45,421 nucleotides of DNA from Ruminiclostridium sp. (lineage in GTDB: Bacteria; Bacillota; Clostridia; Oscillospirales; Ruminococcaceae), in NCBI GenBank assembly GCA_017465545.1, contig JAFTVY010000073.1, positions 1 to 45,421 on the forward strand, given 5' to 3'. Numbering within the stretch: the stretch's first letter is position 1; each line of letters opens with the position of its first letter. This document shows positions 1 to 45,421 of this stretch, in pieces. Both the position numbers and the translations under genes were made by a program. The notes under the pieces were generated by a model. The model saw only the letters and a list, made by a program, of their open reading frames with translations. It did no database searches and was not told where the DNA came from.

Positions 1-141
1 CACGGGAGTTGTGGTCTCGGGTGCAGGAGTTGTCTCAGGCACGGGAGTTGTAGTCTCGGGTGCAGGAGTTGTCTCAGGCACGGGAGTTGTAGTCTCGGGC
101 ACGGGAGTTGTAGTCTCAGGTGCAGGAGTTGTTTCGGGTGT
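1..141 (-). repeat. Pro-Glu-Thr stalk repeats inside the surface protein
   Basis: The last 47 visible codons encode alternating units of the type PETTTPV and PETTPA. The DNA is correspondingly repetitive (units around CGGGAGTTGTAGTCTCGGG on the plus strand). Such PT-rich stalks usually span the cell wall just before a sorting signal. The array continues to the window edge, so its full length is unknown. Confidence 0.85.
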
Positions 142-3100
142 TTCCTTTTCGTTTACGCAAACAATCTCGTCAAGAGCTGTGTTGCCATCAAAGTAGCTTA
201 CGTTACCATCCTCATCGATTACACACTTATAGAGCTTTTCACTCTTTACGTATCCGTCGGGAGCTGAAGTTTCCAGCAGATAGTAAATATAGTCGGGAGC
301 AAGGCTTTCAGTAAAGCTTACTACGGCCTTGTCGCCTACCCATTCGGGAGAAGCGGTGTCTATAATCATTGTAAGCTCACCGTTGCCGTACAGAGTGAAT
401 ACCGTACCGTTCAGGATTTCGTTTCTGTCAGCCTCATCCATTGTTGAGAGGTTTGTATCGCCATAAACCTTTTCAAGAGTGATAGGACCGATCTGCTTCA
501 GCTGGTTTTCAAAGTAGATAGCGTTTATTTCCGTTCCGTTTTCGTCGAAATAGGAGATGGTACCGTCATCGTTAACAACGATCTTGAAAATCTCATCGCT
601 GAGCTTATAGATAGAGGGAGAATCAGTTTCCTTTAAATAATAGGTCTTGCCGATTTCTATACCGCTGGAAATAGTGATGGAAGCAGTATTGCTTACGCTG
701 TCCCATACGGGAGAAATGCCGCTGTCAAATACCTTCTGTGTACAGAGCGCATCCGTGAAGAGGTTGAACTTTGTACGCTGTATAATGTCATTTCTGCTGT
801 TCTCAGAAAGTGCAGAAAGATCTGTGTTCTGGTAGAGCTTGATAGCAGTAATCTTATCAACCACAACCTTTTCGTTTTCGCATACGGGACGCTGATCTAC
901 GAAGACGCCTTCGTCTTCATAGCTTACGATACCGTGTTCGTCAACGAATACTTCAAAGACGGTTGAGCTTGTCTTAAAGCCGGCGGGTGCCTTTGTTTCC
1001 TTGATATAATAATACGTATCAACGACTGTGAGACCTTCAAAGCAAACGTAAGCCTGCTTTCTTTCGCTGTCCCACTTCAGAGTAGCTGAGTCTACCTCGT
1101 CTGTGCATTCTTCATCTGAATAGATAGTGAATTCCGTATTGTCAAGGAGCGCATTCGCCTCTGTAGAAGACAGACTGCCAAGGTCTGTATCGGCAAAGGT
1201 CTTGAAGATTATGATTTCTTCAGAAATTGCGGGTTCGCCTTCGGGGCGGTTCTTGATATCAACCTCGAACTTGGGCTTTGTCGACGTATTAGTGTCGATG
1301 CAGTGAATATCGTTTGAATAATTCTCTGCACTTGTTTCTGCTAAGAATACAACCTTGTATTTCTTGGGATAAAGCACGTATCCGTCAGCGGTTGATTCTT
1401 CTGTAAAGGTGATTATAACGTCCTTGGGGAGGTTTGTAAGGTATGCTATACCGTTTGCATTGGAGGTTGCAGACTTGGAAAGCTCTCTGCCCTTATAAGT
1501 ATAGGTTGCCTTGAACTTAACTCCGGGAAGGATGTGTCCTGTAACCATATCATACTTGTTGATTATGATCTTGGGATTGGGAGAGGTACTTGCACCTGCG
1601 CTGAAATCATAGTCGCTGGTGTCTACTGCATTACTGCTTGAATGCTCTTCCTTGTCCTGTGTGCCATCCTGCTTTATGTAAAGCTTGTTTGTGATGAAAT
1701 CTCTGTCCTCTACGATTCTTGTGTAGAAGGTGATTGTAAGAGTCTTGTCCTTATAATCTTCGGGAATCTTTATTGAAAAGTCTGTAAGATTAAGCTCGGG
1801 TTCAAACTTGTTGAATTCCTCTTCACTGAGTGTAGCTCCGTCCGCCTTTATCGTAAGCTCGAACAGCTTGCTGTCAAGTATAAGCTCAAGACCTACCGAT
1901 GCAAGGTCGTCCACAAGCCATACCTCACCCATATCAACCTTGTCCTTGTTGAAGGTACAGGTCCACATGATGGTGTCTTCCATACCGGCAACGATTTCGC
2001 CCTTCTTGTCGGTACGGCTGTAGTTTGCATTTACCTTGGCTGTATTTGTAAAGCTTAAAGGCTCATCGTATATTTCGCCTTCAATTGTACAGCTGTTTTC
2101 AAAGTAGTAATCAGTACCCTTGCCGAGCTTTTCTGCTATTACTTCATCAGTTGCTACAGTTGTGATATAGATTTCATACTTGTTGTCGGATATTCCCGCT
2201 CCGTTGAAGCTGAATACTACAGTCTCACCGCCATAGAGAGCACCGGGAGTATCGGTTATTGTCCAGCTGATAGAATCGCCTGAAGCTGTAGATTCACAGC
2301 TTGTATCACCCGCAGCAGGAGTTAAAGAGGCAAGTGGGCTTCCTATATGATTACCCCATTCGTCCATACAAGTAAGGTCGCGGATTTCAATCTTGTCAAT
2401 GCTTAAAAGCTTCATTCCGTCAGGAAGAACCTCTGTCAGCTTAAGGCCTTCAATAGGCAGACAGCTGATATTTGCTGTGATCTTCCAGCTTGCCGTTTTG
2501 TTTTCTACGTCATAGTTGCTGATAGCTTCCTTCTTGAAGGTATCAGCACCAAGCCACGTAGTAGCAGATGCCGTCTGGCTGGTCCATAACGTGTCATATA
2601 AGGTGTGAAGAGCTGCATTGTTGGTGAAGCTTATGCTTCCGGACCAGTTATTTACGGTAGTGAACAGCTTACCGCTGGCTACCTTTGTCTTGAGGGACAA
2701 CTCGTACTTTTCGTCAGCTTTTACCTCGCCGAGTCCGATGGTTATTTTATCACCATCAATATAGTACTTGTATTCTTCTACAAGACCGTTTTCGGGTGCT
2801 GTGCCATCAACTCTTGTAAAGGTGATTTCTGTGGATGTGCTGTCGCTCTTTGTAATTTTACCCGTGAGAATGTCACCATCTGTAAAGATAAATCCTTCAG
2901 GCAGAACGTCTGTAATAACAGCTTTGTCACAGCTCATACCGAACTGAGGATTAACCGTGAGCTTCCAGTGGTGAATCTGTGTATAAGGTCTGTAGTCACC
3001 TGTGCTCTTCTCAAAAGCCTTGACGGACGTGCTGATTTCGTGCTCTCTCTTTATCTCGCCATCATAGTCTGTAGCGCTTGACTTGTCATCCTCACCATAC

Positions 3101-4761
3101 CAGATATTATCTGCAATAAGCTCGGATGTGTTCTTATACTTCATAAAGCCGTAGTTTTCGGAAGCATAGGCTTCGGCGTCAATATCATCTCTCAGCTCTG
3201 TGGAGTACTTGATGATTATCTTTTCGCCCTGGGTAAGGTCAGCGGGATTACCAAAGTCGGAAAGCTTTATTACAAAGCCCTCTGTCTTATCGTCGCCTGT
3301 GCCGTATGTAAGAACCGTGTCTGTAGCAACGCTTACAGTACCATCGGGATTTACAACGAGTGAAGCTAAGGAATCGCCTATAGCCTCTGCTGAGCCTAAG
3401 GTAGCAGGTACGCCGTTTACTGTGAGTGAATCCGCTACGTAGGTCTGTGTGTTGTTAAGGTAGTCAACAAGATAAATATTGTCTGCACATACGTACTTCG
3501 TATCAATTGTAATAGTCCAGTCAACCTTCTTGTTGTCATTGTTTGCGAGCTGTCCCTGCTTATTCATAAAGCTGTGGCTGATATTGCCCCAGGCGTCAGC
3601 AGGCTTGTTTATTTCGGGGTTATCGTCATCGGTAAGAGTTACCTTATTGTGAGTGCCGATATAGAAGCCGTTGCTCTGGATATAGTTTCCTAAAAAGCCA
3701 TCATCCAGCTTGTATGTAATTTTGAATTCCGCTTCTGTTTCGGTTGAATCGTCAGGGAAGGTGTAAATAAGGGCGTCGCCTGTCATAGGAACGTTATTGT
3801 CACCCTTCTTTGCGCTTACAAGCTCAAACTGTGAAAGATTATCAGGACCTAAGTCTGTGATTGTCTTGCCTGCAAGAGTAGCACCGTTGTATGACTTTGC
3901 AACAATAGTATAGGTTATAGTGCCGTCCTCGTTGTTTGAAGAGCTCTGCTTGCTTACGCTGAAGTTATTCGCTATATCGTTTGCATCCTCGGGGGGAGCA
4001 GGGGGAACAACGTATGCGTCGATTTCTATAACGTCTCCGTCCTTGCCGAGAATAACGTCCTTTATTTCTGTGTCAGCCGCATTTATGTTCATTCCGACAG
4101 CAAAATTGAATATGTCGGGATTTGCCCATAATGAGTAGTTGTCAAGGGCTATCGTTATTTCATAGCTGTCGCCCTTGTCGACTATCGAGTAGTCACCCAT
4201 GCGTATATCTGTACCTACGTAGGGAATGCTCTTACCTGATACACAGTTTATGTATACGTCGGCAGGTGTGCCTTCCGTATCATCCTCGTTGGTAACAGCC
4301 GCCTTTTTAGGCATACTGAAGGTATAGGTCATAAACCTGGGCGCCGCAGAAAGCACGGGATCGCTTGTTATAGCGTCCTTTGCCTTGTTCATGATCTCAC
4401 GGAGCTCATCCTGTGTAAGTGACTGGGGATCGGGCATTTCTCCGTCTACAAGATAAGCTGTAAGATAGGTATCTACAAGCCTGTGGTAGAAGTCCATGAT
4501 AGGATCGTCAGGAGAATATCCTTCGAAGCCGATAGGTGTTGCGCTTACGTTAAGAATGAAACTATTCTTGTTCGACGTGTCGCTTATGGATACGTCAAGA
4601 CCGGCAATATAGTCGCTGTCTTCTGTGGCGTCGATGTACAGACTCGACAACTCCTCAGCACCGGCTGTTGTGGCAGGACCGCCGAAGGGCAGACCGCCGG
4701 AGCAAAGACACTGGATACTCAGTGCCGCTGCGGTAATAAATGCTGTTATACGCTTGAACAT
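1..4761 (-). CDS. Giant secreted Cna-B/adhesin-type surface protein (3' end beyond window)
   Basis: The frame stays open from an ATG at 4761 to the left edge, at least 1587 residues, so the C-terminus (and any LPXTG or other anchor) is not visible. A GAAAGGAAGG ribosome binding site precedes the ATG. Residues 1-35 look like a signal peptide: MFKR, a hydrophobic stretch and an AGA cleavage site before EE. Residues about 400-1060 hold about four beta-sandwich adhesin-like modules of roughly 170 residues, each opening with a Trp-x-x-Thr strand (WTITID, WKLTVN, WKITAN, WTCTFN). Residues about 1065-1540 hold four Cna-B/SpaA-like modules; several keep the family motif around a Glu (ETKAPAGF near 1255, ETSAPDGY near 1497), the kind that forms intramolecular isopeptide bonds. 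A Pro/Glu/Thr stalk follows. The inferred role is adhesion at the cell surface; the ligand is unknown. Confidence 0.85.
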   Translation of the reverse strand, partial: MFKRITAFITAAALSIQCLCSGGLPFGGPATTAGAEELSSLYIDATEDSDYIAGLDVSISDTSNKNSFILNVSATPIGFEGYSPDDPIMDFYHRLVDTYLTAYLVDGEMPDPQSLTQDELREIMNKAKDAITSDPVLSAAPRFMTYTFSMPKKAAVTNEDDTEGTPADVYINCVSGKSIPYVGTDIRMGDYSIVDKGDSYEITIALDNYSLWANPDIFNFAVGMNINAADTEIKDVILGKDGDVIEIDAYVVPPAPPEDANDIANNFSVSKQSSSNNEDGTITYTIVAKSYNGATLAGKTITDLGPDNLSQFELVSAKKGDNNVPMTGDALIYTFPDDSTETEAEFKITYKLDDGFLGNYIQSNGFYIGTHNKVTLTDDDNPEINKPADAWGNISHSFMNKQGQLANNDNKKVDWTITIDTKYVCADNIYLVDYLNNTQTYVADSLTVNGVPATLGSAEAIGDSLASLVVNPDGTVSVATDTVLTYGTGDDKTEGFVIKLSDFGNPADLTQGEKIIIKYSTELRDDIDAEAYASENYGFMKYKNTSELIADNIWYGEDDKSSATDYDGEIKREHEISTSVKAFEKSTGDYRPYTQIHHWKLTVNPQFGMSCDKAVITDVLPEGFIFTDGDILTGKITKSDSTSTEITFTRVDGTAPENGLVEEYKYYIDGDKITIGLGEVKADEKYELSLKTKVASGKLFTTVNNWSGSISFTNNAALHTLYDTLWTSQTASATTWLGADTFKKEAISNYDVENKTASWKITANISCLPIEGLKLTEVLPDGMKLLSIDKIEIRDLTCMDEWGNHIGSPLASLTPAAGDTSCESTASGDSISWTITDTPGALYGGETVVFSFNGAGISDNKYEIYITTVATDEVIAEKLGKGTDYYFENSCTIEGEIYDEPLSFTNTAKVNANYSRTDKKGEIVAGMEDTIMWTCTFNKDKVDMGEVWLVDDLASVGLELILDSKLFELTIKADGATLSEEEFNKFEPELNLTDFSIKIPEDYKDKTLTITFYTRIVEDRDFITNKLYIKQDGTQDKEEHSSSNAVDTSDYDFSAGASTSPNPKIIINKYDMVTGHILPGVKFKATYTYKGRELSKSATSNANGIAYLTNLPKDVIITFTEESTADGYVLYPKKYKVVFLAETSAENYSNDIHCIDTNTSTKPKFEVDIKNRPEGEPAISEEIIIFKTFADTDLGSLSSTEANALLDNTEFTIYSDEECTDEVDSATLKWDSERKQAYVCFEGLTVVDTYYYIKETKAPAGFKTSSTVFEVFVDEHGIVSYEDEGVFVDQRPVCENEKVVVDKITAIKLYQNTDLSALSENSRNDIIQRTKFNLFTDALCTQKVFDSGISPVWDSVSNTASITISSGIEIGKTYYLKETDSPSIYKLSDEIFKIVVNDDGTISYFDENGTEINAIYFENQLKQIGPITLEKVYGDTNLSTMDEADRNEILNGTVFTLYGNGELTMIIDTASPEWVGDKAVVSFTESLAPDYIYYLLETSAPDGYVKSEKLYKCVIDEDGNVSYFDGNTALDEIVCVNEKETPETTPAPETTTPVPETTTPVPETTPAPETTTPVPETTPAPETTTPV

Positions 4762-4840
4762 ATTATTACCTTCCTTTCGTATTTGTTTAAGTCCTTTAAT
4801 ATTTAAGCTGTTTAGTTTGCTCGTTATAAGATGCCAAAAA

Positions 4841-4867
4841 CTCCTTCAGAATTTCCGTCTGAAAGAG
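4841..4867 (-). terminator. Weak terminator-like hairpin in the leader of the surface-protein gene
   Basis: Read on the minus strand, a 10-bp stem with one mismatch (CTCTTTCAGA with TCTGAAGGAG, 7-nt loop) is followed directly by TTTTTGG. It lies downstream of the -10 box at 4900-4905 and upstream of the start codon at 4761. It could therefore act as an attenuator of the surface-protein gene, or simply end transcripts from the zinc-ribbon operon. Confidence 0.45.
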
Positions 4868-4899
4868 ATTTTTATGCATTCATTTTTTACTTAATAACT

Positions 4900-4908
4900 A
4901 TTATAACA
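4900..4908 (-). promoter_or_regulatory. Extended -10 promoter of the surface-protein gene
   Basis: The minus strand reads TGTTATAAT, a perfect -10 box with the extended TGn motif. No good -35 box is seen at 17 bp. The predicted transcript start near 4893 gives a leader of about 130 nt. Confidence 0.6.
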
Positions 4909-4978
4909 TATTCTTTTCGTTTTTTCCAGTGATTTTTATGCCAAATTTTGCATATAAATACTGTATTTTTTATAACTT

Positions 4979-5659
4979 TCAGTGCTTCTGACCGCAATGA
5001 TTGCAGAAATTAGCCGCAGGAATGTTGGAGCTACCGCAGGAAGAACATACCCAGGCGGTATTCTGTGGCTGCTGTGTAGTAAAGCTGTTGACATTCTGCT
5101 GATTATAATTCTGATAGCCGGCATTCTGCTGATTATAGCCGTAATTCTGCTGATTGTAGCCGTATCCCTGCTGATTGTAGCCGTAATTCTGCTGGTTCTG
5201 CTGGTAGTTTCTCATATTCTGAGCAAACATAGCCTGTCTTCTCTGGTTTTCTTCTGCTGTGTTGGTTGTCGCCGTAGCCTCAAGATTTCTGTCAGAGAAG
5301 GTCTTTACACCGTTTATAAGTGCGATCAAGCCGAATATGAAAACGGCAACGTCCATTATAATACTTGTCCACATGGCTATCTGTATAAAATTATTGATAT
5401 TTCCTAAAATTCCCGCTATATGTATCGTATCAATGTCAGCCGCACGGAAAAACGCAAGGAACATCTCCTCAAAGGTCTCGAAAAACGAGCCTGTAGCGAG
5501 GGTTATTACAGAGCTTATAAGAGATATTGAGCTGAAGCAGAATAAAACGGTATGTACTATGGTGATGGTCTTCAGCGTGCTGAGTGTTGACTGAAGCGGA
5601 TGCTTCTTGTACTTTGAGCAATGAACGAGAATAAGTATTCCTAAAATAATGATAAGCAT
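4979..5659 (-). CDS. Membrane protein with prion-like Q/N/Y/G linker and C-terminal zinc ribbon (fifth of operon)
   Basis: This 226-residue protein of no recognised family begins with a hydrophobic segment (LIIILGILILVH) and has two or three more membrane segments up to about residue 115. A linker rich in Gln, Asn, Tyr and Gly follows (about residues 145-195), with a 7-residue period around YGYNQQN. It ends in a zinc ribbon, CSSCG then CNHCG. Layout and operon position match the 297-residue gene upstream, 26 bp away, so the two are probably paralogues. The ribbon probably faces the cytoplasm. The function is not known; the ribbon could bind protein or nucleic acid, and the linker could support self-association, both inference. 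Confidence 0.8.
   Translation of the reverse strand: MLIIILGILILVHCSKYKKHPLQSTLSTLKTITIVHTVLFCFSSISLISSVITLATGSFFETFEEMFLAFFRAADIDTIHIAGILGNINNFIQIAMWTSIIMDVAVFIFGLIALINGVKTFSDRNLEATATTNTAEENQRRQAMFAQNMRNYQQNQQNYGYNQQGYGYNQQNYGYNQQNAGYQNYNQQNVNSFTTQQPQNTAWVCSSCGSSNIPAANFCNHCGQKH
5096..5212 (-). repeat. 21-nt tandem repeats coding the YGYNQQN linker
   Basis: Imperfect 21-nt units (plus strand form around CTGCTGATTGTAGCCGTAA) encode the Gln/Asn/Tyr-rich linker. The reading frame is kept, so this is a coding repeat and not an intergenic array. Confidence 0.8.
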
Positions 5660-5685
5660 AGTTTTTTCTTCCTTTCTTTATCTTA

Positions 5686-6579
5686 TCAGAAGTTTGCTGT
5701 TCTGTTTGTACCACAGTTTCTGCAGAAGGTCTCTTCCGCCTTATTGGTCTTATTGCAGGAGGGACATTTCCATTTTTTCTTTCCGAAGCTGTCGTCGTGG
5801 GTGGTGCAGGGAGCTTCTGTGGCTTCGGGATGAGGAATATAACCCATATCGCTTCTGCCGTAAACACAATCGTTGCTTGTGGCAGGTGTTGATGCCTCGG
5901 CACTGAAATCCACAGGCTGTGGAAGTGACGTATCAGAGGATGGCGTATTGCTTACAGTTTGTGTGCCGACTGTAGTATTCTGAGTGTTGTTCTGCGGGTA
6001 AAGACCTGATGAATTGTAGAATCCGCTGTTGTTACTGCCGCTTGGCTGAGAAACTGTATTTCCGCTGTAGCCGTAGTTGTAGCTGCCTTGGTTCTGTCCG
6101 TAACCGCTCTGATTTTGTCCGTAGCCACTCTGATTCTGTCCATAACCGCTCTGATTCTGTCCGTAGCTGTAGCTACCCTGATTCTGTCCGTAGCCGCTGT
6201 AGGTGTTGGCGGTGTTTCGTTCATCCACAGGCACGTAGTCGGGACTGCCGTAGGTATTTACGCTTTTCCAGAGCTTTCTGCCCTTGGAAGCAGTGTAAAA
6301 GCCGAAGATTGTAAGAATTATCATAGGTGCAAGCATAATTCCACCTGCTATAAGTGAAACTATTATTACATCTATATTGCCGTTCGCTTCTTCTACCATT
6401 TCGCCCACAGACCCAAGCATAGTCAGTGCGACTACAAGGCTGGGGAGTAGTTGAATGATGGTAAAGACAAGGTTTACCGTACCGAGAGTGCCTGCCGACT
6501 TTGCATCGACAAAGCGTCTGCTTTTTTTATAGGCGCTTATCTTTGTAAGCGTAAGTATTCCGAAAATAAGAGATATCAT
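5686..6579 (-). CDS. Membrane protein with SGYGQNQ-repeat linker and C-terminal zinc ribbon (fourth of operon)
   Basis: The 297-residue product has an N-terminal hydrophobic segment and two further membrane spans (about residues 32-56 and 73-95). A long low-complexity region follows (about 120-200), whose core repeats SGYGQNQ in a 7-residue period, then a Ser/Thr/Asn-rich stretch. It ends with a zinc ribbon, CPSCN then CRNCG. The composition resembles prion-like domains of eukaryotic RNA-binding proteins. The gene is 26 bp upstream of the related 226-residue gene and 82 bp downstream of the 178-residue one. No enzymatic motif is visible and the function is unknown. Confidence 0.8.
   Translation of the reverse strand: MISLIFGILTLTKISAYKKSRRFVDAKSAGTLGTVNLVFTIIQLLPSLVVALTMLGSVGEMVEEANGNIDVIIVSLIAGGIMLAPMIILTIFGFYTASKGRKLWKSVNTYGSPDYVPVDERNTANTYSGYGQNQGSYSYGQNQSGYGQNQSGYGQNQSGYGQNQGSYNYGYSGNTVSQPSGSNNSGFYNSSGLYPQNNTQNTTVGTQTVSNTPSSDTSLPQPVDFSAEASTPATSNDCVYGRSDMGYIPHPEATEAPCTTHDDSFGKKKWKCPSCNKTNKAEETFCRNCGTNRTANF
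6085..6200 (-). repeat. 21-nt tandem repeats coding the SGYGQNQ linker
   Basis: Four to six imperfect 21-nt units (plus strand form around CCGCTCTGATTCTGTCCGTA) encode the Gly/Gln/Asn/Tyr linker. The period is the same as in the neighbouring paralogue but the repeated peptide differs. Confidence 0.8.
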
Positions 6580-6661
6580 TTTTTGTTGTTATCCTTTGTT
6601 TGTATTATTTGCTGACAGAACATTTTTTTCTGATGCTGACACGTATAAAAGTGCTACAAGC

Positions 6662-7198
6662 TCAGACGTTATCCGCTTTTATTTTACTACCGCACTGAGT
6701 ACAGAAATTTGCACCGTTTACAAGCTGTGCGCCACAATGAGGACAAAAACCACAGCTGCAGGTCGTAAACGCCACGTTTGATACGTCGGGGCGTTCTGTC
6801 GTTACATTCGGAACGTTTTCAACGGGAGCAGGCTTTATCATCCCTTGCGCAAAAAGAATGAACTTTATAGCGTAAAAATAGCATATAAGCTTTACCACCG
6901 CATCGACTACGTAGAGGACGATCTGTATTATATTTACAAAATTTGCAATGCCATAAGCAGTGCCGTAGATTAATGAACCGCTTAAAAACAGGTGAGCTAT
7001 ATTGTATACCGGAATAGACAAGGACGTCAGAATGAGGCTCATATATGCTATAAATCTGATGTTTGAAATTGTTCGTTTGTCTAAGTTTCCTGCATATCTC
7101 ACGTTTTTCCGTAAACGGATTGCCAGAAATCCCGTCAGTCCGGTTATACCTATCACAACAGGATAAATTATCAAGGAGAAAATCAGTACAATTCCCAT
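6662..7198 (-). CDS. Small membrane protein with C-terminal zinc ribbon (third of operon)
   Basis: The 178-residue product has about three or four hydrophobic spans (residues 3-27, 48-70 and 85-118) and a C-terminal ribbon, CPHCG then CTQCG, ending GSKIKADNV. Its ATG overlaps the TAA of the upstream 132-residue gene (TAATG), which points to translational coupling. Unlike the two following genes it has no long low-complexity linker. The family is not recognised. The ribbon closely resembles the broken copy at 7618-7705, sharing FCTQCG and 18 identical bases around it. Confidence 0.75.
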   Translation of the reverse strand: MGIVLIFSLIIYPVVIGITGLTGFLAIRLRKNVRYAGNLDKRTISNIRFIAYMSLILTSLSIPVYNIAHLFLSGSLIYGTAYGIANFVNIIQIVLYVVDAVVKLICYFYAIKFILFAQGMIKPAPVENVPNVTTERPDVSNVAFTTCSCGFCPHCGAQLVNGANFCTQCGSKIKADNV

Positions 7199-7596
7199 TA
7201 TACGTCGCCCTCCTTTTTTATATCCGTCGGGATGACGTTGCCGCTATCCCGGGATCGTAGCTGTTTTTTCACCTTTGCTATTATACCTGCAGATAATTTC
7301 AGAACAAGAGGGTTCAGAATACAGATAATCAGGCAGGGTATAACGTGAGGCAATGTCATAGCGCCGGCTGTCTCGACAGATTCTTTTAAAAACTGCATAC
7401 AATAAATACAAAACAGATGTATAACCACAGGTATCATAAAAAGGTTTATTGCAGATAAAACGGTTATTGCGGTAATGCAAAACCTCTTTTTTGTCCGCTT
7501 TGTAATAAAAGCGAGAATTACAGTAATTACAAGAAGCGCTATGGAGAAAATTTCGGCGGCAACAAGTATACTGTAAAATATCTGTTTTTCGTCCAT
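7198..7596 (-). CDS. Small membrane protein without zinc ribbon (second of operon)
   Basis: The 132-residue product has three hydrophobic segments (about 10-30, 40-68 and 85-110) and a basic C-terminal tail, but no Cys-x-x-Cys pair, unlike its four operon partners. An AAAGGAGAT ribosome binding site precedes the ATG. The stop codon overlaps the next start by one base. It may be a paralogue that lost its ribbon or a distinct subunit; its similarity to the others is only in size, topology and position. Function unknown. Confidence 0.7.
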   Translation of the reverse strand: MDEKQIFYSILVAAEIFSIALLVITVILAFITKRTKKRFCITAITVLSAINLFMIPVVIHLFCIYCMQFLKESVETAGAMTLPHVIPCLIICILNPLVLKLSAGIIAKVKKQLRSRDSGNVIPTDIKKEGDV

Positions 7597-7617
7597 TGTT
7601 ATCTCCTTTAGTATTGG

Positions 7618-7705
7618 TCAGTTATTATCTCTATCTGTCTTGCCACCGCACTGAGTACAGAATACCGCATTAGGTTATAAACTGCGCCTTATATGTAGTC
7701 TGCAT
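7618..7705 (-). pseudogene. Frameshifted remnant of a zinc-ribbon C-terminus
   Basis: Between the first and second genes of the operon the minus strand encodes KAQFIT and then, after a +1 shift, NAVFCTQCGGKTDRDNN and a TGA at 7618-7620. This matches the end of the intact 178-residue gene (AQLVNGANFCTQCGSK). It lacks the membrane part and the first Cys pair. It is most simply the tail of a deleted paralogue. Confidence 0.65.
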
Positions 7706-7750
7706 TTATTGGTGTGGATCGATATGGCTTTTCCGTTGTTCTTATCCCGA

Positions 7751-8440
7751 TCAATTATCAGAACCGAGTCTTTTTCCGCAATTGTGACAGAAAGCGGCGT
7801 TTTCGGGGTTTTCCGCATTGCAGGATTCACATATGTTGAGAGGCTTCGGAAGAGGCTGAGGAGCCACGTTCTGGGCCTGAGCCGAAACAAATTCCGTAGC
7901 CGCACACTTGGGGCAGGCTGTTGCAAACTGTGAGGATACCGTTCCGCATACTGCACAAGCCTTGAAGTTGGGATTCTGTGGCGCTATAACGTTATTTACC
8001 CTGAATGCTGCCTGTGTGAGAGACTTGTCTAAAAGCACACGATAACCCCAAACACACACTATGACAGATACTATGATCACAATTATGTAAAGCACGTACA
8101 TAGCTATATATGCGGTTCTTGCACCGCTGTCTGCAAGATTGAGGGCGCTGTGTACGTTGCCCGTGATGTAGTCGTAGGGGTTGAAGAGGAAGGAGAATAT
8201 ATCCAGCTTTTCTAAAAGGAACAGAGAGCCTACTATGGTAAGGGCAATGTTCAGTCCCTTTATTACGCTTCTTCTTCTTGCTGTGGGGTTTTTCTTATAA
8301 CGGGGAATAGTGAATATCAGTATCATCATAAGCACGATTACGGCTAAAAAGAATATAAATCCTTCAAAAAGCTCTGAGAAAAGTGCCTTATTGCGATAAT
8401 TTGCTGTTATATCCGCTGTTACTGCAAGTAAATTATTCAT
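7751..8440 (-). CDS. Membrane protein with two C-terminal zinc ribbons (first of operon)
   Basis: The 229-residue product has three predicted membrane segments (about 25-47, 63-82 and 110-137). A cytoplasmic tail follows with two four-Cys ribbons: CAVCG with CPKC near residues 160-180, and CESCN with CHNCG near 205-225. An AAAGGAGG ribosome binding site lies close to the ATG and a consensus promoter lies upstream at 8515-8543. It opens the operon that continues to 4979. Ribbons of this type are common in uncharacterised Firmicutes membrane proteins and give no function by themselves. Confidence 0.8.
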   Translation of the reverse strand: MNNLLAVTADITANYRNKALFSELFEGFIFFLAVIVLMMILIFTIPRYKKNPTARRRSVIKGLNIALTIVGSLFLLEKLDIFSFLFNPYDYITGNVHSALNLADSGARTAYIAMYVLYIIVIIVSVIVCVWGYRVLLDKSLTQAAFRVNNVIAPQNPNFKACAVCGTVSSQFATACPKCAATEFVSAQAQNVAPQPLPKPLNICESCNAENPENAAFCHNCGKRLGSDN

Positions 8441-8514
8441 ATTTTTTTCCTCCTTTAAGGGCTGCGTTGTTCTTATTTTCTTTTTTTATAATTATATATA
8501 CTATAATTAATCAT

Positions 8515-8543
8515 ATTATATCATATTGCAGTCTCTTTGTCAA
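8515..8543 (-). promoter_or_regulatory. Consensus sigma-A promoter of the zinc-ribbon operon
   Basis: The minus strand has TTGACA (8538-8543), a 17-bp spacer and TATAAT (8515-8520), a perfect match to consensus. The transcript would start near 8508, leaving a leader of about 65 nt. Confidence 0.85.
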
Positions 8544-8566
8544 ATAATGTCCCGTGCAAAAAAACA

Positions 8567-8595
8567 TTGACAAAGAAAGGGATAAGATATATAAT
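8567..8595 (+). promoter_or_regulatory. Consensus sigma-A promoter of galE
   Basis: TTGACA (8567-8572), a 17-bp spacer and TATAAT (8590-8595) match the consensus exactly. The -35 boxes of this promoter and the divergent one are only 23 bp apart. Confidence 0.85.
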
Positions 8596-8642
8596 ATTAT
8601 AGTAAAACAAAACAAACCACGAAAAGAAAGGAAACAAAAAAT

Positions 8643-9641
8643 ATGGCAGTACTTGTTACAGGCGGCGCAGGATATATCGGCTCACATACCTGTATAGAGC
8701 TTTTAAATGCAGGTGAGGATATAGTTGTAATAGATAATTTCTATAATTCAAAGCCCAGAGCTATCGAGCTTATAAAGGAGATCACAGGCAGAGACTTTGC
8801 TTTTTACGAAAACGACTGCTGTGACGAAGAGGCTCTTGACAGAATTTTTGCAGAGAACTTCATCACCGAGGTTATTCACTTTGCAGGCTACAAGGCAGTA
8901 GGCGAAAGCTGTTTAAAGCCCGTAATGTATTACGAAAACAACCTTCAGTCAACAATAGCACTTTTAAAGGTTATGCAGAAGTACGGCTGTAAAAAGCTTG
9001 TTTTCAGCTCCAGCGCAACAGTTTACGGAATTCCCGCAAAGGTTCCCGTAACCGAAAAAATGAAGCTGTCCGCTATCAATCCTTACGGCAGCACAAAGCT
9101 TATTATCGAAAATATGTGCAGAGAGCTTTATGCCTCCGATAATGAATGGAGTATTGCACTTTTAAGATACTTCAACCCCATCGGCGCTCACGAAAGCGGT
9201 AAGATAGGCGAGGATCCCAACGGCATCCCCAACAACCTCATGCCCCTTATTTTAAGAGCGGCATCAGGCAAGATGGCTACACTCAGCGTATTCGGTAACG
9301 ACTATCCCACTCCCGACGGTACCTGTGTACGTGACTATATCCACGTTGTGGACTTAGCTCTCGGACACGTAGCGGCAATCAAGTCCGTGAGACGTGAAAC
9401 AGGCTGTCCTGCATATAACCTCGGTACAGGCAAGGGTTATTCCGTGCTTGAGATAATCAACGCCTTTGAAAAGGTGAACGAGGTCAAGATTCCTTACGTT
9501 ATTGCGGCAAGACGCCCCGGTGATGCGGCAGAATGCTACTCAAATCCTGCCCTTGCAAAAAAGAAGCTGGGCTGGACTGCTGAAAGAGGCATCGAGCAGA
9601 TGTGCCGTGACAGCTGGAATTATATAAAGAATAATGCTTAA
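8643..9641 (+). CDS. galE: UDP-glucose 4-epimerase
   Basis: This 332-residue cytosolic short-chain dehydrogenase-type protein has the usual GalE length. The NAD-binding glycine motif GGAGYIG is at residues 7-13. The catalytic Ser (FSSSATVYG, S124) and the YxxxK pair (Y148, K152 in NPYGSTK) are present, as is the substrate-loop motif RYFNPIGAH. It interconverts UDP-glucose and UDP-galactose (Leloir pathway), also supplying UDP-galactose for surface polysaccharides. The ATG follows a GAAAGGAA ribosome binding site. The gene has its own consensus promoter and a terminator, so it is probably monocistronic. Confidence 0.95.
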   Translation: MAVLVTGGAGYIGSHTCIELLNAGEDIVVIDNFYNSKPRAIELIKEITGRDFAFYENDCCDEEALDRIFAENFITEVIHFAGYKAVGESCLKPVMYYENNLQSTIALLKVMQKYGCKKLVFSSSATVYGIPAKVPVTEKMKLSAINPYGSTKLIIENMCRELYASDNEWSIALLRYFNPIGAHESGKIGEDPNGIPNNLMPLILRAASGKMATLSVFGNDYPTPDGTCVRDYIHVVDLALGHVAAIKSVRRETGCPAYNLGTGKGYSVLEIINAFEKVNEVKIPYVIAARRPGDAAECYSNPALAKKKLGWTAERGIEQMCRDSWNYIKNNA

Positions 9642-9648
9642 AATCATT

Positions 9649-9678
9649 ACCCGAAAAAGAGCCTTCTCTTCTTCGGGT
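9649..9678 (+). terminator. Hairpin after galE
   Basis: A 13-bp stem with one mismatch (ACCCGAAAAAGAG with CTCTTCTTCGGGT, loop CCTT) starts 7 bases after the galE stop. The downstream tract (AGTATTATAT) is poor in T runs, so it may terminate only partly, allowing read-through to the Nudix gene. Confidence 0.65.
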
Positions 9679-9703
9679 AGTATTATATGAGAAAGGATAA
9701 ATA

Positions 9704-10219
9704 ATGAGGTTTACCTATTGTCCCGATTGCGGAAAGCTATTGTCCCACAGAGATTTAGGAGATGAAAAGAACGTCCCCTGGTGCGATGACTGTAACCGCC
9801 CTTTTTTCGATACCTTCTACACCTGCATAATTGCCATTGCAAGATGCGGTGATAAATACGCCCTCATCCGCCAGAAGAACGATGACAGCGAAACCAATAC
9901 GGAAAAATTCATCTGCGTATCAGGTTATATCGGCGTATGCGAAAGTGCCGAAGCCGCCGCCATCCGTGAAATCAAGGAGGAGCTTGGTATTGACGCTTGC
10001 AAGGTCACTATGATTTCTTCCTACGTTTACGAAAAGAAAAAGATGCTTATGATAGGCTTCTGTGCAGACGTACAGCAGACAGAATTCAATATATCGGGCG
10101 AGCTTATCGAGGCACATTGGTTTGATAAGGATACCGCTATAGAAAAGCTTAAAAATACGTCCATCGGAAAAGAGCTTTTGCTTGATATACTGAAAAGAGA
10201 GGAAAAGAAAAATGGCTGA
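9704..10219 (+). CDS. Nudix hydrolase with N-terminal zinc ribbon (NudC-like)
   Basis: The 171-residue protein starts with a zinc ribbon (C6, C9, C27, C30). A complete Nudix box follows at residues 74-96, with the GX5EX7REUXEEXGU pattern satisfied (G74, E80, R88-E89, E92-E93, G95). The zinc ribbon plus Nudix order is that of NAD(+) diphosphatases/NudC, but the typical SQPWPFPxS motif after the box is not seen, so the substrate is left open among nucleoside diphosphate derivatives. The gene overlaps the thioesterase gene by 8 bases, so the two are co-translated. Confidence 0.85.
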   Translation: MRFTYCPDCGKLLSHRDLGDEKNVPWCDDCNRPFFDTFYTCIIAIARCGDKYALIRQKNDDSETNTEKFICVSGYIGVCESAEAAAIREIKEELGIDACKVTMISSYVYEKKKMLMIGFCADVQQTEFNISGELIEAHWFDKDTAIEKLKNTSIGKELLLDILKREEKKNG

Positions 10220-10652
10220 AATAAAAAGCAAGATACCACCCTACGAGCGTACCGCCCATTATTATGAAACCGACAGAATGGGTATTATCCATCATTCAAA
10301 CTATATCAGATGGTTTGAAGAGGCAAGAATATATTTTCTTGAAAAGGCGGGCTACCCCTATGCCGAGATGGAAAACGACGGAGTTATGATTCCTGTTTTA
10401 TCCGCAGAATGCGAATATAAAAACGCTGTAAGATTTGACGAAACGGTGCTTATAAATCTTGATATTACCGAATTCAACGGCTTCAAGATGACTATAACCT
10501 ATACCGTAACCGGTAAAGAGGATGGTCAGCTGAAGGCGGTGGGCAGGACAAGGCATTTCTTTGTAACTCCCGACTTAAAGCCTATAAGAGTCAGCAAGAC
10601 TCATAAAAGAGTCTTTGACGTGTTCAACGATAACAGACTTATCAGCGAGTGA
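10212..10652 (+). CDS. Acyl-CoA thioesterase, 4HBT/YbgC-FadM hot-dog family
   Basis: The 146-residue protein has the typical size of a single hot-dog thioesterase. The signature YYETDRMGIIHHSNYIRWFE (residues 17-36) contains the catalytic Asp21 and the His pair of the 4-hydroxybenzoyl-CoA thioesterase family. It should hydrolyse acyl- or aryl-CoA thioesters in the cytosol; the exact substrate cannot be read from sequence. It overlaps the Nudix gene (ATG at 10212, Nudix stop at 10217-10219). Confidence 0.85.
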   Translation: MAEIKSKIPPYERTAHYYETDRMGIIHHSNYIRWFEEARIYFLEKAGYPYAEMENDGVMIPVLSAECEYKNAVRFDETVLINLDITEFNGFKMTITYTVTGKEDGQLKAVGRTRHFFVTPDLKPIRVSKTHKRVFDVFNDNRLISE

Positions 10653-10692
10653 AGGTAAGCCTGCCCTATTCCTCATATTTGCAATAATTCAC

Positions 10693-10721
10693 TTGACTTT
10701 TATGCTTTAAAATGGTAAAAT
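10693..10721 (+). promoter_or_regulatory. Sigma-A promoter of the yerC-rel operon
   Basis: TTGACT (10693-10698), a 17-bp spacer and TAAAAT (10716-10721) lie 56 bp before yerC. The six genes from 10778 to 17612 run head to tail with gaps of at most 37 bp, so this promoter probably serves all of them. Confidence 0.7.
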
Positions 10722-10777
10722 AATAATATCAGCGATAATCGTAATCATAAAACGTTTTTCACGAAAGGAAATACACT

Positions 10778-11071
10778 ATGAATATCAAGCTTATTTCAAA
10801 GGAAAAGGACGAGCTTTTCAAGGCTATTTTACAGCTTAAGACAGTAGAAGAATGCTATGACTTCTTCGAGGATTTATGCACCATAAGAGAGCTTGAATCC
10901 ATGGCACAGAGATTACACGTGGCAAAGCTTCTTACAGAAGGCAGAGTCTACAGCGATATTGTGGATATAACAGGCGCAAGCACAGCTACCATAAGCCGTG
11001 TAAACCGTTCACTTCAGGGCGGTAACGATGGTTATTCCGTTGTATTCAGCAGAATGAAGGACGAGGAATAA
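10778..11071 (+). CDS. yerC: TrpR-related DNA-binding protein YerC/YecD
   Basis: The 97-residue protein matches the short YerC/YecD family in length and in the helix-turn-helix motifs ELESMAQRLHVAKLL (about 38-52) and GASTATISRVNR (about 66-77). The fold resembles the Trp repressor; the ligand and regulon are not known with certainty in this group. It opens a stress/housekeeping operon, and its TAA overlaps the next ATG by one base (TAATG). Confidence 0.85.
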   Translation: MNIKLISKEKDELFKAILQLKTVEECYDFFEDLCTIRELESMAQRLHVAKLLTEGRVYSDIVDITGASTATISRVNRSLQGGNDGYSVVFSRMKDEE

Positions 11072-11817
11072 TGGCGGCATACGGACAGTTCGCCACAGTC
11101 TATGATTATCTTACGGAGAATATAGACTACAAAAAGCTTGCAGAATATTATGACAGAGTAAATATATCCCACGGCGGTAAGCGTGGGATATTACTTGATT
11201 TAGCCTGTGGTACGGGTAGTATAAGCCGACAGATGAAGAGACTGGGCTATGACGTTATCGGCGTGGATTTAAGCGTCGAAATGCTGTCACAGGCAAAGGA
11301 GCAGGACTGCGAGGGTATAGAGTATCTTTGTCAGGATATGTGCAGTCTTGATATGTATGGAACAATTGATACAACAATATGTGTGCTTGACAGTATAAAC
11401 CACCTTGACAGCAGGGAGGATATACTGGCATGCTTTAAATCCGTTTCGCTTTTCACAGATCCGGACGGTCTTTTTTTATTTGACGTGAATACCGTAAAAA
11501 AGCACCGTGAGATACTGGGCGACAACACCTTTGTCTATGATACCGACAAGGCGTACTGCGTATGGCAGAATTTCTACAGCTCACCTGAGGAGCAGGACAG
11601 AGTGGATATATGTCTTGATATTTTTGCCGAGCAGGAGGACGGAAGCTATATCCGTTTTTCCGAGGATTTTTCCGAGATAGCCCTGCCGGTTGAGGAAATT
11701 TCGGAGCTTCTTTCTGAAGCAGGCTTTGAGGTTATGGATATATACGATTATGAAACAGAGCTGAAGGGCGACGAAGACAGCGAAAAGGTGCTTTTCTGCT
11801 GCAGAAAGAAAAAGTAA
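11071..11817 (+). CDS. SAM-dependent methyltransferase, class I
   Basis: The 248-residue protein opens with YGQFATVYDYL, a start typical of small Clostridia methyltransferases next to yerC. The SAM-binding motif LLDLACGTGSIS is at about residues 41-52, followed by an acidic residue after the next strand (VIGVDLS). The substrate is not identifiable. It is translationally coupled to yerC and sits 14 bp before hslO. Confidence 0.85.
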   Translation: MAAYGQFATVYDYLTENIDYKKLAEYYDRVNISHGGKRGILLDLACGTGSISRQMKRLGYDVIGVDLSVEMLSQAKEQDCEGIEYLCQDMCSLDMYGTIDTTICVLDSINHLDSREDILACFKSVSLFTDPDGLFLFDVNTVKKHREILGDNTFVYDTDKAYCVWQNFYSSPEEQDRVDICLDIFAEQEDGSYIRFSEDFSEIALPVEEISELLSEAGFEVMDIYDYETELKGDEDSEKVLFCCRKKK

Positions 11818-11831
11818 AAGAGGATAACGAT

Positions 11832-12716
11832 ATGGGAAGAATAGTAAGAGCCTTATCCGATGACGGAAGTGCTTTATGCACGGCAATAGATACGACTGAT
11901 ATAGTAAACGAGCTACACAGAATACACGGTACTTCCGCAACCGCATCAGCGGCGGCAGGCAGACTTGCTACAGCGGCGTGTATGATGGGCGCACTTATGA
12001 AGAACGAGGGCGACAGACTGACACTCCGTATAAACGGCGGAGGCAGTATCGGTACTATCACTACCGTTTCCGATTGCTGGGGTAACGTAAAATGCTGTAT
12101 GGACAATCCTTTTGCAGACCTTCCGCTTAATGAAAAGAACGGCAAGCTGAACGTGGGCGGAATCGTCGGTACAGACGGTTATTTAGCAGTAATCAAGGAT
12201 TTAGGACTTAAAGAGCCTTATATGGGACAAATTCCAATAGTAAGCGGCGAAATTGCCCTTGACATAACCCAGTATTATGCAGTAAGCGAGCAGATACCTA
12301 CGGTATGCGCTCTTGGTGTACTTGTGGATACCGACCTTACCATAAAGAGAGCAGGCGGATATATAATCCAGCTTGTACCTCCCGTAAACGAAGCGGCAAT
12401 CGACTTTATCGAAGAAAATATCAAGGATATGCAGTCGGTGACAAATATGCTTGAAGCGGGTATGACTCCTGACGAAATAGCACTCAAGGGCCTTCACGGA
12501 CTCGGTGGTGAGATTCTCGACAGCTGGGACGCAGTCTACGGCTGTGACTGTTCAAGGGAAAGAACCGAAAAGGTGCTGATTGCCCTTGGCAAGAAGGAGC
12601 TTACAAGACTTGCTGACGAAGAGCCCGTGACAGAGGTATGCTGTCACTTCTGTGATAAGAAATACGAATTTACCAGCGAAGAGCTTAAAGAACTTATTAA
12701 TCAGATACAAAGCTGA
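11832..12716 (+). CDS. hslO: Redox-regulated chaperone Hsp33
   Basis: The 294-residue protein matches Hsp33 in length and architecture. The N-terminal domain carries GGGSIGTITTVSD. The C-terminal redox switch has CDC (C238, C240) and CHFC (C271, C274), the CxC plus CxxC zinc site that opens on oxidation. It holds unfolding proteins in the cytosol during oxidative and heat stress. An extra Cys at 270 stands next to the second pair. It is co-transcribed with recJ and rel. Confidence 0.95.
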   Translation: MGRIVRALSDDGSALCTAIDTTDIVNELHRIHGTSATASAAAGRLATAACMMGALMKNEGDRLTLRINGGGSIGTITTVSDCWGNVKCCMDNPFADLPLNEKNGKLNVGGIVGTDGYLAVIKDLGLKEPYMGQIPIVSGEIALDITQYYAVSEQIPTVCALGVLVDTDLTIKRAGGYIIQLVPPVNEAAIDFIEENIKDMQSVTNMLEAGMTPDEIALKGLHGLGGEILDSWDAVYGCDCSRERTEKVLIALGKKELTRLADEEPVTEVCCHFCDKKYEFTSEELKELINQIQS

Positions 12717-12734
12717 AGAAACGGATAACGCTAT

Positions 12735-14756
12735 ATGAAAAAATGGCTTGTAAAAAGCATAGACAAACAAATATCAGACCGCCTTATGCTGGAAACAAAG
12801 CTTCCTGCCGTTATCTGTGACCTGCTGGTTTCCCGTGGAATACAGACAGCAGAAAAGGCACAGGAATATTTTAACGGCGATACCCTTTCCGATCCTTTGC
12901 TTATAAAGGATATGGACAAGGCGGTAGCAACCATAGAAGAAGCAATTCAGAATGAAGAAAAGATAACAGTCTACGGTGACTACGACTGCGACGGCATAAC
13001 CGCAACGGTTATGCTTTATAGCTATCTTGACGCTCTCGGAGCGGAGGTAGACTGGTACATACCCACCCGTGACGAAGGCTACGGACTTAACGAGGACAGC
13101 ATAAGAAAGCTTTGCGATAACGGAACACAGCTTATTATCACGGTGGATAACGGTGTTTCGGCGGTGAAGGAAGCAGAGCTTATCTACGAGCTTCAGATGA
13201 GACTGGTGATTACAGACCACCATCAGCCGCCGGAAGAATTACCCAGAGCAGAGGCTGTAGTCGATCCCCACAGAAGAGACGATACCTCTCCCTATAAGTA
13301 TCTTGCCGGCTGTGCCGTAGCTCTCAAGCTTATTATGGCTATGGAGCAGGATATAGAAGGAATACTCGAGCAGTATGCGGATATAACCGCTATAGGTACC
13401 GTGGGCGACGTTGTACCGCTTACCGGCGAAAACAGAATAATTGTCCGCCGGGGCTTATCCGAAATGCAGTACAGCGAAAACGAAGGACTTTTGTCCCTTG
13501 TTTCAGCGGCAGGACTCGATATAGAAAATATGACCTCATCAGGCATAGCCTTCGGACTTTGCCCCAGAATAAATGCGGCGGGCAGATACGGAAGCCCCGA
13601 CGTTGCGACAAAGCTTCTTTTAGCTCAGAACAGAAAAACTGCCGATCTGCTGGCAAATCAGCTGTGCGAGCTTAATACAAAAAGAAAAGAAACCGAAAAC
13701 AGCATACTCGAAAAGACTATAGCAAGCCTTAAGGAAAATCCGAGGATATTCGATCAGAGAATACTTATCGTAAGCGGCGAGGGTTGGAATCACGGCATTA
13801 TCGGTATCGTCAGTGCAAGACTCCTTGAGCTTTACGAAAAACCCTGCATAGTCATCGGTATTGAAGGAAACGAGGCAAGAGGCTCCGCAAGAAGTATAGA
13901 AGGCTTTTCGATATATTCAGCTCTTGAAAGCTGCAGCGACCTGCTTACAAAATTCGGCGGCCATGTAAAGGCGGCAGGCTTTTCATTGCCGGTGGAATTC
14001 ATCGAGGAATTCAGACAGAGAATGTATACCTATGCGGCAGAAAAATTCCCAACTATGCCCGCTATGACTATCGAAGCGGATATAGAGCCTGACGTAAGTC
14101 AGTTAAGCATTACCGAGGTTGAAAATCTTAAATATATGCAGCCCTTCGGAGAGCAGAATACAGCACCGCTGTTTTTAATGAAGAATTGCGAAATCACCTC
14201 TTCAAGACCGCTGAAGGACGGAAAATACACCTCCTTCACAGCAACGTATAAGGGCGTTCAGTTTAAGCTTCTGTGCTTTGGCATTCCTTACGAAAAGTTC
14301 TTCTATCATATAGGAGACAGAGTAGACGTGCTTGCAAATGCAGAGGTAAACGAATATAATGATACAAAGAGCATCAGTCTCAGGGTAAAGGATATCAGAT
14401 TATCAGACTTTACTCAGGACAAATATTTTGCCGCAAAGAATTTCTATGAAAAGATATTAAGAGGGGAAAAGGTGGACAAAAGGCTTTACGACCGCATTGT
14501 ACCCACTCCGCAGAGTATGAGGATACCCTTTGATATCATAAAGGCCGTGACAGACCTTGACACAGCGGTACAGCTTGCTATATCAAAGGGAGTCAACTAC
14601 TGCCGGTTTATGATGTGCCTGCACGTTTTTGCAGAATTCGGCTATCTTGAGCTGGACAGAGTAAACGGAAAACTGAAATTCATAAAGGGAGACAAAAAGA
14701 TAGATCCCGAACAGAGCGCAGTTGTAAAAAGAATAAAAAAATCCTGTCAGGATTAG
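12735..14756 (+). CDS. recJ: Single-stranded-DNA-specific 5'-3' exonuclease RecJ
   Basis: The 673-residue protein carries the DHH phosphoesterase motifs: GDYDCDG at about 81-87 and TDHH at about 160-163. The DHHA1 region around FGGHVKAAGFSL (about 412) follows, then an OB-like domain and a C-terminal extension of about 110 residues typical of Firmicutes RecJ. It degrades single-stranded DNA in recombination and mismatch repair. It lies 18 bp after hslO and 37 bp before rel, in the common Firmicutes recJ-rel neighbourhood. Confidence 0.95.
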   Translation: MKKWLVKSIDKQISDRLMLETKLPAVICDLLVSRGIQTAEKAQEYFNGDTLSDPLLIKDMDKAVATIEEAIQNEEKITVYGDYDCDGITATVMLYSYLDALGAEVDWYIPTRDEGYGLNEDSIRKLCDNGTQLIITVDNGVSAVKEAELIYELQMRLVITDHHQPPEELPRAEAVVDPHRRDDTSPYKYLAGCAVALKLIMAMEQDIEGILEQYADITAIGTVGDVVPLTGENRIIVRRGLSEMQYSENEGLLSLVSAAGLDIENMTSSGIAFGLCPRINAAGRYGSPDVATKLLLAQNRKTADLLANQLCELNTKRKETENSILEKTIASLKENPRIFDQRILIVSGEGWNHGIIGIVSARLLELYEKPCIVIGIEGNEARGSARSIEGFSIYSALESCSDLLTKFGGHVKAAGFSLPVEFIEEFRQRMYTYAAEKFPTMPAMTIEADIEPDVSQLSITEVENLKYMQPFGEQNTAPLFLMKNCEITSSRPLKDGKYTSFTATYKGVQFKLLCFGIPYEKFFYHIGDRVDVLANAEVNEYNDTKSISLRVKDIRLSDFTQDKYFAAKNFYEKILRGEKVDKRLYDRIVPTPQSMRIPFDIIKAVTDLDTAVQLAISKGVNYCRFMMCLHVFAEFGYLELDRVNGKLKFIKGDKKIDPEQSAVVKRIKKSCQD

Positions 14757-14793
14757 AACAAAAGAAAATAAAGACAGAGAAAAGGAGGCAGTT

Positions 14794-16968
14794 ATGATTT
14801 ACACTATTGAAATGCTTATCGAAAAGATAAAAAGTCTTGATAAAAGCTACGATATAGAAAAGATAAAGGCGGCATACGAGCTTGCTGACAAGGCTCATGA
14901 GGGCGTTGTCAGAACCTCAGGCGATCCCTATATCTCACACCCTGTAGCAGTAGCCTATATCCTTGTAGAAAAATTCAGCATGGATACCGATACTATCTGT
15001 GCGGCACTTCTGCATGACGTGGTAGAAGATACCGATATAGGTCTTGACGTACTGCAGAAGAAATTCGGTGAGGACGTGGCACGTCTTGTAGATGGCGTTA
15101 CAAAGATAAGCAGAGTGCCTCTTAATACAAGAGAGGAACAGCAGGCGGAGAATATCAGAAAGATTCTTATTGCTATGTCCAAGGACCTGCGAGTAATTAT
15201 CATAAAGCTTGCCGACAGACTCCACAATATGCGCACCCTTGACTGCAGACCTCCCGAAAAGCAGTGCAAGACCTCTCTTGAAACAATGAATTTCTATGCT
15301 CCCATAGCTCACAGACTCGGTATCAGCGACGTCAAGGAGGAGATGGAGGACTTATCCCTGCGATACCTCGATCCCTTCGGCTTCAAGGATATCGAACAAC
15401 AGCTTGAGCTTCACAAGGATGAGCGTGACGCTTTCATAGAAAAAATAAAGAGTATGATAACAGACCGTATATCCGATATACAGCCCCCACCCATCATCGA
15501 GGGCAGAGTAAAGAGTATATACAGTATCTATAAGAAGGTTTACGTAAAGGGCAAGAATTTCTCGGAGATTTACGATATATATGCAGTAAGAGTAATTCTT
15601 CAGTCGGTTATCGAATGCTATAACGTGCTTGGTATCATCCACGATATTTTCAGACCTATGCCTTACCGCTTCAAGGACTATATCGCAATGCCCAAGCCCA
15701 ACCGTTACCAGTCGCTTCATACTACCGTTATCGGCAGAGAGGGCATCCCCTTTGAGGTACAGATAAGAACGGTAGAAATGCACAATACCGCCCAGTACGG
15801 TATCGCCGCACACTGGAAGTACAAGGCAGGCGTTCAGGGTAACGTAGCAGGTGAAAAGCGTTTCGACTGGATAAGACAGCTTCTTGAACAACAGCAGGAG
15901 GCAGACGACGTAGAACAGCTTTCAGAGGCTATCAAGATTGACCTTGCTCCTGATGACGTATACGTGTTCACTCCTAAGGGAGACGTAATCACTCTCCCCG
16001 TAGGCGCAAATATAATCGACTTTGCCTATGCTATCCATACTCAGGTCGGCAACCATATGACGGGCGCAAAGGTGGGTGGCAGAATGGTACCCCTTGACCA
16101 TAAGCTTGTCACGGGCGAGATTGTAGAAATACTTACCACTAACAGCGAGAATTACGGTCCCAACAGAAACTGGGGAGATATCGCACGTACAAACGAAGCC
16201 AAGGCGAAGATAAGAGCCTGGTTCAAGCGTGAAAGACGAGAAGAAAACGTCGAATGCGGTATGCTCCTTCTTGAAAAGGAAATACGCCGTAACGGACTTA
16301 CTCACGACGATGAGCTTCTTCTCCAGATTGCGCACCGCCAGCGCCTGAATACCGTAGAGGATTTATATGCCGCAATCGGTTACGGTGGCGTTCAGCTGTC
16401 CAAGATTGTAACACGTCTCAAAGAAGAGCATATAAAACAGCAGAAGCTGATGCAGGCAAATCAGCCCGTGGACGTGGAGGAGACTATCTCCCGCTTCAGC
16501 AAAAAGGCTCAGGGCAGCGGCGTTATTCTTGACGGCATAGATGACTGCGTTGTTAATTTTGCCCAGTGCTGTACTCCGCTTCCCGGTGATGAAATTATCG
16601 GCTTTATTACAAGAGGCTACGGAGTAAAGATACACAAGTGCGACTGCAGAAACGTAGCTATCGGTCTTGAAAGCGAGAACAAGGACAGATGGATAAAAGC
16701 CCAGTGGGCAGGCAGTATGAGTAGCTTCTTCAGAGCGACTATAGATATAATCGCCGAGGACAGAACGGCACTTATTGCCGACGTTACAACCCTTATTTCC
16801 GCAAACAGACTCCCCATCTATGAGATTAACGCCCACAAGCTGAAAAACGGCAACGCCAATATCACAGTCACCGTTGAAGTCAGCGGTGTTGAACAGCTTA
16901 AAAACATAATAGCCCGTCTGCAGAAGGTGGCAGGCGTAATCAGTGCAGAAAGAACAGGTAAATTTTAA
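14794..16968 (+). CDS. rel: Bifunctional (p)ppGpp synthetase/hydrolase Rel
   Basis: The 724-residue protein has all domains of a long RelA/SpoT homologue. The HD hydrolase keeps its metal ligands (H49 in YISHP, H74-D75 in LLHDVVEDT). The synthetase region is at about 230-360 (KDYIAMPKPNRYQSLHTT, EVQIRT). A TGS domain lies at about 390-450 (VYVFTPKGDVITLP), then a zinc-finger-like Cys stretch (FAQCCTPLPGDEIIG) and an ACT domain at about 650-724. Both active sites look intact, so it should make and degrade the stringent-response alarmone. An AAAGGAGG ribosome binding site is present. Its TAA overlaps the next ATG. Confidence 0.95.
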   Translation: MIYTIEMLIEKIKSLDKSYDIEKIKAAYELADKAHEGVVRTSGDPYISHPVAVAYILVEKFSMDTDTICAALLHDVVEDTDIGLDVLQKKFGEDVARLVDGVTKISRVPLNTREEQQAENIRKILIAMSKDLRVIIIKLADRLHNMRTLDCRPPEKQCKTSLETMNFYAPIAHRLGISDVKEEMEDLSLRYLDPFGFKDIEQQLELHKDERDAFIEKIKSMITDRISDIQPPPIIEGRVKSIYSIYKKVYVKGKNFSEIYDIYAVRVILQSVIECYNVLGIIHDIFRPMPYRFKDYIAMPKPNRYQSLHTTVIGREGIPFEVQIRTVEMHNTAQYGIAAHWKYKAGVQGNVAGEKRFDWIRQLLEQQQEADDVEQLSEAIKIDLAPDDVYVFTPKGDVITLPVGANIIDFAYAIHTQVGNHMTGAKVGGRMVPLDHKLVTGEIVEILTTNSENYGPNRNWGDIARTNEAKAKIRAWFKRERREENVECGMLLLEKEIRRNGLTHDDELLLQIAHRQRLNTVEDLYAAIGYGGVQLSKIVTRLKEEHIKQQKLMQANQPVDVEETISRFSKKAQGSGVILDGIDDCVVNFAQCCTPLPGDEIIGFITRGYGVKIHKCDCRNVAIGLESENKDRWIKAQWAGSMSSFFRATIDIIAEDRTALIADVTTLISANRLPIYEINAHKLKNGNANITVTVEVSGVEQLKNIIARLQKVAGVISAERTGKF

Positions 16969-17612
16969 TGCATATAATTACAATGAACTTAGGCGAGCTT
17001 GATACCTCCTGCTATCTTCTCATATCAGAAGAGGGAAATGCGGCTATGATAGATCCGGCAGGAGAATGCGATAAGATAATCGATATACTTTCAAAGAATT
17101 CCCTTACTCTTACAAAGATTCTTCTGACGCACGGTCATTTCGACCATACCGGAGCAGTTGCCGAGCTGAAGGAGATTACCGGCGCAAAGGTGTATATCCA
17201 CGCCGATGACGAATGTATGCTTAACGATACCATAAAGAACGTGGCGTATCTTGTTCCGGGTTACGAATATAAACCCTTTGAGGCTGACGTCCTGCTGACG
17301 GGCGGGGATATGATTTTCCTTGACGAGCTGGATATATCGGTAATGCATACGCCCGGACATACGAAGGGTAGCGTTATGTACTTTGTAAACGACTGCATAT
17401 TCACCGGTGATACCATTTTTGAAGGCTCTGTGGGTAGAACTGATTTCTATTCAGGTGATATATCCGCCCAGAGAGAAACCCTTAAAAGAATATCAGCGCT
17501 CCGCACAAACTACACTCTTTACCCCGGTCACGGCGAGGCTACAACTCTTGACAATGAAAAAAAGTTCAATATGTATCTTAATAATAGCGGAATGGGAATT
17601 AATTTTGTGTGA
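16968..17612 (+). CDS. Metallo-beta-lactamase-fold hydrolase (glyoxalase II-like, YqgX type)
   Basis: The 214-residue protein carries the zinc-binding motif THGHFDHTG, a second His in HTPGHTKGS, the metal-bridging Asp in FTGDTIF and a final His in YPGHGE, the hydroxyacylglutathione hydrolase-like pattern. Family members hydrolyse thioesters or related bonds; the substrate is not known. It is translationally coupled to rel (TAATG), as is common in clostridia, and ends the operon. No clear terminator follows. Confidence 0.85.
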   Translation: MHIITMNLGELDTSCYLLISEEGNAAMIDPAGECDKIIDILSKNSLTLTKILLTHGHFDHTGAVAELKEITGAKVYIHADDECMLNDTIKNVAYLVPGYEYKPFEADVLLTGGDMIFLDELDISVMHTPGHTKGSVMYFVNDCIFTGDTIFEGSVGRTDFYSGDISAQRETLKRISALRTNYTLYPGHGEATTLDNEKKFNMYLNNSGMGINFV

Positions 17613-17639
17613 TATTTCCCGAAAAATACCATATCATAC

Positions 17640-17668
17640 TTGAAAAATAAGCAGGATTATGATACAAT
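17640..17668 (+). promoter_or_regulatory. Sigma-A promoter of the coiled-coil zinc-ribbon gene
   Basis: TTGAAA (17640-17645), 17 bp, TACAAT (17663-17668) lies 35 bp before the start codon at 17704. Confidence 0.7.
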
Positions 17669-17703
17669 TGTACTATAAATAAAACTGAAAGGAATTACCG
17701 TAA

Positions 17704-18117
17704 ATGGATAAGAAGGACGAATTAATGAACAAGGCTAAGAATATAGCTGATGCCGGTCTTAAAAAGGCAGACGAAATATACCGTATCTCAAAGCTCAAGT
17801 TAAAGTGTGTTCAGCTTGATAATCAGATAAAGGCAAAGTATACTGAGCTTGGCAAGACTGTTTACGGTATGGTAAAGCACGACAGCGCAGATTCCGAAAA
17901 GATTTCAGCCTACGTTATGGAAATAGAGGCTCTTTACACTAAAATGCGCAAGGTATATGCCGAAATCGAAACCGCAAAGAAGATTATCACCTGTCCCGTA
18001 TGCGGCACCAAGAACAAGTTCTCCGACACCTATTGCCGTAGCTGTGCAAACAGACTTGTGGCAACAGACGAAGACCCTGATGATTACAGCTTTGTACCTG
18101 AAACAGAAGACGAATAA
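17704..18117 (+). CDS. Coiled-coil protein with zinc ribbon
   Basis: The 137-residue protein has no signal peptide or membrane segment. Residues 1-95 are strongly helical and charged and probably form a coiled coil. A zinc ribbon follows, CPVCG then CRSCA (about 98-120), and an acidic tail (EDPDDYSFVPETEDE). It stands alone between its own promoter and a good terminator. It is a soluble cousin in design of the membrane zinc-ribbon proteins at 4979-8440 and probably acts as an adaptor or scaffold (inference). No named function is recognised. Confidence 0.75.
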   Translation: MDKKDELMNKAKNIADAGLKKADEIYRISKLKLKCVQLDNQIKAKYTELGKTVYGMVKHDSADSEKISAYVMEIEALYTKMRKVYAEIETAKKIITCPVCGTKNKFSDTYCRSCANRLVATDEDPDDYSFVPETEDE

Positions 18118-18122
18118 AAAGT

Positions 18123-18149
18123 AATTCCCGGAGTATGGCTTCGGGAATT
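18123..18149 (+). terminator. Intrinsic terminator
   Basis: AATTCCCG pairs with CGGGAATT across an 11-nt loop and is followed by TTATTTTATTTA, 6 bp after the stop of the zinc-ribbon gene. Confidence 0.8.
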
Positions 18150-18190
18150 TATTTTATTTACTCAAATTATCAGGAAAAAGCAGAAAACTA

Positions 18191-18217
18191 TGCTATAATA
18201 TAATCATAACGATCGTT
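18191..18217 (+). promoter_or_regulatory. Extended -10 promoter with overlapping palindrome
   Basis: TGCTATAAT (18191-18199) is an extended -10 box with no clear -35 box, as expected for an activator-dependent or TGn promoter. The perfect 10-bp palindrome AACGATCGTT (18208-18217) covers the likely start of transcription and could be an operator. The start codon at 18238 follows an AAGGCAGGAG ribosome binding site. Confidence 0.55.
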
Positions 18218-18237
18218 AGTAAGGCAGGAGCAACATA

Positions 18238-19059
18238 ATGGAAAACAACCGACTTACAATTCTGACAACGGTGCTTGACTATATTGAAGAGCATATCGAT
18301 GATACACTTACTCAGGAGGACTGTGCAAGGGCGGCTTATTGCTCCCTTTCAAACCTTCAGAAGCTGTTCAGATACGTTTTTCATTTCAGCGTCGGCGAAT
18401 ATATCACCAAAAGGCGGATGAGCCTTGCGGCAAAGGATATACAGTCAGGTATATCCGTGCTTGATACTGCCATAAAATACGGCTATAGCTCCTCGGAGGC
18501 TTTTACAAGAGCCTTTACACGTGTCTGGGGAGAAACGCCCTCAAAATTCAAGAAGAACCGCCGTTTTACAGGTATATGCCCTAAACTGAATATGCCTGTA
18601 GCGGTACAGTACGAAGGAGGAATCGTTATGAGAAGACAGTTTGACGTTTCGGATTTATACGAATTTATAAGAAGCAGAAAGGGCACGTATATCGTTACCT
18701 TTGATTCGGCAAGGCTGATGGCAATAAATGAAAATTACGGTAGCGAGGCAGGGGACTGCTACATCCGTGAAACTGCAAGAAGGGTAGAGCAGCAGCTTAC
18801 CGATGATATGGTAATGTTCCGCATTGGCGGTGATGAGTTCGCTGTAATTACCTGCCTTTCCGATAAACAGCAGGTTATTGATTTTGCAGAGAGTGTTTTG
18901 TCCCAGAACGGCAATACCATAAATTATAAGGGTACTGAAATTCCCGTACTTGTAAGATCAGGCGCAATGCTTATCGGTGACAACTGTAAGCACTACAGTA
19001 CGCTCTTTACAGATCTTATTTCAGCGGCAAGCCTCGATCCCGACGTATTTAATATCTGA
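18238..19059 (+). CDS. AraC-type HTH fused to a GGDEF domain
   Basis: The 273-residue protein joins an N-terminal AraC/XylS DNA-binding domain (about 8-108; two HTH motifs, ending in the family-like VWGETPSKFKK) to a C-terminal GGDEF domain (about 150-270). The diguanylate cyclase residues appear kept: metal Asp156 (VTFD), Asn164 (INENYG), Asp173 (EAGD) and RIGGDEF at 195-201. The second Asp of the usual DxD is Ala. No RxxD inhibitory site precedes GGDEF, and the C-terminal part is short and divergent. It could couple c-di-GMP or GTP to transcription, or be a c-di-GMP-making regulator; activity is inferred only. Confidence 0.8.
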   Translation: MENNRLTILTTVLDYIEEHIDDTLTQEDCARAAYCSLSNLQKLFRYVFHFSVGEYITKRRMSLAAKDIQSGISVLDTAIKYGYSSSEAFTRAFTRVWGETPSKFKKNRRFTGICPKLNMPVAVQYEGGIVMRRQFDVSDLYEFIRSRKGTYIVTFDSARLMAINENYGSEAGDCYIRETARRVEQQLTDDMVMFRIGGDEFAVITCLSDKQQVIDFAESVLSQNGNTINYKGTEIPVLVRSGAMLIGDNCKHYSTLFTDLISAASLDPDVFNI

Positions 19060-19095
19060 TTCCAATCTGGTGAAGTTACACAGAAAAAGGCTTGT

Positions 19096-19111
19096 AGCAC
19101 TTTATAGTGCT
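19096..19111 (+). other. Short perfect hairpin in an intergenic stretch
   Basis: AGCACT pairs with AGTGCT across the loop TTAT, 36 bp after the AraC-GGDEF stop. No T run follows, so it is not a terminator. The rest of 19060-19268 holds only the terminator at 19172. Confidence 0.4.
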
Positions 19112-19171
19112 GCGGAACTGACGGAGGCGGCACGCTTCTGATTACGAAAACTGAATAAAAGTATAACGTAG

Positions 19172-19202
19172 CGTACGCAAGGACATTTATCCCTTGCGTA
19201 CG
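19172..19202 (+). terminator. Strong intrinsic terminator
   Basis: An 11-bp perfect stem (CGTACGCAAGG with CCTTGCGTACG, 9-nt loop) is followed by TTTTTGTTTT. It ends the AraC-GGDEF transcript. Confidence 0.9.
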
Positions 19203-19268
19203 TTTTTGTTTTATGACACAAATCGATTACATTCCGATGACAAACGGGAATATCTCCTTTTTGTACAG

Positions 19269-19297
19269 TTGACATAAGAGAAAAAATATGATACAAT
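19269..19297 (+). promoter_or_regulatory. Sigma-A promoter of the glycosyltransferase gene
   Basis: TTGACA (19269-19274), 17 bp, TACAAT (19292-19297), 40 bp before the start codon. Confidence 0.75.
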
Positions 19298-19337
19298 ATC
19301 TATATCTGTATTAAGCAAAACAGAGGAAGGATAAAGT

Positions 19338-20174
19338 ATGGAAAACAGAATATTAAAGCCGTACAGCGTCCTTATGTCTGTTTATAAGGGCGAGAATACG
19401 GACTATTTCAGGGCAAGTATGGACAGCCTGTGCGCACAGACCTATCCCGCAGATCAGATAGTGCTGGTATGTGACGGACCTTTGAGCAATGAGCTTGACA
19501 GCGTTATAGACAGCTACCGTGATAAGCTTTCAGGCGTTCTGGATGTGATAAAGCTCCCCGAAAACAAGGGTACTGCCTACTGTGCCAACGAAGGACTTAA
19601 GGCCTGCAGAAACGAATATATCATGAAGATGGATTCTGACGACGTCTGCAACGAAAAAAGAGCAGAAAAGCAGATGAGCTATCTTACCGAAAAGCCTTAT
19701 ATAGATATACTTGGTAGCTACATTGAGGAATTCAAATCCGCTGATAACACAGCTATCGGCGTAAGACAGACACCAACCACCCACGAAGAGATAATGAAGT
19801 TCGCTAAAAGAAGAGCGCCCTTCAACAATCAGACTCTCGTTTATAAAAAGGAATATGCTGAGAAGATCGGTGGCTATTCCTCTGACCTGATTCGTTGCGA
19901 AGACTATGACTTTATGGTACGTATGCTGATGGCAGGAGCAAAATCCGCCAATATCCCCGAGGTCTTAGTCCGCTACAGAGTAGATAAGAATAACCTTAAG
20001 CGCCGCCGCAACTGGAAGAATACAAAGAGCTTCTTTGCAGTAAGAAAAAAGATATACAAGATGGGCTTCTCAGGCTTCTGGGATTACGTTCTGCCCTGTG
20101 CAGGACAGCTTATGCTGTTTATAACCCCAAGCTGTATTACGGGACTTATCTATAAAATAATGCTGAGAAAATAA
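19338..20174 (+). CDS. Family 2 glycosyltransferase
   Basis: The 278-residue protein has a GT-A fold start (YSVLMSVYKGE), the nucleotide-binding strand VLVCDGP and the metal-binding DxD in MKMDSDD (about residue 97). The ED motif in RCEDYDFMVRML (about 183) is typical of GT2 enzymes resembling AmsE-type exopolysaccharide transferases. A C-terminal hydrophobic stretch (about 250-270) may touch the membrane. It should add a sugar to a surface glycan; donor and acceptor are unknown. It is monocistronic between its own promoter and a terminator. Confidence 0.85.
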   Translation: MENRILKPYSVLMSVYKGENTDYFRASMDSLCAQTYPADQIVLVCDGPLSNELDSVIDSYRDKLSGVLDVIKLPENKGTAYCANEGLKACRNEYIMKMDSDDVCNEKRAEKQMSYLTEKPYIDILGSYIEEFKSADNTAIGVRQTPTTHEEIMKFAKRRAPFNNQTLVYKKEYAEKIGGYSSDLIRCEDYDFMVRMLMAGAKSANIPEVLVRYRVDKNNLKRRRNWKNTKSFFAVRKKIYKMGFSGFWDYVLPCAGQLMLFITPSCITGLIYKIMLRK

Positions 20175-20206
20175 TCTCCTTTACTTTTTTATCGGTAAAG
20201 GAGATT
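20173..20206. terminator. Bidirectional terminator between convergent genes
   Basis: A 12-bp perfect stem (AATCTCCTTTAC with GTAAAGGAGATT) overlaps the glycosyltransferase stop. It is followed by TCTTTTATT on the plus strand, and by ATTTTC on the minus strand for the GH5 operon. Confidence 0.85.
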
Positions 20207-20218
20207 TCTTTTATTACG

Positions 20219-22240
20219 TTATTTCGTTGTTCCGCTTATTTCCGTAAATGCGCTGTAGGAGGGAGTTGCACCTACAAAGTTGAAGGTCTGTACCCTGAAT
20301 TTGTAGGTTGTGCCGCTTTCAAGTCCGTCAATACGGTAGTTGAGCGTTTCGTTACCTGAGATTCTTGCAATTCTTGTCCATGCGCCATCCTTGTACTGTT
20401 CAATGATGTAGCCTGCGGCAGAATCGTTCTGATTCCAGCCAAGACGAAGAGCTGTAGTTGCTCTGCCGACAAATTTAAGTCCGGATACCGCCGTCGGATT
20501 TGTTCTCCAGGCACCGGAGGTGTAAGCTGAATAAAGAGCTGTACCGCCGCTTATACTGTACGCACGCATTCTGAATTTGTATGCTGTAAAGCCCTGAAGA
20601 CCTGATACTCTGTAGGAGGTGGTTTCGTTGCCCGTTATTCTTGCTATTCTTGTCCACTTGCCGTCTTTAAGCTGTTCAATGATATATCCGTCTGCGGAGG
20701 TGTTCTTGTCCCAGGCAAGACGGAGCGCAGTACCTGATTTGCCTGCAAGTCTGAAGCCGGTCATAGCAGAGGGATTAGTACCTGCGGAAAGCTGTGTGTA
20801 TCCGCTGTATAATGCGTTGGAGCCGTCAATCTTGTATGCCTTGATTCGGAATTTGTGGGTTTCTCCTGCGGCAAGTCCCGATACTCTTAAAGTATTGGTG
20901 GCGTTGCCCGCAATTCTTGCGATTCTTGTCCACTTCCCACTCTTGTACTGCTCAACGATATAACCGTCAGCGGTAGAGTTTACATCCCAGTTCAGTCTTA
21001 TAGCGGCGGCAGTTCTGCCACCTACTTCAAAGCCTGTAACGTCCTTTAGCTTGAAGAAGGGTTCTACAAGCGCGTCTACAAATTCCTGATCGTTCCAGGT
21101 GAGTGTGAGACGGTTGAGGTGTCCGTGGTTTTCACCGAGATTCGACGTGCTGTACTTTACGTTGTTATCCCATATCATACAAGGGATACCGAGTTCAGCG
21201 GATTTACCCATATAATATTCTGCCCACTTTACTCTTTCGGCGGTGTTGTTCTTGTTGGATGCGCTTGTTTCACCGATTACTACGGGAATGCTCTTGCTTA
21301 TGAATTTTGATTTGAGCGTATCGAAAAGATAATCTACTTCATTTTTACCGCTGGCGTTGAAAACAGTAGTTCCGCTGGCGTTGAGTGCAAAGTTATAGGG
21401 TGTGTATGCATGAACGGAAACGATAAGCTTGTTGCTTGCCGTATCTGCAGGAAGCTTGTAGCCTGCTGTCGTACAGCCGTCTATTGATGCGCCGTAGCCG
21501 GGTATCATAATGCATCTTTCGGCATTGTTGCCGCCGGATGCTCTTATAACGTTAACAGCCTGCTGATTCATCTCGTTGATGACGTTTATAGCGTCTGTTA
21601 CGTTAGCGTTGGGACTGTTTACGGGGAACCACCATTCGTCGCCTGTTCCAACGAGTCTGGGTTCGTTGAGAGTCTCGAATATAAGATGCTGGTCATAGCT
21701 TTTAAAGGTTTCTGAAACCTGCGTCCAGATTGCCTTTACAAAGGCTATCGACTGATCCTTATAAGTAGAGTTGGGGTAGAAGAAGCGGTCATCACCACCG
21801 TATTTCTTATCGTTATCGTGGTGGATATTGAGAATAACGTACATATTGTTGTCAATAGCATAATCAACAACTTCCTTCACTCTTGCCATCCAGGCAGAAT
21901 CGATAACGTAGCCCTCGGCTCTTTTTGTCATATGACTGCCCCAGGACACGGGGATTCTTACCGTGTTGAAGCCTTGCGCCTTTACGGCGTCAATCATTGC
22001 CTTTGTAGTCTTGGGGTTGCCCCAGGAGGTCTCGGAATTAAGAGTACCGCCACCGCCCGTAGCGTCAAGGGTGTTGCCCAGGTTCCAGCCGATACCAAGA
22101 TCGGCTACTACCTGATTTGCTGTTTTGCCCGTGAGGGACGCCGCAGAAACGGGGGTATGCATACCGCATAAAAGAGTAAATGCGAAAAGCACCACCATAA
22201 GAGCGGATATAAGTGAGATTCTTTTTCTTGTTATTGTCAT
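20219..22240 (-). CDS. Secreted GH5 endoglucanase with three FN3 modules
   Basis: The 673-residue protein has a signal peptide (basic start, hydrophobic core, VSA cleavage near 33), a GH5 catalytic domain (about 36-395) and three fibronectin type III modules (about 400-487, 490-580, 582-673). The acid/base Glu193 lies in LIFETLNEP, the nucleophile Glu324 in VVIGE, and NIHHDND carries the conserved His pair. Motifs such as GWNLGNTLDA and ETSWGNP suggest subfamily GH5_4 (from memory), which cleaves cellulose, mixed-linkage glucan or xyloglucan. No dockerin, SLH or LPXTG is present, so it should act as a free enzyme. It lies 17 bp after its larger paralogue. Confidence 0.9.
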   Translation of the reverse strand: MTITRKRISLISALMVVLFAFTLLCGMHTPVSAASLTGKTANQVVADLGIGWNLGNTLDATGGGGTLNSETSWGNPKTTKAMIDAVKAQGFNTVRIPVSWGSHMTKRAEGYVIDSAWMARVKEVVDYAIDNNMYVILNIHHDNDKKYGGDDRFFYPNSTYKDQSIAFVKAIWTQVSETFKSYDQHLIFETLNEPRLVGTGDEWWFPVNSPNANVTDAINVINEMNQQAVNVIRASGGNNAERCIMIPGYGASIDGCTTAGYKLPADTASNKLIVSVHAYTPYNFALNASGTTVFNASGKNEVDYLFDTLKSKFISKSIPVVIGETSASNKNNTAERVKWAEYYMGKSAELGIPCMIWDNNVKYSTSNLGENHGHLNRLTLTWNDQEFVDALVEPFFKLKDVTGFEVGGRTAAAIRLNWDVNSTADGYIVEQYKSGKWTRIARIAGNATNTLRVSGLAAGETHKFRIKAYKIDGSNALYSGYTQLSAGTNPSAMTGFRLAGKSGTALRLAWDKNTSADGYIIEQLKDGKWTRIARITGNETTSYRVSGLQGFTAYKFRMRAYSISGGTALYSAYTSGAWRTNPTAVSGLKFVGRATTALRLGWNQNDSAAGYIIEQYKDGAWTRIARISGNETLNYRIDGLESGTTYKFRVQTFNFVGATPSYSAFTEISGTTK

Positions 22241-22257
22241 AAATTATTCCTTTTTCG

Positions 22258-25008
22258 TTAGCTTAACGTTGTACCTGTTACAGTCTTGTATTCGCTGTAA
22301 AGTGCAGTTTCTCCGACCATATTGTAGGTTCTTGCCCTGAACTGGTATTCAGTAGCCGCCGAAAGTCCCGTCACCTTGTATTCGGTGGTAGCCTTGTCAA
22401 CGTCGGCAATCTGTACCCACTTACCATCAATATACTGTTCGATGAGATAGCCGTCTGCAGAGGTGTTTTCTGTCCAGGCAAGTCTTATCGCCTTATCGGA
22501 TCTGCTCTTTACTCTAAGACCTGATATAGCTGAGGGGTTTGTAGTCTTTGAAAGTGTTCCTGTGTATGCGCTGTAGGTCTTTTCGCCATACTTTGTAACA
22601 GCATATGCCTTCATTCTGAAGCTGTACTTTGTGGAAGCACTAAGTCCTGTTACCTTGTATTCGGTAGTCTTATAATCGTCAATATCGGCAATCTGTACCC
22701 ATTCATCGTCAATCATCTGTTCGATGATATAACCGTCAACCGCTGTGTTCTTTGTCCACTTGAGACGAAGTGCCGTTGACGATCTGCTCTTTAAAGCAAG
22801 ACCTGTCACAGAAGCCGCCTTGGTGTTTGCTGTAAGTGTGCTTGTTCTGGGACCGTAAACGGTTTCGCCACCGTCATTTACGGAATAAGCCTTGATTTTG
22901 AATTTATAGGCTGTACCCGATTTCAATCCCGTCACCTTGTAGGTGGTTGTTGCCTTATCGGTAATATCAGCAAGCTGTACCCATGCAGAGCCGCTGTACT
23001 GCTCGATTATATAGCCGTCGGCATAAGCGTTTTCCGCCCAGCTGAGACGGATAGCAGAGGTGGACTGGCTGGGTGAATTAAAGTTCCTTACCTCTGTCAT
23101 TCTTGTGCTTTCGGTAAGTACGTCGGTGTATTCGCTGATGCCGTCGTCGTTGTATGCCGCCATTCTGAATTTGTAAACAGTACCGGGGATAAGTCCCGTT
23201 ACCTTATAGGTAGCTGTTGCACCGTCTGTAACGTCAGCGATCTGTACCCAGTTTCCGTTAATGTACTGTTCAATGATATAACCGTTAGCTGTGGCGTCAG
23301 CAGTCCAGTTAAGACGGATAGCGGTGATTGCCTTGCTGGGTGAAGTAAAGCCTGATACAGCCACAGGAGGTGTAGCTGGTTCTTCTGCGGAGGGTGTTTC
23401 GTAGGATAAGGAGTAAACCGTTATAGAGCCGTCTCTTGCACCTACGTATACACAGTCAAGATAGGAGGCAAGATCATTGCCGAAGGCTGATACGCAGTTA
23501 GCATAGGAGAACTTGGCGTAGTACTTGTTACCTGCCGTACCCGACTCGGAGAAGGCAATCTGCGCCCATTCCGTGCCACCTGACCAGCTCTGCATAATAA
23601 GCTCGATTTTTCCTACGTCACCTGTATATTCTACGTAGAAATATCCGTTTTCCTTGATTATAGCGGGATTTAACGTGCCACCATCGTTCTTTATCGTCAT
23701 TACAGACGTAGCCTGCGCCCAGGCATCTGCAGAAGCGGTACCTGTAAATAATACTTCGCTGTCGGTAGGCGTATCGTTATTATTGCCACCGTTATTATCG
23801 TCACCGCCTGAAGAAGGTGTGTTACCGTAGCAGGATACCATAGCGTCTACTACGTCCTTATCATTCCAGGTGAGTGTGAGACGGTTGAGATAACCGTGCT
23901 GTTCGCCAAGGTTACCTGAGCCTGTATATACGTTGTTGTCCCAGAGCATAACGGGAATACCAAGAGAAGCGGATTTACCCATATAGTAGTTTGCCCACTT
24001 CAGACGCTCAGAGGCGTTACCTTTGTTGGATGCGCTTGCTTCACCGATAACAACGGGGATATTCTTATCAAGGAATTTTGATTTCAGAGTGCTGAAGAGG
24101 TAGTCAACCTCAGGCTTCAGATCGTCTGAAAATACAGACGTACCGTTTGCATTGAGTGCGAAGTTATAAGGTGTGTAAGCGTGTACGGAAACTATAAGTC
24201 TGTCATTTGCAGTATCTGCAGGAAGACTGTAGCCTGACGTTGTGCAACCGTCTATAGAAGCACCGTAGCCGGGGATCATAATGCATCTTTCTGCATTGTT
24301 GCCACCGGATGCTCTTATAACGTTTACCGCCTGCTGGTTCAGTTCGTTTATAACGTCTATCGCCTGAGAAACGTTTGTGCCGGGGTTATCTACCGGGAAC
24401 CACCATTCGTCGCCTGTTCCGACAAGTCTCGGTTCGTTGAGAGTCTCGAATATGAGATGCTGATCGTAATCCTTGAAGGTTTCGGAAATCTGTGTCCATA
24501 CCGCCTTTACGAATTTGATTGACTGATCCTTGTAGGTTTCGCTCGGATAGAAGAAGCAGTCGTCGGAGTTTCTTATATCGTTATCGTGATGTATGTTCAG
24601 TATAACGTACATATCATTATCGATAGCGTAATCAACGATCTCCTTTACTCTTGCCATCCATTGTGAATCGATGACGTAGCCTGCAGAGCTGTTTGTCATA
24701 TGACTGCCCCAGGATACGGGGAGTCTCATTGTGTTGAAGCCCTGCGCCTTTACAGCGTCAATCATTGCTTTTGTGGTTTTGGGGTTGCCCCAGGAGGTTT
24801 CTGCATCAAGTGTGCCGTTGCCACCTGTGGCGTCAAGGGTATTGCCGAGGTTCCAGCCGAGATCAAGCTCAGCCATAAGTTCGTTTGCGGTCTTTCCCGT
24901 AAGCTTTTCTGCTGATGCAGGAAGCGGTATACTGCATACTATAAGTAATGCGAACAATATCGCCGTAACAGCAGAAATTACAGAGACCGTCTTTCTTGCC
25001 TTTGACAT
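22258..25008 (-). CDS. Secreted GH5 endoglucanase with unassigned beta-module and four FN3 modules
   Basis: The 916-residue protein has a signal peptide (ASA near 33) and a GH5 domain (about 36-395) closely similar to the paralogue downstream; acid/base Glu192 is in ETLNEP and nucleophile Glu323 in VVIGE. An Asn/Gly/Asp linker (398-415) follows, then a module at about 415-540 rich in Trp and Tyr (SWSGGTEWAQ) that looks like a carbohydrate-binding beta-sandwich of unassigned family, then four FN3 modules (about 548-916). It starts 17 bp after cheB, so it is almost certainly on the chemotaxis transcript. The two enzymes form a tandem duplication with different accessory modules. Confidence 0.9.
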   Translation of the reverse strand: MSKARKTVSVISAVTAILFALLIVCSIPLPASAEKLTGKTANELMAELDLGWNLGNTLDATGGNGTLDAETSWGNPKTTKAMIDAVKAQGFNTMRLPVSWGSHMTNSSAGYVIDSQWMARVKEIVDYAIDNDMYVILNIHHDNDIRNSDDCFFYPSETYKDQSIKFVKAVWTQISETFKDYDQHLIFETLNEPRLVGTGDEWWFPVDNPGTNVSQAIDVINELNQQAVNVIRASGGNNAERCIMIPGYGASIDGCTTSGYSLPADTANDRLIVSVHAYTPYNFALNANGTSVFSDDLKPEVDYLFSTLKSKFLDKNIPVVIGEASASNKGNASERLKWANYYMGKSASLGIPVMLWDNNVYTGSGNLGEQHGYLNRLTLTWNDKDVVDAMVSCYGNTPSSGGDDNNGGNNNDTPTDSEVLFTGTASADAWAQATSVMTIKNDGGTLNPAIIKENGYFYVEYTGDVGKIELIMQSWSGGTEWAQIAFSESGTAGNKYYAKFSYANCVSAFGNDLASYLDCVYVGARDGSITVYSLSYETPSAEEPATPPVAVSGFTSPSKAITAIRLNWTADATANGYIIEQYINGNWVQIADVTDGATATYKVTGLIPGTVYKFRMAAYNDDGISEYTDVLTESTRMTEVRNFNSPSQSTSAIRLSWAENAYADGYIIEQYSGSAWVQLADITDKATTTYKVTGLKSGTAYKFKIKAYSVNDGGETVYGPRTSTLTANTKAASVTGLALKSRSSTALRLKWTKNTAVDGYIIEQMIDDEWVQIADIDDYKTTEYKVTGLSASTKYSFRMKAYAVTKYGEKTYSAYTGTLSKTTNPSAISGLRVKSRSDKAIRLAWTENTSADGYLIEQYIDGKWVQIADVDKATTEYKVTGLSAATEYQFRARTYNMVGETALYSEYKTVTGTTLS

Positions 25009-25025
25009 AAAATTTTTCCTTTCTG

Positions 25026-26111
25026 TTAATTTGTTATCTGAATTATAATATCGCCGATTTCATTAAGCGGTGCCTGAACCGCTACTCCGCCTATCTCATA
25101 AGCGACGGCAGGCATACCGTAAACAACGCAGGAATCCTTATCCTGACCTATCGTAAAGGATCCGGCATCCCGCATCTGCTTCAGTCCATTTGCACCGTCT
25201 CTGCCCATACCCGTAAGTATAACGCCAAGAGCTTCTTCACCTGCAATTTTTGATACCGAATCAAAAAGCACGTCAACGGAAGGGCAGTGACCTGATACCT
25301 TTTCTCCGTGCTGACTCTTGATATAGTAGCCGAGAGCGTCCTTATATACTCTCATCTGCTTTGCTCCGTGAGCTAAGATTATCAGCCCTTCACGGAGTCT
25401 GTCTCCGTCCTCTGCTTCCTTGGCATCCATTATGCAGATGCGGTTCAGCCTTTCGGCATACATCTGCGTAAAGCCTTCGGGCATATGCTGTACTATTACT
25501 ACGGGCGGAGTGTTGTAGGGGAGCTTCTGTACTACCTCGATTATAGCGTCAGTACCGCCAGTGCTGGCTCCGATTGCTATAAGCTTTATATCTCTCTGCT
25601 TTATTTCAGCAGGTATATTTACGCTGATTTTACCCGTAAAGGACTTTGCCGTCTGGCTAACAGTCTCCTTTACAACGGGCTTTGCAGATGTTTCTTTCTT
25701 CGGTTGTGGCGTCTGCACGGGATTTATTGTATTTGCCTTTGTAATGCCCTCCCGCATTCCGTCAAGGGCTTTCAGCAGAACCTTTTTAAAGCGTTCAAGA
25801 CCTTCAACACCGCTTTCAGCATTTCTGATAGCAGTGTGTACACCATATGCAGAGGGGTTGTCAATAGCGCCTTTATGCCCCGTGACAAGTATTACAGGCT
25901 TTCCGTCGGCAGAGGGAGGCGAAAAATCCTTGCCGACTATAAATTCGCTCAGTACAATACAGTTGCACCTTGTCGGATCCACGTCCTCCTTTTTGCATAT
26001 AACGGCTACCATATCCATATCGCTGCGGTTTATAATATCTGCAATTATATGATTTATGGCGGGACTTGAGCCTGTTACTATGACTTTAAGCGTGCCGTTC
26101 TTATTACTCAT
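25026..26111 (-). CDS. cheB: Chemotaxis methylesterase CheB with degenerate receiver domain
   Basis: The 361-residue protein has a receiver-like N-terminus (about 7-118), a Pro/Lys linker (130-160) and an intact methylesterase domain (about 172-360) with the catalytic triad Ser183 (GASTGG), His209 (QHMPEGF) and Asp305 (GMGRDGA). In the receiver part the acidic pair after strand 1 is replaced (VIVTGSS instead of the usual VVDDS), the strand-3 phospho-Asp is missing (CIVLSEF) and the switch Lys is not found. It should remove methyl groups from, or deamidate, chemoreceptors without the usual phosphorylation switch; that last point is inference. A strong hairpin lies upstream, after cheR. Confidence 0.9.
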   Translation of the reverse strand: MSNKNGTLKVIVTGSSPAINHIIADIINRSDMDMVAVICKKEDVDPTRCNCIVLSEFIVGKDFSPPSADGKPVILVTGHKGAIDNPSAYGVHTAIRNAESGVEGLERFKKVLLKALDGMREGITKANTINPVQTPQPKKETSAKPVVKETVSQTAKSFTGKISVNIPAEIKQRDIKLIAIGASTGGTDAIIEVVQKLPYNTPPVVIVQHMPEGFTQMYAERLNRICIMDAKEAEDGDRLREGLIILAHGAKQMRVYKDALGYYIKSQHGEKVSGHCPSVDVLFDSVSKIAGEEALGVILTGMGRDGANGLKQMRDAGSFTIGQDKDSCVVYGMPAVAYEIGGVAVQAPLNEIGDIIIQITN

Positions 26112-26131
26112 GTTAATTCCTTTTTATACAC

Positions 26132-26161
26132 ATATTTCCGCTACGTAGGTAGCGGAAATAT
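26132..26161 (-). other. 13-bp perfect hairpin between cheR and cheB
   Basis: ATATTTCCGCTAC pairs fully with GTAGCGGAAATAT around the loop GTAG. On the minus strand it is followed by GTGTATAAAAAGG, not a T run, so it is unlikely to be an intrinsic terminator. It may stabilise or cleave the mRNA between the upstream che genes and the cheB-cellulase part, or be a protein site. Confidence 0.7.
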
Positions 26162-26173
26162 TATAGCTTCAGA

Positions 26174-26989
26174 TTATAGCGGTTTTCTGTATATCGCAGG
26201 CTTTACGTATTCGTAGTCTGTTGTGTCTCTCGGAATACTCTCTGCGTGACCTATGAAGAGATATCCGCCGGGGCGGAGTACCTTGTAGAAGCGTTTTACA
26301 AGCTCTATCTTGGTTTCCATCTCGAAATAGATCATAACGTTGCGGCAGAAGATAAGATCAAAGGGAGCCTTCGTAAAAGGTATATCCTCCATAAGGTTGA
26401 AGGTACGGAAGATAACCTCGTCACGAAGGGCCTTCTTCACCTTGTACTTATCATCCTCGCATTTGTCGAAGTATTTTGTTTTCCAGGCGTCGGGAAGATC
26501 CTGCATACCTGATGCGGCATAGATTCCCTCCTGAGCGCTGGAAAGAATTTTAAGGGAAATGTCGGTAGCAAGGATTCTCGTATCCCAGCTCTGCTTTTCC
26601 GCTCCTAAAAATTCGTTTATGTGCATAGCGGTCGTATAGGCTTCTTCGCCGCTGGAACAACCCGCACTCCATATTCTCATGGATTTCGTCTTGTTTACTT
26701 CCTTGATAAAGGGGAGTACCGTCGACGTAAGGAAGCTGTAATGCTCAGGCTCTCTCATAAAATAAGTATGATTGGTAGTGAGCTTGATTATCAGCTTGTC
26801 GATTTCCTTTCCCGTTTTATCGGCAAAGCACATATCCATATAGTCGTTGTAATTCTTAAAGCCCATCTCAACCAGAGAATTGCTGAGTCTGCCTTCGACG
26901 AGCGCTCTCTTGTGTGTGAGATTTATGCCGTAATTATCACGCATATAGCTTACAAGACGTTCAAATTCCTTGTCGTTTATCTTTAACAA
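26174..26989 (-). CDS. cheR: Chemotaxis protein methyltransferase CheR
   Basis: The 271-residue protein matches CheR in length. It has the N-terminal helical domain (about 1-75), then the SAM-binding domain with IWSAGCSSGEEAYTTAM (about 106-122), ILATDIS (about 138) and the FDLIFCRNVMIYF motif (about 215). It methylates glutamates of chemoreceptors. It lies 23 bp after cheW and is separated from cheB by 62 bp containing a stable hairpin. No receptor gene is present in the window. Confidence 0.95.
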   Translation of the reverse strand: MLKINDKEFERLVSYMRDNYGINLTHKRALVEGRLSNSLVEMGFKNYNDYMDMCFADKTGKEIDKLIIKLTTNHTYFMREPEHYSFLTSTVLPFIKEVNKTKSMRIWSAGCSSGEEAYTTAMHINEFLGAEKQSWDTRILATDISLKILSSAQEGIYAASGMQDLPDAWKTKYFDKCEDDKYKVKKALRDEVIFRTFNLMEDIPFTKAPFDLIFCRNVMIYFEMETKIELVKRFYKVLRPGGYLFIGHAESIPRDTTDYEYVKPAIYRKPL

Positions 26990-27012
26990 GTTTCCACCCG
27001 CTTTCCTGATTT

Positions 27013-27540
27013 TCAGATGTCTTCACGGATCTGATCGTCAATAATTTTGTCAACGTCAAGCACCAGCTTGATTCCGTCATCCATTTCAAGAATGAACTTG
27101 ATGAACTTGCTCTGGTTGATATTGTTCAGCTCAGGTGTCTTTGAAATGTGCTTTTCAGTTATTGAAGTAACGTCAGCCACGCTGTCAACGATAAGACCAA
27201 CGGAGGTGTCACCGGTTGATACGTGAATTACGCAGGTTCTGTCTGTGAAGGGGATTTCGGGCTTTCCGAATCTGCTTCTGATATTTACTACAGGTACTAT
27301 CTTGCTTCGTACGTTGATAATACCCTTGATATAGTCAGGAACTCCGGGTACCGCTGTGATGGGGGAGACCTCTATGATTTCAACTACGTAGGGAATCTCA
27401 ATGCCATACACCTGCTCGCCTATATTGAAGGTGAGTACCTTGGTTATCTCCTGATTGGAGGCGTCCTTCTTTGCAGCTTCAATCTGGGACTGACTGCTTA
27501 AAAGTGCCTGAAGTTTTTCGTTATAGTTTACTGTTGCCAC
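27013..27540 (-). CDS. cheW: Chemotaxis coupling protein CheW
   Basis: The 175-residue protein consists of a short N-terminal helix (residues 1-28) and one CheW-like SH3-type domain (about 30-170). Visible motifs are VLTFNIGEQVYGIEI, VPGVPDYIKGIINVR (the conserved VPxxPxxxxGxxNxRG region), VPVVNIRSRFG and the aspartate-rich C-terminal segment. It links chemoreceptors to CheA at the membrane array. It is the second gene of the operon, 42 bp after cheA. Confidence 0.95.
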   Translation of the reverse strand: MATVNYNEKLQALLSSQSQIEAAKKDASNQEITKVLTFNIGEQVYGIEIPYVVEIIEVSPITAVPGVPDYIKGIINVRSKIVPVVNIRSRFGKPEIPFTDRTCVIHVSTGDTSVGLIVDSVADVTSITEKHISKTPELNNINQSKFIKFILEMDDGIKLVLDVDKIIDDQIREDI

Positions 27541-27582
27541 AGTATTATCCTCCCGATTTTAGATTTTGTAAAAAGCCGTTTA

Positions 27583-29652
27583 TCAGCCGTTAATAAGTGT
27601 GTTTACGTCTATAATAAGTGAAATAGTACCATCACCCATTACAGTACATCCCGACAGACCCTCTGCCTTGATATTGTACTGGCTTAAATACTTGGGGAAG
27701 GGCTTTACTACTACAGGCTGTTCACCGATAAGTCTGTCTGCAAATATGCATACCGACTTGTCGTCAACCTCTACAAGAAGGAGAATACCTTCGTTAAGGT
27801 CTGTGACTTCTGTAGGCATCTTGAATTTCTCGTGGAGTCTTAAAATAGGATAGCAGATGCCTCTTATCATTATCATTTCGCCCTGCTGAGTATCGTTAAT
27901 CAGCTTGTTGTTGCCGACCATAAGGCTTTCCTTGATGGAGGAGATCGGAACTGTAAAGATCGTAGAGCCAACCTTCAGCTTCATACCTTCAACAATTGCA
28001 AGCGTCAGCGGAATCTTGATAATGAAGCTTGTACCCTTGCCTTCTTCACTGTCAACGGCAAGCGTACCGCCGATCTGCTCGATGTTGGACTTAACAACGT
28101 CCATACCAACACCACGGCCACTATACTCTGTAACCTGTTCATTGGTGGAGAAGCCGGGCAGGAGAATCATATTCTGGATTTCCTTGTTTGTATATTCGCT
28201 TTCAGGTTTTGTGAGCATACCGTTCTTTACAGCCTTTGCGAGTACCTTCTGGCAGTTGATACCCTTACCGTCGTCGCTTACCGTAATGATAACCTCGTTG
28301 GAGGAGTGCTTTGCGGCAAGCTTTACGGTAGCCTTTGCGGGCTTACCTAAAGCAAGTCTTTCGTTTACGTCGGTTTCAATACCGTGGTCCATACAGTTTC
28401 TTACAAGGTGCATAAGAGGATCGTTTAAGCTGTCAACGATGCTCTTGTCAACTTCTGTTGTTTCACCCTCAAGAATAAGCTCTGCGTCCTTGTTCAGCTT
28501 CATCTTCATATCACGGACGATTCTGCCCATCTTCTGGAATACGCCTGCAAGAGGCACCATTCTGATTGACATTACAACGTCCTGAAGCTCGTCTGTGAGC
28601 TTTCTGAGCTGTCTTGCCGCCTTTGAGAAGCTTTCAAGTCTCAGTCCCTCAAGGTCGGGGTTAGCTATAACCATTGATTCTGTAGTGATGATTTCACCAA
28701 CGATATCGTGAAGCTGGTCGAGCTTTGCAAGGTTTACACTGATAAGGCTCTGCTTCTGTCCGCCACCGCTTGACTTCTTCGCTTCGTCCTGTGACTTTGC
28801 GGCAGTCTTCTGTGCAGGTGCGCCTGCTTCAGCCGCCTTTTTCTGTTCTTCCTTCTTCGCTTCTTCCTCGGTTACAGTTTCAACTATTTCATAAGAAGCT
28901 ACGTTGAGTGCTGTCTCGATAGCCTTTACTACTGCGTCGTTGTTGCCGTCAAAACCTCTGAAGGTGATGATAAAGCCGTTTTCAACGATACCCTTTGCCG
29001 CCTCGGCATTGGTCTCTACGTCGGCAGGAATGTGGGAGATTATCTCGCCCTCTTCCTTTATCTTTGTGAGTAAGAGGAAGGCACGGAGGTTTTCCATTCC
29101 ACAGCCTTCTTCAAAGAATACTCGTACTGTCATAGTACCCTCGCCACCGCCTACGATGGGAGCCGCCTTTGCAGGAGCCGCATCCTTTGTTGCGGGAGCC
29201 GTATCCTCAGGAACCGCTTCGCCTGCCGCCATAGCCTTGAGCTTTGTTGTGGCATCCATAAGCTTTGAATAGTTTTCTGAGAAATCTGTGGGTGTGAAAT
29301 CGTCATCGTCACTTGTCTGGATATATTCGATCTCAGCCTTGTATAAGTCTGAAACCTCGAATATCAGCTCGTAAACGAAGGGAGCGCTCTTTGCTATTTC
29401 GGGTTTTTCTCTGATAACGAAGAACATGTCCTCGCCCTTGTGAGCGAGCTTCTGGAGATTTTCAAATCCCATCATCGCAGAAGAGCCCTTGATAGTATGC
29501 ATTATACGGAAAATTTCGTTAATGTCATCCTCTGCAAAGACGCCTGCTTCCTCCGTTCTCAGTAAGATTTCATCCAGCTGCTCAAGCAGCGTGTTGGTTT
29601 CGAATATGTACACCTCGAGCATGGATTCCATGCCTGCTTCAACCTTTGCCAT
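27583..29652 (-). CDS. cheA: Chemotaxis histidine kinase CheA
   Basis: ATG at 29652 is preferred, with AAAGGCGG 8 bases upstream; an in-frame TTG at 29694 would add 14 residues that do not resemble a CheA start. The 689-residue protein has P1 with phospho-His52 (MHTIKGSS), a CheY-binding P2-like domain (about 172-260) followed by an Ala/Lys/Gln linker, P3 dimerisation (about 302-365), P4 kinase with H415 in the N-box (HLVRNCMDHGIE), DDGKGI at 460-465 and GRGVGMD at 512-518, and P5 (about 555-689). All domains look intact. It is the first gene of the unit that continues through cheW, cheR, cheB and two cellulases. Confidence 0.95.
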   Translation of the reverse strand: MAKVEAGMESMLEVYIFETNTLLEQLDEILLRTEEAGVFAEDDINEIFRIMHTIKGSSAMMGFENLQKLAHKGEDMFFVIREKPEIAKSAPFVYELIFEVSDLYKAEIEYIQTSDDDDFTPTDFSENYSKLMDATTKLKAMAAGEAVPEDTAPATKDAAPAKAAPIVGGGEGTMTVRVFFEEGCGMENLRAFLLLTKIKEEGEIISHIPADVETNAEAAKGIVENGFIITFRGFDGNNDAVVKAIETALNVASYEIVETVTEEEAKKEEQKKAAEAGAPAQKTAAKSQDEAKKSSGGGQKQSLISVNLAKLDQLHDIVGEIITTESMVIANPDLEGLRLESFSKAARQLRKLTDELQDVVMSIRMVPLAGVFQKMGRIVRDMKMKLNKDAELILEGETTEVDKSIVDSLNDPLMHLVRNCMDHGIETDVNERLALGKPAKATVKLAAKHSSNEVIITVSDDGKGINCQKVLAKAVKNGMLTKPESEYTNKEIQNMILLPGFSTNEQVTEYSGRGVGMDVVKSNIEQIGGTLAVDSEEGKGTSFIIKIPLTLAIVEGMKLKVGSTIFTVPISSIKESLMVGNNKLINDTQQGEMIMIRGICYPILRLHEKFKMPTEVTDLNEGILLLVEVDDKSVCIFADRLIGEQPVVVKPFPKYLSQYNIKAEGLSGCTVMGDGTISLIIDVNTLING

Positions 29653-29711
29653 ATAGAAAACCGCCTTTCTGAAAAATTCTTGTTTTTTGTACAATCTATT
29701 GAAGATTGATA

Positions 29712-29740
29712 TTGATAAATTTTAAAAAGTGTGCTAAACT
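29712..29740 (+). promoter_or_regulatory. Likely promoter of the fliK-like/flhX genes
   Basis: TTGATA (29712-29717), 17 bp and TAAACT (29735-29740) with an extended TG at 29732-29733. Its -10 box overlaps that of the divergent cheA promoter. Confidence 0.5.
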
Positions 29741-29767
29741 ATATGTATAGCCACCTTTTGTGGTCAA
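29738..29767 (-). promoter_or_regulatory. Likely promoter of the cheA-cellulase operon
   Basis: The minus strand has TTGACC (29762-29767), 18 bp and TATAGT (29738-29743), about 85 bp before the cheA ATG. It looks like a sigma-A site; no convincing flagellar sigma-D motif was seen. Confidence 0.55.
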
Positions 29768-29801
29768 CCCTTACATAAATTTATGAAAGGAATGAACCTT
29801 T

Positions 29802-31673
29802 ATGCCTAATATCCCACAGCTGACGTCTCCCGTATCGAATAACAAAAGCTATTCTTTTACGAATCGTCAGTACGATGGTAATATAGAACCCTTTGATATG
29901 GTGGAGCTTGCTCAGCCGCTCAAGGCTGCCGGCGCATCTCAGGAAGAGAGTGGCTCTGCCGCCGCTATGATGATGGGAAGAAAGAATCTTGCACCGCTTA
30001 CGGTACAGATAAAGGATCCCACAATGGCGGTAGAAACGCTTAAAAACCTTTTAAGCTCCGATATTTTAGAGCAGACTATGATAAGCGGCTACACCGAGCT
30101 TTACGGTGATATGGAGGAGCTTATCAAGAGCTTTTACTTAAGTCCCGAAAAGCTTGTAGAGGAAATCAGAAATCAGGAAAAGCAGAACACGATGTTCAGC
30201 GGCGATGAGTTCTATAAGCTGCTTCACGGAATCTTAAAGACGACCACAAGCCCTGAAATAAGGGACAATATCGGAAATCTTTTAAAGGCTCTTAACTTTG
30301 CGGGCAATAAGGAGGAGATCCTTAACGCCCTCAGCGCAAATCTCAAATTCCTGTCTGAATATTTCTCTCCCAACGCTTCACTTTCTGCAAAGCTTACAAA
30401 GCTGTCAGATCAGTGGGGAGCAGAGGATGCAGAGTTTATGTTTGAACCTCTCAAGGGCGAGACGCTTGCTCTGTTAAAGGACGTATCCGCAAGTCTTCTC
30501 AACGACGAGCGTACCCAGACCTTTATTCCTCTTATAATACATAACCTCTCCCGCTATAATACAAATAAGTATATGCTGAAGGAGAGCTTCGCAAATCTGT
30601 TGACTTACATACCGTCAAACGAAATGCGAAGGGAATTATCCACCGCTTTCAATAATCTGCTTCAGAAAATGTTCAGTCCGAAACAGCTCAGCGAAATGGA
30701 AGATAATTCTGATACTTATAATAATACACTAATTCAAAAAGAAAATCAAGAGTTTTTTAGCATTTTTGACAATAAAGACGAAAATTCTTCTCTTTCTTTG
30801 TTCATAAAGACACATATGAGCAGTGAAGAATACCTTGAAGGAATAGATTTATCCGCTGAAAAACTGGAATTTCTGACAAATCCTTTCTTTGATGGTGAGC
30901 AGTCGGGACTTCAGACTATAAAAAATATCCTGATGTCAATGCTTGGCGGCACCGAGTCCCGTCAGATGATTCCCGTTATACATAAGGAAATTCAGGGTAT
31001 CGCAGACCTTACGACGCTTGTTGAATATCTCAACAACATTCTGAAGGAAATGCCCGATATAGACCAGCGTGAGGATGTTTTCAGATTCTTTACCGAAATT
31101 GTCAATAAAATGGCTGAACGTAAGGAGCTTCCTGCAGACAGCAATATTCCGTCTTCACCCTCTACTCTTGATAAGCTGACAGAATTTATAGCAAAGAATA
31201 TAAATCACGAGGCTATCCAGTCGCTGGATAACTTCAACGCCTCAAACCTTCTGCAGAGCCTTCTCAATGCTCCCGGTGTATTCACACCTCTTGCGCATTA
31301 CGTTCTGCCGCTCCAGTTTGAGGATACCAAGGCTTTCGGTGAATTATGGGTAGATAACGACGAAAACAACCCCAATAACACCCCCATAGGTCAGAAGAAC
31401 TATCACCTCTTCTTAACCTTCGATATAGAATCCGTCGGCAGATTTGAAGTGGATATGTACGCTTTAGGCGAAAATATCAGTCTTTCCTTCCTTTATCCCG
31501 AAGGCTTTGACTACAGAGTAAAAAGACTTACCGACAAGATAGATTTAGTTATAAGAAATATAGGCTATAAGCCTGTAAAAATGGAAACGGCAGTTTTAAG
31601 AAAGCCTCATAATCTTACAGAGGTATTCCCGAAAATAGTTGACAGGAGGAAGGGTTTAAATGTCCAGGCGTAG
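29802..31673 (+). CDS. FliK/YlqG-like protein with flagellar hook-length-control C-terminal domain
   Basis: The 623-residue protein is mostly helical and has no signal peptide. Its C-terminal part (about 500-595) resembles the Flg_hook domain of FliK: YHLFLTFDIESVGRFEVDMY, with the L-x-F-x-x-x-x-x-G pattern, then two strands and a final helix (RVKRLTDKIDLVIRNIGY). The next gene is a stand-alone FlhB C-terminal domain, as in the Bacillus ylqG-ylqH pair. The N-terminal 500 residues are not recognised. It probably interacts with the flagellar export gate, though a role at the membrane outside flagella cannot be excluded. The stop overlaps the next gene by 14 bases. Confidence 0.65.
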   Translation: MPNIPQLTSPVSNNKSYSFTNRQYDGNIEPFDMVELAQPLKAAGASQEESGSAAAMMMGRKNLAPLTVQIKDPTMAVETLKNLLSSDILEQTMISGYTELYGDMEELIKSFYLSPEKLVEEIRNQEKQNTMFSGDEFYKLLHGILKTTTSPEIRDNIGNLLKALNFAGNKEEILNALSANLKFLSEYFSPNASLSAKLTKLSDQWGAEDAEFMFEPLKGETLALLKDVSASLLNDERTQTFIPLIIHNLSRYNTNKYMLKESFANLLTYIPSNEMRRELSTAFNNLLQKMFSPKQLSEMEDNSDTYNNTLIQKENQEFFSIFDNKDENSSLSLFIKTHMSSEEYLEGIDLSAEKLEFLTNPFFDGEQSGLQTIKNILMSMLGGTESRQMIPVIHKEIQGIADLTTLVEYLNNILKEMPDIDQREDVFRFFTEIVNKMAERKELPADSNIPSSPSTLDKLTEFIAKNINHEAIQSLDNFNASNLLQSLLNAPGVFTPLAHYVLPLQFEDTKAFGELWVDNDENNPNNTPIGQKNYHLFLTFDIESVGRFEVDMYALGENISLSFLYPEGFDYRVKRLTDKIDLVIRNIGYKPVKMETAVLRKPHNLTEVFPKIVDRRKGLNVQA

Positions 31674-31953
31674 TAGAAATTTCGGCCAGCAGGCGGCGGC
31701 AGCCTTAAAGTATAATCCTGATATGAGCTATGCTCCCGTAGTAGTAGCCTCAGGTCTTGGCGAGCTTGCAAAAAAGATTATAAATATTGCGGATGAAAAC
31801 GGCGTTCCCGTTTACCGTGACGACAGTACAGCCGCCCTTCTCGTTATGCTCAACAGCGGCGAGTGTATACCAGTTGAGCTTTACAAGGTCATTGCGGCTA
31901 TCTATGCCGAAGTGGTGTATTCCGCAAACGATATGAAGAAAGGAAAGGTATAA
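31660..31953 (+). CDS. Stand-alone FlhB C-terminal domain (FlhX/YlqH type)
   Basis: The 97-residue protein matches the part of FlhB that follows the NPTH autocleavage site: AAAALKYNPDMSYAPVVVAS, then a strand-helix-strand pattern (PVYRDDSTAALL) and the ending IPVELYKVIAAIYAEVVY. The NPTH site and membrane domain of full FlhB are absent, as in FlhX/YlqH proteins. FlhX can act as part of the export gate in some Firmicutes; here it may partner the FliK-like protein. The start is preceded by GGAGGAAGGG inside the upstream gene. Confidence 0.85.
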   Translation: MSRRSRNFGQQAAAALKYNPDMSYAPVVVASGLGELAKKIINIADENGVPVYRDDSTAALLVMLNSGECIPVELYKVIAAIYAEVVYSANDMKKGKV

Positions 31954-31995
31954 CCTTTAAATAAAGAAATCAGAACGTAAGAAAGGACAACAACT

Positions 31996-32523
31996 ATGAA
32001 AAACGACAAAAAAATCAGAAGCATCGTTATGACTTCAGCGCTTACCGCACTTATCTGTGTGGCAACAATGCTTATCCAGATACCCGTACCCGTAACGGGC
32101 GGATACGTGAATTTAGGTGACGGCTTTATAGTAGCAGGTACGTTTATGCTTGGTATGCCTTATGCGGCGATAGCGGGAGCATTAGGCTCTGCGCTTGCAG
32201 ATCTGCTTACAGGCTACGCTATATATTTCCCCGGTACGTTTATCATCAAGGGACTTATGGCGGTAGTAGCCTTCTATAGCTGCAGAGCGGTTTTAAAGGC
32301 AAGACCTGAAGCAAAATTTGCTGGAAGAGTCACGGGAGCCTTTGCGGCAGAATTTGTGATGGTAGCAGGTTATTTTGCATATAGCATCATCTTACTCGGA
32401 GGAAACGTAGCAGGCGCCTTCCTCACCATCCCCGGAAATCTTGTTCAGGGAATATTCGGTGTGATAAGCGGTGTTGTAATGGCTACCGCAGTAGCAAAAA
32501 CGGGTGTAATGAAGAAAATATAG
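31996..32523 (+). CDS. ECF transporter S component
   Basis: The 175-residue protein has about six hydrophobic segments and the ECF substrate-binding pattern: an Arg/Lys-rich N-terminus, PVPVTGGYVNLGDGFIVAG and ALGSALADLLTGY. It binds a vitamin-like substrate and works with a shared energising module (EcfT, EcfA, EcfA'), none of which lies in this window. The PF07155-like family includes transporters whose substrate is unassigned, so no vitamin is named. It lies 42 bp after flhX with its own GAAAGGA ribosome binding site. Confidence 0.85.
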   Translation: MKNDKKIRSIVMTSALTALICVATMLIQIPVPVTGGYVNLGDGFIVAGTFMLGMPYAAIAGALGSALADLLTGYAIYFPGTFIIKGLMAVVAFYSCRAVLKARPEAKFAGRVTGAFAAEFVMVAGYFAYSIILLGGNVAGAFLTIPGNLVQGIFGVISGVVMATAVAKTGVMKKI

Positions 32524-32764
32524 AATAAAGCAATAGAAAAATGTGTGAGATTTGAGTATGCGTCAGGACAGATTGCTCTTGTAGGCGGTTATTATAATCC
32601 CAGTTGGGCAATTGAACATATTGTAGGAAAAAGCAAACAGAGGAAAAGTTCTGAAAATCAAAAATTCCCAAAAATATACCTATAAATACGGTTTTGACAA
32701 CGACGGCAGAAGATATGAACTTAACCCGAAAGCAATCAATCCGTTTCAGCAAAACTATCAGTAA
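32524..32764 (+). pseudogene. Possible frameshifted gene remnant
   Basis: Right after the ECF stop the same frame stays open for about 50 codons (FEYASGQIALVGGYYNPSW and onward). A second frame (+1) then gives YGFDNDGRRYELNPKAINPF and ends at 32762-32764. Neither part has a start with a ribosome binding site. The two look like pieces of one decayed gene of unknown family, but chance cannot be excluded. Confidence 0.3.
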
Positions 32765-32829
32765 TAAACAATCCACGAAAAGAGAATTGCATAAAAACGT
32801 TTCGGTGTGTAGTATATCGGGAGGTATAA

Positions 32830-33348
32830 ATGAGCAAAAGCAAAAAACGATTTATCCGGGCTACAATTATGTTTATTGTTATTCAAATCTTAATAATTTT
32901 GCTTTTTTCCTTCTTGTTAATTGAAAGCAGACCTATTGATTCTAAAGATATGAAACGGCTTGACCTTGTCGTCGAAAGCATAGATTATAAAAAGGTGATT
33001 TCCGAATACAGAATGGATATATATTCCGATTCGGTGAGATATTCGTTTAATAGCCGCTCTGTTCTTTCAGAATGCTCTGTCAGCGAGTTATATGATAAAA
33101 TTAAGGTCGGTGACAGACTATCTGTAATCTTTTTTGAAAAAAGCAGTCTTTTCGATAAACAAAACTTAATTATAGATGCACGGACTGAAACGGAGATATA
33201 CCGTTCAGTCGATACATATAACAACGGAAAAAGCTCTATTGTGACAGTTGTCATAATTATTTTATGTATCGTTGAGATTCTTTTCTTCGGCGTATTGGCG
33301 TTGTTTATTTATATCAACAGAAACGCAATAAAAAATTTTCGTAAATAA
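32830..33348 (+). CDS. Small two-span membrane protein, function unknown
   Basis: The 172-residue protein has a basic start (MSKSKKRFIR), a membrane segment at about 11-31, an extracytoplasmic domain of about 105 residues with alternating strands, and a second membrane segment at about 139-162. A GGGAGG ribosome binding site lies 5 bases before the ATG. The layout resembles DUF3592-like proteins, but no conserved motif is certain. It is AT-richer than its neighbours and lies between a decayed segment and a terminator, so it may be an acquired gene. Confidence 0.65.
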   Translation: MSKSKKRFIRATIMFIVIQILIILLFSFLLIESRPIDSKDMKRLDLVVESIDYKKVISEYRMDIYSDSVRYSFNSRSVLSECSVSELYDKIKVGDRLSVIFFEKSSLFDKQNLIIDARTETEIYRSVDTYNNGKSSIVTVVIIILCIVEILFFGVLALFIYINRNAIKNFRK

Positions 33349-33356
33349 CGTATATC

Positions 33357-33384
33357 AATCTCCTTCGCAAAACCGAAGGAGATT
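33357..33384 (+). terminator. Intrinsic terminator
   Basis: AATCTCCTTCG pairs with CGAAGGAGATT across a 6-nt loop and is followed by TTCTG. It lies 8 bp after the stop of the small membrane protein gene. Confidence 0.8.
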
Positions 33385-33455
33385 TTCTGATTTCAAACCA
33401 CTTTAATAAAATCCGTTTTTATCTTCACAAAACGTCATATTTTCTGCTCTTTTTC

Positions 33456-33484
33456 TTGACATTATCGCATAAAAATATTATAAT
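33456..33484 (+). promoter_or_regulatory. Perfect sigma-A promoter before a structured leader
   Basis: TTGACA (33456-33461), a 17-bp spacer and TATAAT (33479-33484) match consensus exactly. Transcription should begin near 33491, 160 bases before the first gene. Confidence 0.85.
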
Positions 33485-33490
33485 AAATAT

Positions 33491-33618
33491 CATGGGGATT
33501 TATCCCCATAAGCGACCGTTAGGTCGCCGATGCGTAGCATCGGATATATATTTCAAGGTTCTCTCAGCCGTCGAAATCTATGATTTCGGTAACGGCGTGA
33601 GGTTCTTATAATATATAT
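33491..33618 (+). ncRNA. Structured leader RNA (unknown class)
   Basis: Starting at the predicted transcript start there are three perfect hairpins in a row: ATGGGGA/TCCCCAT (33492-33509), GCGACC/GGTCGC (33512-33527) and CGATGC/GCATCG (33528-33542). Next comes a larger element closed by ATATATATT/AATATATAT (33544-33552 with 33610-33618), containing GCCGT/ACGGC and CGAAATC/GATTTCG stems and the repeated word GGTTCT. No T run follows and no protein is encoded. It could be a riboswitch, an mRNA-stabilising leader or a repeat palindrome cluster. Confidence 0.6.
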
Positions 33619-33652
33619 GTATGCTTAAAAATAAACGATAAGGAGAAAAGCC

Positions 33653-34432
33653 TTGTTTATAAATATAGACGGTCTTAATATAAATTACATCGATTCGGGC
33701 GATAAGAACAGTGAAAACGCGATTCTGCTCCTTCACGGCTGGGGCTCGAATATCACTCTTTTTCAGAAGATGATAGATATGCTCTCTCCCTATATGAGGG
33801 TAGTAGCTCCCGATATGCCCGGTTTTGGCGAAAGTGATGAGCCGAACGAGCCCTGGAACGTTGATAACTACGTTTGGTTTATTGAAAAATTCTGCAAGAC
33901 GGTAAGCCTTGAAAACCCGATAGTTCTCGGTCATAGCTTCGGCGGCAGAGTAATTATAAAATCTGTAACAGGGGATAAGCCGACTATGAATCCCCCTAAA
34001 ATCATTCTTACCGACAGCGCAGGCATAAAGCCGAAGCAGAGCCTTAAATCAAAGGTAAATACCAAAATGTATAAAATGGGCAGATCGGTTATGAGCACCG
34101 CTCCTATGAAAAAGCTCTTTCCCGACGCCGTAGAAAATATGAGAAATAAAAGAGGCAGTGCCGATTATCGTGCCGCTTCTCCCGTAATGAGAGCAACCCT
34201 TGTAAACGTGGTGAACGAGGACTTAACCCATCTGCTTTCAGAAATAAAACAGTCAACCCTTTTAGTCTGGGGCGATAAGGATGACGCTACTCCCTTATCA
34301 GACGGTCAGCTTATGGAAAAGCTCATCCCTGACAGCGGTCTTGTCGTTATCGAGGGTACGGGGCATTACGCCTTTTTAGAGGGCTGGTACACCTTTTCAA
34401 GAGTGCTTGCATCCTATTTAGAAATAAAATAA
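33653..34432 (+). CDS. Alpha/beta hydrolase
   Basis: The 259-residue protein starts at a TTG with AAGGAG upstream. It shows the alpha/beta hydrolase pattern: oxyanion-hole LLLHGWGSN, nucleophile elbow GHSFGG (Ser95), an acid at about 208-211 (WGDKDDATP) and His238 (GTGHYAFLEG). No signal peptide is seen, so it is probably cytosolic. The substrate is unknown; its operon with a MurF-like ligase and ddl suggests a link to cell-wall precursors, by context only. It follows a perfect promoter and structured leader. Confidence 0.85.
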   Translation: MFINIDGLNINYIDSGDKNSENAILLLHGWGSNITLFQKMIDMLSPYMRVVAPDMPGFGESDEPNEPWNVDNYVWFIEKFCKTVSLENPIVLGHSFGGRVIIKSVTGDKPTMNPPKIILTDSAGIKPKQSLKSKVNTKMYKMGRSVMSTAPMKKLFPDAVENMRNKRGSADYRAASPVMRATLVNVVNEDLTHLLSEIKQSTLLVWGDKDDATPLSDGQLMEKLIPDSGLVVIEGTGHYAFLEGWYTFSRVLASYLEIK

Positions 34433-34454
34433 ACAAAGAAAAGAGATTTCTGTT

Positions 34455-36020
34455 ATGTTAGAGATTATATCCATAGTGATTTTCTATATCGTTCTCATAG
34501 CAATATGTGTGATAAATTTCAGACACTATATGCATATGTTCCAGCTTAATTCCTATCATGCCAACGAGCAGTTAAAGTGGATGGGAATAAATATCGGAAG
34601 CGTTATTATCCGTCATATATTTACTATCGCCTCGATAGTGACGCTTCTTATCTGCAATGATGTAAAGGCGTCTACGCTTTTTATAGTGGCAGGCTTTATC
34701 TGCTTTAACGGTGTTTTTGTAAAAGCAAAGAAGGCGAAGAAAAAGCTGGTATTTACTCCCCGTGTTATCCGTATGTGTGTTACCTGGGGTATAATCTTTA
34801 CCGCAGTTATGGTGCTTGTACCGCTCCTTATGGGCTTTACACCCCTTTCAATGATAATCCTCTGCCTTATGCAGATAGTAAACCTCTTCGGCACTATCAT
34901 CGCAAACGTTATCAATAAGCCGATAGAAGCAGGCGTAAACCGCCACTATATAAACGATGCAAAGAGAATTATAAAGGAGCTTCCCGACCTTACGGTAGTA
35001 GGTCTTACAGGTAGCTACGGCAAGACAAGTACAAAGTTCTATCTCGAAAAGCTTCTTTCTGCAAAATACCGTGTTCTTATGACTCCTGAAAGCTATAATA
35101 CCACAATGGGCGTTGTAAAGGTGGTAAGAGGCAGTCTTAATGCAACTCACGAAATATTCCTCTGCGAAATGGGAGCAAAGGGCGTGGGTGAGATAAAGGA
35201 GATCTGCGACATCGTACACCCGAAGCACGGCATAATCACCTCTATAGGCCCTGCACATCTTGAAATGTTCAAGTCTATGGAAAATATCGTAAAGACCAAA
35301 TTCGAGCTTGCGGACAGCCTGCCCGAGGATGGTATGATAGTGCTGAACTACGATAACGATTATATCAGAAACAATCCCTGCAGTAAGATAAAGGTTACCT
35401 ACGGACTTAAAGGCGACGCTGATTATACTGCAGAAGTCCTCTCCGTCAGCGAAAAGGGAACACAGTTTATAGTCCGCCACGGTGACGAAAGCAGAGAATT
35501 CACTACAAAGCTTATCGGTGAAAACAACGTACAGAATATCGTCGGCGCAATCGCTATATCACACAGCCTCGGCGTATCCTTCGACGAGCTTGCACTTCCC
35601 GTAAAAAGACTCGAATGCGTACCCCACAGATTACAGATAATAAAGGGAGCAAATTCCGTTATTATAGACGATGCCTTCAATTCAAACCCCAATGGAGCAA
35701 AAGCGGCGCTTGATACTCTTGCGGTATTTGACGGCTATAAGGTTTTAGTATCACCCGGTATGGTTGAGCTTGGCGAAAAGGAATATGAGCTTAACGAAAA
35801 ATTTGGTATGCAGGCGGCAGAAGTATGCGACTTCTGTATAGCGGTAGGCGAGCGTCAGGCAGTACCGATAAAGGCAGGACTTTTAAAGGCGGGCTATCCC
35901 GAAGACAAGATATACGTTGCAAAGGATTTAAAGGACGCTCTTGCAAAGGCAGACAATCTTAAAACGGGCGGTAAAAAGAAGATAATCCTTCTTGAAAACG
36001 ACCTTCCCGATAACTACTGA
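34455..36020 (+). CDS. Membrane-anchored MurF-like Mur ligase
   Basis: The 521-residue protein has about four or five membrane segments in residues 1-155. A Mur ligase ATPase domain follows, with P-loop GLTGSYGKTST (183-193), YNTTMGVVKVV, FLCEMGAKGVGEI and IGPAHLEMFKS, then the C-terminal Mur domain (HRLQII, DDAFNSNP). These motifs fit MurF, which adds D-Ala-D-Ala to the UDP-MurNAc peptide. The usual N-terminal UDP-binding domain of MurF is not seen; membrane helices occupy its place. Ddl, which makes D-Ala-D-Ala, is the next gene 29 bp away, so a wall-precursor role is likely; the exact acceptor may differ from MurF. Confidence 0.8.
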   Translation: MLEIISIVIFYIVLIAICVINFRHYMHMFQLNSYHANEQLKWMGINIGSVIIRHIFTIASIVTLLICNDVKASTLFIVAGFICFNGVFVKAKKAKKKLVFTPRVIRMCVTWGIIFTAVMVLVPLLMGFTPLSMIILCLMQIVNLFGTIIANVINKPIEAGVNRHYINDAKRIIKELPDLTVVGLTGSYGKTSTKFYLEKLLSAKYRVLMTPESYNTTMGVVKVVRGSLNATHEIFLCEMGAKGVGEIKEICDIVHPKHGIITSIGPAHLEMFKSMENIVKTKFELADSLPEDGMIVLNYDNDYIRNNPCSKIKVTYGLKGDADYTAEVLSVSEKGTQFIVRHGDESREFTTKLIGENNVQNIVGAIAISHSLGVSFDELALPVKRLECVPHRLQIIKGANSVIIDDAFNSNPNGAKAALDTLAVFDGYKVLVSPGMVELGEKEYELNEKFGMQAAEVCDFCIAVGERQAVPIKAGLLKAGYPEDKIYVAKDLKDALAKADNLKTGGKKKIILLENDLPDNY

Positions 36021-36049
36021 TAAAGATATAAAGAAAGGAACAAGACACT

Positions 36050-37243
36050 ATGAAGATAAAGGTAGGCGTATTCTTCGGCGGAAAGAGTGTAGAACACGAG
36101 GTATCAATAATTTCCGCTATTCAGGCTATAAATTCAATCGATAAGAAAAAGTATGAGGTTATCCCGATATACATCACCAAAAACAGCGAGATGTATATAG
36201 GTGAAAAGATAGGCAATATCGCATCCTATAAGAGCATACCCGCATTACTTAAGGAAAGCACAAGAGTTATACTTATAAACGATGGCAACAAGGTAGTGTT
36301 ATCCCGTTATCCCGCAAAGAAATTCGGCAACAATACCCTTGATTATATCGACGTTGCCTTCCCGATAGTACACGGCACAAACGTAGAGGACGGCGCACTT
36401 CAGGGCTATTTACAGACTTTAGGTCTGCCTTACGTAGGCTGTGACGTTTTATCCTCTGCAGTCGGTATGGATAAGTACGTTATGAAGACTGTTTTCAAGG
36501 ATAACGATATCCCCGTGCTTGACTGTATGGTAGCGCATATCAGCGACTACGCAAAGGACGAAGAGGGAGTAAAGGCAAAAATCAAGGAAAAGATAGGCTT
36601 CCCCCTTATCGTAAAGCCTGTTAACTTAGGCTCCAGCGTCGGTATCGAGCTTGCAAAAAACGAGGAAGAATTAGACGAGGCTTTGGATAACGCCTTCACC
36701 TACGCTTCAAGACTTCTTATAGAGCACGCTATCACAGAGCTTAAGGAAATAAACTGCTCCGTATGTGGTGACTATGCTACCGCAAAAGCCTCCGAATGCG
36801 AAGAGCCTGTAAACAGCGACGATATACTCTCCTTTGAGGATAAGTACATTTCAGGTGACAAGGGCGGCAAATCCTCAGGTATGGCAACTCTTAAAAGAAA
36901 GATTCCTGCCGACATTGACGAGGAAACAAGAGAGAAGATAAGAACACTTGCGGTAAAGGCGTTCAAGTGTCTTGGCTGTAGCGGTGTTTCCCGTATCGAC
37001 TTTATGATTGATAAGTCAAACGGAAATATCTATCTCAACGAAATAAATACCATCCCCGGAAGTCTTTCCTTCTATCTCTGGGAGCCGGTGGGAGTAAAGT
37101 ATTCCGAGCTTTTAGACGAGATGATTTCTCTGGCACTAAAGAGAGAAAGAGAAATAAAGGCGCTTACCTTCAGCTTTGAAAGTAATATCTTAGACGGCTT
37201 TACAGGTGGTAAGCTTGGCGGTGCAAAGGGTAGCAAGCTTTAA
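36050..37243 (+). CDS. ddl: D-alanine--D-alanine ligase
   Basis: The 397-residue ATP-grasp enzyme has the Ddl start GVFFGGKSVEHEVSIIS, the catalytic-loop region FPIVHGTNVEDGALQG, the ATP-binding PLIVKPVNLGSSVGI and the metal-binding end YLNEINTIPGSLSFYLWE. It is slightly longer than the usual 310-370 residues, as in many clostridial Ddl proteins. It joins two D-Ala for peptidoglycan. Whether it could also make D-Ala-D-Lac or D-Ala-D-Ser is not decided here; no vanH, vanX or vanT neighbours are present. It lies 2 bp before the pseudouridine synthase gene. Confidence 0.95.
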   Translation: MKIKVGVFFGGKSVEHEVSIISAIQAINSIDKKKYEVIPIYITKNSEMYIGEKIGNIASYKSIPALLKESTRVILINDGNKVVLSRYPAKKFGNNTLDYIDVAFPIVHGTNVEDGALQGYLQTLGLPYVGCDVLSSAVGMDKYVMKTVFKDNDIPVLDCMVAHISDYAKDEEGVKAKIKEKIGFPLIVKPVNLGSSVGIELAKNEEELDEALDNAFTYASRLLIEHAITELKEINCSVCGDYATAKASECEEPVNSDDILSFEDKYISGDKGGKSSGMATLKRKIPADIDEETREKIRTLAVKAFKCLGCSGVSRIDFMIDKSNGNIYLNEINTIPGSLSFYLWEPVGVKYSELLDEMISLALKREREIKALTFSFESNILDGFTGGKLGGAKGSKL

Positions 37244-37245
37244 TA

Positions 37246-38214
37246 ATGAGAGAAATAAAGATTTCAAAAAACGACAGCGGTCAGAGACTTGACCGCTTTC
37301 TTATCAAGTGCTTTCCTGCTCTTACTATGGGAAATATCTGCAAGCTGGCAAGAAAGAACTGCATAAAGCTGAACGGTAAGAAATGCGATACAAAAATCCA
37401 TCTTGCCGAAAACGATATTATAAAGCTCTTTATAAAGGACGAACTTTTAGAGCCAAAGCAGGTGGACGAGGACTTTACCTCTGTTTCAGACGAGCTTGAT
37501 ATAGTTTATGAGGATGAGAATATCCTGCTTATAAATAAGCCGCAGGGTATGGTAGTCCACGAGGATGAAACAAACGATACCGATACCCTTATAAACAGAA
37601 TTAAAAGCTATCTGTATAATAAGGGCGAGTATATTCCCGAAAAGGAAAATACCTTCGTCCCCGCTTTATGTAACCGCATAGACCGTAATACCTGCGGTAT
37701 AGTGATAGCGGCAAAGAATGCCGAGGCACTCCGCATTATGAGTCAGAAAATACGGGACAGAGAGCTTAAAAAACTGTATCTTTGTATAGCTGTAGGCAGG
37801 GTAGAGCCAAAGGCGGCAACTCTTACAGCTTATCTCAAAAAGGATAGTAAGACCAACACCGTAAAAATTTCCGATAAGAAAACACGGGATAATCTTACTA
37901 TAAAGACAAAATACAAGGTGCTGGATTACGATGGAGCTAATTCGCTTTTAGAGGTGGATTTACTTACCGGCAGAACCCATCAGATAAGAGCGCATTTAGC
38001 CTATATCGGGCATCCGCTTTTAGGTGACGGAAAATACGGCAGTAATAAAATCAATAAACAGTACGGCTTTAAATATCAGGCACTCTGCAGTTATAAGCTG
38101 ATATTCAGCTTTAAAACGGATGCTGGCATACTTTCCTATCTTGATAAAAAGGAATTTACCGCACCAAAGCCACAGTTTGCAAAGGATTTCGGAAAGAATA
38201 AAGGTGTAAAATGA
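37246..38214 (+). CDS. RluA-family pseudouridine synthase
   Basis: The 322-residue protein has an S4 RNA-binding domain (about 1-62, GQRLDRFLIKCFP) and the RluA catalytic domain with Asp146 in NRIDRNTCGI and the RTHQIRAHLAYIGHPLLGD motif. It converts a uridine of rRNA, or possibly tRNA, to pseudouridine; RluC/RluD-type 23S rRNA is the most likely target but not proven. The ATG lies 2 bp after the ddl stop and the TGA overlaps the nitroreductase ATG (ATGA). Confidence 0.9.
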   Translation: MREIKISKNDSGQRLDRFLIKCFPALTMGNICKLARKNCIKLNGKKCDTKIHLAENDIIKLFIKDELLEPKQVDEDFTSVSDELDIVYEDENILLINKPQGMVVHEDETNDTDTLINRIKSYLYNKGEYIPEKENTFVPALCNRIDRNTCGIVIAAKNAEALRIMSQKIRDRELKKLYLCIAVGRVEPKAATLTAYLKKDSKTNTVKISDKKTRDNLTIKTKYKVLDYDGANSLLEVDLLTGRTHQIRAHLAYIGHPLLGDGKYGSNKINKQYGFKYQALCSYKLIFSFKTDAGILSYLDKKEFTAPKPQFAKDFGKNKGVK

Positions 38215-38744
38215 GTATAATTGATACGATAAGCAACCGACACAGCTACAGAGGAAAATACAAATCCACCCCTGTGCCAAGAGAAGACCTTATCACTATA
38301 ATGAAGGCTGGACTCGATGCCCCTTCAGGCTGTAACAAGCAGACTACAAGCCTTATCGCAGTTGACGATAAGGAGGTAATGAAGAAGCTGCACAGCGTTA
38401 TCGTTCCACCGGTAGGGGAGACCGCTCCTGCAATGATATGCGTTCTGACAAGACGGATAAACGCCTATAGAGATAAATGCTATGCGGTGCAGGATTATTC
38501 AGCGGCAATAGAAAATATGCTGCTTGCAATAACGGAGCTTGGTTATCAGAGCTGCTGGTACGAAGGTCATATCACCGACGAGGACAGAATAGGCTATAAA
38601 ATGGCACAGATTCTTGGCGTTCCCGACGAATACGAGCTTATCTGCTTTTTACCCGTAGGCGTTGCCGAAAGCGAGCCCGTACCACCGAAAAAGCTTGATT
38701 TTTCGGACAGAGCGTGGTTTAATTTCTTTGGCAAAACAGAATAA
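38211..38744 (+). CDS. Nitroreductase-family flavoprotein
   Basis: The 177-residue protein matches small FMN nitroreductases: the start IIDTISNRHSYRGKY with the FMN-phosphate-binding Arg/Ser, APSGCNKQ, the central helix AIENMLLAITELGYQSCWYE and the C-terminal strand LICFLPVGV. Family members reduce nitro compounds, quinones or enones with NAD(P)H; the substrate is unknown. It is the last gene of the hydrolase-murF-ddl-rluA operon and is followed by a terminator. Confidence 0.85.
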   Translation: MSIIDTISNRHSYRGKYKSTPVPREDLITIMKAGLDAPSGCNKQTTSLIAVDDKEVMKKLHSVIVPPVGETAPAMICVLTRRINAYRDKCYAVQDYSAAIENMLLAITELGYQSCWYEGHITDEDRIGYKMAQILGVPDEYELICFLPVGVAESEPVPPKKLDFSDRAWFNFFGKTE

Positions 38745-38751
38745 ATCAAAG

Positions 38752-38775
38752 CCGTTCTCTGAAAGTGGAGAACGG
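38752..38775 (+). terminator. Terminator after the nitroreductase gene
   Basis: CCGTTCTC pairs with GAGAACGG across an 8-nt loop and is followed by TTTAAAT. The acetyltransferase gene begins 22 bp later, so some read-through is possible. Confidence 0.6.
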
Positions 38776-38797
38776 TTTAAATATAGCGAGGTACAAT

Positions 38798-39424
38798 ATG
38801 ACGGAATATGAAAAATTACATAACTGTATGATTTATGATGCCCTTGATGAAGAAATAGGAGCAGAGCAGAAAAGAAGTCACCAACTTTGCGAAAGGTATA
38901 ATTCTCTCGGTGTTGAAGATGATAAGCAAAAGCAGGAGATATTAAAGGAGCTTTTCATAGATGATGATTTCGGCGATTTTCGTATAATGGAAAAGCCGAT
39001 GTTTATAGATAACGGAAAGGAAATCACCATCGGCAGAAATTTCTATTCAAATATAGATTTCTCCTATATAGGCGGCGCACCTGTAAAAATAGGTGATAAC
39101 GTCTTTATCGGTCCTCATTGTACGCTTGCAACGGGAATACATTCTCTTATAGCAAGCGAAAGAAGACTGTCAAAGGATGAAAAAGGTAACTTTCACGACT
39201 ATGAATACGGAAAACCTATCACAATCGGCAATGACGTGTGGATAGCCTCATCCGTTACTATCTGTGCAGGAGTTACCATCGGTGACAGCTCCGTTATAGG
39301 TGCTGGCAGTGTTGTGACAAGGGATATTCCGTCAGGAGTGATAGCCTTCGGAAATCCTTGTACCGTTCAGCGAAAAATCACCGAAGAGGACAGCATGTAT
39401 CTTAAATTTAAAAAGAATAAATAA
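38798..39424 (+). CDS. Hexapeptide-repeat O-acetyltransferase (maltose/galactoside type)
   Basis: The ATG at 38798 with GAGG upstream is preferred over an in-frame GTG at 38765, which lies inside the terminator stem. The 208-residue product has the helical Mac domain (about 1-60) and left-handed beta-helix repeats (IGDNVFIGPH, IGNDVWIASSV, IGDSSVIGAGSVV), with the catalytic-type His in TGIHSL. It resembles LacA/Maa enzymes, which transfer acetyl from acetyl-CoA to sugars. The target sugar is unknown. Confidence 0.9.
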   Translation: MTEYEKLHNCMIYDALDEEIGAEQKRSHQLCERYNSLGVEDDKQKQEILKELFIDDDFGDFRIMEKPMFIDNGKEITIGRNFYSNIDFSYIGGAPVKIGDNVFIGPHCTLATGIHSLIASERRLSKDEKGNFHDYEYGKPITIGNDVWIASSVTICAGVTIGDSSVIGAGSVVTRDIPSGVIAFGNPCTVQRKITEEDSMYLKFKKNK

Positions 39425-39429
39425 AATAG

Positions 39430-39460
39430 CTCCCTTTGAAGGTCGAACTTTCAAAGGGAG
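39430..39460. terminator. Bidirectional terminator between convergent genes
   Basis: An 11-bp perfect stem (CTCCCTTTGAA with TTCAAAGGGAG, extended by GT/AC inside) is followed by TTTGCTTATTTT on the plus strand and precedes the end of the minus-strand ABC gene. Confidence 0.85.
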
Positions 39461-39475
39461 TTTGCTTATTTTAAA

Positions 39476-41260
39476 TTATTTCTGCGCCATATAAAGATTA
39501 TAATAATCTCCCTTTTTGGCAAGCAGCTCTTCGTGAGTACCAGCCTCTGTGATACCCTTATTATTGATAAACATTATCTTGTCGCAGTTTCTGATGGTTG
39601 ATAATCTGTGAGCGATAATAAAGCTTGTTCTGCCCTTTAACAGCTCGTTAAGACCTGTCTGAAGCTCCTTTTCCGTCTTGGCGTCAATGGATGAGGTCGC
39701 CTCGTCAAGAATCAGGATCTTAGGATCGGAGATAAGCGTTCTTGCAAAGGAAACCAGCTGTCGCTGACCGCCTGAAAGCTGTGAGCCACCCTCAGACATT
39801 TCTGTCTGATAGCCGTTTTCAAGTCCTTCTATAAAGTTGTGGGCGCATACTGTCTGCGAAGCCTTTATAATCTCTTCTTCAGTAGCGTCAAGCTTACCGT
39901 AGCGGATGTTATTTTCGATAGTGCCTGAGAATATAAAGCTGTCCTGAAGCATTATACCCATCTGCTCACGAAGGGAGTGCAGGGTTACCTTGCTGATATC
40001 GTGACCGTCAATATATACCGCACCATCATTAATATTATAGAATCTTGAAATCAGATTTATAATAGTCGTCTTACCTGCACCGGTAGGACCTACAAGAGCA
40101 ACGCTCTCGCCCGGGTTTACCGTAAAGCTTACGTTCTCTAAGATATTCTTGCCTTCTTCATAAGCGAAGGTTACGTTTTTGAATTCCACCTTACCCGTAA
40201 TTTCAGGAAGCTCGTAGGCGTCCTCTGCGTTCTTTACAGGAACAGGCTCGTCCATAGTTTCAAAAATTCTTTCAAGATAAGCGATTGTATTTATAAAGTT
40301 GTTATAAAGGTTTGCAATATTGATGATAGGCTGCCAGAAGCGGGAGGAGTAGTTGCTCATAGCAAGGATACTACCCAGCGATACCGCAGGGAAGCCTATT
40401 ACAAGCAGTCCTACAAAGTAAATTGCGGAATCGATAGTAGCTCTTATATTATCGACAGAGAAGGGAATAAAGTGGGTTATCGTTACCGCCTTCATCCATA
40501 CCTTGCGGTAAGCTGTGGAAAGTCTGCGGAAGATACCGAGATTCTCGTTTTCTCTTGCAAAGCTCTGGGTTACTCTGATACAGTTTATACTTTCTGCAAG
40601 ATAAGCCGTCTGGTTTGAGTTCTTGTTTGATACCTGCTGCCAGGCTCTTCTCTGCTTGTTCTTTAATATTACCATAACAAGAATGAACACGGGTATACCT
40701 GCGAAGATTACAAGTGACAGCCTTACGTCCACCATAAACATGAATATTGCTATGAACATAAGGTTGAAGATTTCAAGTACAAAGTTTATAATGCCGTTTG
40801 TCAGCATATCCGAAACGTTGTTTACGTAGTTTACTACTCTTACAAGTATCTTGCCCTGAGGTCTGTCGTCATAATACTGGAAGGGAAGCTCCTGCAGATG
40901 CCTGAACAGATCCTTTCTGATATCGTAGATTATCATCTGACCTGCCTTTGTCATTATTCTCTGACGGATATTGCCGAGAATAACGCTGACAATGATAGTC
41001 AGTAAAAACAGTCCTGATAATAAAACTATGTAGGGTACAGCCTTTTCATCGCCGTTCATACCCATAGGTATAGCGGTATCTACTACCTCCTTTGTGATAA
41101 GGGGAGCGAATAAGGCTACCACAGCGGAAACAGCCGATAATATAAAGGCAGTTATCATCTTCCATTTATAACGCTTTACGTATACGAGCGCACGCTTGAA
41201 GTGGGCGAAATTAAATGGGGTTTCAAGGGTTTCGTCAATATCGAATTTATTTCTTGCCAT
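39476..41260 (-). CDS. ABC exporter half, catalytically complete NBD
   Basis: The 594-residue protein has an ABC type 1 membrane domain (about six helices, residues 35-320) and a nucleotide-binding domain. The NBD shows Walker A GPTGAGKTT, signature QLSGGQRQ, Walker B ILILDEATSS with the catalytic Glu, and switch His in IIAHRLSTI. It starts directly after the stop of its partner, with the ribosome binding site GGAGGCGG inside the partner's last codons. The pair should form a heterodimeric exporter of drugs, lipids or peptides; the substrate is unknown. Confidence 0.92.
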   Translation of the reverse strand: MARNKFDIDETLETPFNFAHFKRALVYVKRYKWKMITAFILSAVSAVVALFAPLITKEVVDTAIPMGMNGDEKAVPYIVLLSGLFLLTIIVSVILGNIRQRIMTKAGQMIIYDIRKDLFRHLQELPFQYYDDRPQGKILVRVVNYVNNVSDMLTNGIINFVLEIFNLMFIAIFMFMVDVRLSLVIFAGIPVFILVMVILKNKQRRAWQQVSNKNSNQTAYLAESINCIRVTQSFARENENLGIFRRLSTAYRKVWMKAVTITHFIPFSVDNIRATIDSAIYFVGLLVIGFPAVSLGSILAMSNYSSRFWQPIINIANLYNNFINTIAYLERIFETMDEPVPVKNAEDAYELPEITGKVEFKNVTFAYEEGKNILENVSFTVNPGESVALVGPTGAGKTTIINLISRFYNINDGAVYIDGHDISKVTLHSLREQMGIMLQDSFIFSGTIENNIRYGKLDATEEEIIKASQTVCAHNFIEGLENGYQTEMSEGGSQLSGGQRQLVSFARTLISDPKILILDEATSSIDAKTEKELQTGLNELLKGRTSFIIAHRLSTIRNCDKIMFINNKGITEAGTHEELLAKKGDYYNLYMAQK

Positions 41261-43015
41261 TTATACCGCCTCCTCTTCTATACCGTTCTGAAGAGTATAT
41301 ATCTCGTGATAATAACCCTTTAATGCCATAAGCTCTTCGTGGGTACCGCATTCCTTGATTCTGCCGTCCTCTAAAATAACGATTCTGTCAGCGTGACGGG
41401 CAGAGGAGGTACGCTGTGCTATAATAAGCTTTGTACAAGGATAGCCGAGCTTTGTCAGGTTTTCCTGAATCTCAATTTCCGTTTCCATATCAACAGCGGA
41501 GGTGGTATCGTCTAAAATCAGTATCGGAGGCTTTATCGCCATTGCACGGGCAAGAGCAATTCTCTGCTTCTGTCCGCCTGAAAGACCTACGCCACGTTCG
41601 CCAATGATAGTATCGTACTGCTCAGGCATCTTTTCGATAAAGTGAGCGGAAGCAAGATGAGCAAACCTCTGAACCTCTTCAAAGGGCAGGTCGGAGTCAC
41701 CGTAGGCAATATTGCCATCAACAGTATCCGAGAAGAGCAGTACCTCCTGAGTGGTCATACCGATATTTGAACGAAGAATATCAGGCTCATAATCCTTTAC
41801 GTTCTTGCCGTCAACGTATACCGCACCATCGGTAACGTCATAGAATCTTGCAATAAGGTTCATAAGCGTAGTCTTGCCCGAGCCCGTCGCACCCATAATG
41901 ACAACAGTCTCGCCGTCCTTTATATCAAGGTTTATATCCTTAAGAACCGTAGCTTCTCCGAACTTCAGCGAAACGTTCTCAAAACGGATGTCTCCCTTTA
42001 TTCTCGGTCTTTCCTCGCAGTTATGCTCGTTTACTATATCAGGCTTTGTATAGTATATTTCGATTATCTTGGAAACGCTGGCAAAGAATCTCTGCATATC
42101 GTTTATAAGCATACCGATGTTTCTCATTGTGTTGGAGATTGTCCACAGCAGACCTGAGAAGACCGTATATTCGGATAAGGTGATTCTGCCGTTTATTACA
42201 AAGATACCGCCTGCCAGCATCTGTACTACCCATAAGCCCTGAGCCAGAGTTTCAATATAGGGCTGGAAGGTGAGCCATACCATAGCCGCCTGCTGGTTAT
42301 GCTCGCAATAATCCTTGTTGTACTTGTCAAAGTCCTCCATCTCGTAATCTTCTCTCGCAAAAGCCTTTACAACACGGTTAGCGGCAATGTTCTCCTGTGC
42401 CTTTGTGTTGAGCTTGGAGAGCTTTTCACGAAGTACCACGTATCTTTTTCTTACCCTCTTTGAGAACATTCTTGAAACTATGCAAAGAACAGGTGCAAGG
42501 GACAGAATGCATAAGGTCATCAGCCAGTCGATTATGAAGAAATATACAATAGTATAGATGAACAGCGCAAGGCTTTCTACTACCATCATAATTATCCATG
42601 CCAGCGAATGGCGGATAAGCTCCAGGTCACCGGTAAGTCTTGTTACAAGGTCGCCTCTCGTATGCTCGTCATAGAACTTCATATCCTGATTCTGCATACG
42701 GCGGAACAGCTCGTTTCTTACCTTCTGCAGTACACCCTGGGATACTATTTCGTAAAGCGTCTTTGCCACAAACTGCAAGCAGGTACGCACAAATACAAAA
42801 AGTATCATCGCTACGCACAGCGTAATCAGAAGCTCTCTCTGATTTTCAATATTTGAAAGAGCGTCGGGAGAGGTGATGAAGATAGATATTATTTTTTCGG
42901 TAATGATAGGGCCTGTAAGGAAAAATGACATATTCACAATTGACATAGTCAGCGCTACCGCATAAATAGGTCGGTAACCCTTTAAATTTTCCCACAGCCA
43001 TTTAAGCTGGAACAT
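41261..43015 (-). CDS. ABC exporter half, degenerate NBD
   Basis: The 584-residue protein has six predicted membrane helices and an NBD with Walker A GATGSGKTT and signature GLSGGQKQR. Walker B ends in Asp instead of Glu (ILILDDTTSA), and the switch His is Gln (IIAQRTSS). This fits the non-catalytic half of a heterodimeric exporter such as the TM287/288 or BmrCD type. It is first in a two-gene operon behind a consensus promoter and a 140-nt leader with a long-range stem. An AAGGAAAGGAAGG site precedes the ATG. Confidence 0.92.
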   Translation of the reverse strand: MFQLKWLWENLKGYRPIYAVALTMSIVNMSFFLTGPIITEKIISIFITSPDALSNIENQRELLITLCVAMILFVFVRTCLQFVAKTLYEIVSQGVLQKVRNELFRRMQNQDMKFYDEHTRGDLVTRLTGDLELIRHSLAWIIMMVVESLALFIYTIVYFFIIDWLMTLCILSLAPVLCIVSRMFSKRVRKRYVVLREKLSKLNTKAQENIAANRVVKAFAREDYEMEDFDKYNKDYCEHNQQAAMVWLTFQPYIETLAQGLWVVQMLAGGIFVINGRITLSEYTVFSGLLWTISNTMRNIGMLINDMQRFFASVSKIIEIYYTKPDIVNEHNCEERPRIKGDIRFENVSLKFGEATVLKDINLDIKDGETVVIMGATGSGKTTLMNLIARFYDVTDGAVYVDGKNVKDYEPDILRSNIGMTTQEVLLFSDTVDGNIAYGDSDLPFEEVQRFAHLASAHFIEKMPEQYDTIIGERGVGLSGGQKQRIALARAMAIKPPILILDDTTSAVDMETEIEIQENLTKLGYPCTKLIIAQRTSSARHADRIVILEDGRIKECGTHEELMALKGYYHEIYTLQNGIEEEAV

Positions 43016-43061
43016 TTTTATCCTTCCTTTCCTTGACTTGTTGCCTTTGCTGTCGCTTTTT

Positions 43062-43150
43062 AAAGAAATCGTTTTCTTATTTATTGTACAAAAAAGAGAA
43101 TAAATTGTAAAAATCTATCCTTTTCCGTCCTTTTCTGTACCGATTTCTTT
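43062..43150 (-). promoter_or_regulatory. Leader with long-range stem before the ABC exporter
   Basis: AAAGAAATCG (43062-43071) is the exact complement of CGATTTCTTT (43141-43150). Both lie in the untranslated leader, the 5' arm within a few bases of the predicted transcript start. The enclosed 69 bases are AT-rich and hold several short pairings. It may be a regulatory leader for the exporter. Confidence 0.5.
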
Positions 43151-43162
43151 ATTTGACAAGCT

Positions 43163-43191
43163 ATTTTATCATATGTAAAACCAACTGTCAA
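43163..43191 (-). promoter_or_regulatory. Sigma-A promoter of the ABC exporter operon
   Basis: The minus strand has TTGACA (43186-43191), 17 bp and TAAAAT (43163-43168). Confidence 0.8.
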
Positions 43192-43401
43192 TAGGCTTTT
43201 ATGATTTATTCCGATTTATAAAAAAATCGTAAAATTTAACTTTTTTTGCTCTACCCCGTAAACAATTTTTGTGCAAAAATATACCTGTCGCAAGCTTTTC
43301 CTCTGCATCGGAAGGGAATGCATCCTTATCCGTCGATTTTAATAAAAATATAGCTTGCTATTTATGCAAAATCACGATTTGAAAATTTTTTTAAAATCCG
43401 T

Positions 43402-43610
43402 CTAACAAAACCATTCCCAATTACGTTGTATATTGCGAAGAGCAATCTTCACAGCATCCCGAAAGCGGTCAACCCTTCTTTTTCCTGATAACTTTCCTCT
43501 GATATTTTTCTGCACGGAGCGTTTTCAGAACCTTGTAATAATTCTCTGTAATATTCGTCAGACCAGACCTTCAGAATCAGTATTTCACCTCTTCGGGCAG
43601 AAAAAAAGAC
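43402..43610 (-). pseudogene. Possible decayed coding remnant in an intergenic stretch
   Basis: Between 43192 and 43658 no intact gene is seen. On the minus strand separate frames give WSDEYYRELLQ and RVDRFRDAVKIALRN ending at a TAG (43402-43404), which look protein-like but are out of frame with each other. A 102-codon plus-strand reading frame over the same bases has odd composition and no ribosome binding site. The rest of the stretch is AT-rich with no clear element. Confidence 0.25.
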
Positions 43611-43658
43611 CGCTTTTGTGGGTGCAAAATTACAAGCAGATGAAAAGAAAGCCTTCTA

Positions 43659-43687
43659 TTGACTTGCCACAGACAAAGGTGTACAAT
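43659..43687 (+). promoter_or_regulatory. Sigma-A promoter of the zinc-ribbon membrane protein gene
   Basis: TTGACT (43659-43664), 17 bp, TACAAT (43682-43687), giving a leader of about 135 nt. Confidence 0.65.
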
Positions 43688-43767
43688 ATAAGCGAAAGCT
43701 GTAACCCTGATTTATATCACGAATATCATAAAAACGAATAAATACGTGAAAAAATTAAAGGTTTATG

Positions 43768-43835
43768 GGACAAAACGCACTTCTGCTTTGTATTACATAT
43801 AGCAACCAATCTGTAGGAGGGAAGAAAATGAAAAA
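43768..43835 (+). repeat. 68-bp direct repeat, copy 1 (leader, RBS and start codon)
   Basis: The block from GGACAAAACGCACTTCTGC to the first codons after the ATG at 43828 recurs at 44567-44634 with three base differences. It includes the TAGGAGG ribosome binding site. Confidence 0.9.
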
Positions 43836-44484
43836 ACATCGTTGCCCATACTGTGGCGATGAATGTCTGACTTTTTTTGGCAGAAATTTTTCAAGCGATC
43901 TGAGAAGCGAGACATATACAGAAAAAGGTGGCTCGAAGTGTCCATCCTGCCATAATTACTTTTCGCAGTATATCAGAAAAAACGCAGTAGCAATTCCAAT
44001 GGTTATATTGGCTATTGCATGGTCCATAGCTTCATTTTACTTTATTTTCGCTGTAAATAAGTATTTTATTATACTCTTCGCTATATCAATACCATTGCTT
44101 GTTGTTTTGACTGCGGTAATATTCAATTTTTCAGCTTCTCTTACCCAATATGACCAGAAAAATAGAGAACATATCATCCCAACCCCTGATAAAGATATAT
44201 CCATAATTCTGGATAAACCCGGCAGAAAAATAAAATATCTTTCTATCTATGGTGTGCGGTTTAAAAAGAAAACAAACAATGTCAGATTTCATGAGACCTT
44301 TAAAAATGACCTTGTGCCTGTGGTGTTTCTCAATAAAGAGAAAACCACAGAATTGCCAATACATATTATAAAGGCACAATTTGTTCCTGAAATGTTGCTG
44401 GCAGATGGCACAGAGCTTGAAATCATAGATAACGGAAAAGTTATCGGAACAGGTGTTTTTAGCAATAAGAGGGAACAAACTTAA
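43828..44484 (+). CDS. Zinc-ribbon membrane protein, function unknown
   Basis: ATG at 43828 with TAGGAGG upstream is preferred; a longer frame from 43765 would start inside the shared repeat. The 218-residue protein opens with a zinc ribbon (CPYCG at about 6-10, CPSCH at about 39-43), then two membrane segments (about 54-74 and 78-100) and a C-terminal domain of about 110 residues rich in strands. The order is the reverse of the ribbon-last proteins at 4979-8440. No family is recognised. It shares its start region with the lipoprotein gene downstream. Confidence 0.75.
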   Translation: MKKHRCPYCGDECLTFFGRNFSSDLRSETYTEKGGSKCPSCHNYFSQYIRKNAVAIPMVILAIAWSIASFYFIFAVNKYFIILFAISIPLLVVLTAVIFNFSASLTQYDQKNREHIIPTPDKDISIILDKPGRKIKYLSIYGVRFKKKTNNVRFHETFKNDLVPVVFLNKEKTTELPIHIIKAQFVPEMLLADGTELEIIDNGKVIGTGVFSNKREQT

Positions 44485-44546
44485 TTAAGGAATCCGGCAT
44501 TACGATTTTCCCACCCTGAACCCCAAACTACTCTTCCCGCCATCTC

Positions 44547-44568
44547 CCGATACGCTCTACCGTATCGG
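44547..44568 (+). other. 8-bp perfect hairpin at the edge of repeat copy 2
   Basis: CCGATACG pairs with CGTATCGG around the loop CTCTAC. No T run follows. It abuts the 68-bp repeat and may mark a duplication or insertion boundary, or end the upstream transcript weakly. Confidence 0.5.
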
Positions 44569-44634
44569 ACAAAACGCACTTCTGCTTTGTATTATATATA
44601 GCAACCAATCTGTAGGAGGAAAGGAAATGAAAAA
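44567..44634 (+). repeat. 68-bp direct repeat, copy 2 (leader, RBS and start codon)
   Basis: Matches 43768-43835 at 65 of 68 positions. The upstream sequence differs between copies, so the promoter seen before copy 1 is not duplicated. Confidence 0.9.
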
Positions 44635-45421
44635 GCTTACATCACTTATTTTGACTCTTGGGATGATGCTTACCCTTACTGCCTGCTCACAGGACAACGT
44701 AAGCGGCAGTTCATCAGTTAAGGAGAATACATCGCAGAATAACACCAGTCATTCAGAGGTTGCACCATGCTTTTACATAATGTCACAGAAAGCTCTTGAT
44801 AGTGCCATTGAGACTGATAAATATGCCCAGATGACATCTGAAGGAAATTTTTCGCACAGGTATTTTGTAGCAGAAGAGCCTGAAAGTAAAATTCTTGATG
44901 TACTGGAGGATTATCACAAGGGCAAACATCAGATAACAAATGAATATGATATAGTGACGTATACATATTGTCCTTTCTTTAAGCCTATCAAGAATAATTT
45001 TACCTTTTTCGACAGAGATATAGAACAGATAATGTTTTCCGAATACAGTGTTAGCTATCAACTTGAATCGGATAAATTTTACTCTATGCTTTACTTTGCC
45101 TACAAGGAAGAAGAGTACGATTTCACAAAGATATATTCAGATGTCAAGCTACAGGAAAGCTTTTATGCACCCGGGACCTCTGAAGACAGAAATGTTCTGA
45201 ATCGTATAAACGGAGCAGAAATCTTATACAGCTACAACTATTCCGGCGGTAAACTTTCAGGTGTAGAAATGAAAATAGACAACTGGTTGTTTAAATTCGG
45301 CTTTGACACCGAAGATGATTTTAATGCAATAAAAGCAATCACCGAAAGGGAGACTGTGGAAAAATTCATAGCAGATGTAAGAGAAATTGCCAAAAACGAA
45401 TTTTATGATTACAGGCGAAAG
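44627..45421 (+). CDS. Lipoprotein, function unknown (3' end beyond window)
   Basis: The frame is open from the ATG at 44627 to the right edge (265 codons). The N-terminus is a lipoprotein signal: MKKL, a hydrophobic stretch and the lipobox LTAC, giving Cys20 as lipidated residue, followed by a Ser/Asn-rich spacer. The mature part has no recognised family and many Tyr and Phe residues. It is likely anchored on the outer face of the membrane. Its start region duplicates that of the preceding zinc-ribbon gene; the two products are otherwise unrelated. Confidence 0.8.
   Translation, partial: MKKLTSLILTLGMMLTLTACSQDNVSGSSSVKENTSQNNTSHSEVAPCFYIMSQKALDSAIETDKYAQMTSEGNFSHRYFVAEEPESKILDVLEDYHKGKHQITNEYDIVTYTYCPFFKPIKNNFTFFDRDIEQIMFSEYSVSYQLESDKFYSMLYFAYKEEEYDFTKIYSDVKLQESFYAPGTSEDRNVLNRINGAEILYSYNYSGGKLSGVEMKIDNWLFKFGFDTEDDFNAIKAITERETVEKFIADVREIAKNEFYDYRRK

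Follow-up and report, generated by a model that had tools for sequence, protein, structure and literature searches.

We posit, with a probability of roughly 0.7, that one transcription unit in a Ruminiclostridium genome would encode the core of a chemosensory array together with two secreted β-glucanases, and that it would be expressed from a promoter embedded antisense in a neighboring FliK-like gene. Genes for chemotaxis commonly cluster with those for motility, and genes for polysaccharide-active enzymes with those for transporters and regulators. As compared here from sequence, the arrangement recurs in a set of related genomes, including members that have no detectable flagella.

Organization of the che–GH5 locus and its host genome

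The window, by which we mean the whole stretch of 45,421 nucleotides that was analyzed, is contig 80 of a 2.6-Mb draft genome (97.7% complete). On its minus strand lie cheA, encoding a histidine kinase (27583..29652), cheW (27013..27540), cheR (26174..26989), cheB, encoding a methylesterase (25026..26111), and two GH5 genes, GH5a (22258..25008) and GH5b (20219..22240), with successive gaps of 42, 23, 62, 17, and 17 nt. Open reading frames and Pfam matches thereby agree with the co-directional order and spacing described in an earlier sequence-only reading. The cheA frame was first called from a TTG codon (27583-29694), and an alignment of 11 CheA proteins places the likely start at ATG 29652 (MAKVEAGMESML) rather than at TTG 29694. 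The 17-nt gap between cheB and GH5a (25009..25025, minus strand; 15–17 nt in the three closest relatives) had been said to leave no room for a promoter. It contains a Shine–Dalgarno-like AGAAAGGA, and in a consensus scan the minus strand has no promoter-like site of at least 9/12 between 25377 and 25009, the last 370 nt before GH5a. The claim that a terminator follows only the last gene goes too far. A hairpin at 20173..20206, where the convergent GH5b and GT2 genes meet, is a possible shared terminator, listed as a plus-strand terminator with a weaker minus-strand tail (ATTTTC), but weak minus-strand terminator-like sites also occur inside several genes, as well as in the predicted leader (30007-29990). 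The scan returned 18 terminator-like sites in a 12-kb region versus 10.4 in shuffles. A gene at 18238-19059, two genes past the operon, has a product that fuses an AraC-type DNA-binding domain to a GGDEF domain.

As in the cheA-W-R-B operons of Firmicutes in general, CheA with all its usual domain families (Pfam: Hpt, P2, H-kinase_dim, HATPase_c, and CheW), CheW, CheR, and CheB are encoded co-directionally. Unlike those operons, the unit in the window adds genes for GH5 enzymes with predicted export, and Pfam detects the methylesterase domain alone in CheB, with no receiver domain even at E up to 0.5. CheB is about 190 aa in three relatives that lack flagella and was not found in two others. 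A further difference is that CheC, CheD, and a single-domain CheY-like receiver are encoded in a distant flagellar cluster on contig 17. The host genome contains one CheA match, six MCP matches (one of which contains an internal stop), flagellin-type genes, FlhA, and a FliA-type sigma factor; no chemoreceptor gene was seen adjoining the che–GH5 genes. One of its flagellins, of 1209 aa (G000:C40:7816-11445; L189:7816-11445), has normal Flagellin_N and Flagellin_C ends and a large insert of β-helix repeats with an HExxH-like stretch and a weak SprT-like match (E 0.09); it is possibly a flagellin that bears a peptidase. G024, G033, and G026 likewise have open frames of about 1200 aa with Flagellin_N matches. 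Elsewhere in the window, the minus strand of 4979-8440 carries five small membrane-protein-like open reading frames, four of which have, as judged by eye, terminal zinc-ribbon-like CxxC motifs.

Both GH5 proteins begin with a signal-peptide-like N-terminus (by eye) followed by a GH5 domain (Pfam), to which GH5a adds CBM65_1 and four FN3 stretches and GH5b adds three FN3 stretches. The GH5 motifs NEP and GE, with their glutamates, are present in 15 of 15 orthologs, and signal-peptide-like N-termini, again by eye, in the ortholog group. Among solved chains, GH5a is nearest to Cel5C (4nf7) and to a broad-specificity endoglucanase of GH5-4 (6xsu), and its catalytic module may belong to GH5 subfamily 4. 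The pairing of GH5 with CBM65 is known from Eubacterium cellulosolvens and from Ruminococcus albus 8 (Ra2535). In the account of the R. albus CBM65 considered here (PMC4954948), the module bound xyloglucan and lichenin, and the control was also somewhat retarded. Ra2535 has a dockerin-like sequence, whereas GH5a and GH5b have no dockerin match, carry FN3 repeats, and are encoded in a chemotaxis operon. We predict from these features that the two enzymes are exported and act on β-glucans. The window's genome has 11 GH5 matches in total. In the GH5 tree GH5b, a paralog of GH5a, groups with the ortholog of G021, and GH5a with those of G024 and G033, which indicates that the two copies in the window arose by a duplication inside their own subclade; the tree does not fix the position of the G050 ortholog.

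Conservation across the genus and relation to known systems

The sequence-only reading had staked its proposal on the adjacency being kept in sister species, and it is kept. In a set of 71 genomes of the genus, with the window's own as G000, CheB is found in 59. The ortholog group defined by the catalytic region of GH5a comprises 15 genes in 14 genomes; the 14 orthologs besides GH5a are 61–86% identical to it and are sharply separated from the next match at 49%. In 13 of the 14 genomes the ortholog lies within the che cluster, the exception being G050, and an adjacency of this regularity is more than chance. In 10 genomes, among them that of the window, cheB and GH5 are immediate neighbors in this order on one strand, with gaps of -1 to 62 nt. 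No cheB was found in G063 and G064, where GH5 begins 42 and 48 nt past cheR, and in G065 a 576-aa open reading frame sits between cheB and GH5. Other genus members have che genes with no GH5 gene behind them and GH5 genes elsewhere.

A CheA tree of 51 loci, out of 55 in which CheA was matched (only pieces longer than 450 aa were used), places the 13 linked genomes and G069 in one clade with support of 100/100. No GH5 ortholog was detected in G069 (96% complete), whose contig ends 308 nt past cheB. The 13 linked cases appear from this comparison to descend from one event and hence to be non-independent. A scan of named GTDB genomes covered 43 loci, 41 of them with a cheB frame (3 of which had less than 1.5 kb downstream), and GH5-like open reading frames (E up to 1e-6) occurred only in L096–L098, which apparently overlap G024, G033, and G021. 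Among named genomes, those closest to the window's are Ruminiclostridium sp. MAGs recovered from the colon of goat and water deer and one Oscillospiraceae MAG. The gene that follows the che-linked GH5 encodes a BspA-type leucine-rich repeat protein in G049 (L042:4725-7142) and G035 (L087:5010-7688) and a second, divergent GH5 with FN3 in G053 (L046:4833-6713).

The design had been put forward as undescribed. In agreement with this, open-access titles and abstracts, a body of text that leaves subscription papers mostly outside and is weak evidence, contain no description of a che–cellulase operon that we could find. One transcriptome of Clostridium thermocellum reports chemotaxis genes that go up and cellulosomal genes that vary (PMC7471329), and the parts of that report concerned with these genes describe no che–cellulase operon shared by the two. 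Beside the known che operons, we provisionally regard a chemotaxis operon extended by secreted β-glucanases as new.

A promoter-like element antisense to a FliK-like gene

The predicted promoter of the che–GH5 unit, TTGATT-N17-TATTAT, lies at 30749-30721 on the minus strand, 1097 nt before the cheA ATG and outside the coordinates first given for the operon. It is antisense to a plus-strand gene (29802..31673) that has no Pfam match and that we take to be FliK-like from its position beside a gene resembling the C-terminal part of FlhB (31660..31953, plus strand; Pfam: Bac_export_2). The consensus scan gives the site no more than 9/12 and lists 21 promoter-like sites, little more than the 18.6 expected by chance. 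What distinguishes this site is its history in the genus. Genomes without flagella share an element, CTTGATTTT-N8-TTTRGTGTATTAT, shortly before cheA; a remnant of it lies 68–126 nt before cheA in four such relatives and 137 nt before GH5 in G050. With a weight matrix built from the four sites we scored both strands of genus loci, some of which overlap, at 2.86 million positions. Once the training sites, a duplicate locus, and an identical site in G069 are set aside, the best match is the G050 site (30.9 bits). The sites of nine flagellated members come next (21.6–27.3 bits), and a single unrelated site (L183, 22.9) scores within their range. In the nine members the element lies 1.07–1.10 kb before cheA, antisense to the FliK-like codons NNTLxxxENQ. 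The remnants, read backwards, give NTLN..ENQ or close variants (NTPKRKENQ in G064, NTLNLHKNQ in G050) with stop codons around them, a reading that supports their descent from a deleted FliK-like gene.

Constraint on the element is visible within the intact gene. Synonymous codon identity among the nine genomes is 0.94–0.99 over the element versus 0.56 over the FliK-like gene as a whole, and of 607 overlapping windows the 12 with the highest values all fall at codons 304-328. Sixty loci were tried for the wider pattern TTGATT-N17-TATWAT, of which 18 had no recognized cheA start and 3 lay too near a contig end. Among the 39 testable loci, 29 have the pattern directed toward cheA within 1.8 kb upstream and 10 do not, with one occurrence on the opposite strand; five more loci whose cheA start was unrecognized have similar sites. 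Besides G050, unrelated pattern matches number 10 in 1.83 million strand-bases. As judged by sequence comparison, the promoter-like element predates the GH5 gene. In G050 a natural deletion has brought GH5 directly behind the che promoter-like element, which argues for one che–GH5 transcription unit. As a separate observation, the antisense element of the FliK-like gene is widespread in the genus, also in members with no GH5 gene behind cheB.

Several other candidate starts were considered. Higher-scoring minus-strand sites occur at 29528-29501 within cheA (11/12), 27572-27544 before cheW (10/12), and 29767-29738 before cheA (10/12). The three closest relatives have the first almost unchanged and five others have it in poorer form, and the other two are partly kept in the three relatives and not in the five; all three could be additional starts. 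A main cheA promoter in the short gap between the FliK-like gene and cheA (29767-29738) was set aside in favor of the embedded site, given that it is partial in three relatives and gone in five; the conserved stretch of this gap fits the divergent FliK-like gene better. As for σ28, a site of the flagellin gene, TAAAGTTT-N11-GCCGATAA, is a textbook match to the σ28 consensus, and a loose form of this pattern has 12 plus-strand and 11 minus-strand hits scattered over the 45 kb of the window (the scan of loci covered one strand only). The minus-strand hits near the che genes, at 29859 in the FliK-like gene and at 27605 in the 3' end of cheA, are both poor matches and were rejected, and it is unlikely that the che–GH5 unit belongs to a σ28 regulon.

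The cheR–cheB gap contains a 13-bp RNA hairpin (26132..26161, minus strand; folding z -3.9). G000, G024, G033, G021, and G053 share it, and among them two pairs have changes in both partners; G049, G031, G052, G001, and the three flagella-less genomes that were folded lack it or have a different structure. Covariation in the five sequences is modest: the covariation score is reached by 10 of 500 shuffles, the both-side pair changes by 84 of 500, and the number of pair types by all 500. The hairpin has no T-run and was rejected as a terminator; its sequence occurs once in the genome, and it was likewise rejected as a repeat. Our guess is that it is an element of processing or mRNA stability. 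Rfam returned nothing in the window.

Relatives without flagella and the role of the pairing

Five genomes (G035, G063, G064, G065, and G069; 96–99% complete) have no Flagellin_N match and no FlhA, and each keeps CheA and three MCP matches over the cut-off and encodes PilT-family ATPases. Four of them retain cheA-W-R(-B) with GH5. The nine other linked genomes all have FlhA, on the strength of which we call them flagellated; in G021, G052, and G053 the Flagellin_N matches are only weak, in frames of about 330 aa. All CheA domains are intact in G063 and G064, the two genomes scanned. CheA dN/dS is 0.03–0.11 overall, flagella-less pairs included: 0.05 for G065/G069, about 0.10 for G035 against G064 and against G065 (at dS about 1, near saturation), and 0.03–0.07 in four flagellated pairs. 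Such low values in genomes that lack flagella support a chemosensory system under selection without flagella. G050 has no match to CheA, CheB, MCP, flagellin, or FlhA, and its retention of GH5 after the loss of che suggests that the enzyme is useful without chemotaxis. In a tree of PilB-like proteins the other four flagella-less members with GH5 form a clade (100/100), whereas G050 falls outside it and by identity is nearest to the flagellated G053; flagella were therefore probably lost at least twice. The sequence-only reading saw in the operon a coupling of sensing and approaching soluble sugars to the enzymes that release them. Approach by swimming cannot be the whole reason, given that four genomes keep the cluster without flagella; the pairing is not for swimming alone.

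The adjacency could have been retained passively, if GH5 landed once behind a che operon, was transcribed by read-through, and was kept by descent with no advantage of joint expression. A single CheA clade, GH5 kept in G050 without che, and genus members in which che genes and GH5 genes lie apart all fit such a history, and we consider it possible. It accounts less well for the turnover around the pair: cheB is unmatched in G063 and G064 and flagellin and FlhA in six genomes including G050, yet che and GH5 stay together wherever both are seen, with short gaps in all but G065. Alternatively, the GH5 genes might be driven mainly by a promoter of their own in the 3' end of cheB, where the sequence 33 nt before GH5a is a perfect TATAAT and close relatives have similar A/T-rich codons. 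However, this hexamer has no fitting -35, and Ile codons account for it; no site of at least 9/12 was listed there by the consensus scan, and in G050 GH5 is preceded by the che promoter element and not by a cheB-end site, so that we judge a dedicated promoter to be quite improbable.

Two further alternatives concern function. The array may control type IV pili, or gene expression on fibers, instead of or in addition to flagella, with GH5 in the same program. The five genomes without flagellin and FlhA point in this direction with their retained receptors and constrained CheA, as do PilT-family ATPases in 19 of the 19 genomes examined. We nevertheless hold this to be unlikely, because the window's genome has flagellar genes and one CheA, with CheY, CheC, and CheD within the flagellar cluster. 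In addition, 15 pilus and MCP stretches from four flagella-less genomes contain no single-domain CheY-like receiver (three long proteins matched receiver seeds), and PilT-family genes are also present where che was not found (G050 and G066–G068). The GT2 and AraC-GGDEF genes just past the operon bring to mind enzymes that attack exopolysaccharide made by the cell itself and so release it from biofilm once motility is on. This seems very improbable, since plant β-glucans and xyloglucan are the substrates suggested by CBM65 and by the nearest GH5 enzymes of solved structure, and the stretches around the cluster in G049 and G053 have no GT2 match.

We thus return to a single transcription unit led by the embedded element. 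RNA polymerase would start at a σA-type promoter at 30749-30721, antisense within the FliK-like gene, read a leader of about 1 kb and then cheA, cheW, cheR, the structured cheR–cheB spacer, cheB, GH5a, and GH5b, and stop at about 20.2 kb, in the convergent gap. The flagellar cluster elsewhere in the genome would supply CheY, CheC, and CheD, and the exported GH5 proteins would cut cell-wall β-glucans. Cells building an array would also release enzyme, so that search and digestion would be on one switch. The co-expression proposed in the sequence-only reading gains from the conserved adjacency, the ancient promoter-like element, and the G050 deletion, with the transcript itself a prediction. An advantage of joint expression, rather than accident, is plausible on these comparisons, given that che and GH5 remained joined beyond the loss of flagella and, in two genomes, of cheB. 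Such an advantage is unproved, as the cases stem from one event.

The predicted leader resembles the Listeria excludon, in which, according to the part of the report dealing with it, mogR has a long 5' UTR over flagellar export genes from a promoter 1,697 nt upstream (PMC7154746). A distant promoter (predicted at 1,097 nt here) and a leader antisense to a divergent flagellar gene would be alike in the two systems. In contrast, the Listeria excludon encodes a motility repressor, whereas the transcript considered here, known from sequence alone, would encode chemotaxis proteins and cellulases. It is tempting to speculate that a che–cellulase transcript acts as a foraging switch. Its antisense leader might damp flagellar hook assembly while array proteins and β-glucanases are made, moving the cell away from flagellar construction and toward sensing and digesting fiber, and the switch might live on in flagella-less relatives for a fiber-bound life, perhaps with type IV pili; we think this scenario doubtful.

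The pairing suggests that gut bacteria that digest plant fiber turn on the search for food jointly with its breakdown, and it makes the coordination of foraging with enzyme release a testable question. The flagella-less members are natural material for the role of a flagellar-type CheA without a flagellum, and the embedded promoter-like element indicates that a regulatory site can outlive its host gene. If the proposal is true, a che–GH5 join that was stable across two apparent losses of flagella would point to selection on search and digestion as one trait.
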